Both the position numbers and the translations under genes were made by a program. Under the pieces are notes generated by a model. The model did no database searches. It saw nothing but the letters and a program-made list of their open reading frames with translations, and was not told the origin of the DNA. Of a DNA stretch of 37,999 nucleotides, positions 1-37,999 are shown in pieces; the first letter of the stretch is position 1; every line of letters begins with the position of its first letter. Source of the DNA: an uncultured Lachnotalea sp. (GTDB taxonomy: Bacteria > Bacillota > Clostridia > Lachnospirales > Lachnospiraceae); contig CAMSZT010000031.1 in the NCBI GenBank assembly GCA_947066815.1, positions 1 to 37,999 on the forward strand, in the 5' to 3' direction.

Positions 1-262
1 TCTGCCAGATCGGCCAGGAATTCACCCGGGAGTTCCTGGAGAGGTATGACCAGATGTTGATGAGGGAACGTGATAAGGAGAAATACCGCCATAAAGGCAC
101 CCGCCAGACCACAGTAAAAACAGTATATGGGGAAGTGTCCTATGAACGGGTGGTCTATCAGGTAACAGAGGAAGATAGTTCAAGAAGGTTCGTCTACCTG
201 CTGGATGAGACGCTGGAGTTAGGGGATGTGGGACTGGTTTCAACCAATCTGGCACAAAGCAT
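1..262 (+). pseudogene. ISLre2-family transposase, internal fragment
   Basis: The reading frame is open from the left edge of the window, so the start lies outside. The peptide contains KYRHKGTRQTTVKTVYGEV and later FVYLLDETLELGDVGLVS, which match the N-terminal part of ISLre2 (UPF0236) transposases as I know that family. Around position 258-264 the similarity stops and the same frame runs into an IS3 OrfA-like sequence (TAEYGVSKASISKW), with a stop at 342-344. Only a small part of the usual roughly 450-500 residue transposase is present, so it is a dead fragment. The exact junction is an inference from family memory. Confidence 0.75.
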
Positions 263-487
263 CACTGCAGAGTATGGCGTGTCCAAAGCCAGCATCTCCA
301 AGTGGTGCGGCGAGTTCCGCAATGAATGCCAGACAAGCCCTTAAGCAAAAGAAGATTACGACTCCATGAAGGAGAATCTCCGATTAAAACGTGAGAATGA
401 AGAATTACGAAAGGAGATCGCATTCCTATGCCAGGGGCGGGCAGCGCCAAAAAAGCGGCGGCATTTTTTGCGAAGGAAATCGATTAG
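263..487 (+). pseudogene. IS3-family OrfA remnant (frameshifted, with stop)
   Basis: The helix-turn-helix segment (YGVSKASISKW) and the leucine-zipper segment (ENLRLKRENEELRKEIAFL) of an IS3 OrfA lie in one frame but are separated by a TAA at 342-344. The typical OrfA end, AKKAAAFFAKEID followed by a stop at 485-487, is read in a different frame, so there is also a frameshift near 430-445. OrfB follows in the minus-one frame, the normal IS3 arrangement. The N-terminus is replaced by the ISLre2 fragment. The copy cannot make a working OrfA. Confidence 0.7.
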
Positions 488-1200
488 AGGCTTATCGGTT
501 CATCGACCAACATCATGAAGAATTCGGCATTCACTGGCTGCTGCTGCGGCTGGGAATCTGCCCGAATGCCTATTATAACTACCGGAAACACCGGAAGGCG
601 GATTATTATACCCAAAAAGAGAAGGTCAAGGAGAAGATTAAAGAAATCTACCACAACCACAACGGAGTAGATGGGTACCGCAGTATGACTGCCTATCTGG
701 AGCGTGGGGGATGCAACTACAGCCAAACAACAATCCATAAATATATGAATATGGAACTGGGCCTGTATTCCATTGTCCGTCCAAAGAAACCAGGGACGAG
801 ACCCGGGAAGCCCCATAAAATATTTGACAATAAACTGAATCAGGATTTCCATGCGGACATGCCGAACCAGAAATGGTGCACGGATTTCACATATCTGTTC
901 CTTAAGAATGGGGATGTCCGTTACAACTGCGCCATCATAGACCTCCATGACCGGAGTGTGGTCGCCAGCATAACGGATCGGCATATAACCAGTGACCTGG
1001 CGATCCGCACCCCACAGAAGGCATTGGCTGACCAGCATCCGACAAAGGACAGCCTGATCCTGCACAGCGACCAGGGGAGCCAGTATACATCAAAGGCATT
1101 CATAGAGTTCTGCGAATCGGTCCATGTTGCCCAGAGTATGAGCAAGGCCGGATACTCATATGACAATGCGCCGATGGAAAGGTATTTCAATACCCTGAAG
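470..1200 (+). pseudogene. IS3-family transposase OrfB, C-terminally truncated
   Basis: This is the catalytic half of an IS3-group transposase: an HTH_21-like stretch (GVDGYRSMTAYL), then the rve integrase core. The DDE residues are visible as Asp in CTDFTY (codon at 883), Asp in LHSDQGSQYTS and Glu in DNAPMERYFNTLK. The frame is open from 391 to 1359. Directly after MERYFNTLK the expected tail (usually an NEL segment, then YNxxRPH) is missing and unrelated sequence follows in frame. The catalytic triad is intact, but the lost C-terminus and broken OrfA argue for an inactive copy. No terminal inverted repeats were recognised. Confidence 0.8.
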
Positions 1201-1359
1201 ATTTTTAGCGGGATGGCAGGCATGTATATCCTGAAAACAGAAAGCCGGGAAGAGGCGGAGGAACTTTGCAAAAGGGAGCCCCTGGTTGTTGGAGGTTATG
1301 CAAAATATAAGCTGGTTGGGCTGCAGGTCGCGAATAGGGAAAATAATTATCTGCTGTGA
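1201..1359 (+). pseudogene. YciI-like domain, C-terminal fragment fused to IS3 OrfB
   Basis: After the OrfB break the same frame encodes MAGMYILKTESREEAEEL and then KREPLVVGGYAKYKL, which resembles the C-terminal half of YCII-related proteins (an 'ESEEEAxxLxxxDPFVxxGLxxYEV' pattern). The N-terminal half is absent. I infer that a deletion or element-mediated rearrangement joined the transposase to a host gene end. The match is short and from memory, so the family call is tentative. Confidence 0.5.
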
Positions 1360-1508
1360 CTGGGGAGCAGTAGTATCAATGGGCTTCGATCAGGAATGGC
1401 TGATGCTTTTTCAGGTGGCTGAAAGTGCTGGCGGAGTTTAAAAAGAGAGAGGATCAGGATGGAGTATTTTGATATGAAGACGCGGGAGATGATGGAGGAG
1501 GAGATATT

Positions 1509-1922
1509 GTGCTTGAAAAGATACCATCTCGATCAATTATGACTGACTTACTTGGACAATCCTTGTATGACGTTTGGCAGGGGCTGTGTTCGGCTATTGA
1601 TGAAAAATACGATATGGAACAGTTATGGAATACTGGTGGTAAGAACTGGACTTACGAGTATAAGTATCGCAGAGGTGGAAAAACTCTCTGCAGTTTATAC
1701 GCAAAAAGCAATTGTGTTGGTTTCATGGTCATTTTTGGGAAAGAGGAAAGGGCAAAATTTGAAGCTATAAGGGATACCTTTTCTAGTGATGTTTGCAGGC
1801 AATATGATGAGGCAAAAATCTATCGTGACGGGAAATGGGTTATGTTTGAACCATCCAATATGGCTGATTTTGATGATTACATGAGATTGCTGGCTATCAA
1901 AAGAAAACCGAACCGGAAATAA
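1509..1922 (+). CDS. DUF3788 family protein
   Basis: The 137-residue protein fits the DUF3788 family, which is common in Firmicutes and Bacteroidetes and has no firm function. Recognisable parts are WTYEYKYRRGGKTLCSLY, then a hydrophobic strand (GFMVIFGKEE) and the C-terminal half ending in KWVMFEPSNMADFDDYMRLLAIKRK. I chose the GTG at 1509 because a strong GGAGGAGGAG lies just upstream; an internal ATG at 1539 has no such signal. The start overlaps a 27-codon ORF (1459-1542) that has its own weak ribosome binding site, so coupled translation is possible. It lies just behind the IS scrap heap and seems intact. Confidence 0.75.
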   Translation: MLEKIPSRSIMTDLLGQSLYDVWQGLCSAIDEKYDMEQLWNTGGKNWTYEYKYRRGGKTLCSLYAKSNCVGFMVIFGKEERAKFEAIRDTFSSDVCRQYDEAKIYRDGKWVMFEPSNMADFDDYMRLLAIKRKPNRK

Positions 1923-2132
1923 CAGGTCCGGTTTGGCTGTGGATAGGCCAAATAAAAACACAACGCGATTTCCGGCTCTGCGGGATATCCGGCGGACGGC
2001 ATATATCAGGAACGGCAGACAAAGGGGAGTGCTGATGTTAATAAAACGGGCAAAACTGTATGGTTTTGTTGGTGGCGTCCGGGCAGTGAGAATATTATAA
2101 TCGGGGCATATCATATTTCAGGAGGCAATGCC

Positions 2133-2594
2133 ATGGGTTTAGGGAATCATTTATTTCATGCACGGAAGAAAAAAGGGATGTCACAGGAAGAAGTTGCTGA
2201 AAAGCTGGGTATAAGCAGGCAGACCGTTTCAAAATGGGAGACGGATGAAACGCTCCCCGATATCTGCCAGTCAAAGAGGCTGGCGGTCTTATATGGACTG
2301 TCACTGGACGAGCTGGTGGAGTTTGATATTGACATCAAAGAGGTACAGGAAGTGATCGAACGGACCAGTGAGGAAGTATCGGATAAGATTGATTGGACGA
2401 AGGCATGGAGCAGAAAATATCCGGTCCTGTCCCGGTATCAGGAGGAAGTGGATACGGCCTGTTATGCGATGGAGCTGGATAAGCTGCTAAGGGATCTGGA
2501 AAAGAAATATGGGTACAATGAACTGGATTCTATGCTTGTCCTGAAGGATATCCTGGCATCTGTCTGGAAGGGCAGGAAGAAAAACAGCAGATAG
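2133..2594 (+). CDS. XRE-family helix-turn-helix transcriptional regulator
   Basis: Residues about 5-60 form a Cro/C1-type helix-turn-helix: LFHARKKKGMSQEEVAEKL, then GISRQTVSKWETDETLPD as turn and recognition helix, with the typical SLDELV end. The remaining 90 residues are charged and helical without a domain I recognise, perhaps for dimerisation. The ribosome binding site AGGAGG ends eight bases before the ATG. Proteins of this sort in Firmicutes usually control nearby stress, antibiotic or mobile-element genes. No clear target is next to it, as both neighbours are separated by 200-400 bases. Confidence 0.85.
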   Translation: MGLGNHLFHARKKKGMSQEEVAEKLGISRQTVSKWETDETLPDICQSKRLAVLYGLSLDELVEFDIDIKEVQEVIERTSEEVSDKIDWTKAWSRKYPVLSRYQEEVDTACYAMELDKLLRDLEKKYGYNELDSMLVLKDILASVWKGRKKNSR

Positions 2595-3007
2595 CCTGCG
2601 GGAAATGTCTGGGCTTTTCCGGATTTATTTGTAAGGCTTGTGATGTGGAGATGGAGAATTTGACGTTTTCTGGTTCGGCGGCCGCTTTGGGGCAGAATGA
2701 TTTTGCCGGTATGGAAATAGAGCCTTGTCTTTGGTATGCTAATGATATATGGGAGCATACACCCCCATGTTACATTATGTTAGAGTATTGTGATGGGGCT
2801 CTCTTTATGAAGGGAGAGTGACTGTGAGCGAAAAGAGGTGAGAGGATAAAAATCGTATTTACACGGATCTTTACACAGTTTGAAAGGAAAAACAGACCGA
2901 ATTAAGCCTAAATATGCCGGGAAACGGGAATCCTGCGGTAAATGTGTAAAGCTCTGAAAACTGCATAAAACCGGGAAAAACCGAGATAAGTAAGGAGTTA
3001 GAGATAT
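2595..3007. other. 413-base intergenic stretch with repeated TTTACAC
   Basis: I see no convincing gene. The heptamer TTTACAC occurs at 2858-2864 and 2870-2876 and in inverted form (GTGTAAA) at 2944-2950. CTTTACACA at 2869-2877 and TGTGTAAAG at 2943-2951 could pair as a 9-bp stem or act as a split operator upstream of the phosphatase gene. No good -35/-10 pair was found, so the promoter of the phosphatase is not assigned. Confidence 0.4.
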
Positions 3008-3478
3008 ATGATCAAGATACTTTTCGTGTGCCATGGCAACATCTGCCGTTCCCCGATGGCCCAGTACGTGTTACAGTACATGGTAGGTAAGCGGGGCCTT
3101 TCGGACCTGTTCGAGATCGACTCGGCGGCGACCAGCTACGAGGAGATCGGGAACGGGATCCATCACGGGACCAGAAGCAAGCTGCGTTCCCTGGGAATTC
3201 CCGTGGGAAACCACAGGGCCAGGAGGATGGAGAAGGGAGACTATGAGAGATACGACTATCTGATCGGGATGGAAAAATATAATCTCTCCAACATGTTCCG
3301 GATCCTGGGGATGCGGCCGGAGGAGGACGAGGAACACAAGGTTTGGAGGCTGCTGGATTTCGGGCGGCGGCCCAGGGACATTGCGGACCCATGGTACACG
3401 GGGAATTTTGACGTGACTTATGAGGATATTGTGGAGGGCTGTGAAGCGTTTCTGGGATATGTTTTTCCGGCCGGTTGA
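3008..3478 (+). CDS. Low molecular weight protein-tyrosine phosphatase
   Basis: The P-loop sits at the N-terminus as in all LMW-PTPs: VCHGNICRSPMAQ, with nucleophile Cys8 and Arg14 of the CX5R motif and Ser15 behind it. The general-acid loop is DPWY at residues 127-130. The length of 156 residues is usual for the family. It is a cytosolic enzyme that removes phosphate from tyrosine (or arginine) residues; relatives such as Wzb and YfkJ act on tyrosine kinases for capsule or on stress proteins. The neighbouring membrane glycosyltransferase (4025) might suggest a polysaccharide link, but 550 bases separate them, so this is weak. Confidence 0.92.
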   Translation: MIKILFVCHGNICRSPMAQYVLQYMVGKRGLSDLFEIDSAATSYEEIGNGIHHGTRSKLRSLGIPVGNHRARRMEKGDYERYDYLIGMEKYNLSNMFRILGMRPEEDEEHKVWRLLDFGRRPRDIADPWYTGNFDVTYEDIVEGCEAFLGYVFPAG

Positions 3479-3580
3479 ATAAAGCCGGAGTTTCAGCCAT
3501 AATGTTTCCTGCCGGCATCCGGAGGAAAATCTTAAGAGGAAGGGATATCAGGAGACAGGTAAAAATACCTTGGAAAAAAG

Positions 3581-3619
3581 GATTCCATGCATGGTTTGGA
3601 GGAAACTGTGCATGGAATC
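3581..3619. terminator. Hairpin behind the phosphatase gene, possible terminator
   Basis: GATTCCATGCA (3581-3591) pairs perfectly with TGCATGGAATC (3609-3619), and GGTTT/AAACT can extend the stem inward. On the plus strand only a short T stretch follows; on the minus strand the hairpin is followed by six T. It lies 100 bases behind the phosphatase stop. Confidence 0.45.
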
Positions 3620-3724
3620 TTTACGATTTGGGAAAAAATTATTAAGAAAGGGTGGAGTGAGGAAAGGAAATTTTAAACCTTTGGACACATAATGGACATA
3701 ACTTTTTTCGTATACTGGCAGGTA

Positions 3725-3784
3725 GGTAATTGCGAAACGTGAAAATGAGGGAATATCCAACAATTTTTGAGTTTCACAATTACC
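3725..3784. repeat. Inverted repeat GGTAATTGCGAAAC / GTTTCACAATTACC
   Basis: Two 14-base arms (3725-3738 and 3771-3784) are inverted copies with one mismatch (C/T), separated by 32 bases. The same word, GTAATTGCGAAAC, recurs at 37820. A TATACT box lies at 3712-3717, so the repeat could sit at the start of a transcript. It may be an operator, an RNA hairpin, or the pair of ends of a very small element. Confidence 0.6.
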
Positions 3785-4024
3785 TGATACTGGAAGGAGC
3801 CAGAAGGGGAAAGGGCGAGGATGAGGAAGCCGCAACGGAAGATCCGGAGCCGGGGGAGCGGAACCAGGGACCGAGACCGAAGGCCGGCACAGAGGAGCCG
3901 GAACAAAAGAGGCCGGACAAAAAGACCGGATAGAGGGGGCCGGGACATAGGATCCGGGACAAGGCATCCGGAGCAACGGAGTAAAAAACGGAGGATGGAA
4001 TGACAGGAAAGGAATGGACAGCTT
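3785..4024. other. T-poor, purine-rich stretch before the glycosyltransferase
   Basis: About 230 bases upstream of the glycosyltransferase consist almost entirely of A, G and C, with repeated CCGGA-type words. Because stop codons need T, several plus frames are open here (for example 3730-3933 and 3821-4003), giving Arg/Lys/Glu/Pro-rich low-complexity peptides. I read these as consequences of composition rather than genes. It may be a long unstructured leader of the 4025 gene. Confidence 0.45.
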
Positions 4025-5281
4025 ATGACAGGATGGATTCGAGGCTTTAATTTTGCGGTGCTGGTGCTTCTTGGCCTCTCTTACTTTTACCAGGTCGTCT
4101 ATGTGTTTATCCGGTGGTTTATCCGGACAAAGGACTTCGGGGCGGCGAGAGCCCGCCGTTATGCGGTGGTGATCTCCGCACGGAATGAAAGTGCGGTGAT
4201 CGGGGAGCTTCTGGAGAGCATCCGAAAGCAGGATTACCCGCAGGAGCTTCTGGATGTCTACGTGGTGGCGGACAACTGCACGGACAATACGGCGCAGGTG
4301 GCCAGGAACCACAGGGCCGTCGTATTTGAGCGGTCCGACCGGGTGCAGGTGGGAAAGGGCTACGCCCTCAATTATTTATTTGCCCAGATCGAGACCATGA
4401 CCGGGATCGAGGCCTATGACGGGTATCTGGTCCTGGATGCGGACAACGTACTGGATGAGGATTATATGAAAGAGATGAACAAAGTGTTTGCGGAGGGATA
4501 CCCGGTGGTGACCAGCTATCGGAATTCCAAGAATTACGGCTCCAACTGGATCTCCGCCGGTTATGCCCTCTGGTTTCTCAGGGAGTCGAAATACCTGAAC
4601 GGGGCGAGGATGCAGTGCGGAACCAGCTGTGCGATTTCCGGTACGGGCTTTCTCATGTCCGATAAGGTTGTGAGGGCCAACAATGGCTGGAAGCATCATC
4701 TTCTCACCGAAGACATCGAGTTTTCCGTGGACAATGTGATACGGGGAATGGTGATCGGCTATTGCGAAAAGGCGGTGCTTTATGATGAACAGCCGGTGAA
4801 TTTCCGGGAGTCCTGGTATCAGAGACTGCGCTGGACCAAGGGCTTTTATCAGGTGTTTGGAAAATACGGAGGGGAACTGGTCCGCAGTGCCGTGAGAGAA
4901 CACAGCTTTTCCGGTTATGACATGCTGATGACCGTGGCTCCGGCTACCCTGCTGACCCTTTTGACGCTTTTGGGGAACGGAATGTTTGCCCTGGCGGGCG
5001 TGCTTGCCGGAAGGCCGGCCTGGACGGGAATGACTCTGGCGGCCATGGGTGGGAATCTTCTGGGGATCTACCTGTCCCTGTTTTTCTTCGGGCTGGTCAC
5101 GACCGTCAGCGAATGGAGGCAGATCCACTGTGGGGCAGGGAAGAAACTGTTCTATATGTTCACATTTCCGGTCTTTATCTTCACGTACATCCCGATCGCG
5201 GTGGCGGCCCTGTTTCAAAAAGTCACCTGGATCCCGATCCGCCATAATATCGTAAAGAGCGTGAGCCAGATCCGGGGATGA
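4025..5281 (+). CDS. Membrane family 2 glycosyltransferase
   Basis: The 418-residue protein has an N-terminal membrane segment (about 8-30), a cytosolic GT-A domain and three C-terminal membrane segments (about 303-328, 340-362, 376-398). The GT2 motifs are in order: VVADNCTDNT (about 80-89), LDADN (137-141, metal and nucleotide-sugar binding), TED (228-230, catalytic base) and QRLRW (266-270). This Q-x-x-RW layout is that of processive synthases such as NodC, IcaA and hyaluronan synthase, so it probably builds an extracellular polysaccharide or glycolipid. The substrate cannot be read from the sequence. The ATG at 4025 is preceded by AGGAAAGGA. It stands alone, followed by a new promoter at 5294. 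Confidence 0.88.
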   Translation: MTGWIRGFNFAVLVLLGLSYFYQVVYVFIRWFIRTKDFGAARARRYAVVISARNESAVIGELLESIRKQDYPQELLDVYVVADNCTDNTAQVARNHRAVVFERSDRVQVGKGYALNYLFAQIETMTGIEAYDGYLVLDADNVLDEDYMKEMNKVFAEGYPVVTSYRNSKNYGSNWISAGYALWFLRESKYLNGARMQCGTSCAISGTGFLMSDKVVRANNGWKHHLLTEDIEFSVDNVIRGMVIGYCEKAVLYDEQPVNFRESWYQRLRWTKGFYQVFGKYGGELVRSAVREHSFSGYDMLMTVAPATLLTLLTLLGNGMFALAGVLAGRPAWTGMTLAAMGGNLLGIYLSLFFFGLVTTVSEWRQIHCGAGKKLFYMFTFPVFIFTYIPIAVAALFQKVTWIPIRHNIVKSVSQIRG

Positions 5282-5292
5282 TGATAAAATAT

Positions 5293-5322
5293 ATTGACAT
5301 ATGCCAATAATTGGAGTAGACT
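5293..5322 (+). promoter_or_regulatory. Promoter with palindrome over the -35, for the DUF134-NifX gene
   Basis: TTGACA (5294-5299) and TAGACT (5317-5322) are 17 bases apart. The -35 is embedded in a near-palindrome, ATTGACATATGCCAAT (5293-5308), that has ATTG and CAAT ends around a CATATG centre and one mismatched pair. A dimeric repressor binding here would block the promoter; the HTH protein encoded just downstream is an obvious candidate (inference). Confidence 0.65.
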
Positions 5323-5374
5323 ATCTATAAGCGCGGATTGTCGCGCGGATCGATCACGAAAAGAAAGGAATCCT

Positions 5375-6178
5375 ATGCCAAGACCAAGCAAATGCAAGTG
5401 TGTCGGCCGGATGCCAAGGTTTCGGCGGTTTCAGCCTGCCGGACAGGAGACGTTGCCCAACAGGATCATTTTGAATGTGGAAGAATATGAGGTCCTGAGG
5501 CTTCTGGACTATGAAGGTCTTACCCAGGAAGAATGTGCGGCGCGGATGGACGTAGGCAGAGCCACAGTGCAGGCCCTCTATGCGGAGGCCAGGAAAAAGA
5601 TGGCGCGCTTCCTGGTAGAGGGAGCCTGTCTTCAGATCGAAGGGGGCAGTTACCGTCTGGCGGAAACGGAAGGGGCAAGGACGAAAGGAGAACAGTCTAT
5701 GAAGATTGCGGTGACTTATGAAAACGGACAAATTTTCGGACATTTCGGGCATACGGAGCAGTTCAAGCTCTATGAGACAGAGGACGGGAAGATCCTGTCC
5801 TCGGAGATCGTGGACACCAACGGGACGGGGCATGGCGCCCTGGCCGGATTTTTGAAGGAGCAGGGGGTGGGGACCCTGATCTGCGGCAACATCGGGGGCG
5901 GCGCGAGGAATGCGCTGGCCGAAGCGGGGATCCGTCTGTTCCCCGGAGCGGCGGGGGATGCGGACGCCCAGGTGGAATCCTTCCTGGCAGGCTCCCTGTC
6001 CTACGATCCGGATGCCATGTGCAGCCACCATGGAGCGGACCATATCTGCGGAGATCATGACCACCACGGGGAGGGCCGCGGCGGCTGCGGCGGACACGGC
6101 CATCATGGGGAGGGCCATGGGGGCTGCGGCGGACACGCGCACCACGGAGAAGGCCATGAGGGCTGCGGGTGCCATTGA
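5375..6178 (+). CDS. DUF134 (UPF0251) regulator fused to a NifX/NifB-type domain, His-rich tail
   Basis: Three parts are visible in 267 residues. Residues 1-100 are a DUF134/UPF0251 domain (MPRPSKCKCVGRMP, then a sigma-70-region-4-like helix-turn-helix, LTQEECAARMDVGRATVQ). Residues 109-208 are a dinitrogenase Fe-Mo cofactor domain (PF02579 type; IAVTYENGQIFGHFGHTEQF). Residues 215-267 are a tail of His, Gly and Cys with three HHGEG/GGCGG-like repeats, likely to bind metal. I chose ATG 5375 because of the AAAGGAA before it and the usual MPRP start. An internal ATG at 5699 with AAAGGAG could make the NifX part alone. Such proteins are thought to sense or carry metal or Fe-S; no nif genes are near. 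Confidence 0.85.
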   Translation: MPRPSKCKCVGRMPRFRRFQPAGQETLPNRIILNVEEYEVLRLLDYEGLTQEECAARMDVGRATVQALYAEARKKMARFLVEGACLQIEGGSYRLAETEGARTKGEQSMKIAVTYENGQIFGHFGHTEQFKLYETEDGKILSSEIVDTNGTGHGALAGFLKEQGVGTLICGNIGGGARNALAEAGIRLFPGAAGDADAQVESFLAGSLSYDPDAMCSHHGADHICGDHDHHGEGRGGCGGHGHHGEGHGGCGGHAHHGEGHEGCGCH

Positions 6179-6202
6179 GAAGACTTGAGAGAGACAGGAA
6201 AA

Positions 6203-6233
6203 CAAGGCCTGCCGCATTCTGCGGCAGGCCTTG
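6203..6233. terminator. Bidirectional terminator between convergent genes
   Basis: A perfect 14-bp stem, CAAGGCCTGCCGCA (6203-6216) with TGCGGCAGGCCTTG (6220-6233), has a three-base loop. It lies between the ends of the plus-strand NifX fusion and the minus-strand dhaL gene and would serve both. Confidence 0.75.
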
Positions 6234-6263
6234 CTGCACTCAATGATATGGATCGAACGGTTT

Positions 6264-6902
6264 TTATTTCAGCAGCGCCTGCATGGAATCCGCGATGGAG
6301 GTCAGCATCAGGTAGCAGCTGGTGGCGCCTGCGTCCAGCACGCCGCGGCTTCTCTCGCCCAGGCGGCTTGCGCGGCCGATCTTTGCCACCATGTTCTCCG
6401 TGGCCTGCCAGCCTTCCTTGGCGGCCGCCTTCATATCCTCCAGGGCGGCGGCGAAATCCCTGCCGTCCTCGAGAGCCTTGCAGAAGGCGTCCCTGGCGGG
6501 GACCATGGCGTCCAGGAGGCATTTGTCGCCGGGCTTGGCTCCGCCGATGTCCATGACGCCGTCCACGGCGTTGCAGATCATCTCTTTAAACACATTCTCG
6601 TCGATGTCCTCGGCATCTTCACTGGCCATGGCCATCTCATCGAAAAATACGCCGTAGAGAGGTCCCATGGAGCCGCCGATGTCTTCCATGAGGGTGGCGC
6701 TGAGGACGCTTAAGCCCTCGGACATGTTATACTCTTTGCCGGCCAGCTTCTCGCCGGTCATGGTAAAGCCCTTGTTCATATTGATGCCGTGATCGCCGTC
6801 GCCGATCTTTCCGTCCACCTCGCTCAGGAAATCCTTGTTGGTCTGGATGGTCCTTATCAGGCCTTCAACGACGGAAGCGGCCGCACTGTTCTTAAATGAC
6901 AT
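6264..6902 (-). CDS. dhaL: DhaL-type ATP/ADP-binding subunit of a ketose kinase
   Basis: The 212-residue protein is a DhaL domain: GDGDHG at 34-39 holds the Mg-ADP ligands, and SRLGERS followed by LDAGATS carries the lid and nucleotide loop. DhaL supplies the phosphoryl donor to DhaK. It begins about 60 bases behind dhaK and ends the operon, with GAAAAGGAGA as ribosome binding site. No DhaM (PTS phosphoryl donor) gene is nearby. Either DhaL exchanges with a DhaM encoded elsewhere, or the pair uses ATP directly, as erythrulose kinases do. The sugar neighbours (RpiB-like, 3-epimerase, cupin isomerase) suggest the substrate is a tetrulose or pentulose, not only dihydroxyacetone. Confidence 0.9.
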   Translation of the reverse strand: MSFKNSAAASVVEGLIRTIQTNKDFLSEVDGKIGDGDHGINMNKGFTMTGEKLAGKEYNMSEGLSVLSATLMEDIGGSMGPLYGVFFDEMAMASEDAEDIDENVFKEMICNAVDGVMDIGGAKPGDKCLLDAMVPARDAFCKALEDGRDFAAALEDMKAAAKEGWQATENMVAKIGRASRLGERSRGVLDAGATSCYLMLTSIADSMQALLK

Positions 6903-6962
6903 AAGTGTTCTCCTTTTCGTTTCCTTTCCCGTAAAGCATTTTTTCTTAAAGGTGTTTTTCCT

Positions 6963-7961
6963 TTAAAGCTGTTTGAGTCCTACGGAGTCGGCGGGCATGT
7001 CGATGCACTCCTTAAGCTCGTCGTCCAGTTTCATGACAGTCAGGGTGACGCCCATCATCTCCAGGGAGGTGAAGTAATTGCCCACGTAAGCCTTGTAGAC
7101 CTTGATGCCTTTTTCCGCCAGCAGCTCTTCTACCTTATTGTATACGATGTACTGCTCCATGACGGGGGTGGCGCCCAGGCCGGATAAAAGGACCACGACC
7201 TCGTCGCCGGAAGCGAAGGGCAGATCGGGAAGGATGATGTCCACCATCTCCGCAGCCATCTCATCTGCCATTTTCAGAGGCTCCACCTTGATGCCGGGCT
7301 CGCCGTGATGGCCGATGCCGACCTCCATGGTGCCGTCCTCGATGGTGAAATTGGGATGTCCCACGGCGGGAATGGTGCAGGGGGCCGTGCCGATCCCTAC
7401 GGAACGGGTGTTGTCAATGGCCTTCTGTGCGGCTGCGATGACGCCGTCCAGATCTGCGCCCATGGCGGCCTTTGCGCCGCCGACCTTCCACATCAGGACC
7501 TCGCCGGCCACACCCCGCCGTTTCTCAAGCTCCGTCTTCGGCGCGGATGCGCAGTCGTCGTTGGCGACGACGGTCTTCACAGTGATGCCTTCCTTCTTGG
7601 CGCTGCGGATGGCCATCTTGACGTTCATGTTGTCGCCGGCGTAATTTCCGTACAGGCAGGCGACGCCTTTGCCGGAATCGGCGGCCTTCATGGCGTCCAG
7701 GAATGCCTTTGCGGTGGGGGAGGAGAAGATCTCCCCGGCGGCCACGGCGTCGCAGAGATTTTTGCCGATGTATCCGATGAATGCGGGCTTGTGGCCGGAG
7801 CCGCCGCCGGTCACGATGCCGACCTTGCCCTCCACAGGCGCGTTCACATACTTCAGGACTCTGGGGTTGTCCGTGGCGGCAACCAGATCTTTGTTGGCCT
7901 TCACAAATCCCTTTAACATATCCTCAACCACGAAATTGGGATCGTTCACGATTCTGTTCAT
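6963..7961 (-). CDS. dhaK: DhaK-type ketose-binding kinase subunit
   Basis: The 332 residues match DhaK subunits in length and layout. GGGSGHKPAF (52-61) and GNYAGD (105-110) line the substrate pocket. In GIGHHGEPG the second His (about 219) corresponds to the histidine that holds dihydroxyacetone covalently as a hemiaminal. The ribosome binding site AAAGGAG precedes ATG 7961. It follows rpiB by 31 bases and precedes dhaL. Family knowledge: DhaK/DhaL pairs phosphorylate dihydroxyacetone, and homologues in tetritol pathways phosphorylate L- or D-erythrulose. Given the context, a ketose kinase for a 3- to 5-carbon sugar is the safer description. Confidence 0.93.
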   Translation of the reverse strand: MNRIVNDPNFVVEDMLKGFVKANKDLVAATDNPRVLKYVNAPVEGKVGIVTGGGSGHKPAFIGYIGKNLCDAVAAGEIFSSPTAKAFLDAMKAADSGKGVACLYGNYAGDNMNVKMAIRSAKKEGITVKTVVANDDCASAPKTELEKRRGVAGEVLMWKVGGAKAAMGADLDGVIAAAQKAIDNTRSVGIGTAPCTIPAVGHPNFTIEDGTMEVGIGHHGEPGIKVEPLKMADEMAAEMVDIILPDLPFASGDEVVVLLSGLGATPVMEQYIVYNKVEELLAEKGIKVYKAYVGNYFTSLEMMGVTLTVMKLDDELKECIDMPADSVGLKQL

Positions 7962-7992
7962 AGATCAAACTCCTTTTTGATAAGTGATAAGT

Positions 7993-8445
7993 TTATTTCC
8001 GGTAGGAAGCGTCCACTTCGTTGATCCTGGCGACCTTGGGAGCGGAACCGCCGCCGGCAAAGTCGCATTTTAACCAGATATCCACCAGATACTTGGCCAG
8101 CTCCACACCGATGACGCGCTCTCCCATACACATGATCTGGGCGTCGTTGCTCTTTCTGGAACGCTCCGTGGAGAAGGGGTCGTGGCAGACGGCAGCACGG
8201 ATGCCGGGCACCTTGTTGGCCGTGATGCACATGCCGATGCCGGTCCCGCATACCAGGATGCCCCGGTCGTATTCGCCTCTGGCAACGGCCTCCGCCACCT
8301 TCTGCGCCACGTCGGGATAGAGGATCACTTCGCCCTCATCCGCGCCGAAATCATGGTATTCGATGTCCTCTTTTGTGTCCAGATGTTTCATGACAGCCAC
8401 TTTCAGAGCGTAAGCAGCTTCGTCACAGCCGATTGCAATCTTCAT
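7993..8445 (-). CDS. rpiB: RpiB/LacAB-family sugar-phosphate isomerase
   Basis: The 150-residue protein has the RpiB fold signatures: IGCDEAAYALK at the start and the catalytic loop CGTGIGM with Cys66 as base. Two positions differ from classic RpiB: the usual D-H-A-G becomes D-E-A-A (Glu9), and the active-site His-Asn-(D/N)-A segment is SNDAQ (Ser99). Both changes suggest a substrate other than ribose-5-phosphate. In tetritol pathways RpiB relatives isomerise erythrulose-4-phosphate to erythrose-4-phosphate, a plausible role beside DhaK/DhaL. The ribosome binding site is weak, and the start is fixed mainly by the conserved MKIAIGCD beginning. Confidence 0.88.
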   Translation of the reverse strand: MKIAIGCDEAAYALKVAVMKHLDTKEDIEYHDFGADEGEVILYPDVAQKVAEAVARGEYDRGILVCGTGIGMCITANKVPGIRAAVCHDPFSTERSRKSNDAQIMCMGERVIGVELAKYLVDIWLKCDFAGGGSAPKVARINEVDASYRK

Positions 8446-8500
8446 TGTCAGGTCTCGCTTTCTTTTTGATAGGACAGGGGATGGCCCCGGTGAAATTTTG

Positions 8501-8524
8501 GGAAACGCTGATCAAAGCGTTTCC
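8501..8524 (-). repeat. Palindromic repeat, copy 1
   Basis: Arms GGAAACGCT (8501-8509) and AGCGTTTCC (8516-8524) flank the six bases GATCAA. It lies behind the 3-epimerase gene and before rpiB. Three more copies occur in the window (9456, 24669, 25712). Confidence 0.85.
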
Positions 8525-8532
8525 TTTGAAAT

Positions 8533-8556
8533 CGGCCCGCGGCAACCCGCGGGCCG
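8533..8556. repeat. GC-rich hairpin next to palindromic repeat copy 1
   Basis: CGGCCCGCGG (8533-8542) pairs with CCGCGGGCCG (8547-8556) around a CAAC loop. No T tract follows on either strand, so it may slow decay or attenuate rather than terminate. The same pairing of palindrome and hairpin, in the same order, is found at 25712-25783. Confidence 0.75.
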
Positions 8557-8573
8557 TAAAGAACATACCTTAT

Positions 8574-9431
8574 TTACATGGCATCGGCGATGGCCTTCAG
8601 GTTGGCCAGGCCGTCGCGGGCCAGATCCTCGCCGGTGGGGGCAAAGCTCCTCCAGATCGCACAGTTGCCGGAGAGCTCCTCAAAGCTGGGATCGAAGGAC
8701 TCGATGACCAGAGGTCCGTCATAGCCGATCTCGTGGACTGCCTGGAAGAATTCCTTGAAAGGCACCAGGCCGGTCCCGGGGATGCCGCGGTCATTTTCGT
8801 TTACATGGATGTAGCCTAAGTATTCCTTGCCGCAGGTCTTCACGGCGCCGGCAAAACTCTTCTCCTCACGGATCATATGGAAGCAGTCCAGATGGACCTT
8901 GATGTTGTCGCCGCCCACGTCCTTGCAGAACTTCACGGCGTCCTCCGCGATGTTGAGGAAATGGGTCTCAAACCGGTTGACGCATTCCACGCAGATGGTC
9001 ACGTTCCCGGTCTCCTTCGCGTAAGCCGTGTTCTCCTTCATGCACTCCACGGCCCAGGCCCACTCCTGCTCCGTGCGGGGCTTCTTGGTCAGATATCCCC
9101 AGCCGGCATAATTTACGCCGCCGAGGATGGGGGCGCCCAGATAATTGCAGATGTCCACGCATTTCTTCATGGCCGCCACGGAAGCTCTGCGGATCTCGGG
9201 GTCGGGAGAAATGGGGTTGGTTTCCGGGGTCAGGGTCGTCGTGCATACACAGTCGATGCCGACCTTGTCCAGTTCTGCTTTGACAGCCTCCGTGGGGAAG
9301 GTGAAGGGATTGGAAATGGCAAAATCGATCACCTCAAAGCCCATCTCTTTGGCCTTGGGAATGACCCAGAGATCCTTCTCGCTGAAGCTTTCTGCCCAGA
9401 TAAAGCTGTCCACGCCAAATTTAAAATACAT
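8574..9431 (-). CDS. D-tagatose/D-psicose 3-epimerase-like TIM barrel
   Basis: The 285-residue protein belongs to the AP-endonuclease-2-like sugar isomerase/epimerase barrels and carries the complete active site of ketose 3-epimerases. Glu149 (TICVECVNRFE), Asp182 (HLDCFHM), His209 (GYIHVNEN) and Glu244 (LVIESF) would bind the metal, and Glu155, His185 and Arg215 would contact substrate. These positions lie within one residue of those known for Agrobacterium psicose 3-epimerase. It would invert C3 of a free ketose (tagatose/sorbose, psicose/fructose, ribulose/xylulose, or the two erythruloses). It is the second gene of the operon, with GGAGGA before the start. Confidence 0.85.
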   Translation of the reverse strand: MYFKFGVDSFIWAESFSEKDLWVIPKAKEMGFEVIDFAISNPFTFPTEAVKAELDKVGIDCVCTTTLTPETNPISPDPEIRRASVAAMKKCVDICNYLGAPILGGVNYAGWGYLTKKPRTEQEWAWAVECMKENTAYAKETGNVTICVECVNRFETHFLNIAEDAVKFCKDVGGDNIKVHLDCFHMIREEKSFAGAVKTCGKEYLGYIHVNENDRGIPGTGLVPFKEFFQAVHEIGYDGPLVIESFDPSFEELSGNCAIWRSFAPTGEDLARDGLANLKAIADAM

Positions 9432-9455
9432 AAGATATCCTCCAAATCATTTTCG

Positions 9456-9480
9456 AGAAGCGCTGATCAAAGCGTTTCCT
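9456..9480 (-). repeat. Palindromic repeat, copy 2, merged with a stop codon
   Basis: The right arm AGCGTTTCC (9471-9479) is intact; the left arm, AGAAGCGCT (9456-9464), has two changes. On the minus strand the TAA stop of the cupin isomerase gene (9480-9482) is the start of the repeat, so the repeat begins exactly at the end of the gene. Confidence 0.75.
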
Positions 9481-10682
9481 TAGACAGTTGTGGGTACGTC
9501 GGGGTTGTTGTTTGCAAAATTCTGCAAAACGACCAGGGGTTCGTAGGAGCTTCCGTTGGTGATCTTGATCCCCTTCTTTGCGGCGGCCTCGGAAACGAAG
9601 AACTCGTCCGCGGTCAGATCCTCGTAGCGGACCATCTCAGGAGCCTGGCATTCGAACTTGCCGAAAGTCCCATGGCCCTGGGAGATCACGGCACAGTAGC
9701 AGGCCGCGTCTGTCAGCACGTAGCTCTGGCCGGGATAGACGGTGACTTCCTTTGCCGCCACCCATTCATTGGCGTAAGCCACCCATTTTTCGACGGCTGC
9801 ATCGGATTCCTGACGAACCTTCGGTGCGCGGAAGTAGGTCTCTTTGTAGTCGGGACGGGTACTCTCCTCCCAGTCAATCTGGTTGAAGATGGCCTCCAGA
9901 TCGTCCTTCTCCTCCTCGGGAGCACAGTCGGTCAGCATGTTGTGGGGGTTCACCTCGCCCATGGTGACATTTTCCATGATGGTATTTACATCGCTGTTCC
10001 ACTGAGGCTCGTAAGTTACCAGGGAGGCAGGTGCGTGGATGACTCCGGCGGGGGTGTACCAGCCGGTGCCCAGCTGGATCCGGTAAGCCCTGGAAAGCTC
10101 CGTGATCCTGGTATCCTTCACGTCATAGTTTTTCAGGCATTCCATGACCTCTTCCTTGGTGGTGGAGGGATCGAAGCCGAAGTAGGTGAGCGGGAATCTT
10201 CCTAAATAAGAGGCATTGTACTGGGGCGGGAAGTAGTAGGCTTCCGGCTTGCCGTGCATGCCGATCTTGTTGGCTTTCTCCTCAGTCAGATGAAGGTGAT
10301 GGAACAGAGGCTTGTCATAGTCATACAGCTTGGCGAAGGTGGGCCAGGTGCCGTATTTCTCCATCAGGGCATCGCCGATCAGATCCGCGCCGAGCTCTTC
10401 CACAAAATCCTTGAAAAGCTGCTTTGCCTTGGAAGCCCGGTCCACGAGTACGTAACTCATGCCTTCCGTCTCGCCGGTCTTGGGGCCGTTTAGCGCCTTT
10501 GCCAGGGAGCCAAGCCACCGCTCGCAGATGCCGCCGCGGTCCATTCCTAGGGCAAAATAGTCATCGGGATGCAGCCTCAGCCTGCGGCCGGGCTCGTTGA
10601 ATCCACGGGGGACCCAGGTGGGGGTCAGCTGAAGGACGCCCTCACCGTCTTCAAATACTTTGCGAATCGTTTCTTTTGACAA
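9480..10682 (-). CDS. ManA-like (type I phosphomannose isomerase fold) cupin sugar isomerase
   Basis: This 400-residue cupin keeps the zinc-site pattern of type I mannose-6-phosphate isomerases: a His-x-His (FHHLHLTEEKA), then GKPEAYYF with the Glu ligand, and TPAGVIHAP with the last His. The surrounding sequence is not that of typical ManA. Relatives act on free aldoses (lyxose, mannose, L-ribose) as well as phosphates, so it may make the ketose that the next genes process. It begins with TTG at 10682, eight bases behind AGGAGG; no ATG is suitably placed. It is the first gene of the five-gene operon, with a promoter at 10778-10806. Confidence 0.75.
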   Translation of the reverse strand: MSKETIRKVFEDGEGVLQLTPTWVPRGFNEPGRRLRLHPDDYFALGMDRGGICERWLGSLAKALNGPKTGETEGMSYVLVDRASKAKQLFKDFVEELGADLIGDALMEKYGTWPTFAKLYDYDKPLFHHLHLTEEKANKIGMHGKPEAYYFPPQYNASYLGRFPLTYFGFDPSTTKEEVMECLKNYDVKDTRITELSRAYRIQLGTGWYTPAGVIHAPASLVTYEPQWNSDVNTIMENVTMGEVNPHNMLTDCAPEEEKDDLEAIFNQIDWEESTRPDYKETYFRAPKVRQESDAAVEKWVAYANEWVAAKEVTVYPGQSYVLTDAACYCAVISQGHGTFGKFECQAPEMVRYEDLTADEFFVSEAAAKKGIKITNGSSYEPLVVLQNFANNNPDVPTTV

Positions 10683-10741
10683 AACAATACCCTCCTTTAT
10701 ATTTTTAAAGTCTCACTGTAAACGTGGAAAAACAGGCGGTG

Positions 10742-10761
10742 GCACAGTTTTCAGACTGTGC
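10742..10761. promoter_or_regulatory. Short inverted repeat in the leader of the sugar operon
   Basis: GCACAGT (10742-10748 region) and ACTGTGC form a 7-bp inverted repeat with a six-base centre. It lies some 10-30 bases downstream of the predicted transcription start of the minus-strand operon, a usual place for a repressor site. The binding protein is unknown; the FadR-type regulator at 11391 is the nearest. Confidence 0.5.
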
Positions 10762-10777
10762 AGGACAGCCTATGTAT

Positions 10778-10806
10778 AGATTACACTCTGGAAAAAAAAA
10801 TGTCAA
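10778..10806 (-). promoter_or_regulatory. Sigma-70 promoter of the isomerase-epimerase-kinase operon
   Basis: On the minus strand TTGACA (10806-10801) and TAATCT (10783-10778) are separated by 17 bases that begin with a run of nine T. The leader to the TTG start is about 90 bases. Confidence 0.8.
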
Positions 10807-10873
10807 GGCAAAACGGTCATTTTTCACATGAAACGGGGAGAGAAATTGGTGATAATTACTAATGTGGTTTTAC

Positions 10874-10910
10874 TTGCATAAAATGGTTTTTAATATTATG
10901 ATATATCATA
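10874..10910 (+). promoter_or_regulatory. Promoter with 14-bp palindrome for the secreted protein gene
   Basis: TTGCAT (10874-10879) and TATGAT (10897-10902) have a 17-base spacer. The -10 box is the left half of the perfect palindrome TATGATATATCATA (10897-10910), a likely operator. Confidence 0.6.
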
Positions 10911-10957
10911 TATTACGATGCTGAGATTTCAGAAGGTATTTAAAGGAGTGCAGTGAA

Positions 10958-11368
10958 ATGATGAAATTTTTATTGGTCGGGATCATCAGTACTTTGTCAG
11001 TCGGAATGGGGGCGGTAGTCCCGCAGGCTGAGCCGCAGACGGAGGCGGCACTTCGGACAGAAGCGGCCGCAGAGGCAGAGTGGGAACAGGAGACAGAGAC
11101 CCGGGCGGAAGCACCTGCGGAGACGCCTGCGGAAACACCGGCAGCGCCTGCGGAGACGCCCGCAGATATTCCCGCGGAAACACCGGCAGAGACACCTGCG
11201 GAAACGCCGGCGGCGGCTCCGGCCGGCTGTTATAACGGCGTCTGCGTGAACCATTACGACGGAAACTGTGACGGGTACTGCGACTACTGCAATATCGCGT
11301 GGGGATCCGCAGGCCGGGGCGGGCATCACTCCGGGCACCATGGACAGGGCGGAAGGCATTGCAGATAG
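10958..11368 (+). CDS. Small secreted protein with PAETPA repeats and Cys/His-rich end
   Basis: I do not recognise a family. The 136 residues begin with a signal-peptide-like segment (KFLLVGIISTLSVGMGAVV). An Ala/Glu/Thr-rich part follows, then several PAETPA-type repeats (about 50-88), which would form a stiff wall-spanning stalk. The C-terminus has five cysteines in a short stretch (CYNGVC, then GNCDGYCDYCN), similar to the H-x-DGNxDGxCDxC motifs seen in clostridial surface proteins, and a Gly/His tail (GGHHSGHHGQGG). It probably binds metal outside the cell. TAAAGGAG precedes the ATG. The FadR-type gene starts 22 bases after its stop, so both are probably co-transcribed. Confidence 0.65.
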   Translation: MMKFLLVGIISTLSVGMGAVVPQAEPQTEAALRTEAAAEAEWEQETETRAEAPAETPAETPAAPAETPADIPAETPAETPAETPAAAPAGCYNGVCVNHYDGNCDGYCDYCNIAWGSAGRGGHHSGHHGQGGRHCR

Positions 11369-11390
11369 AGGAGATCCGGCGGACAAAAAT

Positions 11391-12086
11391 ATGAAAGAGA
11401 TACAGAGGATATCGATCACAGATGCGGTTGTAGAACGTGTGAAGGGGCTGATTGAATCCGGAGAGTGTGCGCCGGGGCAGAAGCTTCCCACAGAAGCAAG
11501 GCTGTGCGAGATGCTCGGCGTCAGCCGGACCAGTGTGCGGGAAGCTTTCCGCGTACTCCAGGCCCTGGGGTATGTTGACATCAAAGCCGGAAAAGGCGCT
11601 TTTGCGGCGGAGAAGAGGCCGGAGCCCGGGGAAAAGACGCCTTGGTATGAGGATGATAATGCCAAGTTTTCCGATTTTATGGAAGTCCGTTATGCGGTGG
11701 AGCCCCTGGGGGTGCGTCTGGCAGTGGAGCGGGCGTCAGAGCAGGAGATCGCCGGTCTTGCCGAGATCCATGCCTCCTTTGTGGCGGCCAATACGGGCCA
11801 CGACATGGCCAGGCTCATCATGCTGGATGAGCTTTTTCACACAAAGATCATGTCCTGTACCCAAAATCCTCTGCTGATCAATATCAACAAACAGCTCATT
11901 GGCAGCTTCCGCATATACCGGGGAGAGTCCTTTGTGGACAGCGAGGTGTACGGAAATGCGGTGATCCCCCATGAACGGCTCCTGGAGTGCTTTGAGAGGC
12001 ACGACCCGGAGCGGGCAGTCCTGGAAATGCAGCGTCATCTGGATATCACCAATAAAGACATGCTGCATCTCCACAAAAGGCAGTAG
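11391..12086 (+). CDS. FadR-subfamily GntR regulator (FCD domain), copy 1
   Basis: Residues 1-70 are a winged helix (ISITDAVVERVKGLIESG, LPTEARLCEMLGVSRTSVRE), with the wing GYVDIKAGKGAF. Residues about 85-225 are an FCD ligand-binding domain whose metal-binding Asp and His are visible in LDELFHTKIM, the His of IPHERLLE and the His of MQRHLD. ATG 11391 is chosen because the paralogue at 24913 begins in the same way (MK-I-R-SITDAVVE); the ribosome binding site is distant. FCD regulators usually sense sugar acids or organic acids. It is convergent with the regulator at 12093, only six bases between stops. It may control the divergent sugar operon at 10682 or the catabolic locus. Confidence 0.9.
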   Translation: MKEIQRISITDAVVERVKGLIESGECAPGQKLPTEARLCEMLGVSRTSVREAFRVLQALGYVDIKAGKGAFAAEKRPEPGEKTPWYEDDNAKFSDFMEVRYAVEPLGVRLAVERASEQEIAGLAEIHASFVAANTGHDMARLIMLDELFHTKIMSCTQNPLLININKQLIGSFRIYRGESFVDSEVYGNAVIPHERLLECFERHDPERAVLEMQRHLDITNKDMLHLHKRQ

Positions 12087-12092
12087 CGCCGT

Positions 12093-12806
12093 CTATCCGG
12101 CCGGGTGGGGCTGTTTCATGATCCGTTCCATATCGATCAGGGAGTTTTCCATGTGCTCTGTCATAAGGCGGATCCCGGCAGCCGGATCCCGGCTCAAAAA
12201 GGTATCGATGAGCTTCTGATGAGAGACGATGGCGCGCTTGATGTTTCCCCTGATAGTGAAAGTCTGAGCGCGGTAGTCGATCAGACATTCGGAGATGGTC
12301 TTTTCGATCTTGATCAGAAGCCCGTTTTTGGTGATGGCGGCGATCTTGTGGTGGAATTCCTGGTCATAGAAGGCCATGCCGGCCTGTTTTCCGGCGGAGG
12401 CATCCTGGATGAAGGAGGCCTGGATCTTTTCCAGGGCGGCAATGTCCTTGTCGGAGGCGCGCTCGATGGCCAGGCGGATCGCCATGGTCTCGATGGCGGA
12501 CCGGACTTCCATGTAGTCCGAGAGGGTTTTGGCATTCTGCTTAAACCAGGAGATCACATCATTCTGCCTGTTCTCATCGGGGAAGCCGATGAAATAAACC
12601 CCCTTTCCGCGGCGGACCTCCAGGATCCCGAGGGCCTGCATCATCCGGTAGGCCTCCCGGACGGTGGAGCGTCCGACGCCGAACATTTCACAGACTTCTT
12701 TTTCGGTAGGCATCTTATTGTCGGAGGCCAGATTCTGTTCTTTGATATACTCCGTCAAATTATTCATTACCTGTTCTACGATAGGAATGCGTTCGATCGG
12801 TTTCAT
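12093..12806 (-). CDS. FadR-subfamily GntR regulator (FCD domain), copy 2, likely regulon repressor
   Basis: The 237-residue protein has a winged helix (KMPTEKEVCEMFGVGRSTVRE, wing RRGKGVYFI) and an FCD domain (YMEVRSAIETMAIRLAIERA; Asp/His in YDQEFHHKI; His in VSHQKLI and TEHMEN). It differs clearly from the two copies at 11391 and 24913, which resemble each other more. It is divergent from the Ldh-family gene and shares with it an intergenic region containing one copy of the GACAAYA element. That makes it the best candidate for the protein binding all five elements (inference). Its own start is preceded by AAAGGGGGA and a pair of CAAAGTCAACA repeats. Confidence 0.9.
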   Translation of the reverse strand: MKPIERIPIVEQVMNNLTEYIKEQNLASDNKMPTEKEVCEMFGVGRSTVREAYRMMQALGILEVRRGKGVYFIGFPDENRQNDVISWFKQNAKTLSDYMEVRSAIETMAIRLAIERASDKDIAALEKIQASFIQDASAGKQAGMAFYDQEFHHKIAAITKNGLLIKIEKTISECLIDYRAQTFTIRGNIKRAIVSHQKLIDTFLSRDPAAGIRLMTEHMENSLIDMERIMKQPHPAG

Positions 12807-12820
12807 AAAATCCCCCTTTC

Positions 12821-12845
12821 CAAAGTCAACAAAACAAAGTCAACA
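12821..12845. repeat. Direct repeat CAAAGTCAACA x2 upstream of FadR copy 2
   Basis: Two identical 11-base words (12821-12831 and 12835-12845) are spaced 14 bases apart, 15-40 bases before the start codon of the minus-strand regulator. They may be an autoregulatory site. Confidence 0.5.
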
Positions 12846-12914
12846 GAAAATATCGCTGCCGCAGCCTGCAGAAGGCGGTGGGAAGGCATTCTGTAAAATA
12901 GCTGCAAAAAACAC

Positions 12915-12945
12915 TTGACAGGACATCAGACAATATGATTATATT
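12915..12945 (+). promoter_or_regulatory. Promoter and operator A of the Ldh-family gene
   Basis: TTGACA (12915-12920) is followed after 17-19 bases by an AT-rich -10 (ATTATAT region, 12938-12945). Between them lies operator A, GACATCAGACAATATGATT (12922-12940), with inverted TCA and TGA around GACAATA. A second possible site, ATGTCA and TGACA with an eight-base spacer, is at 12965-12983. Confidence 0.7.
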
Positions 12946-13021
12946 ATATCAGGCGTATAATCATATGTCAACGGATTCTGACACAAAGGAAACGGATCAT
13001 GGAAAAAGGAGGAGAGGTATC

Positions 13022-14110
13022 ATGGAAGGATATCGGTATTTGAGCTTTGAGAAGATGGATGCGTTCTGCCGGGAGGTTTTCCAGAAGTTAGGCATGTCGG
13101 AGAAGGACAGCGCATCCATCGCGGAGGTACTTTTGGAGAGCGATCTGATGGGGATCGAATCCCACGGGCTCCAGCGGCTGATCATGTATTACGGGGGGAT
13201 CCAGGTGGGCCGGATCGATCCGAAGGCGCAGATCCGGGTGGTGCGCGAGACACCGGTCTCTGCCCTGATCGACGGGGATGACGGATTCGGGCATGTGGCA
13301 GGGAAGATGGCCATGCAGATGGCGATCGACAAGGCGAAGCAGTCCGGCATCGGCCTGGTTCTGGTGAAAAATTCCACCCATTACGGGATCGCCGGATATT
13401 ATTCCATGATGGCGGCCAAGCAGGGAGTCCTCGGCATGTCCATGACCAATACGGAGGCTCTGGTGGTGCCCACCTTCGGGAAGACACCGATGGTCGGGAC
13501 GAACCCCATTGCCGTGACGATGCCGGCAAAGCCCTATCCCTTCCATGTGGATATGGCGACCAGTGTGGTGCCGGCGGGAAAAATGGAGGTTTACAACAAA
13601 AAGGGCCTCTCGGTCCCGGAGGGCTGGATCGTGAACGGTGAGGGCGCGGTCACCACAGACCCCGGCGAATTCATCGAGATCAGAAAGAACAAGACGGACG
13701 GCGGCCTTCTGCCTCTGGGCGGGGAGGGCGAGCTGCACAGCGGCCATAAGGGCTACGCCCTGGGTGTTATCGTGGAGCTTCTCACGGCGGTGCTTGGCGG
13801 CGGCCACACCAGCAACCATGTGCGGGCCGTCCCGACCGTCGAGAAATGCTGCCATATGTTCCTGGCGGTCGATTATGAGATCTTCGGCGATAAGGAGGAG
13901 ATCGAGCAGGGGATGAGCACTTACATGGACGAGCTCAGGAACTCCAACAAGGCGGCGGGCCATGACCGGATCTACACCCACGGGGAAAAGGAACTGAGCA
14001 ATTATGAGAATGTCCGCAAAAACGGCGTGAAGGTCAACCAGAAGACCTATGAGGAGCTGCTCGACATCTGCAGGAAGCTGGGCGCGGACGAGGCGTATTA
14101 CTTCGGATAG
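13022..14110 (+). CDS. Ldh_2-family NAD(P)-dependent oxidoreductase (malate/lactate dehydrogenase type)
   Basis: The 362-residue protein belongs to the malate/L-lactate dehydrogenase-like family (YlbC, AllD, ComC, YiaK), which reduces 2-oxo acids or oxidises 2-hydroxy acids with NAD(P). Family signs are the N-terminal helical part with LMGIESHGL (His48 region), the NSTHYGIAGYY stretch, MSMTNTEALVVP, and GTNPIAVTMPA in the cofactor domain. I chose ATG 13022, with AAAAGGAGGAG before it, over an upstream in-frame ATG at 12935 that lies inside the promoter. It is driven from operator A and ended by a strong terminator. In the regulon it would interconvert a hydroxy acid and its oxo acid; substrates of this family include malate, ureidoglycolate, sulfolactate and diketogulonate. 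Confidence 0.87.
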   Translation: MEGYRYLSFEKMDAFCREVFQKLGMSEKDSASIAEVLLESDLMGIESHGLQRLIMYYGGIQVGRIDPKAQIRVVRETPVSALIDGDDGFGHVAGKMAMQMAIDKAKQSGIGLVLVKNSTHYGIAGYYSMMAAKQGVLGMSMTNTEALVVPTFGKTPMVGTNPIAVTMPAKPYPFHVDMATSVVPAGKMEVYNKKGLSVPEGWIVNGEGAVTTDPGEFIEIRKNKTDGGLLPLGGEGELHSGHKGYALGVIVELLTAVLGGGHTSNHVRAVPTVEKCCHMFLAVDYEIFGDKEEIEQGMSTYMDELRNSNKAAGHDRIYTHGEKELSNYENVRKNGVKVNQKTYEELLDICRKLGADEAYYFG

Positions 14111-14182
14111 GCATCAGACGGGCTGCCGGCAGCAGGAGCCGGGGTGGTAAGAACTGACAGACAGACAACGGACAGGCAACAG

Positions 14183-14223
14183 AAGGCCCCGCCTCTGCGG
14201 ATCACCGGCAGAGGCGGGGCCTT
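14183..14223. terminator. Strong bidirectional terminator
   Basis: A 16-bp stem (14183-14198 with 14208-14223, AAGGCCCCGCC arm) is followed by TTTT on the plus strand and flanked by A residues on the other side. It separates the convergent Ldh-family and malic enzyme genes. Confidence 0.85.
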
Positions 14224-14293
14224 TTATGGAGTACTGCTTTTTGCAAATGGCAGTTTTGCAAAACGAAGGAAAAGGATCCGGGCAGCCGGTTTA

Positions 14294-15469
14294 TCAGAGC
14301 CTGGCGACGCCGGTTTCCCTGGCAGCCTTTGCCACGGCGGCGGCCACCGTTTTCCCGACCCTGGGGTCGAAGGCCTTGGGGATGATATAGTCCTCCGACA
14401 ATTCTTCTTCGGAGATCAACCCGGCCAGCGCGTAGGCGGCGGCCAGCTTCATCTGGTCGTTGATATCCTTAGCCCGCACGTCAAAGGCGCCGCGGAAGAC
14501 GCCGGGGAATGCCAGGACATTGTTGATCTGGTTGGGATAGTCGCTCCTGCCGGTGGAGACCACCCTGGCGCCGCCGGCCTTCGCGTCGTCCGGGAAGATC
14601 TCCGGAGTAGGGTTCGCGCAGGCGAAGACGATGGCGTCCTTTTTCATGGTCCGTACCATTTCGGTCGTGACCATGCCGGGAGCGCTGACCCCGATAAAAA
14701 CGTCGGCTCCCGTCAGCATGTCCGCGAGGCTTCCGGCCTTCTTGTGCGGGTTGGTCACCTTGGCCATCTCCTCCTTGACGGCGTTCATGCCTTCGCTGCG
14801 GCCCTCATAGATGGCGCCGTGCCGGTCGCAGAGAGTGATGTCTTTGATGCCGTCCTTTAAGAGAAGGCGGGCGATGGAGATGGCGGCGGCGCCGGCGCCG
14901 TTCATCACGACCCGGATCTCCTCCTTCTTTTTGCCCACGACTCTCAGGGCGTTGGTGAGCCCGGCCAGGGTGATGATGGCGGTCCCGTGCTGGTCATCGT
15001 GGAAGATGGGGATATCGCATTTTTCTTTTAATCTCTTTTCGATCTCGAAGCAGCGGGGGGCGGAGATATCCTCCAGGTTTACCCCGCCGAAGGAACCGGA
15101 GATCAGGTAAATGGTGTTGACGATCTCGTCTACGTCCTTGCTCTTGACGCAGAGAGGGAAGGCGTCCACATCGCCGAAGGCCTTGAACAGCACACATTTG
15201 CCCTCCATGACCGGCATGCCGGCCTCCGGGCCGATATCGCCGAGCCCCAGCACGGCGGTCCCGTCGGTCACCACCAGGCACATATTGTGGCGGCGGGTCA
15301 GCTCATAGCTTTTTTCCACGTCCTTCTGGATTTCCAGGCAGGGGGCGGCGACACCGGGGGTGTAGGCGAGAGACAGGTCATCCTTTGTCTCCACGGGGAC
15401 GGTGGCCGTCACTTCGATCTTTCCCTTCCATTCGCCGTGAAGGCGCAGGGATTCTTTTGCGTAGTCCAT
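14294..15469 (-). CDS. Malic enzyme, NAD(P)-dependent, short bacterial form
   Basis: The 391-residue protein is a bacterial malic enzyme without the phosphotransacetylase domain of MaeB. Visible active-site parts are Tyr37 (YTPGVAAP), Lys91 (MPVMEGKCVLFKAFG), the acidic metal site (LEDI at 132-135 and HDDQHGTA at 157-164) and the nucleotide fold (NGAGAAAIS). It oxidatively decarboxylates malate to pyruvate and may also act on oxaloacetate. ATG 15469 is chosen because AAGGAGGAG precedes it; the longer frame to 15529 runs through the operator. Its promoter carries operator B, so it is expressed with the other catabolic genes, probably to funnel the C4 product to pyruvate and NAD(P)H. Confidence 0.93.
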   Translation of the reverse strand: MDYAKESLRLHGEWKGKIEVTATVPVETKDDLSLAYTPGVAAPCLEIQKDVEKSYELTRRHNMCLVVTDGTAVLGLGDIGPEAGMPVMEGKCVLFKAFGDVDAFPLCVKSKDVDEIVNTIYLISGSFGGVNLEDISAPRCFEIEKRLKEKCDIPIFHDDQHGTAIITLAGLTNALRVVGKKKEEIRVVMNGAGAAAISIARLLLKDGIKDITLCDRHGAIYEGRSEGMNAVKEEMAKVTNPHKKAGSLADMLTGADVFIGVSAPGMVTTEMVRTMKKDAIVFACANPTPEIFPDDAKAGGARVVSTGRSDYPNQINNVLAFPGVFRGAFDVRAKDINDQMKLAAAYALAGLISEEELSEDYIIPKAFDPRVGKTVAAAVAKAARETGVARL

Positions 15470-15506
15470 AAGAACTCCTCCTTGAAATAAAATTTGATAC
15501 AAAGCA

Positions 15507-15557
15507 GATGTCGTATTGTCTGATGTCAATGATAAAAGAAGAATCCGTTTTTGTCAA
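15507..15557 (-). promoter_or_regulatory. Promoter and operator B of the malic enzyme gene
   Basis: On the minus strand TTGACA (15557-15552) and TATCAT (15534-15529) are 17 bases apart. Directly behind the -10 lies operator B (15527-15507), read on the minus strand as GACATCAGACAATACGAC, which would cover the transcription start. Confidence 0.8.
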
Positions 15558-15574
15558 CTGAAATATTTTGGCCC

Positions 15575-15632
15575 TTGACGGAGCGGGGAAAGTCCGTTAT
15601 ACTGAACAGAACAGATGTCAGACAACATGACA
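15575..15632 (+). promoter_or_regulatory. Promoter and operator C of the LarA-like gene
   Basis: TTGACG (15575-15580) and TATACT (15598-15603) are 17 bases apart. Operator C (15612-15632) starts near +2 and is the best palindrome of the five: ATGTCA, seven bases GACAACA, then TGACAT. It is back-to-back with the malic enzyme promoter. Confidence 0.82.
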
Positions 15633-15662
15633 TCGTAAATAAAAACAGGAGAGGGTGGAAGA

Positions 15663-16946
15663 ATGAATATTTTTGAGTCCTTGTTCCAGGAAGTGGAGGT
15701 GCCGGAGCTGATACCGGTCAGGTTCCGCCTTACGGTGGGGAAGATCCGCAGGGAGGATATCCGGCCGGCGATCGAGGCGAGCCTGGCGGAGCGGGATCTT
15801 CTGGGACGGATCCGGCCGGGATCCAGGGTGGCCGTGACGGTGGGCAGCAGGGAGATCCCCCATATGGACGAGATCGCCCGTTCTGTGGTGGAGCTCGTCA
15901 AAGAGCAGGGGGCCGAGCCGTTTCTCTTTCCGGCCATGGGAAGCCATGGAGGTGCGACCGCAGAAGGGCAGAGGGAGCTCCTGCGGGGATTCGGGATCAC
16001 GGAGGAGACCATGGGAGTGCCCATCTTGAGCTCCATGGAGACCGTCCGCATTTCCACGACCCCGGGCGGGCTCCCGGTGCACATCGACAAAAATGCCAAT
16101 GAGGCGGACTGCATCATCCCCATCGGCCGGGTGAAGCCCCACGCGGACTTCAGGGGGAAGATCGAGAGCGGGCTGATGAAAATGCTGACCATCGGCTGCG
16201 GGAAACAGTACGGCGCCAATCTCTGCCATTCCCTGGGCATGGATCATATGTCGGAGAATGTGACGGCTGTGGCGAAGGAGATCATCCGTCATAAGAACAT
16301 CCCCTTCGGCATTTCCATCATGGAGGATGCCCTCCACACCCTGTACAAGCTGACGGCTGTTCCCGGGGAGCGGATCGAGGAGGAGGAGCCGGCCCTCCTG
16401 GAGGAGGCGAAGAGCATGATCCCGGGGATCCCCTTTGAGAAGGTGGACGTGCTGGTGCTGGAGGAGATCGGGAAGGACTGCAGCGGCGCGGGGATGGATC
16501 CCAATGTGACGGGGCGGTCCCAGTCCCTCGGGATCTGGAAGCCCTTTATCGAGCGGATCGCGATCCTGAACCTCTCGGAGAAGTCCCATCACAACGGCGC
16601 CGGCGTAGGCGGCGGGGATGTGACTACCAGGCGGTTCCTGGATAAGATGGATTTTGACATCACCTATCCCAACGGGATTACCAGCCATGACCTGCAGGGG
16701 ATCAAGATTCCGGCCGTCATGCCAAACGACAGGACTGCCGTCAAGATGGCGCTGGAGACCTGCATCCACGCGGACTGCCCGGAGGGATACCGGATGGTGT
16801 GGATGAAGAACACGCTCCATCTGGATTCGTTTTTTATCTCTCCGGCCCTTTTGAAGGAGGCGGAGCAGAATCCGGATATCGAGATCGTCGGGGAGAGGAG
16901 AAAGGTTGAATTTGACGAGAACGGGAATGTGCCGGGGATCGTATAA
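15663..16946 (+). CDS. LarA-like (DUF2088/Lar_N) nickel-dependent hydroxyacid racemase homologue
   Basis: The 427-residue protein resembles the lactate-racemase N-domain family: VAVTVGSREIPHMDEI (about 57-72), PAMGSHGGATAEGQ (90-103), then GRVKPHADFRGKIESG with His/Lys/Arg residues typical of the cofactor and substrate site. Classic LarA uses a nickel pincer nucleotide made by LarB, LarC and LarE, none of which is in this window. Homologues racemise or epimerise other 2-hydroxy acids, including malate and aromatic lactates. With malic enzyme divergent and an Ldh-family enzyme nearby, a hydroxyacid racemase or epimerase role is reasonable, but catalytic residues were not checked one by one. 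Start ATG 15663 follows AGGAGAGGG. Confidence 0.75.
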   Translation: MNIFESLFQEVEVPELIPVRFRLTVGKIRREDIRPAIEASLAERDLLGRIRPGSRVAVTVGSREIPHMDEIARSVVELVKEQGAEPFLFPAMGSHGGATAEGQRELLRGFGITEETMGVPILSSMETVRISTTPGGLPVHIDKNANEADCIIPIGRVKPHADFRGKIESGLMKMLTIGCGKQYGANLCHSLGMDHMSENVTAVAKEIIRHKNIPFGISIMEDALHTLYKLTAVPGERIEEEEPALLEEAKSMIPGIPFEKVDVLVLEEIGKDCSGAGMDPNVTGRSQSLGIWKPFIERIAILNLSEKSHHNGAGVGGGDVTTRRFLDKMDFDITYPNGITSHDLQGIKIPAVMPNDRTAVKMALETCIHADCPEGYRMVWMKNTLHLDSFFISPALLKEAEQNPDIEIVGERRKVEFDENGNVPGIV

Positions 16947-16961
16947 TGCGGCTCCCTGATG

Positions 16962-17002
16962 AAAAAAGGCAGGCTCCGGGGAATGGAGTCCTGCCTTTTT
17001 TT
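16962..17002. terminator. Bidirectional terminator between LarA-like and SDR genes
   Basis: AAAAAAGGCAGG (16962-16973) pairs with CCTGCCTTTTTT (16990-17001), with further pairing TCC/GGA inside. T runs follow on both strands; the genes are convergent. Confidence 0.88.
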
Positions 17003-17045
17003 GTCCGGGACAGGATATATAGAGAAACTTTCCGGGGGAGAGCGG

Positions 17046-17816
17046 TCATTCCCAGGAATATCTGGGATTCTGGACGCAGAATTTTCCGCCGGTGATCTCG
17101 ATGTTCACACCGTTGATGTACCCGGCCCGGTCAGAGGCGAGGAATACAAGGGCATTGGCGATGTCGGAGGGGGTCCCGAGGCGGGGGAGCGGGATGTTGT
17201 CCTGCTGCTTGGTCTCCACCATCCAGTTGTCCACCTTTGCCATGGGAGTTTCGATGACTCCGGGGATGTAGGTGAGGACCCGGATCCCCATGGAGGCAAA
17301 CTCCCCGGCGAAGGAGCGGGTCAGGCTGCAGACCCCGGCCTTTGCGGCGCCGTAGGGGCCGGAGCCGGCAGCCGGGAAAAAGGACTGGAAGGAGCCGGCG
17401 TTTAAGATCACCCCGCCCCGGCCCTTCATGCGGCCGGCAGCCGCCTTGCAGCCGTAGAACACAGAGCTTAAGTTGGTGTCGATCAGCTGGCGCCATTCCT
17501 CCGCTCCGATCTCCATCATGCCCTTGTGGACCGGCATGCCTGCATTGTTGATCCATACGTCGATCTTCCCGAACCGGTCCATGACGGCGTCCGCAAAGGC
17601 CTCGACCTGAACAGGGTCGGTGACGTCGGCTCTCTGGCAGAGCACCGGATACCCCTGCTCCTCCAGCTTTCTTCCGGCCTCGTCGAGGACAGCCTGCCTG
17701 CGGCCGCAGATGGCCAGGGAGCAGCCCTCTGCGCCGAACAGGGAGGCTGTCTCAAAGCCCATTCCGGTGGCGCCGCCGGTGATGACAACGGTTTTTCCTT
17801 TCAGATTCAGATCCAT
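17046..17816 (-). CDS. Short-chain dehydrogenase/reductase (SDR)
   Basis: The 256-residue classical SDR shows TGGATGMG (13-20) for NAD(P), the NNAG motif (90-93), and the catalytic Ser142, Tyr155 and Lys159 (PYGAAKAG). An Asp-less GRR after the second strand hints at NADPH but does not prove it. It would oxidise or reduce an alcohol/keto group of the pathway compound. ATG 17816 is chosen because AAAGGAGGA precedes it; the frame extends upstream through the promoter. The gene stands alone and carries operator E over its -35 box. Confidence 0.9.
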   Translation of the reverse strand: MDLNLKGKTVVITGGATGMGFETASLFGAEGCSLAICGRRQAVLDEAGRKLEEQGYPVLCQRADVTDPVQVEAFADAVMDRFGKIDVWINNAGMPVHKGMMEIGAEEWRQLIDTNLSSVFYGCKAAAGRMKGRGGVILNAGSFQSFFPAAGSGPYGAAKAGVCSLTRSFAGEFASMGIRVLTYIPGVIETPMAKVDNWMVETKQQDNIPLPRLGTPSDIANALVFLASDRAGYINGVNIEITGGKFCVQNPRYSWE

Positions 17817-17839
17817 AAAGATTCCTCCTTTTTTGTTGC

Positions 17840-17877
17840 AGTATACCACGAAAATACAAGTATGACAATATGATATC
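17840..17877 (-). promoter_or_regulatory. Promoter and operator E of the SDR gene
   Basis: On the minus strand TTGTCA (17868-17863) and TATACT (17845-17840) are 17 bases apart. The element GTATGACAATATGATATC (17860-17877, plus strand) overlaps the -35. It keeps the core GACAATA and the right TGA half but not the left TCA half. Confidence 0.68.
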
Positions 17878-17997
17878 ATAAGAATGGACAAACATAAAAC
17901 TAGAAAGGGAAACAGCCCTAAATCCGGTAATTGTCACAAGAAAGAGTCTATGGATATGTGGAAAATAGACAAAAAAGAAAAAGATGCCGTGAAAAAG

Positions 17998-18052
17998 TTG
18001 ACAGTATCGATGACGCATGATAGTATAATAACATGACGTCAGACAATAATAC
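17998..18052 (+). promoter_or_regulatory. Promoter and operator D of the aldolase-transporter operon
   Basis: TTGACA (17998-18003) is followed by TAGTAT (18021-18026) after 17 bases, overlapping a TATAAT at 18024. Operator D, GACGTCAGACAATAATAC (18035-18052), lies at the transcription start. It has the TCA half and the core but a poor right half. Confidence 0.75.
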
Positions 18053-18103
18053 ACAAATCTGGTATGACTGACGGACAAAACGACCAATCCAGGGAGGAAA
18101 GAA

Positions 18104-19030
18104 ATGAAAAGAACAGAATTTACACAGAAGTATGGAAAGATCCTGCTGCCGCTGGTGACCCCGTTTGATGCCAACGAGGACATCGATTACGGCAGATACG
18201 AGGAGCTGATCGAGTACCTGATCAAAAATGACCTCTGCGATTCCCTGATCGTTACGGGGACCACGGGCGAGGCTTCCCTGCTCCGCTTCGAGGAGAGGGT
18301 AAAGCTGATGGAGACGGCCGTGAAGGCTGCCGCGGGCAGAAAGCCGGTCATCGCGGGCACCGGCTGCGCTTCCACGAAGGAGACCATCGCCCTGACAAAG
18401 GAAGCGGAGAAGCTGGGGATCGACCTGTGCATGGTCGTGTGCCCCTTCTACAACAAGCCCACCATGGAGGGCGTCTATGCCCATTATAAGGCAGTGGCCG
18501 AGAGCACTTCCGCAAATATCCTGCTCTACAACATCCCGATCTTTGTGGGGATCAACATCGATCCGGCCGTTGTCGGCGAACTGGCAAAAATTGAGAATAT
18601 CATTGGTATCAAAGACGAGGCAGGTGTAAATCCTACTCAGGTAACCGATTATTTCCTGGCGACGGAGAAGGTCGATCCGGAATTTGTCGTGTTCAACGGA
18701 GACGACGTGATGCTCCTTCCCACCATCGTACAGGGAGCCATGGGGATCGTCAGCGGCGGAGCTCACATCTTCGGCCATGAGATCCGGGCGATCTTTGATG
18801 CCTTTGAGAAGGGCGACAACGCGAAGGCAAAGGAGCTGTTCGTGCCTCTTTACAGGTTCTGCAAGTCCTGCGGACAGAACGGGAGGATCCTTCCCAATTC
18901 CATCATGCGCCCTGCCATTGAGCTGGTGACCGGGATCCAGGTGGGGCCGGCGAGAAGCCCTCTGGCTCCGATCACAGAGGAGGAGAAGGCAGTCCTTGTG
19001 GATGTATTGAAAGAGGTTGGCAAACTTTGA
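18104..19030 (+). CDS. DHDPS/NAL-family Schiff-base aldolase or dehydratase
   Basis: The 308-residue protein is a class I lyase of the DapA/NanA family. GTTGE (52-56) binds the carboxylate of the oxo acid, Tyr142 (LLYNIP) is the catalytic tyrosine, and Lys170 (IGIKDEAG) forms the Schiff base. The family includes dihydrodipicolinate synthase, N-acetylneuraminate lyase, 2-keto-3-deoxygluconate aldolase and 4-hydroxy-2-oxoglutarate aldolase. As first gene of a catabolic operon with a transporter, under operator D, it is most likely a catabolic aldolase or dehydratase giving pyruvate, not the lysine-pathway enzyme. AGGGAGGAAAG precedes the ATG. Confidence 0.87.
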   Translation: MKRTEFTQKYGKILLPLVTPFDANEDIDYGRYEELIEYLIKNDLCDSLIVTGTTGEASLLRFEERVKLMETAVKAAAGRKPVIAGTGCASTKETIALTKEAEKLGIDLCMVVCPFYNKPTMEGVYAHYKAVAESTSANILLYNIPIFVGINIDPAVVGELAKIENIIGIKDEAGVNPTQVTDYFLATEKVDPEFVVFNGDDVMLLPTIVQGAMGIVSGGAHIFGHEIRAIFDAFEKGDNAKAKELFVPLYRFCKSCGQNGRILPNSIMRPAIELVTGIQVGPARSPLAPITEEEKAVLVDVLKEVGKL

Positions 19031-19083
19031 CCGATCTTTTTTGAACTGATATGTTAAACAATTTAGAAAGGGAGGTATTTTAC

Positions 19084-20343
19084 ATGAAGCGTTTCACAAG
19101 TTTATTTCTGGCACTGGTGATGGCCGTGTCCATGCTTGCCGGCTGCGGCGGCTCAGATAAGAAGAAGGAGACCGAGGCCCCGAAAGAGACTGCGGAGGCA
19201 GAAAAGAAGGAGGAGCAGCAGGATACGAAGGCGGAGACCGAGGCCCAGAAGGAGAGCGAGAGCGCGGCAGCGGCAGACGACGGTGACACCATCACCTTCG
19301 GTTTAAGCTGCGCCATCACCGGCAATTTCCCTCTGGCCGGCGAGCGGACCCTTCAGGGCGTGCAGATGGCCGTGGACGAGATCAATGCGGCCGGCGGCGT
19401 CCTTGGAAAGAAGCTGGCTTTCATCTATGAGGACGACGGAAACGATCCGACACAGGCGGTGACCGTGGTGACGAAGCTCCTCAACGAGGATATCTGCGGG
19501 CTGATCGGCCCCCACACGACCACCAACTACCTGGCTGTGCAGGAGCTGGCAGGCCAGGCAGAGATCCCTTATATCACGGGCGGTTCCGGGACAAAGATCG
19601 CGGCTGCCGGAAATAAGTACGGATTCCAGTGCCGTCCCTCCGATGGCATGAATGGTATCGTCGCGGCTGATTTCGCGGTCAAGGAGCTGGGCGCAAAGAA
19701 GGTCGGCGTATTCTTCAACAACAACGACTTTGGCGTCGGCGGACGTGATGCCGTGACGGCAGAGCTTGACAAGCTGCAGGTAGAGTATGTCACCTTGGGA
19801 CACAATTCCGGTGATACGGACATGACCAGCCAGCTGATGCAGTTCATCTCGGAGGGGATCGACACTATGATCCTCTGGACCGATGACGCGGAGGATGTGG
19901 TCGTTGCCCGCCAGGCCTATGAGCTTGGCCTGGAGGCCGATGTGATCACCTCTGCCGGCGTTGTCATGGAGCAGGTGCTCAGCCAGATGGAGCCGGAGTA
20001 TGTTGAGGGCTGGTATTCCGTCACAGACTTCGTTCCCGCCAACGACGATCCGGTCGTGGCCAAGTTCGTGGAGGACTTCAAGGCGCTCTACGACATCGAG
20101 CCGGAGCTCTATGCCTCCGCGTATTACGGAGCGGTGAAATTCCTGGCAGCTGCCATCGAGAAGGCCGGATCCGACGATCCCAAGGCGATCCGCGATGCCA
20201 TGGCCGAGTTAAAGGATGTTGAGGGCCCTACCGGAACCTTGAGCTGCGCTTCCGACAATACGCTGATCCACAGCTGTGTCGTGACGCAGATCACGGATCT
20301 GAAGCCCGCGGTGGTCAACACGGTTACCGCCGACTTTGAGTAA
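19084..20343 (+). CDS. LIV-type ABC transporter substrate-binding lipoprotein
   Basis: The 419-residue protein has a lipoprotein signal (lipobox MLAGC, Cys21), an acidic/lysine-rich linker (about 25-72) and a type I periplasmic-binding fold of the LivJ/LivK class, beginning at ITFGLSCAITGNFPLAGE. Further signs are GVQMAVDEINAAGGVLGKKL and GLIGPHTTTN. ATG 19084 with GGGAGG upstream is preferred to an earlier in-frame ATG at 19051. Proteins of this class bind branched-chain amino acids, but many bind aromatic or organic acids and amides. The surrounding enzymes favour an organic acid here. The 54-base gap to the aldolase gene indicates co-transcription. Confidence 0.92.
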   Translation: MKRFTSLFLALVMAVSMLAGCGGSDKKKETEAPKETAEAEKKEEQQDTKAETEAQKESESAAAADDGDTITFGLSCAITGNFPLAGERTLQGVQMAVDEINAAGGVLGKKLAFIYEDDGNDPTQAVTVVTKLLNEDICGLIGPHTTTNYLAVQELAGQAEIPYITGGSGTKIAAAGNKYGFQCRPSDGMNGIVAADFAVKELGAKKVGVFFNNNDFGVGGRDAVTAELDKLQVEYVTLGHNSGDTDMTSQLMQFISEGIDTMILWTDDAEDVVVARQAYELGLEADVITSAGVVMEQVLSQMEPEYVEGWYSVTDFVPANDDPVVAKFVEDFKALYDIEPELYASAYYGAVKFLAAAIEKAGSDDPKAIRDAMAELKDVEGPTGTLSCASDNTLIHSCVVTQITDLKPAVVNTVTADFE

Positions 20344-20400
20344 GAGGGTTATTTCAACGGGAGTCTGGCAAAAATCTGAGTGACAGATATATAAATGAAG

Positions 20401-20439
20401 TGGCACGGAGTGTTCGGGAGGAATCCGGCTTCCGTGCCA
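20401..20439 (+). terminator. Hairpin between binding-protein and permease genes
   Basis: TGGCACGGA (20401-20409) pairs with TCCGTGCCA (20431-20439), followed by TTTTC. Such a hairpin behind a binding-protein gene usually cuts part of the transcripts or protects the upstream mRNA, so that more binding protein than permease is made. Confidence 0.6.
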
Positions 20440-20469
20440 TTTTCAGCAAAAGCAGGAGGGAGAGGTTTC

Positions 20470-21342
20470 ATGTCATTTGCGATGATCATGCAGCTTATCA
20501 TAAGCGGCATTGCATTGGGCTTTATCTATTCGATGGTCTCCATTGAATACACCCTGATCTTCAACTCGACAGGGCTTTTAAACTTCAGCCATGACAAGCT
20601 GATCATGCTCGGCGCCTATGCGTTTGCCGGCCAGTTTGTCCTCCGGATGGGCTGCGGCTATGTGGTGGCGACCATTGCCACGGTCTTATCCATGTTCATC
20701 ACCGGCATCCTGATCGCAAAGGGGATCTTTAACCCTTTGAGAAATATGGCATCGCCGATCTTTGCGGTGATCGGCACGGTCATCATGGGAAGGATCATCA
20801 AGGAACTCTGCCGGATCATCTGGGGGGCGACAGCCTTCAATATCCCCGGATTCATGAAGGGAACCTTCAAATTCGGCAGCATCGTGATTACCAGGGCGAA
20901 CACCTATATCATCATTGTCGCCGTCCTGCTTGTGATCGCGCTGCAGTTATATTTCAACCATACGAAATCCGGCAAGGCCATGCACTGCGTACAGCAGAAT
21001 AAGACGGCGGCGACCCTGATGGGGATCAATGTCTCACAGAATATCAATATCACCATCGGGATCAGTGCGGTGGTCTGCTCCATCATCGGGATCCTGGTCA
21101 TATCCCTGTTTTCCGTCAGTCTTACCATGACGAACATGATCGGGATCAAGGGATTTGCGGCAGGCGTGATCGGCGGCTTCGGATATTTCCCCGGCTGTAT
21201 CGTCGGCGGAGTGCTAATCGGCATCCTGGAAAACTTAAGTACGCTGGTGATCCCTTCGATCTATAAAGACTGCGTGGCGTTTGTCCTTATGATCGTGTTC
21301 CTTCTGGTGCAGCCGAAGGGTATCCTTGGGCATAAGAAATAG
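20470..21342 (+). CDS. livH: LIV-type ABC transporter permease, LivH class
   Basis: The 290-residue protein is a hydrophobic multi-span membrane protein of the LivH class: the N-terminal QLIISGIALGFIYSMVSIEY, then TGLLNFSHDKLIMLGAY, correspond to the conserved first spans. The cytoplasmic coupling part (MHCVQQNKTAATLMGIN) contacts the ATPases. ATG 20470 is preceded by GGAGGGAGAGG; the longer frame from 20395 crosses the hairpin. Thirteen bases separate it from livM. Confidence 0.9.
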   Translation: MSFAMIMQLIISGIALGFIYSMVSIEYTLIFNSTGLLNFSHDKLIMLGAYAFAGQFVLRMGCGYVVATIATVLSMFITGILIAKGIFNPLRNMASPIFAVIGTVIMGRIIKELCRIIWGATAFNIPGFMKGTFKFGSIVITRANTYIIIVAVLLVIALQLYFNHTKSGKAMHCVQQNKTAATLMGINVSQNINITIGISAVVCSIIGILVISLFSVSLTMTNMIGIKGFAAGVIGGFGYFPGCIVGGVLIGILENLSTLVIPSIYKDCVAFVLMIVFLLVQPKGILGHKK

Positions 21343-21354
21343 AGGGAGGATGGC

Positions 21355-22374
21355 ATGAAAGAAAAAAAGAATGTAAAGATCGCTCTGCTCGCCGCTTTGT
21401 TCGTGGGACTGATCGTATTCCCCATCGTGGATAAGAATACCTATCATCAGCTGGCGCTGGCGCAGACGCTTGTGAATGTTATCATTGTTCTGGGACTGAA
21501 TTTCATTACGGGCCTCACCGGGCAGATGAACCTGGGGACTGCGGGCATCATGGCGCTCGGCGCCTATTCCGGCCAGCTCATGGTACAGAAGCTGGGGATG
21601 GCCACGATCCTCACGATCCCTGTGGCGATCCTCATGGGCGTGATCATCGGCTATGCCCTGGGCTACCCTTCCCTGCGGCTGAAGGGGGTCTACCTGTCCC
21701 TCACGACCATCGGCTTCAGCGAGATCGTCCGGCTTGTCATCACAAACTGGGCGGATTTCACCGGAGGGACCACCGGTGTCCAGAATATCCCGGCATTAAA
21801 CCTGTTCGGGCTTAAATTGGACGCCACCTGGAAGCTGACGGTCTTTCTCGTGATCATCTGCGCGGTCCTGGTATTTACCGCATATCGGATCGTGAATTCC
21901 AAATACGGGCGCGTCTTCAAGGCGATCCGGGACAACATCGAGGCCGTGGAGGCCTGCGGGATCGACGTTGCCGGCCTGAAGATCAAAGCCTTTACCCTGG
22001 CGGCCATTTTCGGATGCATCGGCGGCTGCTTTTACGGCTTCCTGATGACCTACCTGAACCCGACCCAGTTTACCCAGGATCTCTCGGCCAATTATCTGCT
22101 GATGATGATGTTCGGCGGGATCGGCTCCGTTCCGGGCAGCGTGATCGGGGCGACGGCAGTCACGCTCCTGCCTGAGTTCCTCCGGTTCACAAAGGAATAT
22201 TACTGGCTGATCTTCGGGATCATCACCCTCCTGTTCGCGATCTTCCTTCCCTATGGGTTCATTTCCCTGTTCCAGAAGGAAAAGAGGGAGGAGGCAGGTA
22301 TCTTCAAGATACTGAACGACCGGAAGGGGAAACGGAAAAACGCGGGAGTGCCGAAGTCTGGAGGGATGAGATAA
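21355..22374 (+). CDS. livM: LIV-type ABC transporter permease, LivM class
   Basis: The 339-residue permease carries the LivM pattern: NFITGLTGQMNLGTAGIMAL near the start, SLTTIGFSEIVRLV in the middle and the coupling helix RVFKAIRDNIEAVEACGID. About eight to ten membrane spans are apparent, with a basic tail (about 305-339). GGGAGGATG upstream provides the ribosome binding site. Its stop is one base before livG. Confidence 0.9.
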   Translation: MKEKKNVKIALLAALFVGLIVFPIVDKNTYHQLALAQTLVNVIIVLGLNFITGLTGQMNLGTAGIMALGAYSGQLMVQKLGMATILTIPVAILMGVIIGYALGYPSLRLKGVYLSLTTIGFSEIVRLVITNWADFTGGTTGVQNIPALNLFGLKLDATWKLTVFLVIICAVLVFTAYRIVNSKYGRVFKAIRDNIEAVEACGIDVAGLKIKAFTLAAIFGCIGGCFYGFLMTYLNPTQFTQDLSANYLLMMMFGGIGSVPGSVIGATAVTLLPEFLRFTKEYYWLIFGIITLLFAIFLPYGFISLFQKEKREEAGIFKILNDRKGKRKNAGVPKSGGMR

Positions 22375-22375
22375 A

Positions 22376-23182
22376 ATGGCAGAGGAAAGAAAAAGCGTAC
22401 TCAGACTGGAAAATATCACGAAGAAGTTTCAGGGCCTGACGGCGGTGGACGACGTTTCCTTTGATATGAAGGAACGCAGCATTTACGCGCTGATCGGCCC
22501 GAACGGAGCGGGGAAGACCACGACGGTCAACATGATCACGGGGGTATTCCCTCCGACAACAGGGAAGATTTATTACCGGGATCGATGCATCAACGGGATG
22601 AAGACCTTTGAGATCGCCCGCCTCGGCATCGGACGGACCTTCCAGAACCTGAAGCTGTTCAACTCCATGAGCGTACTGGAGAACCTGATGATCGGCGGCC
22701 ATGAGATGACGAAGATCGGCCTGGTGAACTTCTGCTTCAATTTCGGCGGCAGCAAAAAAGAGGAGATCCTGCTCAGGGAACGGGCCGAGGAGGTCATGGA
22801 ATACCTGGGGATCCAGGATCTGGCAAAACGGAATGTAAAAAATCTTTCCTATGGCCGCCAGAAGATCGTGGAACTGGGACGGGCCATGATGACAGGTCCG
22901 AAGCTGCTCCTCCTGGACGAGCCGGCGGCCGGGCTGATCCCGTCGGAGCGGAAGGAATTCGTCGATATCGTCCTCAGGATGTTCGAGGAGGGGATGGATA
23001 TTTTCCTCATCGAGCACAATATGGATGTGGTCATGAATGTGAGTACCTATATCACGGTGCTGAATTTCGGCTCCCGGATCGCGGAGGGGACTCCCAAGGA
23101 GATCCAGAGCGATCCGGAGGTCATCAAGGCATATCTCGGCGACAAGTATCAGGAGATCGCCGCGAAAGAGAGGAGGGACTGA
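22376..23182 (+). CDS. livG: LIV-type ABC transporter ATPase, LivG class
   Basis: The 268-residue ATPase shows Walker A GPNGAGKT (41-48), a signature variant LSYGRQKIVE and Walker B LLLLDEPAAGL. The LivG-type insertion between Walker A and the signature (FNSMSVLENLMIGGHE and the following segment) is present. Together with LivF it powers the importer at the inner face of the membrane. It is separated by one base from both livM and livF, showing a tightly packed operon. Confidence 0.93.
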   Translation: MAEERKSVLRLENITKKFQGLTAVDDVSFDMKERSIYALIGPNGAGKTTTVNMITGVFPPTTGKIYYRDRCINGMKTFEIARLGIGRTFQNLKLFNSMSVLENLMIGGHEMTKIGLVNFCFNFGGSKKEEILLRERAEEVMEYLGIQDLAKRNVKNLSYGRQKIVELGRAMMTGPKLLLLDEPAAGLIPSERKEFVDIVLRMFEEGMDIFLIEHNMDVVMNVSTYITVLNFGSRIAEGTPKEIQSDPEVIKAYLGDKYQEIAAKERRD

Positions 23183-23183
23183 C

Positions 23184-23894
23184 ATGCTGAAGGTATCGGA
23201 TATCAATGTTTTCTACGGGAAGGTCCAGGCTCTCTTTGACGTCTCCATGGAGGTCGGCGAGAATGAGATCGTCTCTGTGATCGGGGCGAACGGCGCGGGG
23301 AAGACGACCCTGATGAAGAGTATCATCGGGATCAATAAGACCCAGACCGGCGGCATCGAGTTTAACGGAAAGAACATCACCAACCAGAAGCCCCACATCA
23401 GCATTTACGACGGGATCGTGTATGTGCCGGAGGGCCGGGAGGTGTTTCCGGAGATGTCCGTGGAGATCAATCTGGAGATGGGGGCATTCAGTAAAAAATA
23501 TTCTTCCGCCCAGATGCAGGAGCACAAGGAGGAGGTCTACCAGCTCTTTCCGAGGCTTAAGGAGCGGGCAAAGCAGAAGGCGGGGACGTTGTCCGGCGGG
23601 GAACAGCAGATGCTTGCCATCGGCCGCGGGATGATGAGCGATCCGGCGCTGATCCTGTTCGACGAGCCCTCCCTGGGGCTGGCGCCGGTGATCGTGGACG
23701 AGATGTTTGACGCGATCGTAGAGATCAATAAATTAAAGAACACTCCGGTCATCATCGTGGAGCAGAATGCGTTCATGGCCATGTCGATCTCCAACCGGAC
23801 TTACGTGCTGGAGAACGGGAAGATCTCCCACAGCGGCCTGAGCAGCGAGCTCCTGGAAAGCCCGGAGATCAAGAAAGCCTATCTGGGAGGATAA
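23184..23894 (+). CDS. livF: LIV-type ABC transporter ATPase, LivF class
   Basis: The 236-residue ATPase has Walker A GANGAGKT (34-41), the LivF-typical YVPEGREVFPEMSVEINLEMG, signature LSGGEQQML and Walker B LILFDEPSLGL. It pairs with LivG. The FAH-family gene follows after four bases, so import and the next enzymatic step are encoded together. Confidence 0.94.
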   Translation: MLKVSDINVFYGKVQALFDVSMEVGENEIVSVIGANGAGKTTLMKSIIGINKTQTGGIEFNGKNITNQKPHISIYDGIVYVPEGREVFPEMSVEINLEMGAFSKKYSSAQMQEHKEEVYQLFPRLKERAKQKAGTLSGGEQQMLAIGRGMMSDPALILFDEPSLGLAPVIVDEMFDAIVEINKLKNTPVIIVEQNAFMAMSISNRTYVLENGKISHSGLSSELLESPEIKKAYLGG

Positions 23895-23898
23895 GACG

Positions 23899-24660
23899 AT
23901 GAAGCTGGTTCGGTTTATGTATCGCGGAGCGGAGGCAGCCGGGATCTTAAGGGGGGAGGAGATCGCCCTCTGCCAGGGATCCCTGTTCGGGAAGCTCACG
24001 GAGACGGGGACGATGCTCAGGGCGGCAGAGGTCCGCCTGCTCCCTCCGGTGAGGCCGGAGAAGATCCTGTGTGTCGGCCTGAATTATATGGATCATATCG
24101 TGGAATCCAAGGCAGAAAAACCGGAGGTGCCCGTGATCTTTTCCAAAGGTCCGGGGACGGTCATCGGCATGGGAGACGAGATCCGCTATCCGGTCAAAAT
24201 GTCAGAGCGGGTGGACTATGAGGGAGAGCTGGCGGTGGTCATCGGGAAGACGGCGAAGGATGTGGGGGAGGGGGAGGCGGCAGCCCATATCCTGGGCTAC
24301 ACCTGTGCCAATGACGTGACGGCCAGGGACCTGCAGACGGATACCAATCAGTGGACGGTCGCCAAGGGCTTTGACACCTTCTGTCCGCTGGGGCCCTGCA
24401 TTGCCACGGATGTGGATCCCGGTAGTCTGGAGATCCGCCTGACCCTGAACGGTGAGGAGCGGCAGCACTCCAATACACGGCACCTTTTGTTTACGCCGGC
24501 TTATCTGGTCAGCTACCTCTCCCACATTTTCGAGCTGCATCCGGGGGATGTGATCCTGACCGGGACGCCGGAGGGGATCGGTCCCATGGAGATCGGGGAC
24601 ACGGTCAAGGTAGAGATCGAGGGGATCGGCGCGCTGACGAATGTGGTGGGGAAACGATAA
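23899..24660 (+). CDS. Fumarylacetoacetate hydrolase (FAH)-family enzyme
   Basis: The 253-residue protein has a short N-terminal domain and a complete FAH fold: GLNYMDHI (60-67), metal ligands Glu108 and Glu110 (DYEGELAVV) and Asp139 (ANDVTARDLQ), the lid WTVAKGFDTFCPLGP and the end motif TGTPEGIG. Members hydrolyse acylpyruvates, decarboxylate or tautomerise oxaloacetate, or act as ureidoglycolate lyase or sugar-acid dehydratase-like enzymes. With malic enzyme and a pyruvate-type aldolase in the same regulon, an acylpyruvate hydrolase or oxaloacetate-directed role is attractive, but the substrate is not readable. Last gene of the operon that begins at 18104. Confidence 0.88.
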   Translation: MKLVRFMYRGAEAAGILRGEEIALCQGSLFGKLTETGTMLRAAEVRLLPPVRPEKILCVGLNYMDHIVESKAEKPEVPVIFSKGPGTVIGMGDEIRYPVKMSERVDYEGELAVVIGKTAKDVGEGEAAAHILGYTCANDVTARDLQTDTNQWTVAKGFDTFCPLGPCIATDVDPGSLEIRLTLNGEERQHSNTRHLLFTPAYLVSYLSHIFELHPGDVILTGTPEGIGPMEIGDTVKVEIEGIGALTNVVGKR

Positions 24661-24668
24661 TGATTTAG

Positions 24669-24695
24669 GGAAACGGTGATTTGATCAGCGTTTCC
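24669..24695 (+). repeat. Palindromic repeat, copy 3
   Basis: GGAAACGGTGAT (24669-24680) and ATCAGCGTTTCC (24684-24695) pair with one mismatch around TTG. It starts eight bases behind the FAH gene stop and is followed at once by the terminator. Confidence 0.8.
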
Positions 24696-24708
24696 TTAGA
24701 ATGGAACG

Positions 24709-24752
24709 AGGATGGCTTTTTCACGGCATGCTGTGAAAAACCATCCTTTTTT
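24709..24752 (+). terminator. Rho-independent terminator of the transporter operon
   Basis: GGATGG plus TTTTTCAC (24710-24724, one bulged C) pairs with GTGAAAAACCATCC (24733-24746), followed by TTTTTT. Confidence 0.9.
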
Positions 24753-24785
24753 CAGACCTGTACCTGCTTCTTCCGCATAAATTCC

Positions 24786-24860
24786 TTGACGAAGGGTATT
24801 CGGATATACTATAGTTGTTATGTCTGTGTGTCGGACTGCCATTTAGACAGACGACAGACG
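24786..24860 (+). promoter_or_regulatory. Promoter and repeat-rich leader of FadR copy 3
   Basis: TTGACG (24786-24791) and TATAGT (24810-24815) are 18 bases apart. The leader holds GTCTG (24822-24826) and two CAGAC words (24848-24852 and 24855-24859), which may be half-sites for autoregulation. The GACAAYA element is not present here. Confidence 0.6.
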
Positions 24861-24912
24861 GTAAGATGGGGAGGGGATCCCCGGAAAAGGAAAAGACAGG
24901 AGCAGGGGAAGG

Positions 24913-25611
24913 ATGAAAGCAATACATAGAGTATCCATTACGGATGCAGTCGTGGAAAGCATCAAAGAATCGATCGAGTCAGGGGAATACCAGGTGGGGG
25001 CGAAGCTTCCCACGGAGGCAGGCCTGTGCGCGGAAATGAAGGTCAGCAGGACCAGCGTCAGGGAGGCGATCCGTGTCCTGCAGGCTCTGGGCTATATCAC
25101 CATCAAGCCGGGAAAGGGAGCGTTTGTCTCGGAGCAGGCGCTCCTTCCGAAAAACGCAAAGCCCTGGTATGAGGCGGAGGGGGCGGAATATTCGGATTTC
25201 ATGGAGGTCCGGTTTGTCCTGGAAACACTGGCCGTGCGCCTGGCCGTGGAACGGGCCACGGCGCTCCAGGTGGAGGAGCTGGCGGAGGTCCACCATTCCT
25301 TCTGCGAGGTCAGCAAAAAGCGGGACATGACGAAGCTGATCATCCTGGACGAGACCTTCCATACAAAGATCATGTCCTATACCGGGAATCCGCTCCTCGT
25401 CAATATCAACCGACAGCTGCTGGACAGTTTCCGCAAGTACCGGGGGGAATCCTTCACCAACGAACAGGTCTACAACAATGCGGTGGAGCCCCACGGGAGG
25501 ATCCTGGAATGCTTTAAGCGCCGGGATGCCGAGGGTGCGGTGCGGGAGATGGAGCACCATCTGGAGGTCACCCGCCAGGATATGATAAAGATCCACAAGG
25601 GTTCACTTTAA
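24913..25611 (+). CDS. FadR-subfamily GntR regulator (FCD domain), copy 3
   Basis: The 232-residue regulator is a close paralogue of the one at 11391. Both begin with MK-x-I-x-R, then SITDAVVE, share SRTSVREA and RVLQALGY in the DNA-binding helices, and share SDFMEVR, FHTKIMS and YRGESF in the FCD domain, with hardly any gaps. This points to a duplication or to two regulators sensing similar ligands. Metal-site residues are seen in LDETFHTKIM, the His of EPHGRILE and the His of MEHHLE. It stands alone behind the transporter operon. Its own leader lacks the GACAAYA element, suggesting that it controls a different set or itself. Confidence 0.9.
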   Translation: MKAIHRVSITDAVVESIKESIESGEYQVGAKLPTEAGLCAEMKVSRTSVREAIRVLQALGYITIKPGKGAFVSEQALLPKNAKPWYEAEGAEYSDFMEVRFVLETLAVRLAVERATALQVEELAEVHHSFCEVSKKRDMTKLIILDETFHTKIMSYTGNPLLVNINRQLLDSFRKYRGESFTNEQVYNNAVEPHGRILECFKRRDAEGAVREMEHHLEVTRQDMIKIHKGSL

Positions 25612-25711
25612 GCCTTGTTGGGACAGAATCTTGCGCAAAATGGCAAAATCTTGGTTTCGGTTTATCCGGGTTAGGAGTATATGAGGGTATAATATTTGGA
25701 AATTTGTATTT

Positions 25712-25739
25712 AAGGAAACGCTGATCAAAGCGTTTCCTT
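25712..25739 (+). repeat. Palindromic repeat, copy 4
   Basis: AAGGAAACGCT (25712-25722) and AGCGTTTCCTT (25729-25739) form an 11-bp perfect stem around GATCAA. It lies 100 bases behind the FadR copy 3 stop and has the opposite orientation to copy 3 relative to the preceding gene. Confidence 0.85.
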
Positions 25740-25744
25740 GGGAA

Positions 25745-25783
25745 TCTGCCGCAGCGGAGCCTGGACTGCTCCGGTGCGGCAGA
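25745..25783. repeat. Second hairpin next to palindromic repeat copy 4
   Basis: TCTGCCGCA (25745-25753) pairs with TGCGGCAGA (25775-25783), and GGAGC with GCTCC inside, about 16 pairs in all. No T tract follows. Its placement after the palindrome, with an AATC linker, mirrors the hairpin at 8533. Confidence 0.75.
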
Positions 25784-25873
25784 CTTTGCGTTTACGTATC
25801 TGATTTCTTGACAGTTCAGCAGGAAAAAACTAAAATAAAGTTACCTATCCGGGAGCACATCTGAACCGTTCGG

Positions 25874-26218
25874 TTGCTGAAAGGGGAACCTCCGGAGAGT
25901 CTCTGCCAACTCTTGCGTTACATGGAAGCGAGTGTGGCGGAAAATGCGGTGAACCGGGAGCTCAAGGAGATCCATCACATCGTTGAGGCCGTGAAGCGGA
26001 ACAGGGAGGTGGAATTAAGCTATATGAAATCTTGGGAAAGGGAACAGGAAATCTGGAAGGAGGCTCAGGCGGCCGGCCGAGCAGAGGAACGCATGAATAC
26101 GGAACGGGAGAAAAAGCGGGCGGATGAAGAGAGAAGAAAGGCCGAACGGGCGGAGGAGGAAAACAGGCGGCTGCAGGAGAGGCTGAAGCAGTACGAAATG
26201 GAATATGGGAAGATATAA
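25874..26218 (+). pseudogene. C-terminal fragment of an Rpn/PD-(D/E)XK family transposase-like nuclease
   Basis: The 114 codons match only the tail of Rpn-type proteins, which are abundant in Lachnospiraceae: LLRYMEASVAENAVN, then LKEIHHIVEAVKRNREVE, then LSYMKSWEREQEI and a charged coiled coil rich in E, R and K. The nuclease domain (roughly 200 residues) is missing; a TGA at 25862 closes the frame just upstream, and the first possible start is a TTG. I read it as a remnant. Its end is close to the start of the lipoprotein gene at 26241. Confidence 0.7.
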
Positions 26219-26240
26219 AGAAGAAGGTGGGGGGATTCAT

Positions 26241-27449
26241 ATGAAGAAACAAATAATGGCAGGGATGCTGCTTTTCTGCAGCCTCCTTTTGATCTCCTGT
26301 AAAGATCCGGCTTCGGAAAATAAGGGGACGGACGGGGCGGTCATGATGAGGCCGTGGTACTCGGAGACAGAAAAAGGCGTTTTGTTCTACGGGAATACAG
26401 ATCAGATCTACAGCTATGATGCCCAGGAGGGAAAGCTGGAGGCTTTTTGTGAGAAATCCGGCTGCCGGCACGATACGGAAGCCTGTATGTCTGTAAAGCT
26501 TGTCAGGGAGACGCCGCTTCTGGCTGTATACCAGGAGGATCTGTATTATATTAAGGTAAATGAAAAAACAGGAAAAGAAAGCCTTTTCTGTATCGATCCG
26601 GAGGGCGGAGAAAAGCAGATTTTAGAAGAGCTGGGCGGAGTGGATTGGAATATGGGCGGCCCTGTTATTTTTGACGGAAGGATTTATTTATTCCGCAGCG
26701 ATGCGGAAGCAAAAAAAGACGGGACAGGGATCGCCGGAGGAAAATTGTCCCTTTGCAGAATTGAGCTGGAAAACGGCGGGACGGAGATCATTTGGACTCA
26801 GGAATATAAAGAAGATCAGATGGCTGTCTGGTCTCTGGAGCACGCATCGGATCAATACCTGTATTACTGGTCGTATATTGTGGATGTAAAAACAGGGGAT
26901 GTGTCAGAAAGCGGCTGGCATGAGCTGGATATGGAAGCAGACAAGATAAAAGATTTGGAGCTGGAGGCTTTTGCGCGCCCGGCAGACTGGAATGGACGCA
27001 GGGGAGTTTTTTTCGCCGACGACATGGAAATGCCCATGGGCCAGGAGAGCTGGGAGGATTCCTACCGAATGGCAGATCTGGAAACAGGGGAGACGACAAA
27101 GCTGGAAGCGTGTACCAGACCGGGCCCGGGGATCTGGTTAAAGGACGGCTTTTTGTATATCGACTGGAGCCGCGATATGAGAACGGGAGTCTGGAGGCTC
27201 TACGACTGGAAAGAGAGGACGTCCTCTGAGATCGTCGCGTTTGAGGCAAAGGAAGAAACGATGTTTTATCCGGAGGTCTGTGTGGAGAGGGACGGAAAGG
27301 AAATGCTGATCGGAAGGAGCTCACCGAATGGCGTGAAAGGGCATTACCTGATCTCTGTGGAGGATTTCCTTGCCGGAGGAAAAGAATATGAGCTTCTCTG
27401 CGAAGTGAATGTAGGGAATGGAAATTGGGCTTTTCAGGGGAGCCGGTAG
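26241..27449 (+). CDS. Lipoprotein of unknown function
   Basis: I do not recognise the family. The 402-residue protein has a lipoprotein signal (LLLISC, Cys20), so it is anchored outside the membrane. The rest has many short strand-like blocks of the type 'GVLFYGNTDQIYSYDAQEGK', 'EDLYYIKVN', 'GRIYLFRSD' and 'GFLYIDWSR', with dipeptide aromatics, suggesting a beta-propeller like those of DUF5050-type proteins. Two cysteines (CEKSGCRHD) may form a disulphide or bind metal. ATG 26241 is chosen for the GGTGGGGGG upstream and the signal peptide start. It is ended by a strong terminator and has no clear functional neighbour. Confidence 0.75.
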   Translation: MKKQIMAGMLLFCSLLLISCKDPASENKGTDGAVMMRPWYSETEKGVLFYGNTDQIYSYDAQEGKLEAFCEKSGCRHDTEACMSVKLVRETPLLAVYQEDLYYIKVNEKTGKESLFCIDPEGGEKQILEELGGVDWNMGGPVIFDGRIYLFRSDAEAKKDGTGIAGGKLSLCRIELENGGTEIIWTQEYKEDQMAVWSLEHASDQYLYYWSYIVDVKTGDVSESGWHELDMEADKIKDLELEAFARPADWNGRRGVFFADDMEMPMGQESWEDSYRMADLETGETTKLEACTRPGPGIWLKDGFLYIDWSRDMRTGVWRLYDWKERTSSEIVAFEAKEETMFYPEVCVERDGKEMLIGRSSPNGVKGHYLISVEDFLAGGKEYELLCEVNVGNGNWAFQGSR

Positions 27450-27465
27450 AAGACGATATTTTAAA

Positions 27466-27499
27466 CAGGAGGCAGGCGAGATGGATCGCCTGCCTCCTG
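27466..27499 (+). terminator. Terminator hairpin behind the lipoprotein gene
   Basis: CAGGAGGCAGGCGA (27466-27479) pairs perfectly with TCGCCTGCCTCCTG (27486-27499) around GATGGA. A short T-rich stretch follows. Confidence 0.75.
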
Positions 27500-27514
27500 C
27501 TCAATTTATGGGAC

Positions 27515-27550
27515 GCGTATCACGCATGGACAGCGTATCACGCATGGACG
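27515..27550. repeat. 18-base tandem repeat, two copies
   Basis: GCGTATCACGCATGGACA (27515-27532) is directly repeated at 27533-27550 with one change at the last base. The unit itself contains GCGTATCACGC, a small imperfect palindrome. It lies between convergent genes. Confidence 0.7.
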
Positions 27551-27590
27551 GGAGTCCTATCCGCACCGATGTGTGATCATTTCTGACAGA

Positions 27591-28136
27591 TCAGAACGAA
27601 AGTTTTGAAAAATCGATTTCCAAGCTGTCATAAATGTTGACTTTGATACTGTCCGTAAAAGAGTAAATAGTGGGTGCCGCAGCCTGTTCCATGTTGTACA
27701 CGAGGACGGTCTGCTTCATCGGGTCAACGATCCAGTATTCCCGAACGCCGGCTTCGCGGTATAGGGAAAGCTTTGTGTAGTAGTCCATGGCCCGGCTGCC
27801 CGATGATACGATCTCGATGATCCAGTCGGGAGCACCCTGACAGCCCTGTTCATCCAGCTTGTTTTTATCACAGACCACGGAAATGTCCGGCTCCAGATAC
27901 TTGGAATCATCCCCATAGAGGAATACGGCAAAAGGAGCGGGATAGACTTTGCATTCACCATGGTTCCGGGTGATGTAGCTGTAAATGGCCGCATGCAGGA
28001 AGGACAAGATTTCCTGATGTCTTCGGCTGGGAGGCGCCATATCGTAGATCCGGCCGTCGATCAGTTCGGCACGCTCTCCGTCCGGCAGAGAATAAATGTC
28101 ATGGATGGTATAAAGCTTTTCTCGCGCGAGTGCCAT
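27591..28136 (-). CDS. Uma2-family (DUF820) PD-(D/E)XK putative endonuclease
   Basis: The 181-residue protein is a Uma2/DUF820 protein. Its likely nuclease residues are Glu24 (ERAELIDGRIYDM), Asp84 (LEPDISVV), Glu108 (PDWIIEIVS) and Lys122 in the conserved YYTKLSLYREAGVREYWIVDP region. Such proteins are common in Cyanobacteria and Firmicutes, and their role (restriction-like nuclease or transposon-derived) is not settled. AAAGGAA precedes the start. It follows the efflux permease by 25 bases on the same strand and may be read through from that operon. Confidence 0.88.
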   Translation of the reverse strand: MALAREKLYTIHDIYSLPDGERAELIDGRIYDMAPPSRRHQEILSFLHAAIYSYITRNHGECKVYPAPFAVFLYGDDSKYLEPDISVVCDKNKLDEQGCQGAPDWIIEIVSSGSRAMDYYTKLSLYREAGVREYWIVDPMKQTVLVYNMEQAAAPTIYSFTDSIKVNIYDSLEIDFSKLSF

Positions 28137-28161
28137 ATAGCATTTCCTTTCCCTGCGGCAG

Positions 28162-29418
28162 TTACTCGTGCCGCAGCGCGTCGATGGGATTTAAGTTCGC
28201 CGCCTTCACCGAGGGGATGATCCCGAAGATGATCCCGATCAGGGTGGAGAACACCACGGCGATGACGATGGCCGGGACGCTGATGGCCACCGGGGCCTGG
28301 GAGATGCTGGAGATCGCGTAGGCCAGGCCGATGCCGCCTCCGATCCCCAGGATGCCGCCCATGCCGGTCAGCACGGCCGCCTCCGTCAGGAACTGCCCCA
28401 GGATGCGGGTCTTTCTGGCACCGAGGGCCTTCTTTAAGCCGATCTCCCGGGTCCGCTCCGTGACGGACACCAGCATGATGTTCATGACGCCGATACCGCC
28501 CACCAGCAGGGAGATGCTGGCGATCCAGATCAGCTGCTGGTTGGTGGAGGCCGAGAGCTCCTGGAGTTTGGCAGCCTGCTCCAGAAGGTCCTCGCCCTTG
28601 TACTTGACGGTCTCGTCGGAGACCATCAGATAGCTGTTGAGGATGTCCGCCGATTTCTCTCCGGCATCCGTCATGTCGTCGGTGGTGACGGCCCGCACCA
28701 CCAGGTTCTGGGGCTCGTCGAAGCGGTACAGGATGGGCCAGACACTGTCCGGCACGCAGATCATGCCGCTGGAATTGTTGGCGGCATACCGCTCGTAATC
28801 CTCCAGGGAGTTGATGACCGGCTCAAAGCCAGCCTTCTGGGCGATGGTCCCGATGACCGTGAAAGGCTCCCCCTTGATCTCGATGGTCTTTCCGACGGGA
28901 TCCTCCCCCTGGAACAGGTTGGATGCGGCGATCTTGTCGAGGAGCGCCACCTTCCGGTTGTCGGTGAAATCCTTCTCGGCGAAGCCGCGGCCCCCGGTGA
29001 TCTGATAGCCGTACACGTTGCAGTAGTGGCTGTCGATCCCCAGGATGTTTCCGCCGTTTAAGGTCTTGTTGCCGTTGAATACGGCATCGTACTCATTTCT
29101 CGTATAGTACAGGGAGGCGTCGGCCACGGAGGAGAGGTTTTTGATCTCCTCCAGCACGTTCCCGCTGATGACCGGGACTCCGTCCGGCGGATCCTGCCAG
29201 GTCATATCGAGGGGCCAGTCGCCCTGGTAGAGCTGGATGTTCACCGCGTTGTTCCCGGCGCCCACCAGATTCTGCTTGATCTGCTCGTTGGTGCCCTTGA
29301 TGGTGGACACGATGGCGATGATGGAGCCGATCCCGATGATGATGCCGAGCATGGTCAGGATGGAACGGAGCTTGTGAGCCCAGATCCCCTGAAAGGACAG
29401 TCTTATATTTTCAAGCAT
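28162..29418 (-). CDS. MacB/FtsX-type ABC transporter permease
   Basis: The 418-residue permease has the MacB topology: one N-terminal span (about 18-40, RSILTMLGIIIGIGSIIAIV), a large extracellular domain (about 45-285) and three C-terminal spans. The FtsX signature GGIGVMNIMLVSVTERTREI follows the second span. In Gram-positives such systems export peptides, antibiotics or lipids, with the extracellular domain acting as a mechanical pump. It is the last of four overlapping or adjacent genes (adaptor, ATPase, adaptor, permease). Confidence 0.92.
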   Translation of the reverse strand: MLENIRLSFQGIWAHKLRSILTMLGIIIGIGSIIAIVSTIKGTNEQIKQNLVGAGNNAVNIQLYQGDWPLDMTWQDPPDGVPVISGNVLEEIKNLSSVADASLYYTRNEYDAVFNGNKTLNGGNILGIDSHYCNVYGYQITGGRGFAEKDFTDNRKVALLDKIAASNLFQGEDPVGKTIEIKGEPFTVIGTIAQKAGFEPVINSLEDYERYAANNSSGMICVPDSVWPILYRFDEPQNLVVRAVTTDDMTDAGEKSADILNSYLMVSDETVKYKGEDLLEQAAKLQELSASTNQQLIWIASISLLVGGIGVMNIMLVSVTERTREIGLKKALGARKTRILGQFLTEAAVLTGMGGILGIGGGIGLAYAISSISQAPVAISVPAIVIAVVFSTLIGIIFGIIPSVKAANLNPIDALRHE

Positions 29419-29429
29419 GAGCCCACCTC

Positions 29430-31496
29430 CTAAAATCCATAGTTATAAAGCGTGTCTGCCGGTTCTGTTTTTGCTCCTTCTTTTACGTCTCTGCCGTAGG
29501 GGAAGGCGATCTCGTCGTCCAGGGTCAGGCCGGAGGTGATCTCCAGGCTTCCGTAGACGATCTTGCCCACTTCCACGTACTGTTTGGTCAGTTTCTCATC
29601 CTCGCCCTTTTTGTAGACGTAATAGCGGGCGCCCTCCTCCCGGACAAAGGCCTGGGAGAGATAGATGGCATCCGGATCGTAGGAGGAGGAGTTTAAGCCC
29701 TCCATGGACAGTTCCACACCCTCCCCGTTGGAAAGCTCCGCATCCCCGCGGATCACGGCGGTAAAGGGATAGTAGGACATGTTGGGATTTCCGCCGTAAT
29801 AATTATTGGAAGAGGGGGAATTGCTGATGCCGGTAATCTCGGCCTCGTAGCTCATTCCCGTGTTCCAGGAGCTGACGTTGACTGCCATGCCCTTTTCGAT
29901 CTTGCCAAGGGCCGTTTCTGCCACGGATCCGGTGATATAGAAGCCCTCCTCCCCGGTGACCCGGATCAGAGGAGAACCCTCCAGCTTGGCCGTATCTTCG
30001 TCCAGCACGGATTTCACGGTCCCGTCCACGGTGCTCTCGATGACGCCGTCGTCCACCTCTCTTTTTAACTGCTTGAGCTCCAGCTCCGCCGTCCGTTTGT
30101 TCAGCTCCAGAGTCTTTAAGGTCTCTTCCTTTTCCTTGATCTGGGAGGCAAGCTCCTCCTTCGTGGGGCCCGTGGGGATATCGATGCCGGGGATATCCAT
30201 GCCGGGATCGTCCATATCCGGGTCGTCGGGATCCTCCACCACGGCCCCGTTTAGTATCCAGGAATGGAGGATATAGTTCGGAAGGCTGCCGTCATCCACC
30301 ACGTCAAACCGGTATGCCAGCTGACTGTCCAGGGCCGCCTCCAGGAATCCCCGCTCCACGGTCACATCGGAAACACAGAAGATCCGGTAGGGGTTTTCCT
30401 TGCTGCCGTCCCCGGCGGGGATCCCCGCCGTATCCTCCAGGTTGTAGGGGACGGTGTTCTCGTCGACGGTATCGTAGACCGTTTCTCCCCTAAGCTCCTC
30501 CGGGATCTCGGTCCTGCCTGCATTGCCGGCGATCCCTGCGATATGCTCCCAGTCCACTTGGAAGCTGCTCACAACGGCGGTGGGAGCGGCCGGGTCGTTG
30601 ACCGTGTCAAAGATGGAGTACAGATGGTTTTTGAGGCAGAGCGCCAGGTACTCGGGAGTGACCGTGACCGGTTTTCCGTTTGCCGGATAAACATAGTACC
30701 GGTAAGGATCTTCCTTGGTGCCGTTCCCAGTGTAGGCCTCGGACACCTCCGTGATCTCGGCGTAGACTTTTCCCTCCGGGTCGACGGCAGGATCTTCGGT
30801 ATTTCCGGGCTCCGTCGGGGTTTCGGGCCCGGCAGGCTCCGTGGGATCCCCGGAGGTTGGTTCCGTGGGATCTGTAGGGTCCACAGGCTCCGCCGGGGTC
30901 GTTCCGGCAGGCTCCATGGGAGCTCCGGAGGCCGCGGTAGTGGCCGGTTCTGTGGGTGTATCGGAGGACTCCGGGACCTCGTCCGCTGCGGGATCGCTGC
31001 CGGCCGGGGAAGAGCCTTCCACAGGCTGCGGATCCCCCGTGGCCAGCCTCATTCCGGAGAGGGCGCTGGGAGAGGCGGCTGCCACGGGCTTCGTCTTCCG
31101 GAGCTGGTCCAGCTCCGCCTGGACGTTCTGGATGTTTAAGCCGATGCCCTCGACTTCCATCTCCTTCATCTCAAGATTTAAGGAGGCCAAGGTGGTGTCA
31201 TAGGCGATCAGAGGATCTCCCACCTTGACGGTATCGCCCTCTTTCACATAAATGTCAGTGATGACCAGGTTTTCATTGTAGGCGATCTCCTGGTTTAAAT
31301 TGGTGGTCACATTGCCGTAGGGGGCCAGGTCGGAGCCGTTATCCCAGTAGCCGCCGTTGTTCATGTTGCTGACAGGGGCCACCTTCACCGGCTTTCCGCT
31401 GTTTTTGACTGCCAGCGAGATCCCGCCGAAGGCCAGGGCGATCACGAGGACCACCGATACCAGGGCAATGATCAGTTTCTTTTTTGAGGATTTCAT
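29430..31496 (-). CDS. Large HlyD/MacA-type adaptor with a 300-residue insertion
   Basis: The 688-residue protein has one N-terminal membrane span (about 8-30) and the two lipoyl half-motifs of membrane fusion proteins (about 72-104 and 485-515), with coiled-coil arms at about 105-137 and 445-482. Between the arms, where MacA proteins have a tight turn, there are about 300 extra residues: a Pro/Thr/Glu linker with PTEP repeats (139-240) and two copies of one domain (about 257-315 and 362-418). The domains share GNGTKEDPYR/GDGSKENPYR starts, FDTV/FDVV centres and similar ends. An acidic DPDMDD stretch closes the insertion. The ATG overlaps the ATPase stop. See findings. Confidence 0.85.
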   Translation of the reverse strand: MKSSKKKLIIALVSVVLVIALAFGGISLAVKNSGKPVKVAPVSNMNNGGYWDNGSDLAPYGNVTTNLNQEIAYNENLVITDIYVKEGDTVKVGDPLIAYDTTLASLNLEMKEMEVEGIGLNIQNVQAELDQLRKTKPVAAASPSALSGMRLATGDPQPVEGSSPAGSDPAADEVPESSDTPTEPATTAASGAPMEPAGTTPAEPVDPTDPTEPTSGDPTEPAGPETPTEPGNTEDPAVDPEGKVYAEITEVSEAYTGNGTKEDPYRYYVYPANGKPVTVTPEYLALCLKNHLYSIFDTVNDPAAPTAVVSSFQVDWEHIAGIAGNAGRTEIPEELRGETVYDTVDENTVPYNLEDTAGIPAGDGSKENPYRIFCVSDVTVERGFLEAALDSQLAYRFDVVDDGSLPNYILHSWILNGAVVEDPDDPDMDDPGMDIPGIDIPTGPTKEELASQIKEKEETLKTLELNKRTAELELKQLKREVDDGVIESTVDGTVKSVLDEDTAKLEGSPLIRVTGEEGFYITGSVAETALGKIEKGMAVNVSSWNTGMSYEAEITGISNSPSSNNYYGGNPNMSYYPFTAVIRGDAELSNGEGVELSMEGLNSSSYDPDAIYLSQAFVREEGARYYVYKKGEDEKLTKQYVEVGKIVYGSLEITSGLTLDDEIAFPYGRDVKEGAKTEPADTLYNYGF

Positions 31497-32179
31497 GAGA
31501 GTGCCTCCCCTCTGGTGCCGCTTAAAATACCGTCGCGGATCAGCACGGTGCGTCCCGCGTGGGCAGCGATGTCCGGATCATGGGTGATCATGATCACGGT
31601 CATCCCTTCTTCGTTTAACTGTTTAAAAAGCTCCATGACCTGGAGGCCGGAGACCGAATCCAAAGCTCCGGTGGGTTCGTCGGCGAGGAGGATATCCGGC
31701 TCGCCCACGATGGCGCGGGCGATGGCGACCCTCTGCTTCTGGCCGCCGGAGAGCTGGGTGGGTTTAAAACTCATACGGTCCTCCAGCCCGACCTTTTTGA
31801 GGGCCAGAGCCGCCCGATCCTTCCGCTCCTTTCTGGAGACACCTGCGTAGAGCAGGGGAAGGGCCACATTGTCCAGGGCGCTCTGCCTGGGCAGCAGGTT
31901 AAAGCTCTGGAACACGAAACCGATGGAACGGTTCCTCACCCTGGACATTTCTTTGTCCTTGTGGTGGAGCAGGTCGTTTCCGTTCAGCTTGTAGGTGCCG
32001 GAGGTGGGAACGTCCAGGCAGCCGATGATGTTCATGAGAGTGGTCTTGCCGGAGCCGGAGGGCCCCATGATGGCCACATATTCTCCCTTTTCCACATGGA
32101 GCGTCACGTCCTTCAACACGGGGACGGTCAGCTTTCCCTGGAGATAATCTTTAAAAATATGGTCAAGTTCAAGGATCAT
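31493..32179 (-). CDS. MacB-type ABC transporter ATPase (LolD family)
   Basis: The 228-residue ATPase contains Walker A GPSGSGKT (39-46), the family-typical FVFQSFNLLPRQSALDNV, signature LSGGQKQRV, Walker B ILLADEPTGALD and the switch His (MITHDPDIAAHA). It overlaps its two neighbours by four bases (ATGA) at both ends, so the operon is translationally coupled. It would drive the permease at 28162. Confidence 0.95.
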   Translation of the reverse strand: MILELDHIFKDYLQGKLTVPVLKDVTLHVEKGEYVAIMGPSGSGKTTLMNIIGCLDVPTSGTYKLNGNDLLHHKDKEMSRVRNRSIGFVFQSFNLLPRQSALDNVALPLLYAGVSRKERKDRAALALKKVGLEDRMSFKPTQLSGGQKQRVAIARAIVGEPDILLADEPTGALDSVSGLQVMELFKQLNEEGMTVIMITHDPDIAAHAGRTVLIRDGILSGTRGEALS

Positions 32180-33594
32180 GAGGCAGCCTCCGTTTCCGGC
32201 GTCCCGTCTGCGGGAGCCTCATCCCCTGCGGGGGCCTCGCCGCCGTCAGGAACATCCTCATCCAGAGGCATGAGGCCGCCCTCGCCTTCCGGGAGCTCTT
32301 CTTCGCCGCCGTCGGGAGTGATGATCTCTTCATCTAACCCGTCAGGGGAGACAGGCTCTTCACCGTCCATCGGACCTATATCCATATCCACGTCTCCGCC
32401 TGTCATACCGCCCGACATGCCGCCGATGTTTTTCTGCACGGGAGCGCCCTTTTTGCAGTCGTCGCTGGGCCATGTGATATAATCGGAGGGCTTCAGGCCG
32501 TCCAGGATCTCCCAGGTGTCCGAATCTTCGTCGTAGCTTCCCAGGGTGACCGCCCGTTTTTCTAACTTATCGCCCTCGCCGGCCGCCCACACATAGGGGT
32601 CGCCGTCGTCCTGGATGATGTAGGGGGACATGAGCCACATGCCGTCCTTTTTCTCTATTCCCAGATCCGGCTCCAGATAGACGTGCTGGCCCAGCATTAG
32701 GCCGTCGCTGGACTCCAGGGTGACATAGAAGGGATATTTGGAGGCCTGGGCGCTGCTGTCCATCCCTTCTACCATCACACCGCTGCTGCTGCCGGAGACG
32801 GGTTTTTCCGTATCGATGCTGTCCACGGTGCCGATCCAGGTGATGGTCTCGTCCACCCTGGAGCGGACGGTGATGGGAGTGCCGGGGGAGAGGTTCTGCA
32901 TATTCTGCTCGCTGACCGTTCCCTTGACCCGGTATTTCCCCACGCCGAGGATGCTCATGAATGGCTGCATCTCCCCGGAGTAATTGTCGTAGGTGGGATT
33001 TTCGTTGATCTCCTGGACGATGCCGGCGATGGTAGAGGTCACCGTGGAGGAGCCGAGAGATTTCTGCAGCCGGTCGATCTCAAGCTGCTTTACCTTATAA
33101 TTATATTCCTCCTGCTTGGCGCTCATCTGAGCCTCCTGGATCTGGGTCGTGTAGGAAAGCTGCTCGCTGGACGGAGCCTTTTTCTTGGCCTTGGTAAGCT
33201 CGTCGATCTGCGCGTTTATGGTATCGATGCTGTTGGAGATCTTCTCCAGCTCCAGATTGGCCTGCTCCAGCTTCAGGTTCATATCCTCGGTGTCATATTC
33301 GAAGAGCGGGGTGCCGATCTCCACCGCCTGTCCCTTTTCTACCAGGATGTCCTTTACGGTCTGTTCTGATTCCAGTTGGATCTTCAGCGTGTTCTGGGCC
33401 TCGACCACGCCGGAAAAACGGTTCTGGGAACCGAGGCCGGTGCCGGTCAGAAGTCCCACGGAATCGGCGTAAAGCATGATCTCTTCACTGCTTCCGGAGC
33501 CCTCGTCCGACGAAGAGAACTTCCAGAAGGCCACGCCGGCTATGGCAGCGACCACAAGGATGCAGACCACTGCCGTTATGATCTTTTTTTTCAT
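32176..33594 (-). CDS. HlyD/MacA-type adaptor with acidic C-terminal tail
   Basis: The 472-residue protein has an N-terminal membrane anchor (about 4-21), the split lipoyl motif (QTVKDILVEKGQAVEIGTPL and, after the coiled coil, SSTVTSTIAGIVQEI), a long coiled-coil hairpin (about 105-190), and beta-barrel and membrane-proximal domains (to about 390). The last 75 residues are acidic Gly/Glu/Asp/Pro-rich sequence without structure. ATG 33594, with GGAGGG before it, is preferred to an earlier in-frame ATG at 33621. It is the first gene of the operon, making this a system with two different adaptors. Confidence 0.88.
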   Translation of the reverse strand: MKKKIITAVVCILVVAAIAGVAFWKFSSSDEGSGSSEEIMLYADSVGLLTGTGLGSQNRFSGVVEAQNTLKIQLESEQTVKDILVEKGQAVEIGTPLFEYDTEDMNLKLEQANLELEKISNSIDTINAQIDELTKAKKKAPSSEQLSYTTQIQEAQMSAKQEEYNYKVKQLEIDRLQKSLGSSTVTSTIAGIVQEINENPTYDNYSGEMQPFMSILGVGKYRVKGTVSEQNMQNLSPGTPITVRSRVDETITWIGTVDSIDTEKPVSGSSSGVMVEGMDSSAQASKYPFYVTLESSDGLMLGQHVYLEPDLGIEKKDGMWLMSPYIIQDDGDPYVWAAGEGDKLEKRAVTLGSYDEDSDTWEILDGLKPSDYITWPSDDCKKGAPVQKNIGGMSGGMTGGDVDMDIGPMDGEEPVSPDGLDEEIITPDGGEEELPEGEGGLMPLDEDVPDGGEAPAGDEAPADGTPETEAAS

Positions 33595-33628
33595 AGTTAC
33601 CCTCCAATATATGTTTGACATTATCTAT

Positions 33629-33682
33629 ATTTTAGCAGATATAGGCGAAGATATAAATAAGGAAATTCTTAAGAATTCTTAA
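33629..33682 (-). promoter_or_regulatory. Probable activator-dependent promoter of the efflux operon
   Basis: On the minus strand a -10 TAAAAT (33634-33629) has only a poor -35. Just upstream are two CTTAA words on the plus strand (33668-33672 and 33678-33682), exactly 10 bases apart, within ATTCTTAAGAATTCTTAATG. This is the direct-repeat form typical of OmpR-family response regulators that activate weak promoters. No two-component genes are in the window. Confidence 0.5.
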
Positions 33683-33739
33683 TGAAATTGTAACGTTTGT
33701 GAATGTGTGAAAATGGAAACTTAAGTAAGTGATAAGAGA

Positions 33740-33768
33740 TTGCCATCGGCGAAAAAAAATGCTATGAT
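33740..33768 (+). promoter_or_regulatory. Promoter of the S1-relQ-rmlD genes
   Basis: TTGCCA (33740-33745) and TATGAT (33763-33768) are separated by 17 bases that include a run of eight A. Confidence 0.7.
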
Positions 33769-33800
33769 AAAGCTAACTATGAAGAACGGAGGGGATACCC

Positions 33801-34712
33801 ATGGAAGAGCGTGTGGAAACAATGGATGATTACAAGAAGGAACTGGACGCTTCCTTTAAGAAAGCGGAGGAGGGCGATGTCCTGACAGGAACGGTGATCG
33901 GGGTCGACGACGATGAGATCACGGTGGATCTGCAGTCCTATGCGGAGGGCATTATCAAAAAGGAACATTTCAGCAATGACCCCGGCTGTGTTTTGAAGGA
34001 GCAGGTCCAGAAGGGCGATGAGATCACTGCCACGGTCCTCAAGGCGGACGATGGGCGGGGACATGTGCTCCTGTCCAGAAAAGAGGCCAATGATATGGCG
34101 GCCTGGGACCGGATGGAAAAGTGTCTGGAGGATAAGAGCCCGATCGAGGTAAAGGTGGACGGAGTCGTCAAGGGCGGCGTGGTCGCCTATGTGGACGGGA
34201 TCCGCGGTTTTATCCCGGCATCCAAGCTGGATGTTTCTTACGTGGAGAACCTGGAGGACTGGCTGGGAAGAGAGCTTTCCGTGCAGGCGGTCACGGTGGA
34301 CCGGGCGGCAAAGAAGCTGGTGCTTTCCGCGAGAGATCTGGCTTTTGCGAAGAGGCAGGAGGAGCGTAAGAGAAAGATCGCGGCCTGCGAGGTGGGCGCC
34401 GTTTCGGAGGGCGTGGTGGAGACCATCCAGGATTACGGCGCCTTTGTGAGGCTGGATAACGGTGTGACCGGCCTGCTCCATGTTTCTCAGATCAGCGACA
34501 AGCGGATCAAGACGCCGGCGGCGGTCTTGAGCGAGGGGCAGAAGGTCACGGTGAAGATCACCGCGGTGAAGGACGGACGCGTCAGCCTCAGTATGAAGGC
34601 GCTTCTCGATGTGAGCGCACCGGAAGAGACCGGAGGCCGTGGAGACTACGTGGAGGAGGGAAGGGCCTTTACGAGCCTGGGCGCTCTTCTCAAAGGGATC
34701 AAGCTGGATTAA
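33801..34712 (+). CDS. S1 RNA-binding domain protein (short RpsA-like)
   Basis: The 303-residue protein contains three S1 domains (about 24-93, 112-179 and 198-267). The third is the most typical (GAVSEGVVETIQDYGAFVRL, then GLLHVSQIS), the other two more diverged. Firmicutes have such short S1 proteins in place of the six-domain ribosomal protein S1; they bind mRNA and may help translation initiation. CGGAGGGG precedes the ATG. It is followed after 24 bases by relQ, so translation and stringent-response functions are read together. Confidence 0.9.
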   Translation: MEERVETMDDYKKELDASFKKAEEGDVLTGTVIGVDDDEITVDLQSYAEGIIKKEHFSNDPGCVLKEQVQKGDEITATVLKADDGRGHVLLSRKEANDMAAWDRMEKCLEDKSPIEVKVDGVVKGGVVAYVDGIRGFIPASKLDVSYVENLEDWLGRELSVQAVTVDRAAKKLVLSARDLAFAKRQEERKRKIAACEVGAVSEGVVETIQDYGAFVRLDNGVTGLLHVSQISDKRIKTPAAVLSEGQKVTVKITAVKDGRVSLSMKALLDVSAPEETGGRGDYVEEGRAFTSLGALLKGIKLD

Positions 34713-34736
34713 CGCGGACGGTCTGGGGGAGGCTTT

Positions 34737-35387
34737 ATGGACATACCGAATTTACCGGAAGAGTACGATCAGCTGGATCAGTGGAAGACGCTGATGCTTC
34801 TTTATAATGCGGCTCTCCAGGAGGTTCAGGCGAGGGTCAACGTGCTGAACGATGAATTCCATCATATCAATGATTACAATCCCATCGAGCACGTGAAGGC
34901 CAGGATCAAGTCGCCGGAGAGTATCGTGAAAAAGCTGAAACGGCTGGGCTTTGAAGCGACGATCGATAATATGTACCGGGAGCTCCATGACATTGCCGGT
35001 ATCCGTATCATCTGCTCGTTTACGTCGGATATCTATTATCTGGCGGAGGCGATCGCCAGGCAGGACGACATGCAGGTGGAGATGGTGAAGGATTATATCG
35101 CAAACCCCAAGCCCAACGGTTACCGCAGCTACCATATGGTGGTCGTGGTGCCGATCTATCTGTCCAGCGGACGGGTGCGGATACGGGTGGAGATCCAGAT
35201 CCGCACCATCGCCATGGATTTCTGGGCCAGCCTGGAACACAAGATCCATTACAAATTTGAGGGGGCGGCCCCGGCGCATATGCGGGAGGATCTGAGGGCA
35301 TGTGCCGACATGGCGGCGCTCCTGGACAAACAGATGCTGGCGCTCAACGAGTCTTTGCAGAGAGCGGGAGAGGAGAAAGGGGAATGA
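34737..35387 (+). CDS. relQ: Small alarmone synthetase (GTP pyrophosphokinase), RelQ type
   Basis: The 216-residue protein is a single-domain (p)ppGpp synthetase of the RelQ/YjbM type, without hydrolase or regulatory domains. Motifs seen are VKARIKSPESIVKKLKR (ATP binding), DIAGIRIIC with catalytic Asp85 (metal), NPKPNGYRSYHMVV (GTP-binding Tyr) and VEIQIRT with Glu152, then DFWASLEHKIHYK. It makes the starvation signal from GTP/GDP and ATP in the cytosol. GGGGGAGG precedes the ATG. Its stop overlaps the start of the RmlD-like gene by four bases. Confidence 0.95.
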   Translation: MDIPNLPEEYDQLDQWKTLMLLYNAALQEVQARVNVLNDEFHHINDYNPIEHVKARIKSPESIVKKLKRLGFEATIDNMYRELHDIAGIRIICSFTSDIYYLAEAIARQDDMQVEMVKDYIANPKPNGYRSYHMVVVVPIYLSSGRVRIRVEIQIRTIAMDFWASLEHKIHYKFEGAAPAHMREDLRACADMAALLDKQMLALNESLQRAGEEKGE

Positions 35388-36238
35388 ACGGATCGGGCAT
35401 ATGGATCGCCGGAGCCGAGGGACAGCTTGGCTGTGCGGTCTGTGAGATCTTGCAGAAGGAGGCAAAAGTCCGGGTACTGACATCGGACCTGGATGTGGAT
35501 GTGACCAGTCTGGAGAAGACAGTTTCTTTTGCGGAGGCAAATGGGCCGGATGTGATCATAAACTGTGCCGGGATGACAGATCTCGCCAAATGTGAGAGGA
35601 ATGAGGAGAAGGCGTATCAGGTCAATGCCCTGGGGGCGAGGAACCTTTCCCTGGCGGCCAGAAAGATCGATGCGAAGCTCATCCATCTCTCCACCGACGA
35701 CGTGTTCGACGGCACGGCGAAGCGGCCGCTGACGGAGTTCGACCAGGTGAATCCGCTCACCGTGTATGGGAAATCCAAGCTGGCCGGGGAAGAGTTTGTC
35801 CGGGAGCTGGCGCCCAGGCATATGATCGTGAGGAGTTCCTGGATCTACGGGAAGACAAAAAACAATTTTGTCAGTTATATACTGGAAGAGCTTCTGACGG
35901 AAGATACCATCTATGTGCCGGTGGATCAGATCAGCACGCCCACCAGTGCCGTCGAGCTGGCGAAGTTTATCGTGAAGCTGACGGATTCCGAGGAATACGG
36001 TGTGTATCATGCTTCCTGCGAGGGCATGTGCAGCCGCTATGAGTTTGCGAAGGAGATCGTGAGGCTGTCCGGCAAGAACGTCAACATCGAGCCCCTTGCG
36101 GCCGGGGAGAACCCTTCTGTGGTGAACCGGCCCAGGTATACGCTTTTGGACAATTTCATGCTGCGTGTCTCCGGGATCTATCAGATGCCGGAATGGAAGG
36201 AGGCGCTGGCAGCCTTTATGGCGGAGCGGACGGCCTGA
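35384..36238 (+). CDS. RmlD-like dTDP-4-dehydrorhamnose reductase/SDR epimerase
   Basis: The 284-residue protein is an extended SDR of the RmlD group: nucleotide loop GAEGQLG (10-16), VIINCAGMTD, the DLDVDVT stretch, HLSTDDVFDG (101-110) and catalytic Tyr128 and Lys132 (VYGKSKLAGEE). RmlD makes dTDP-rhamnose for surface glycans. No rmlA, B or C is nearby, so it may be another reductase of the same group. ATG 35384 overlaps the relQ stop (ATGA), so the two are translationally coupled. A terminator follows. Confidence 0.88.
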   Translation: MNGSGIWIAGAEGQLGCAVCEILQKEAKVRVLTSDLDVDVTSLEKTVSFAEANGPDVIINCAGMTDLAKCERNEEKAYQVNALGARNLSLAARKIDAKLIHLSTDDVFDGTAKRPLTEFDQVNPLTVYGKSKLAGEEFVRELAPRHMIVRSSWIYGKTKNNFVSYILEELLTEDTIYVPVDQISTPTSAVELAKFIVKLTDSEEYGVYHASCEGMCSRYEFAKEIVRLSGKNVNIEPLAAGENPSVVNRPRYTLLDNFMLRVSGIYQMPEWKEALAAFMAERTA

Positions 36239-36251
36239 CAGGGGAGACGGA

Positions 36252-36294
36252 AAAGAACCGCTTAACAATCTATGGTTTATGCGGTTCTTTTTTT
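36252..36294 (+). terminator. Rho-independent terminator behind the RmlD-like gene
   Basis: AAAGAACCGC (36252-36261) pairs with GCGGTTCTTT (36281-36290), followed by further T. The 19-base loop can pair partly. Confidence 0.9.
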
Positions 36295-36351
36295 ATAATC
36301 TTTCGTCGAAATTACTAAAAAATGTGTTTTTTCTGAAATACAATCAGAGTG

Positions 36352-36380
36352 TTGACAGATGAGGCATTCTGAGAAATAAT
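36352..36380 (+). promoter_or_regulatory. Promoter of the glutamate dehydrogenase gene
   Basis: TTGACA (36352-36357) and AATAAT (36375-36380) are 17 bases apart. The leader of about 70 bases contains a small CTACA/TGTAG hairpin (36398-36413) around a G run. Confidence 0.75.
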
Positions 36381-36457
36381 GAGGACAGACGGTGACGCTA
36401 CATGGGGGTGTAGAGGATACCTGATACTATTAAATTCCTTAAAAGGAGGATCTTGTT

Positions 36458-37714
36458 ATGGGAAATTATAATCCTTATGACAACGTGCTGCAGGTTGTGG
36501 AAAATGCAGCAAAGGTACTGGGATACGATGAGACCGAGTATGAAGCGCTCAAGTATCCGGAGAGAGAATTAAAGGTCGCCATTCCGGTACAGATGGACGA
36601 CGGGAGCGTAAAGGTGTTTGAGGGCTTCCGCGTACAGCATTCTACCAGCCGCGGCCCGGCCAAGGGCGGTGTCCGTTTCCATCCCAATGTAAACCAGGAT
36701 GAGGTGAAGGCCCTGGCCGCATGGATGACCTTCAAGTGTGCCGTGGTGAATATTCCTTACGGCGGCGCCAAGGGCGGTGTGATCTGCGATCCCACGACCC
36801 TGTCCGAGGGCGAGATGAGAAGGATCACCAGAAGATTTACCGCTATGATCGCTCCCATCATCGGGCCGGAGCAGGATGTTCCCGCTCCCGACGTAGGGAC
36901 CAATCCCAAGGTCATGGGCTGGATGATGGATACATACAGCATGTTAAAGGGACACTGCGTACCCGGTGTCGTGACCGGCAAGCCCATCGAGATCGGCGGA
37001 GCTCTGGGCCGCAGCGAGGCTACCGGCCGCGGTGTGATGATTACCACGAAGAATACCCTTGCGAAGCTGGGCATGGAGATGGCCGGGACCACCGTTGTGG
37101 TACAGGGCATGGGTAACGTGGGAAGCATTTCCGCGAAGCTCCTGCATGCGGAAGGCATGAAGGTCATCGGTGTCAGCGACGTGTCCGGCGGCATCACCTG
37201 CAAGGATGGCCTGGATATCCCCGGCATCCTGGAATTCTTAAAGACACCCAGAGCGCTCCTGAAGGATTACAGCGCTCCCGGCGTAGAGCATATCTCCAAC
37301 GACGATCTTCTGACTCTGGAGACGACGGTCCTGGTGCCTGCCGCTCTGGAAAATCAGATCCGCGGCGACAATGCCGGTAAGTTAAACTGCAAGGTCATCG
37401 TTGAGGCGGCAAACGGCCCGACTACCGTTGAGGCCGACAAGATCCTCAAGGAGAGAGGGATCCTTCTGATCCCCGATATCCTGGCCAACGCAGGCGGCGT
37501 GGTCGTATCCTACTTTGAGTGGGTGCAGAATATCCAGTCCATGTACTGGACCGAGGAGGATGTCAACAAGAGACTGAAGGAGATCATGGACCGTGCCTTC
37601 GAGTCCGTGTGGGATATCGCGAAGGAGAAAGGCGTGGAGCCCAGGATCGGCGCCTACCTGATCGCCATCAAGAGGACCGTAGATGCGAAGAAGATGAGAG
37701 GCATCTGGCCGTAA
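36458..37714 (+). CDS. gluD: Glutamate dehydrogenase, NAD(P)-dependent (clostridial GluD type)
   Basis: The 418-residue enzyme converts glutamate to 2-oxoglutarate and ammonia. Conserved residues are Lys69/GGVRFHP, Lys93 (WMTFKCAVV), catalytic Lys105 in PYGGAKGGV, and the cofactor loop VQGMGNVGS. The length and GluD-like sequence suggest the NAD form used by clostridia in amino-acid fermentation. AAAAGGAGG stands before the ATG. It is a single gene between its own promoter and a strong terminator, and is probably highly expressed. Confidence 0.96.
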   Translation: MGNYNPYDNVLQVVENAAKVLGYDETEYEALKYPERELKVAIPVQMDDGSVKVFEGFRVQHSTSRGPAKGGVRFHPNVNQDEVKALAAWMTFKCAVVNIPYGGAKGGVICDPTTLSEGEMRRITRRFTAMIAPIIGPEQDVPAPDVGTNPKVMGWMMDTYSMLKGHCVPGVVTGKPIEIGGALGRSEATGRGVMITTKNTLAKLGMEMAGTTVVVQGMGNVGSISAKLLHAEGMKVIGVSDVSGGITCKDGLDIPGILEFLKTPRALLKDYSAPGVEHISNDDLLTLETTVLVPAALENQIRGDNAGKLNCKVIVEAANGPTTVEADKILKERGILLIPDILANAGGVVVSYFEWVQNIQSMYWTEEDVNKRLKEIMDRAFESVWDIAKEKGVEPRIGAYLIAIKRTVDAKKMRGIWP

Positions 37715-37746
37715 GAGACGGATCTTACAGAGTCATAAAAATAACC

Positions 37747-37794
37747 AAAAAGCCGGGCCTTCCGCATGGTACAGTGCGGGAGGCCCGGCTTTTT
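37747..37794 (+). terminator. Strong rho-independent terminator of gluD
   Basis: AAAAGCCGGGCCT with CCGCA (37747-37765) pairs with TGCGG and AGGCCCGGCTTTTT (37775-37794), a stem of nearly 20 pairs ending in a T run. Confidence 0.93.
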
Positions 37795-37819
37795 AGAATT
37801 TCCATTGAGATAGTAGTAA

Positions 37820-37836
37820 GTAATTGCGAAACTCAA
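37820..37836 (+). repeat. Third copy of the GTAATTGCGAAAC word
   Basis: GTAATTGCGAAACTCAA matches 13 bases of the left arm at 3726 and, in reverse complement, 16 of 17 bases of the right arm region around 3768-3784. It lies 25 bases behind the gluD terminator. Confidence 0.6.
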
Positions 37837-37891
37837 GGGCCGTCGAACGTTCTGATAATATTTCCGGAAAATCCCTTTGCGTTATGGGAGA

Positions 37892-37993
37892 AAAAATATG
37901 GTAAAAAGTAACCATGTCAGAATAATAAAACCACTCATTAGTCAGAATTGTTTCTAAATAAATTCGGGCATGGTTATTTTTTACCATATTTTT
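37892..37993. repeat. 25-bp inverted repeat before a gene outside the window
   Basis: The arms 37892-37916 and 37969-37993 are inverted copies with 24 of 25 positions equal; key words are ATATGGTAAAAA and CCATG. They enclose 52 AT-rich bases. GGAGGA, a ribosome binding site, ends the window (37994-37999), so the hairpin would be in the leader of the next plus-strand gene or mark the end of a small element. Confidence 0.8.
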
Positions 37994-37999
37994 GGAGGA

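Follow-up and report, generated by a model that had tools for sequence, protein, structure and literature searches.

The window analysed here, a stretch of 37,999 nucleotides from an uncultured Lachnotalea sp. (contig CAMSZT010000031.1), carries a cluster of enzyme and transporter genes together with three regulator genes. The enzymes are a dehydrogenase of the Ldh2 family (malate/lactate/sulfolactate-type; 13001..14110, + strand; Pfam Ldh_2, 403.9 bits), for which none of the five NCBIfam matches attained its cut-off, a short-form malic enzyme of 391 aa (14294..15469, - strand; Pfam malic and Malic_M), a LarA-like enzyme (15663..16946, + strand) and a short-chain dehydrogenase (SDR; 17046..17816, - strand). 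The LarA-like enzyme exceeded the cut-off of the NCBIfam model 'nickel pincer cofactor-dependent isomerase, group 22' (494.3 versus 400 bits), and a LarC-family gene was present elsewhere in the window's genome; the name 'group 22' was not found in the available main text of the LarA papers PMC7583248, PMC11770544 and PMC12611868. An operon then begins with a DapA/NanA-family protein (18104..19030, + strand; Pfam DHDPS, 249.7 bits) and continues with LIV-type ABC transporter genes for a binding protein, two permeases and two ATPases (19051..23894, + strand). The initial annotation had called its first product an aldolase; the protein exceeded the NCBIfam dapA cut-off (232.5 versus 206.15 bits), which makes aldolase a possible rather than an established function. 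A FAH-family protein follows (23899..24660, + strand), its top NCBIfam match of 194.2 bits lying under the cut-off of 276.4.

The GntR-like proteins examined in the window's genome were the three FCD/GntR regulators R1 (11391..12086, + strand), R2 (12093..12806, - strand) and R3 (24913..25611, + strand). R2, the proposed repressor, is a protein of 237 aa with an N-terminal GntR winged helix (PF00392, 60.5 bits against a Pfam cut-off of 27) and a C-terminal FCD effector domain (PF07729, 87 bits against 24.3), and both domains place it in the FadR subfamily of GntR regulators. Residues D148, H152, H196 and H218 fall where the metal ligands of an FCD domain are expected, and the Asp and three His were conserved across four aligned R2 orthologues. 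The top NCBIfam model for R1, R2 and R3 alike was PRK03837 (NanR), although R2 fell below the NanR family cut-off (114.1 versus 260 bits). R1 and R3 share 61 % identity. R3 was conserved next to the cluster in two close relatives (L032 and L033), whereas R1 was found neither adjoining the cluster nor genome-wide in either of them (R3 query, E ≤ 1e-30).

Five putative operator sites with a shared core, framed here as 23 bp, were all present where the initial annotation had placed them: site 1 (GGACATCAGACAATATGATTATA; 12921..12943, + strand), site 2 (TGACATCAGACAATACGACATCT; 15506..15528, - strand), site 3 (AGATGTCAGACAACATGACATCG; 15613..15635, + strand), site 4 (ACAAGTATGACAATATGATATCA; 17856..17878, + strand) and site 5 (TGACGTCAGACAATAATACACAA; 18034..18056, + strand). 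The reported flanks, TCA 5' and YGA 3' of the core, were likewise seen at three sites, and the clean palindrome ATGTCA-N7-TGACAT was recovered at 15615-15633, its sole exact copy in the genome. As for the further description of the operator as a short palindrome, the site extends over 21-23 bp and can be centred on either of two dyad axes that lie 4 bp from each other, which makes the label provisional; the dyad score was matched by five of 2000 column shuffles at column 12 and by 39 of 2000 at column 8, and the top score at any centre was equalled in 53 of 2000. When the five sites were compared with the FadR-type pattern TKGT-N2/3-ACMA, the ACAA box was present in all five, the left box read GT in three and AT in two, and the preceding TK was present in none. 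The distance between sites 2 and 3 was 107 bp in the window, 109 bp in L032 and 103 bp in L033, and that between sites 4 and 5 was 178, 203 and 153 bp, respectively. As these distances vary, independent sites are likelier than looping or phased pairs.

Promoters were sought within 70-105 bp round each site, the top match being taken; they are consensus matches, with start points set 7 nt past the -10. Site 1 covers about -7 to +15 of a promoter directed towards R2 (12943..12971, - strand; TTGACA-N17-TATAAT with TG before the -10), which matched at 12/12 positions in all three genomes and was absent from the initial annotation; it also covers the spacer and -10 (-28 to -6) of the Ldh2 promoter (12915..12942, + strand; TTGACA-N16-GATTAT), which matched at 10/12 in all three. 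The malic enzyme promoter (15529..15557, - strand; TTGACA-N17-TATCAT) has site 2 at about -6 to +16, the LarA-like gene promoter (15575..15603, + strand; TTGACG-N17-TATACT) has site 3 at about +3 to +25, the SDR promoter (17840..17868, - strand; TTGTCA-N17-TATACT) has site 4 over its -35 (about -45 to -23), and the promoter of the DapA-like/LIV operon (17998..18026, + strand; TTGACA-N17-TAGTAT) has site 5 at about +1 to +23. The claim that the sites overlap correctly spaced promoters was thus borne out, with the number of promoters raised from five to six by the one directed towards R2. Each of the six promoters in each of the three genomes, 18 of 18 pairs, gave a match of 10-12/12 with spacing of 16-18, and positions 12800-18110 of the window held eight promoter-like matches compared with 2.3 (sd 1.4) in shuffles. 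As site 1 occupies the start region of the R2-directed promoter in the window, L032 and L033, R2 is probably autoregulated; an additional stretch of about 0.8 kb separates this promoter from R2 in L033, so that autoregulation there would require read-through. A conserved GTCAAC to the right of site 1 was rejected as a second operator, being the -35 of the R2-directed promoter.

L032 and L033 each carry all five sites at the corresponding promoters, and the geometry of site and promoter was near-constant at the six promoters in the three genomes. Between the window and L032, 98 of 115 bases were identical within the sites and 380 of 559 outside them in the three intergenic regions; for L033 the figures were 83 of 115 and 262 of 559, with only the Ldh2 end used of that genome's long R2-Ldh2 gap. 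Site 1 retained 22 of its 23 bases in each relative. Since L032 and L033 are close relatives, the 15 sites do not represent 15 independent events.

The core GACAAYA occurred 15 times in the window (4.9 expected; 15 was attained in none of 100 shuffles), but 10 of these copies lay within genes and five between genes, the intergenic share of the window being 14.7 % by a rough gene table, and the core was therefore rejected as stand-alone evidence. When the whole genome was searched with a 14-base consensus, places in this cluster made up both perfect copies, one of two with one mismatch and two of 43 with two mismatches; at up to three mismatches there were 636 places compared with 408 for the reversed control pattern. 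In leave-one-promoter-out tests with a 23-bp matrix, the held-out site beat all non-sites of the window each time (10 of 10 tests), ranking fifth, directly after the window's four training sites, with margins of 0.3 to 11.3 bits (the three-genome test of site 4 gave the smallest). This ranking was not a blind test, as the five sites had initially been chosen by likeness, and the retention of their positions in the relatives is better evidence. The genome scan with a matrix that the initial annotation had proposed was made with a model of 17 sites that is partly circular, being built partly from cluster sites, and with 150 first-look candidates scored per genome. The five cluster sites came first in the window's genome (14.6-20.5 bits; next 12.1) and in that of L032 (next match 13.5 bits), and in that of L033 they were the only hits at E ≤ 10. 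Applied to 20 comparison genomes, the same model produced 51 hits at E ≤ 1, spread over 19 of them (top 17.7 bits; eight at 14.1 bits or above), so that a single hit carries little weight and, by score alone, the weakest cluster sites (14.1-14.6 bits) do not stand out.

A further genome, G703, met in R2 searches that sampled 299 and 392 genomes, bears on which regulator reads the sites. It carries an R2 orthologue (51 % identity); with R3 as query nothing else in it matched at E ≤ 1e-30, hence no R1/R3-like paralogue at that threshold. The motif was located 40 bp upstream of this orthologue (25.6 bits), across the -35 and spacer of a promoter leading to an lrgB gene (24.9 bits) and about 60 bp upstream of DapA in a DapA/LIV operon (18.9 bits); further G703 matches were weak (11.2-12.7 bits). 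Because G703 has the motif and an R2 orthologue without such a paralogue, R2 is the strongest candidate for the binding protein, and R1 is not needed, since neither L032's genome nor that of L033 yielded it at this threshold. The recognition helix points in the same direction. At the position equal to FadR Thr46, six regulators had Ser, with TCAGACAA (five) or CTGACAA (one) as best site, and six had Thr (four) or Gly (two), with TCATACAA as best site. Ser thus tends to go with TCAGACAA, and Thr or Gly with TCATACAA; G590 was an exception, with a helix Ser and both site types. At two R2-like loci of one genus (L075 and L080; 39 % identity), the best scores were just 11.5 and 13.3 bits.

On this evidence, the sites kept in relatives, the G703 arrangement and the helix residues, the five sites probably serve as the operators of a single local regulon whose reader is R2, and R2 bound there would block RNA polymerase, much as the initial annotation had suggested in naming R2 the repressor of one regulon. 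That R3 rather than R2 is the main reader, or that the two share the sites with both reading site 5, seems unlikely, even though R3 has stayed beside the cluster in both relatives. In four other genomes (G104, G214, G015 and G340), R1/R3-type proteins lie 0.3-4 kb from DapA-family genes preceded by TCATACAAT-type sites, and a model from 11 other-genome sites returned site 5 as top hit in the genomes of the window (E 0.96), L032 (E 0.065) and L033 (E 0.87). E-values of 0.06-1 are weak, however, G703 combines sites and R2 without another R3-like gene at E ≤ 1e-30, none of the window's nine best matrix matches lies upstream of R3, and R3 differs from R2 in the helix (Thr in the window and L032; Ser in L033) and in the wing, where KP (SP in L033) replaces the RR of R2. 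It is more improbable still that R2 just adjoins the sites and a regulator from another part of the genome reads them: other GntR-like candidates exist in the genome, the R2 query having given 25 first-look candidates, nine of them scored, but the motif lies at or just upstream of R2 or its promoter in four genomes, accompanies R2 in G703 and tends to vary in one base together with the helix residue. Shared promoter hexamers or chance, with no regulator, can practically be dismissed, for while GACAA resembles a -35, site 4 lies over one and the core alone is frequent, at sites 1, 2, 3 and 5 the promoter's -35 is not covered and the core is retained in three genomes, and every held-out test was passed.

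The sequence itself shows the sites, the promoter-like sequences, their conservation and their co-occurrence with R2; that R2 binds, that it represses and that an inducer acts on it, we infer. Without inducer, an R2 dimer or larger form would occupy each operator and block RNA polymerase. Four promoters, those towards R2 itself, malic enzyme, the LarA-like gene and the DapA/LIV operon, would be covered in their start regions, the Ldh2 promoter in its spacer and -10, and the SDR promoter at its -35. As site 1 serves two divergent promoters, R2 would also limit its own synthesis. Once its FCD domain held a small carboxylic acid of the pathway, R2 would leave the DNA, and uptake through the LIV transporter and breakdown would be switched on together; we infer that the substrate is a C3-C5 2-hydroxy or 2-oxo acid, for example malate.

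As far as the literature searches reached, the proposed regulon is new and its kind is known, that of an FCD/FadR local repressor. According to the part of the 2015 GntR survey available (PMC4494728), FadR-subfamily repressors such as LldR, PdhR and GlcC likewise combine a winged helix with an FCD domain, target operons for oxidised substrates adjoining the regulator gene and use one site for two divergent promoters; five operators at six promoters in one cluster are unlike these systems. The ACAA half-box resembles the TKGT/ACMA of the subfamily, whereas the left half-box is mostly ANRT rather than TKGT (PMC4494728). The R2 sites also differ from those of FadR-subfamily repressors in their conserved block, which reaches 21-23 bp and, 8-11 bp to the right of the FadR-type centre, includes a TGAY-like box. 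NanR belongs to the same subfamily and is similar to R2 in length, but the direct repeats TGGTATAW that it is described as reading (PMC4494728) do not occur in the R2-site consensus. AlkR, an FCD regulator (PMC12042122), has arginine pairs in helix and wing, R45/R49 and R66/R67, of which R46, R50, R65 and R66 of R2 are likely equivalents, and was footprinted on ATTGTCAGACAAT, compared with TGTCAGACAA within site 3; it controls alkane genes with an acyl-CoA effector from a full short palindrome, while the R2 sites are longer and less symmetric. One Clostridia protein was counted among 634 FadR-subfamily proteins in the survey (PMC4494728, as available), so little covering the Lachnospiraceae-like group, and the present sites provide such a gut bacterium's FadR-type system with an operator and a regulator that can be tested, tying a nickel-pincer LarA group 22 enzyme, a malic enzyme, a DapA-family protein and a transporter into one unit.

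A single helix residue is also suggested to go with one operator base. Site 5 is of mixed type and was also the top, though weak, match in the window's genome to the motif of the R1/R3 paralogues; R3 is a possible co-regulator there and may share this site with R2. Tentatively, the paralogues R2 (Ser47) and R3 (Thr in the window) might read two neighbouring codes, TCAGACAA and TCATACAA, with site 5 as a kept hybrid, so that the uptake operon would answer to both and the enzyme genes to R2 alone.

Matches outside the cluster at C9:46006 in the window's genome, C99:24961 in G703 and C48:86843 in the genome of L032 were rejected as targets, each lying within a long open frame. At the distant LarA loci L034-L051, the best among the matches listed reached 17.0 bits, in Paenibacillus (L035, L036 and L039), and fell inside a LivG-like match. 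In the window's genome, C48:16978 (12.1 bits), a possible target, lies about 20 bp upstream of an MFS transporter gene.

The five candidate operators lay where the initial annotation had placed them: site 1 (12921–12943) between the divergent genes for R2 (12093–12806, minus strand), an FCD/GntR regulator, and the Ldh2-family dehydrogenase, and sites 2 (15506–15528, minus strand), 3 (15613–15635), 4 (17856–17878) and 5 (18034–18056) at the promoters of malic enzyme, the LarA-like gene, the SDR and the DapA/LIV operon. Its main proposal, one regulon with R2 as repressor, appears to be right on the grounds of conservation, promoter geometry and G703, a genome that holds an R2 orthologue. The 7-mer core was common, with 15 copies in the window, 10 of them inside genes; for the 14-mer with up to three mismatches, the genome held 636 occurrences, compared with 408 of a reversed control. 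The 23-mers gave the consensus AGACATCAGACAATATGATnTnA, with T6 and GACAA (9–13) invariant across 17 sites from four genomes. In leave-one-promoter-out scans, trained on four window sites or on twelve sites from three genomes, all 10 held-out sites ranked directly below the window training sites and above every non-site (smallest margin at site 4, 16.1 versus 15.8 bits). Judged by these scans the longer site is specific, unlike the 7-mer core; the five sites had been picked beforehand for their likeness, so the result is support rather than proof. The top-scoring non-site of the window (12708–12730, minus strand, 13.0 bits) lay within the R2 gene and was taken as chance.

The close relatives L032 and L033 were the sources of the closest named LarA-like proteins (a Lachnospiraceae MAG, 93 %, and Candidatus Paralachnospira avium, 85 %, respectively); the host is probably a Lachnospiraceae as well. 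Both kept the gene order from R2 to R3 (24913–25611), with R1 (11391–12086) not adjacent, and both carried all five sites at the same promoters. Between the window and L032, 98 of 115 site bases were identical versus 380 of 559 in the remaining intergenic DNA; for L033 the figures were 83 of 115 and 262 of 559. The position of the site relative to a sigma-70-like promoter was kept in all 18 promoter/genome pairs from the three genomes. Assuming +1 to be 7 nt past the −10, site 1 spans −28 to −6 of the Ldh2 promoter and −7 to +15 of the promoter towards R2, site 2 −6 to +16 (−3 to +19 in L033), site 3 +3 to +25 (+4 to +26 in L032), site 4 −45 to −23 and site 5 +1 to +23; a protein occupying these positions should impede polymerase. 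The promoter towards R2 (12971–12943, minus strand; 12/12 consensus match, TG preceding the −10, kept in three genomes) was absent from the initial annotation. Since it shares site 1 with Ldh2, R2 itself is a likely target, as is Ldh2. In L033, approximately 0.8 kb of extra DNA separates R2 from this promoter. The kind of system is already known; what is new is a sixth promoter, the test in G703, the paralogue motif and the mixed site 5.

Genomes were scanned with a sequence-only model of 17 sites, 150 first-look candidates being scored per genome. In the window's genome this partly circular scan gave six matches at E ≤ 10, with the five cluster sites on top (14.6–20.5 bits) and one further match at 12.1 bits. 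The L032 genome gave the five cluster sites and one match at 13.5 bits, and all five matches of the L033 genome fell in the cluster (14.1–22.5 bits). Among 20 control family genomes, 19 of them listed without an R2 match at E ≤ 1e-40 or 1e-38 and G392 tested with R3 only, 51 matches at E ≤ 1 occurred in 19 genomes (best 17.7 bits; eight at ≥14.1 bits). At approximately 0.4 such matches per genome at ≥14.1 bits, lone matches are noise, and the signal is five within 5.1 kb. The weak 12.1-bit motif (L125 2479; G000:C48:16978) lies approximately 20 bp upstream of an MFS transporter gene, a possible distant target.

Good R2 matches were rare. At E ≤ 1e-40 they occurred in five of 299 family genomes, the window's own included, the other four being 36–38 % identical; at 1e-38 they occurred in eight of 392 order genomes, again including its own, six at 38–39 % and G703 at 51 %. 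G703 is the most telling genome for R2 as probable reader of the motif. Searched with R3 at E ≤ 1e-30, it returned its R2 orthologue alone, and the scan gave eight matches, three in the R2 cluster (19.1, 17.0 and 12.9 bits) and, among those outside, one of 14.7 bits within a gene. Motifs were found 40 bp upstream of R2, approximately 60 bp upstream of DapA (18.9 bits) and in the gap separating DapA from a divergent lrgB-type gene (24.9 bits). The last (7090–7112 of locus L074) covers the −35 and spacer of TTGACA-N18-AATAAT, read by eye, on the promoter towards the lrgB-type gene (7376–8233); LrgAB is reportedly linked to pyruvate uptake. The R3 search at E ≤ 1e-30 yielded R2 and R3 in each of L032 and L033 (genome completeness unstated) and no third match; R1 was not found. 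Eleven more distant regulator loci were scanned, that of G703 among them. In eight (L074, L075, L076, L058, L059, L060, L061 and L080; weak in L075, 11.5 bits, and L080, 13.3 bits) the top match fell no more than 250 bp from the regulator, and in L077, L078 and L079 it lay 49–79 bp upstream of a DapA-family match, 1.5–2.7 kb from the regulator.

In an alignment of 18 regulators, the residue directly following the helix's first arginine, which we take to be FadR Thr46 (position 39 of PMC4494728) from the RxxxRE pattern and the FadR sequence, was compared with the operator. Ser occurred in all four R2 orthologues, most of whose sites were TCAGACAA (the three SDR sites read TATGACAA), in G024 (site CTGACAA) and in G590 (best site TCAGACAA, two further sites TCATACAA). 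The best site was TCATACAA both with Thr (G104, G214, G015 and G340; one second G214 site TCGTACAA) and with Gly (G033 and G037). Counter-cases were G692 and G637, with Gly and weak sites only (G637 best of GGACAA type), and the R3 of L033, with Ser and no known target. Allowing for kinship, approximately five independent contrasts are suggestive of a helix residue that goes with the operator base. In PMC4494728, position 39 correlates with the bases on either side of the motif centre.

Two dyad centres fit the site. A long dyad is centred at column 12 (score reached by 5 of 2000 shuffles) and a FadR-type GT-N3-AC frame at column 8 (39 of 2000); the footprinted AlkR operator ATTGTCAGACAAT (PMC12042122) shows the same frame as the latter. 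The dimer could sit on column 12, or on the column-8 axis with an additional half-box on the right; an extra half-box beside the dimer site is described for many FadR-subfamily sites in PMC4494728.

Site 5 may be read by R3 as well. It is a hybrid in the window and L032, with an R2-type left half and an R1/R3-type right half, AATAATAC. A paralogue model built from 11 TCATACAAT-type sites, all from other genomes and without site 5, had site 5 as its top match in the genomes of the window (E 0.96), L032 (E 0.065) and L033 (E 0.87); these E-values are weak, but an untrained site that tops all three genomes is an independent sign of an operator. R1, convergent with R2, is 61 % identical to R3, and none of the sites is attributed to it. 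In four other family genomes (L077, L058, L078 and L079), sites of the TCATACAAT type stand upstream of paired DapA-family genes close to regulators of the R1/R3 type, a likely sister regulon.

Pfam and NCBIfam matches assign the cluster three FCD/GntR regulators, the Ldh2-family dehydrogenase, a short malic enzyme, the SDR, an FAH-family protein, a LarA-like protein (NCBIfam group 22), a DapA/NanA-family protein exceeding the NCBIfam dapA cut-off and a five-gene LIV transporter; the 3.4 Mb genome also has a LarC-family gene. Enzymes of the LarA type catalyse the inversion of 2-hydroxy acids. A malic enzyme neighbour is read as a hint of malate racemase in PMC7583248, whose available passages name no substrate for group 22. 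The cluster would convert a C3–C5 2-hydroxy acid to pyruvate or oxaloacetate. Elsewhere in the window, an insertion-sequence-like rve integrase-core protein with HTH_21 (391–1359) lies close to the contig end, and DAK2 and DAK1 domain genes of the dihydroxyacetone-kinase type (6264–8445) adjoin an RpiB-type isomerase as a further small unit for a sugar or polyol.
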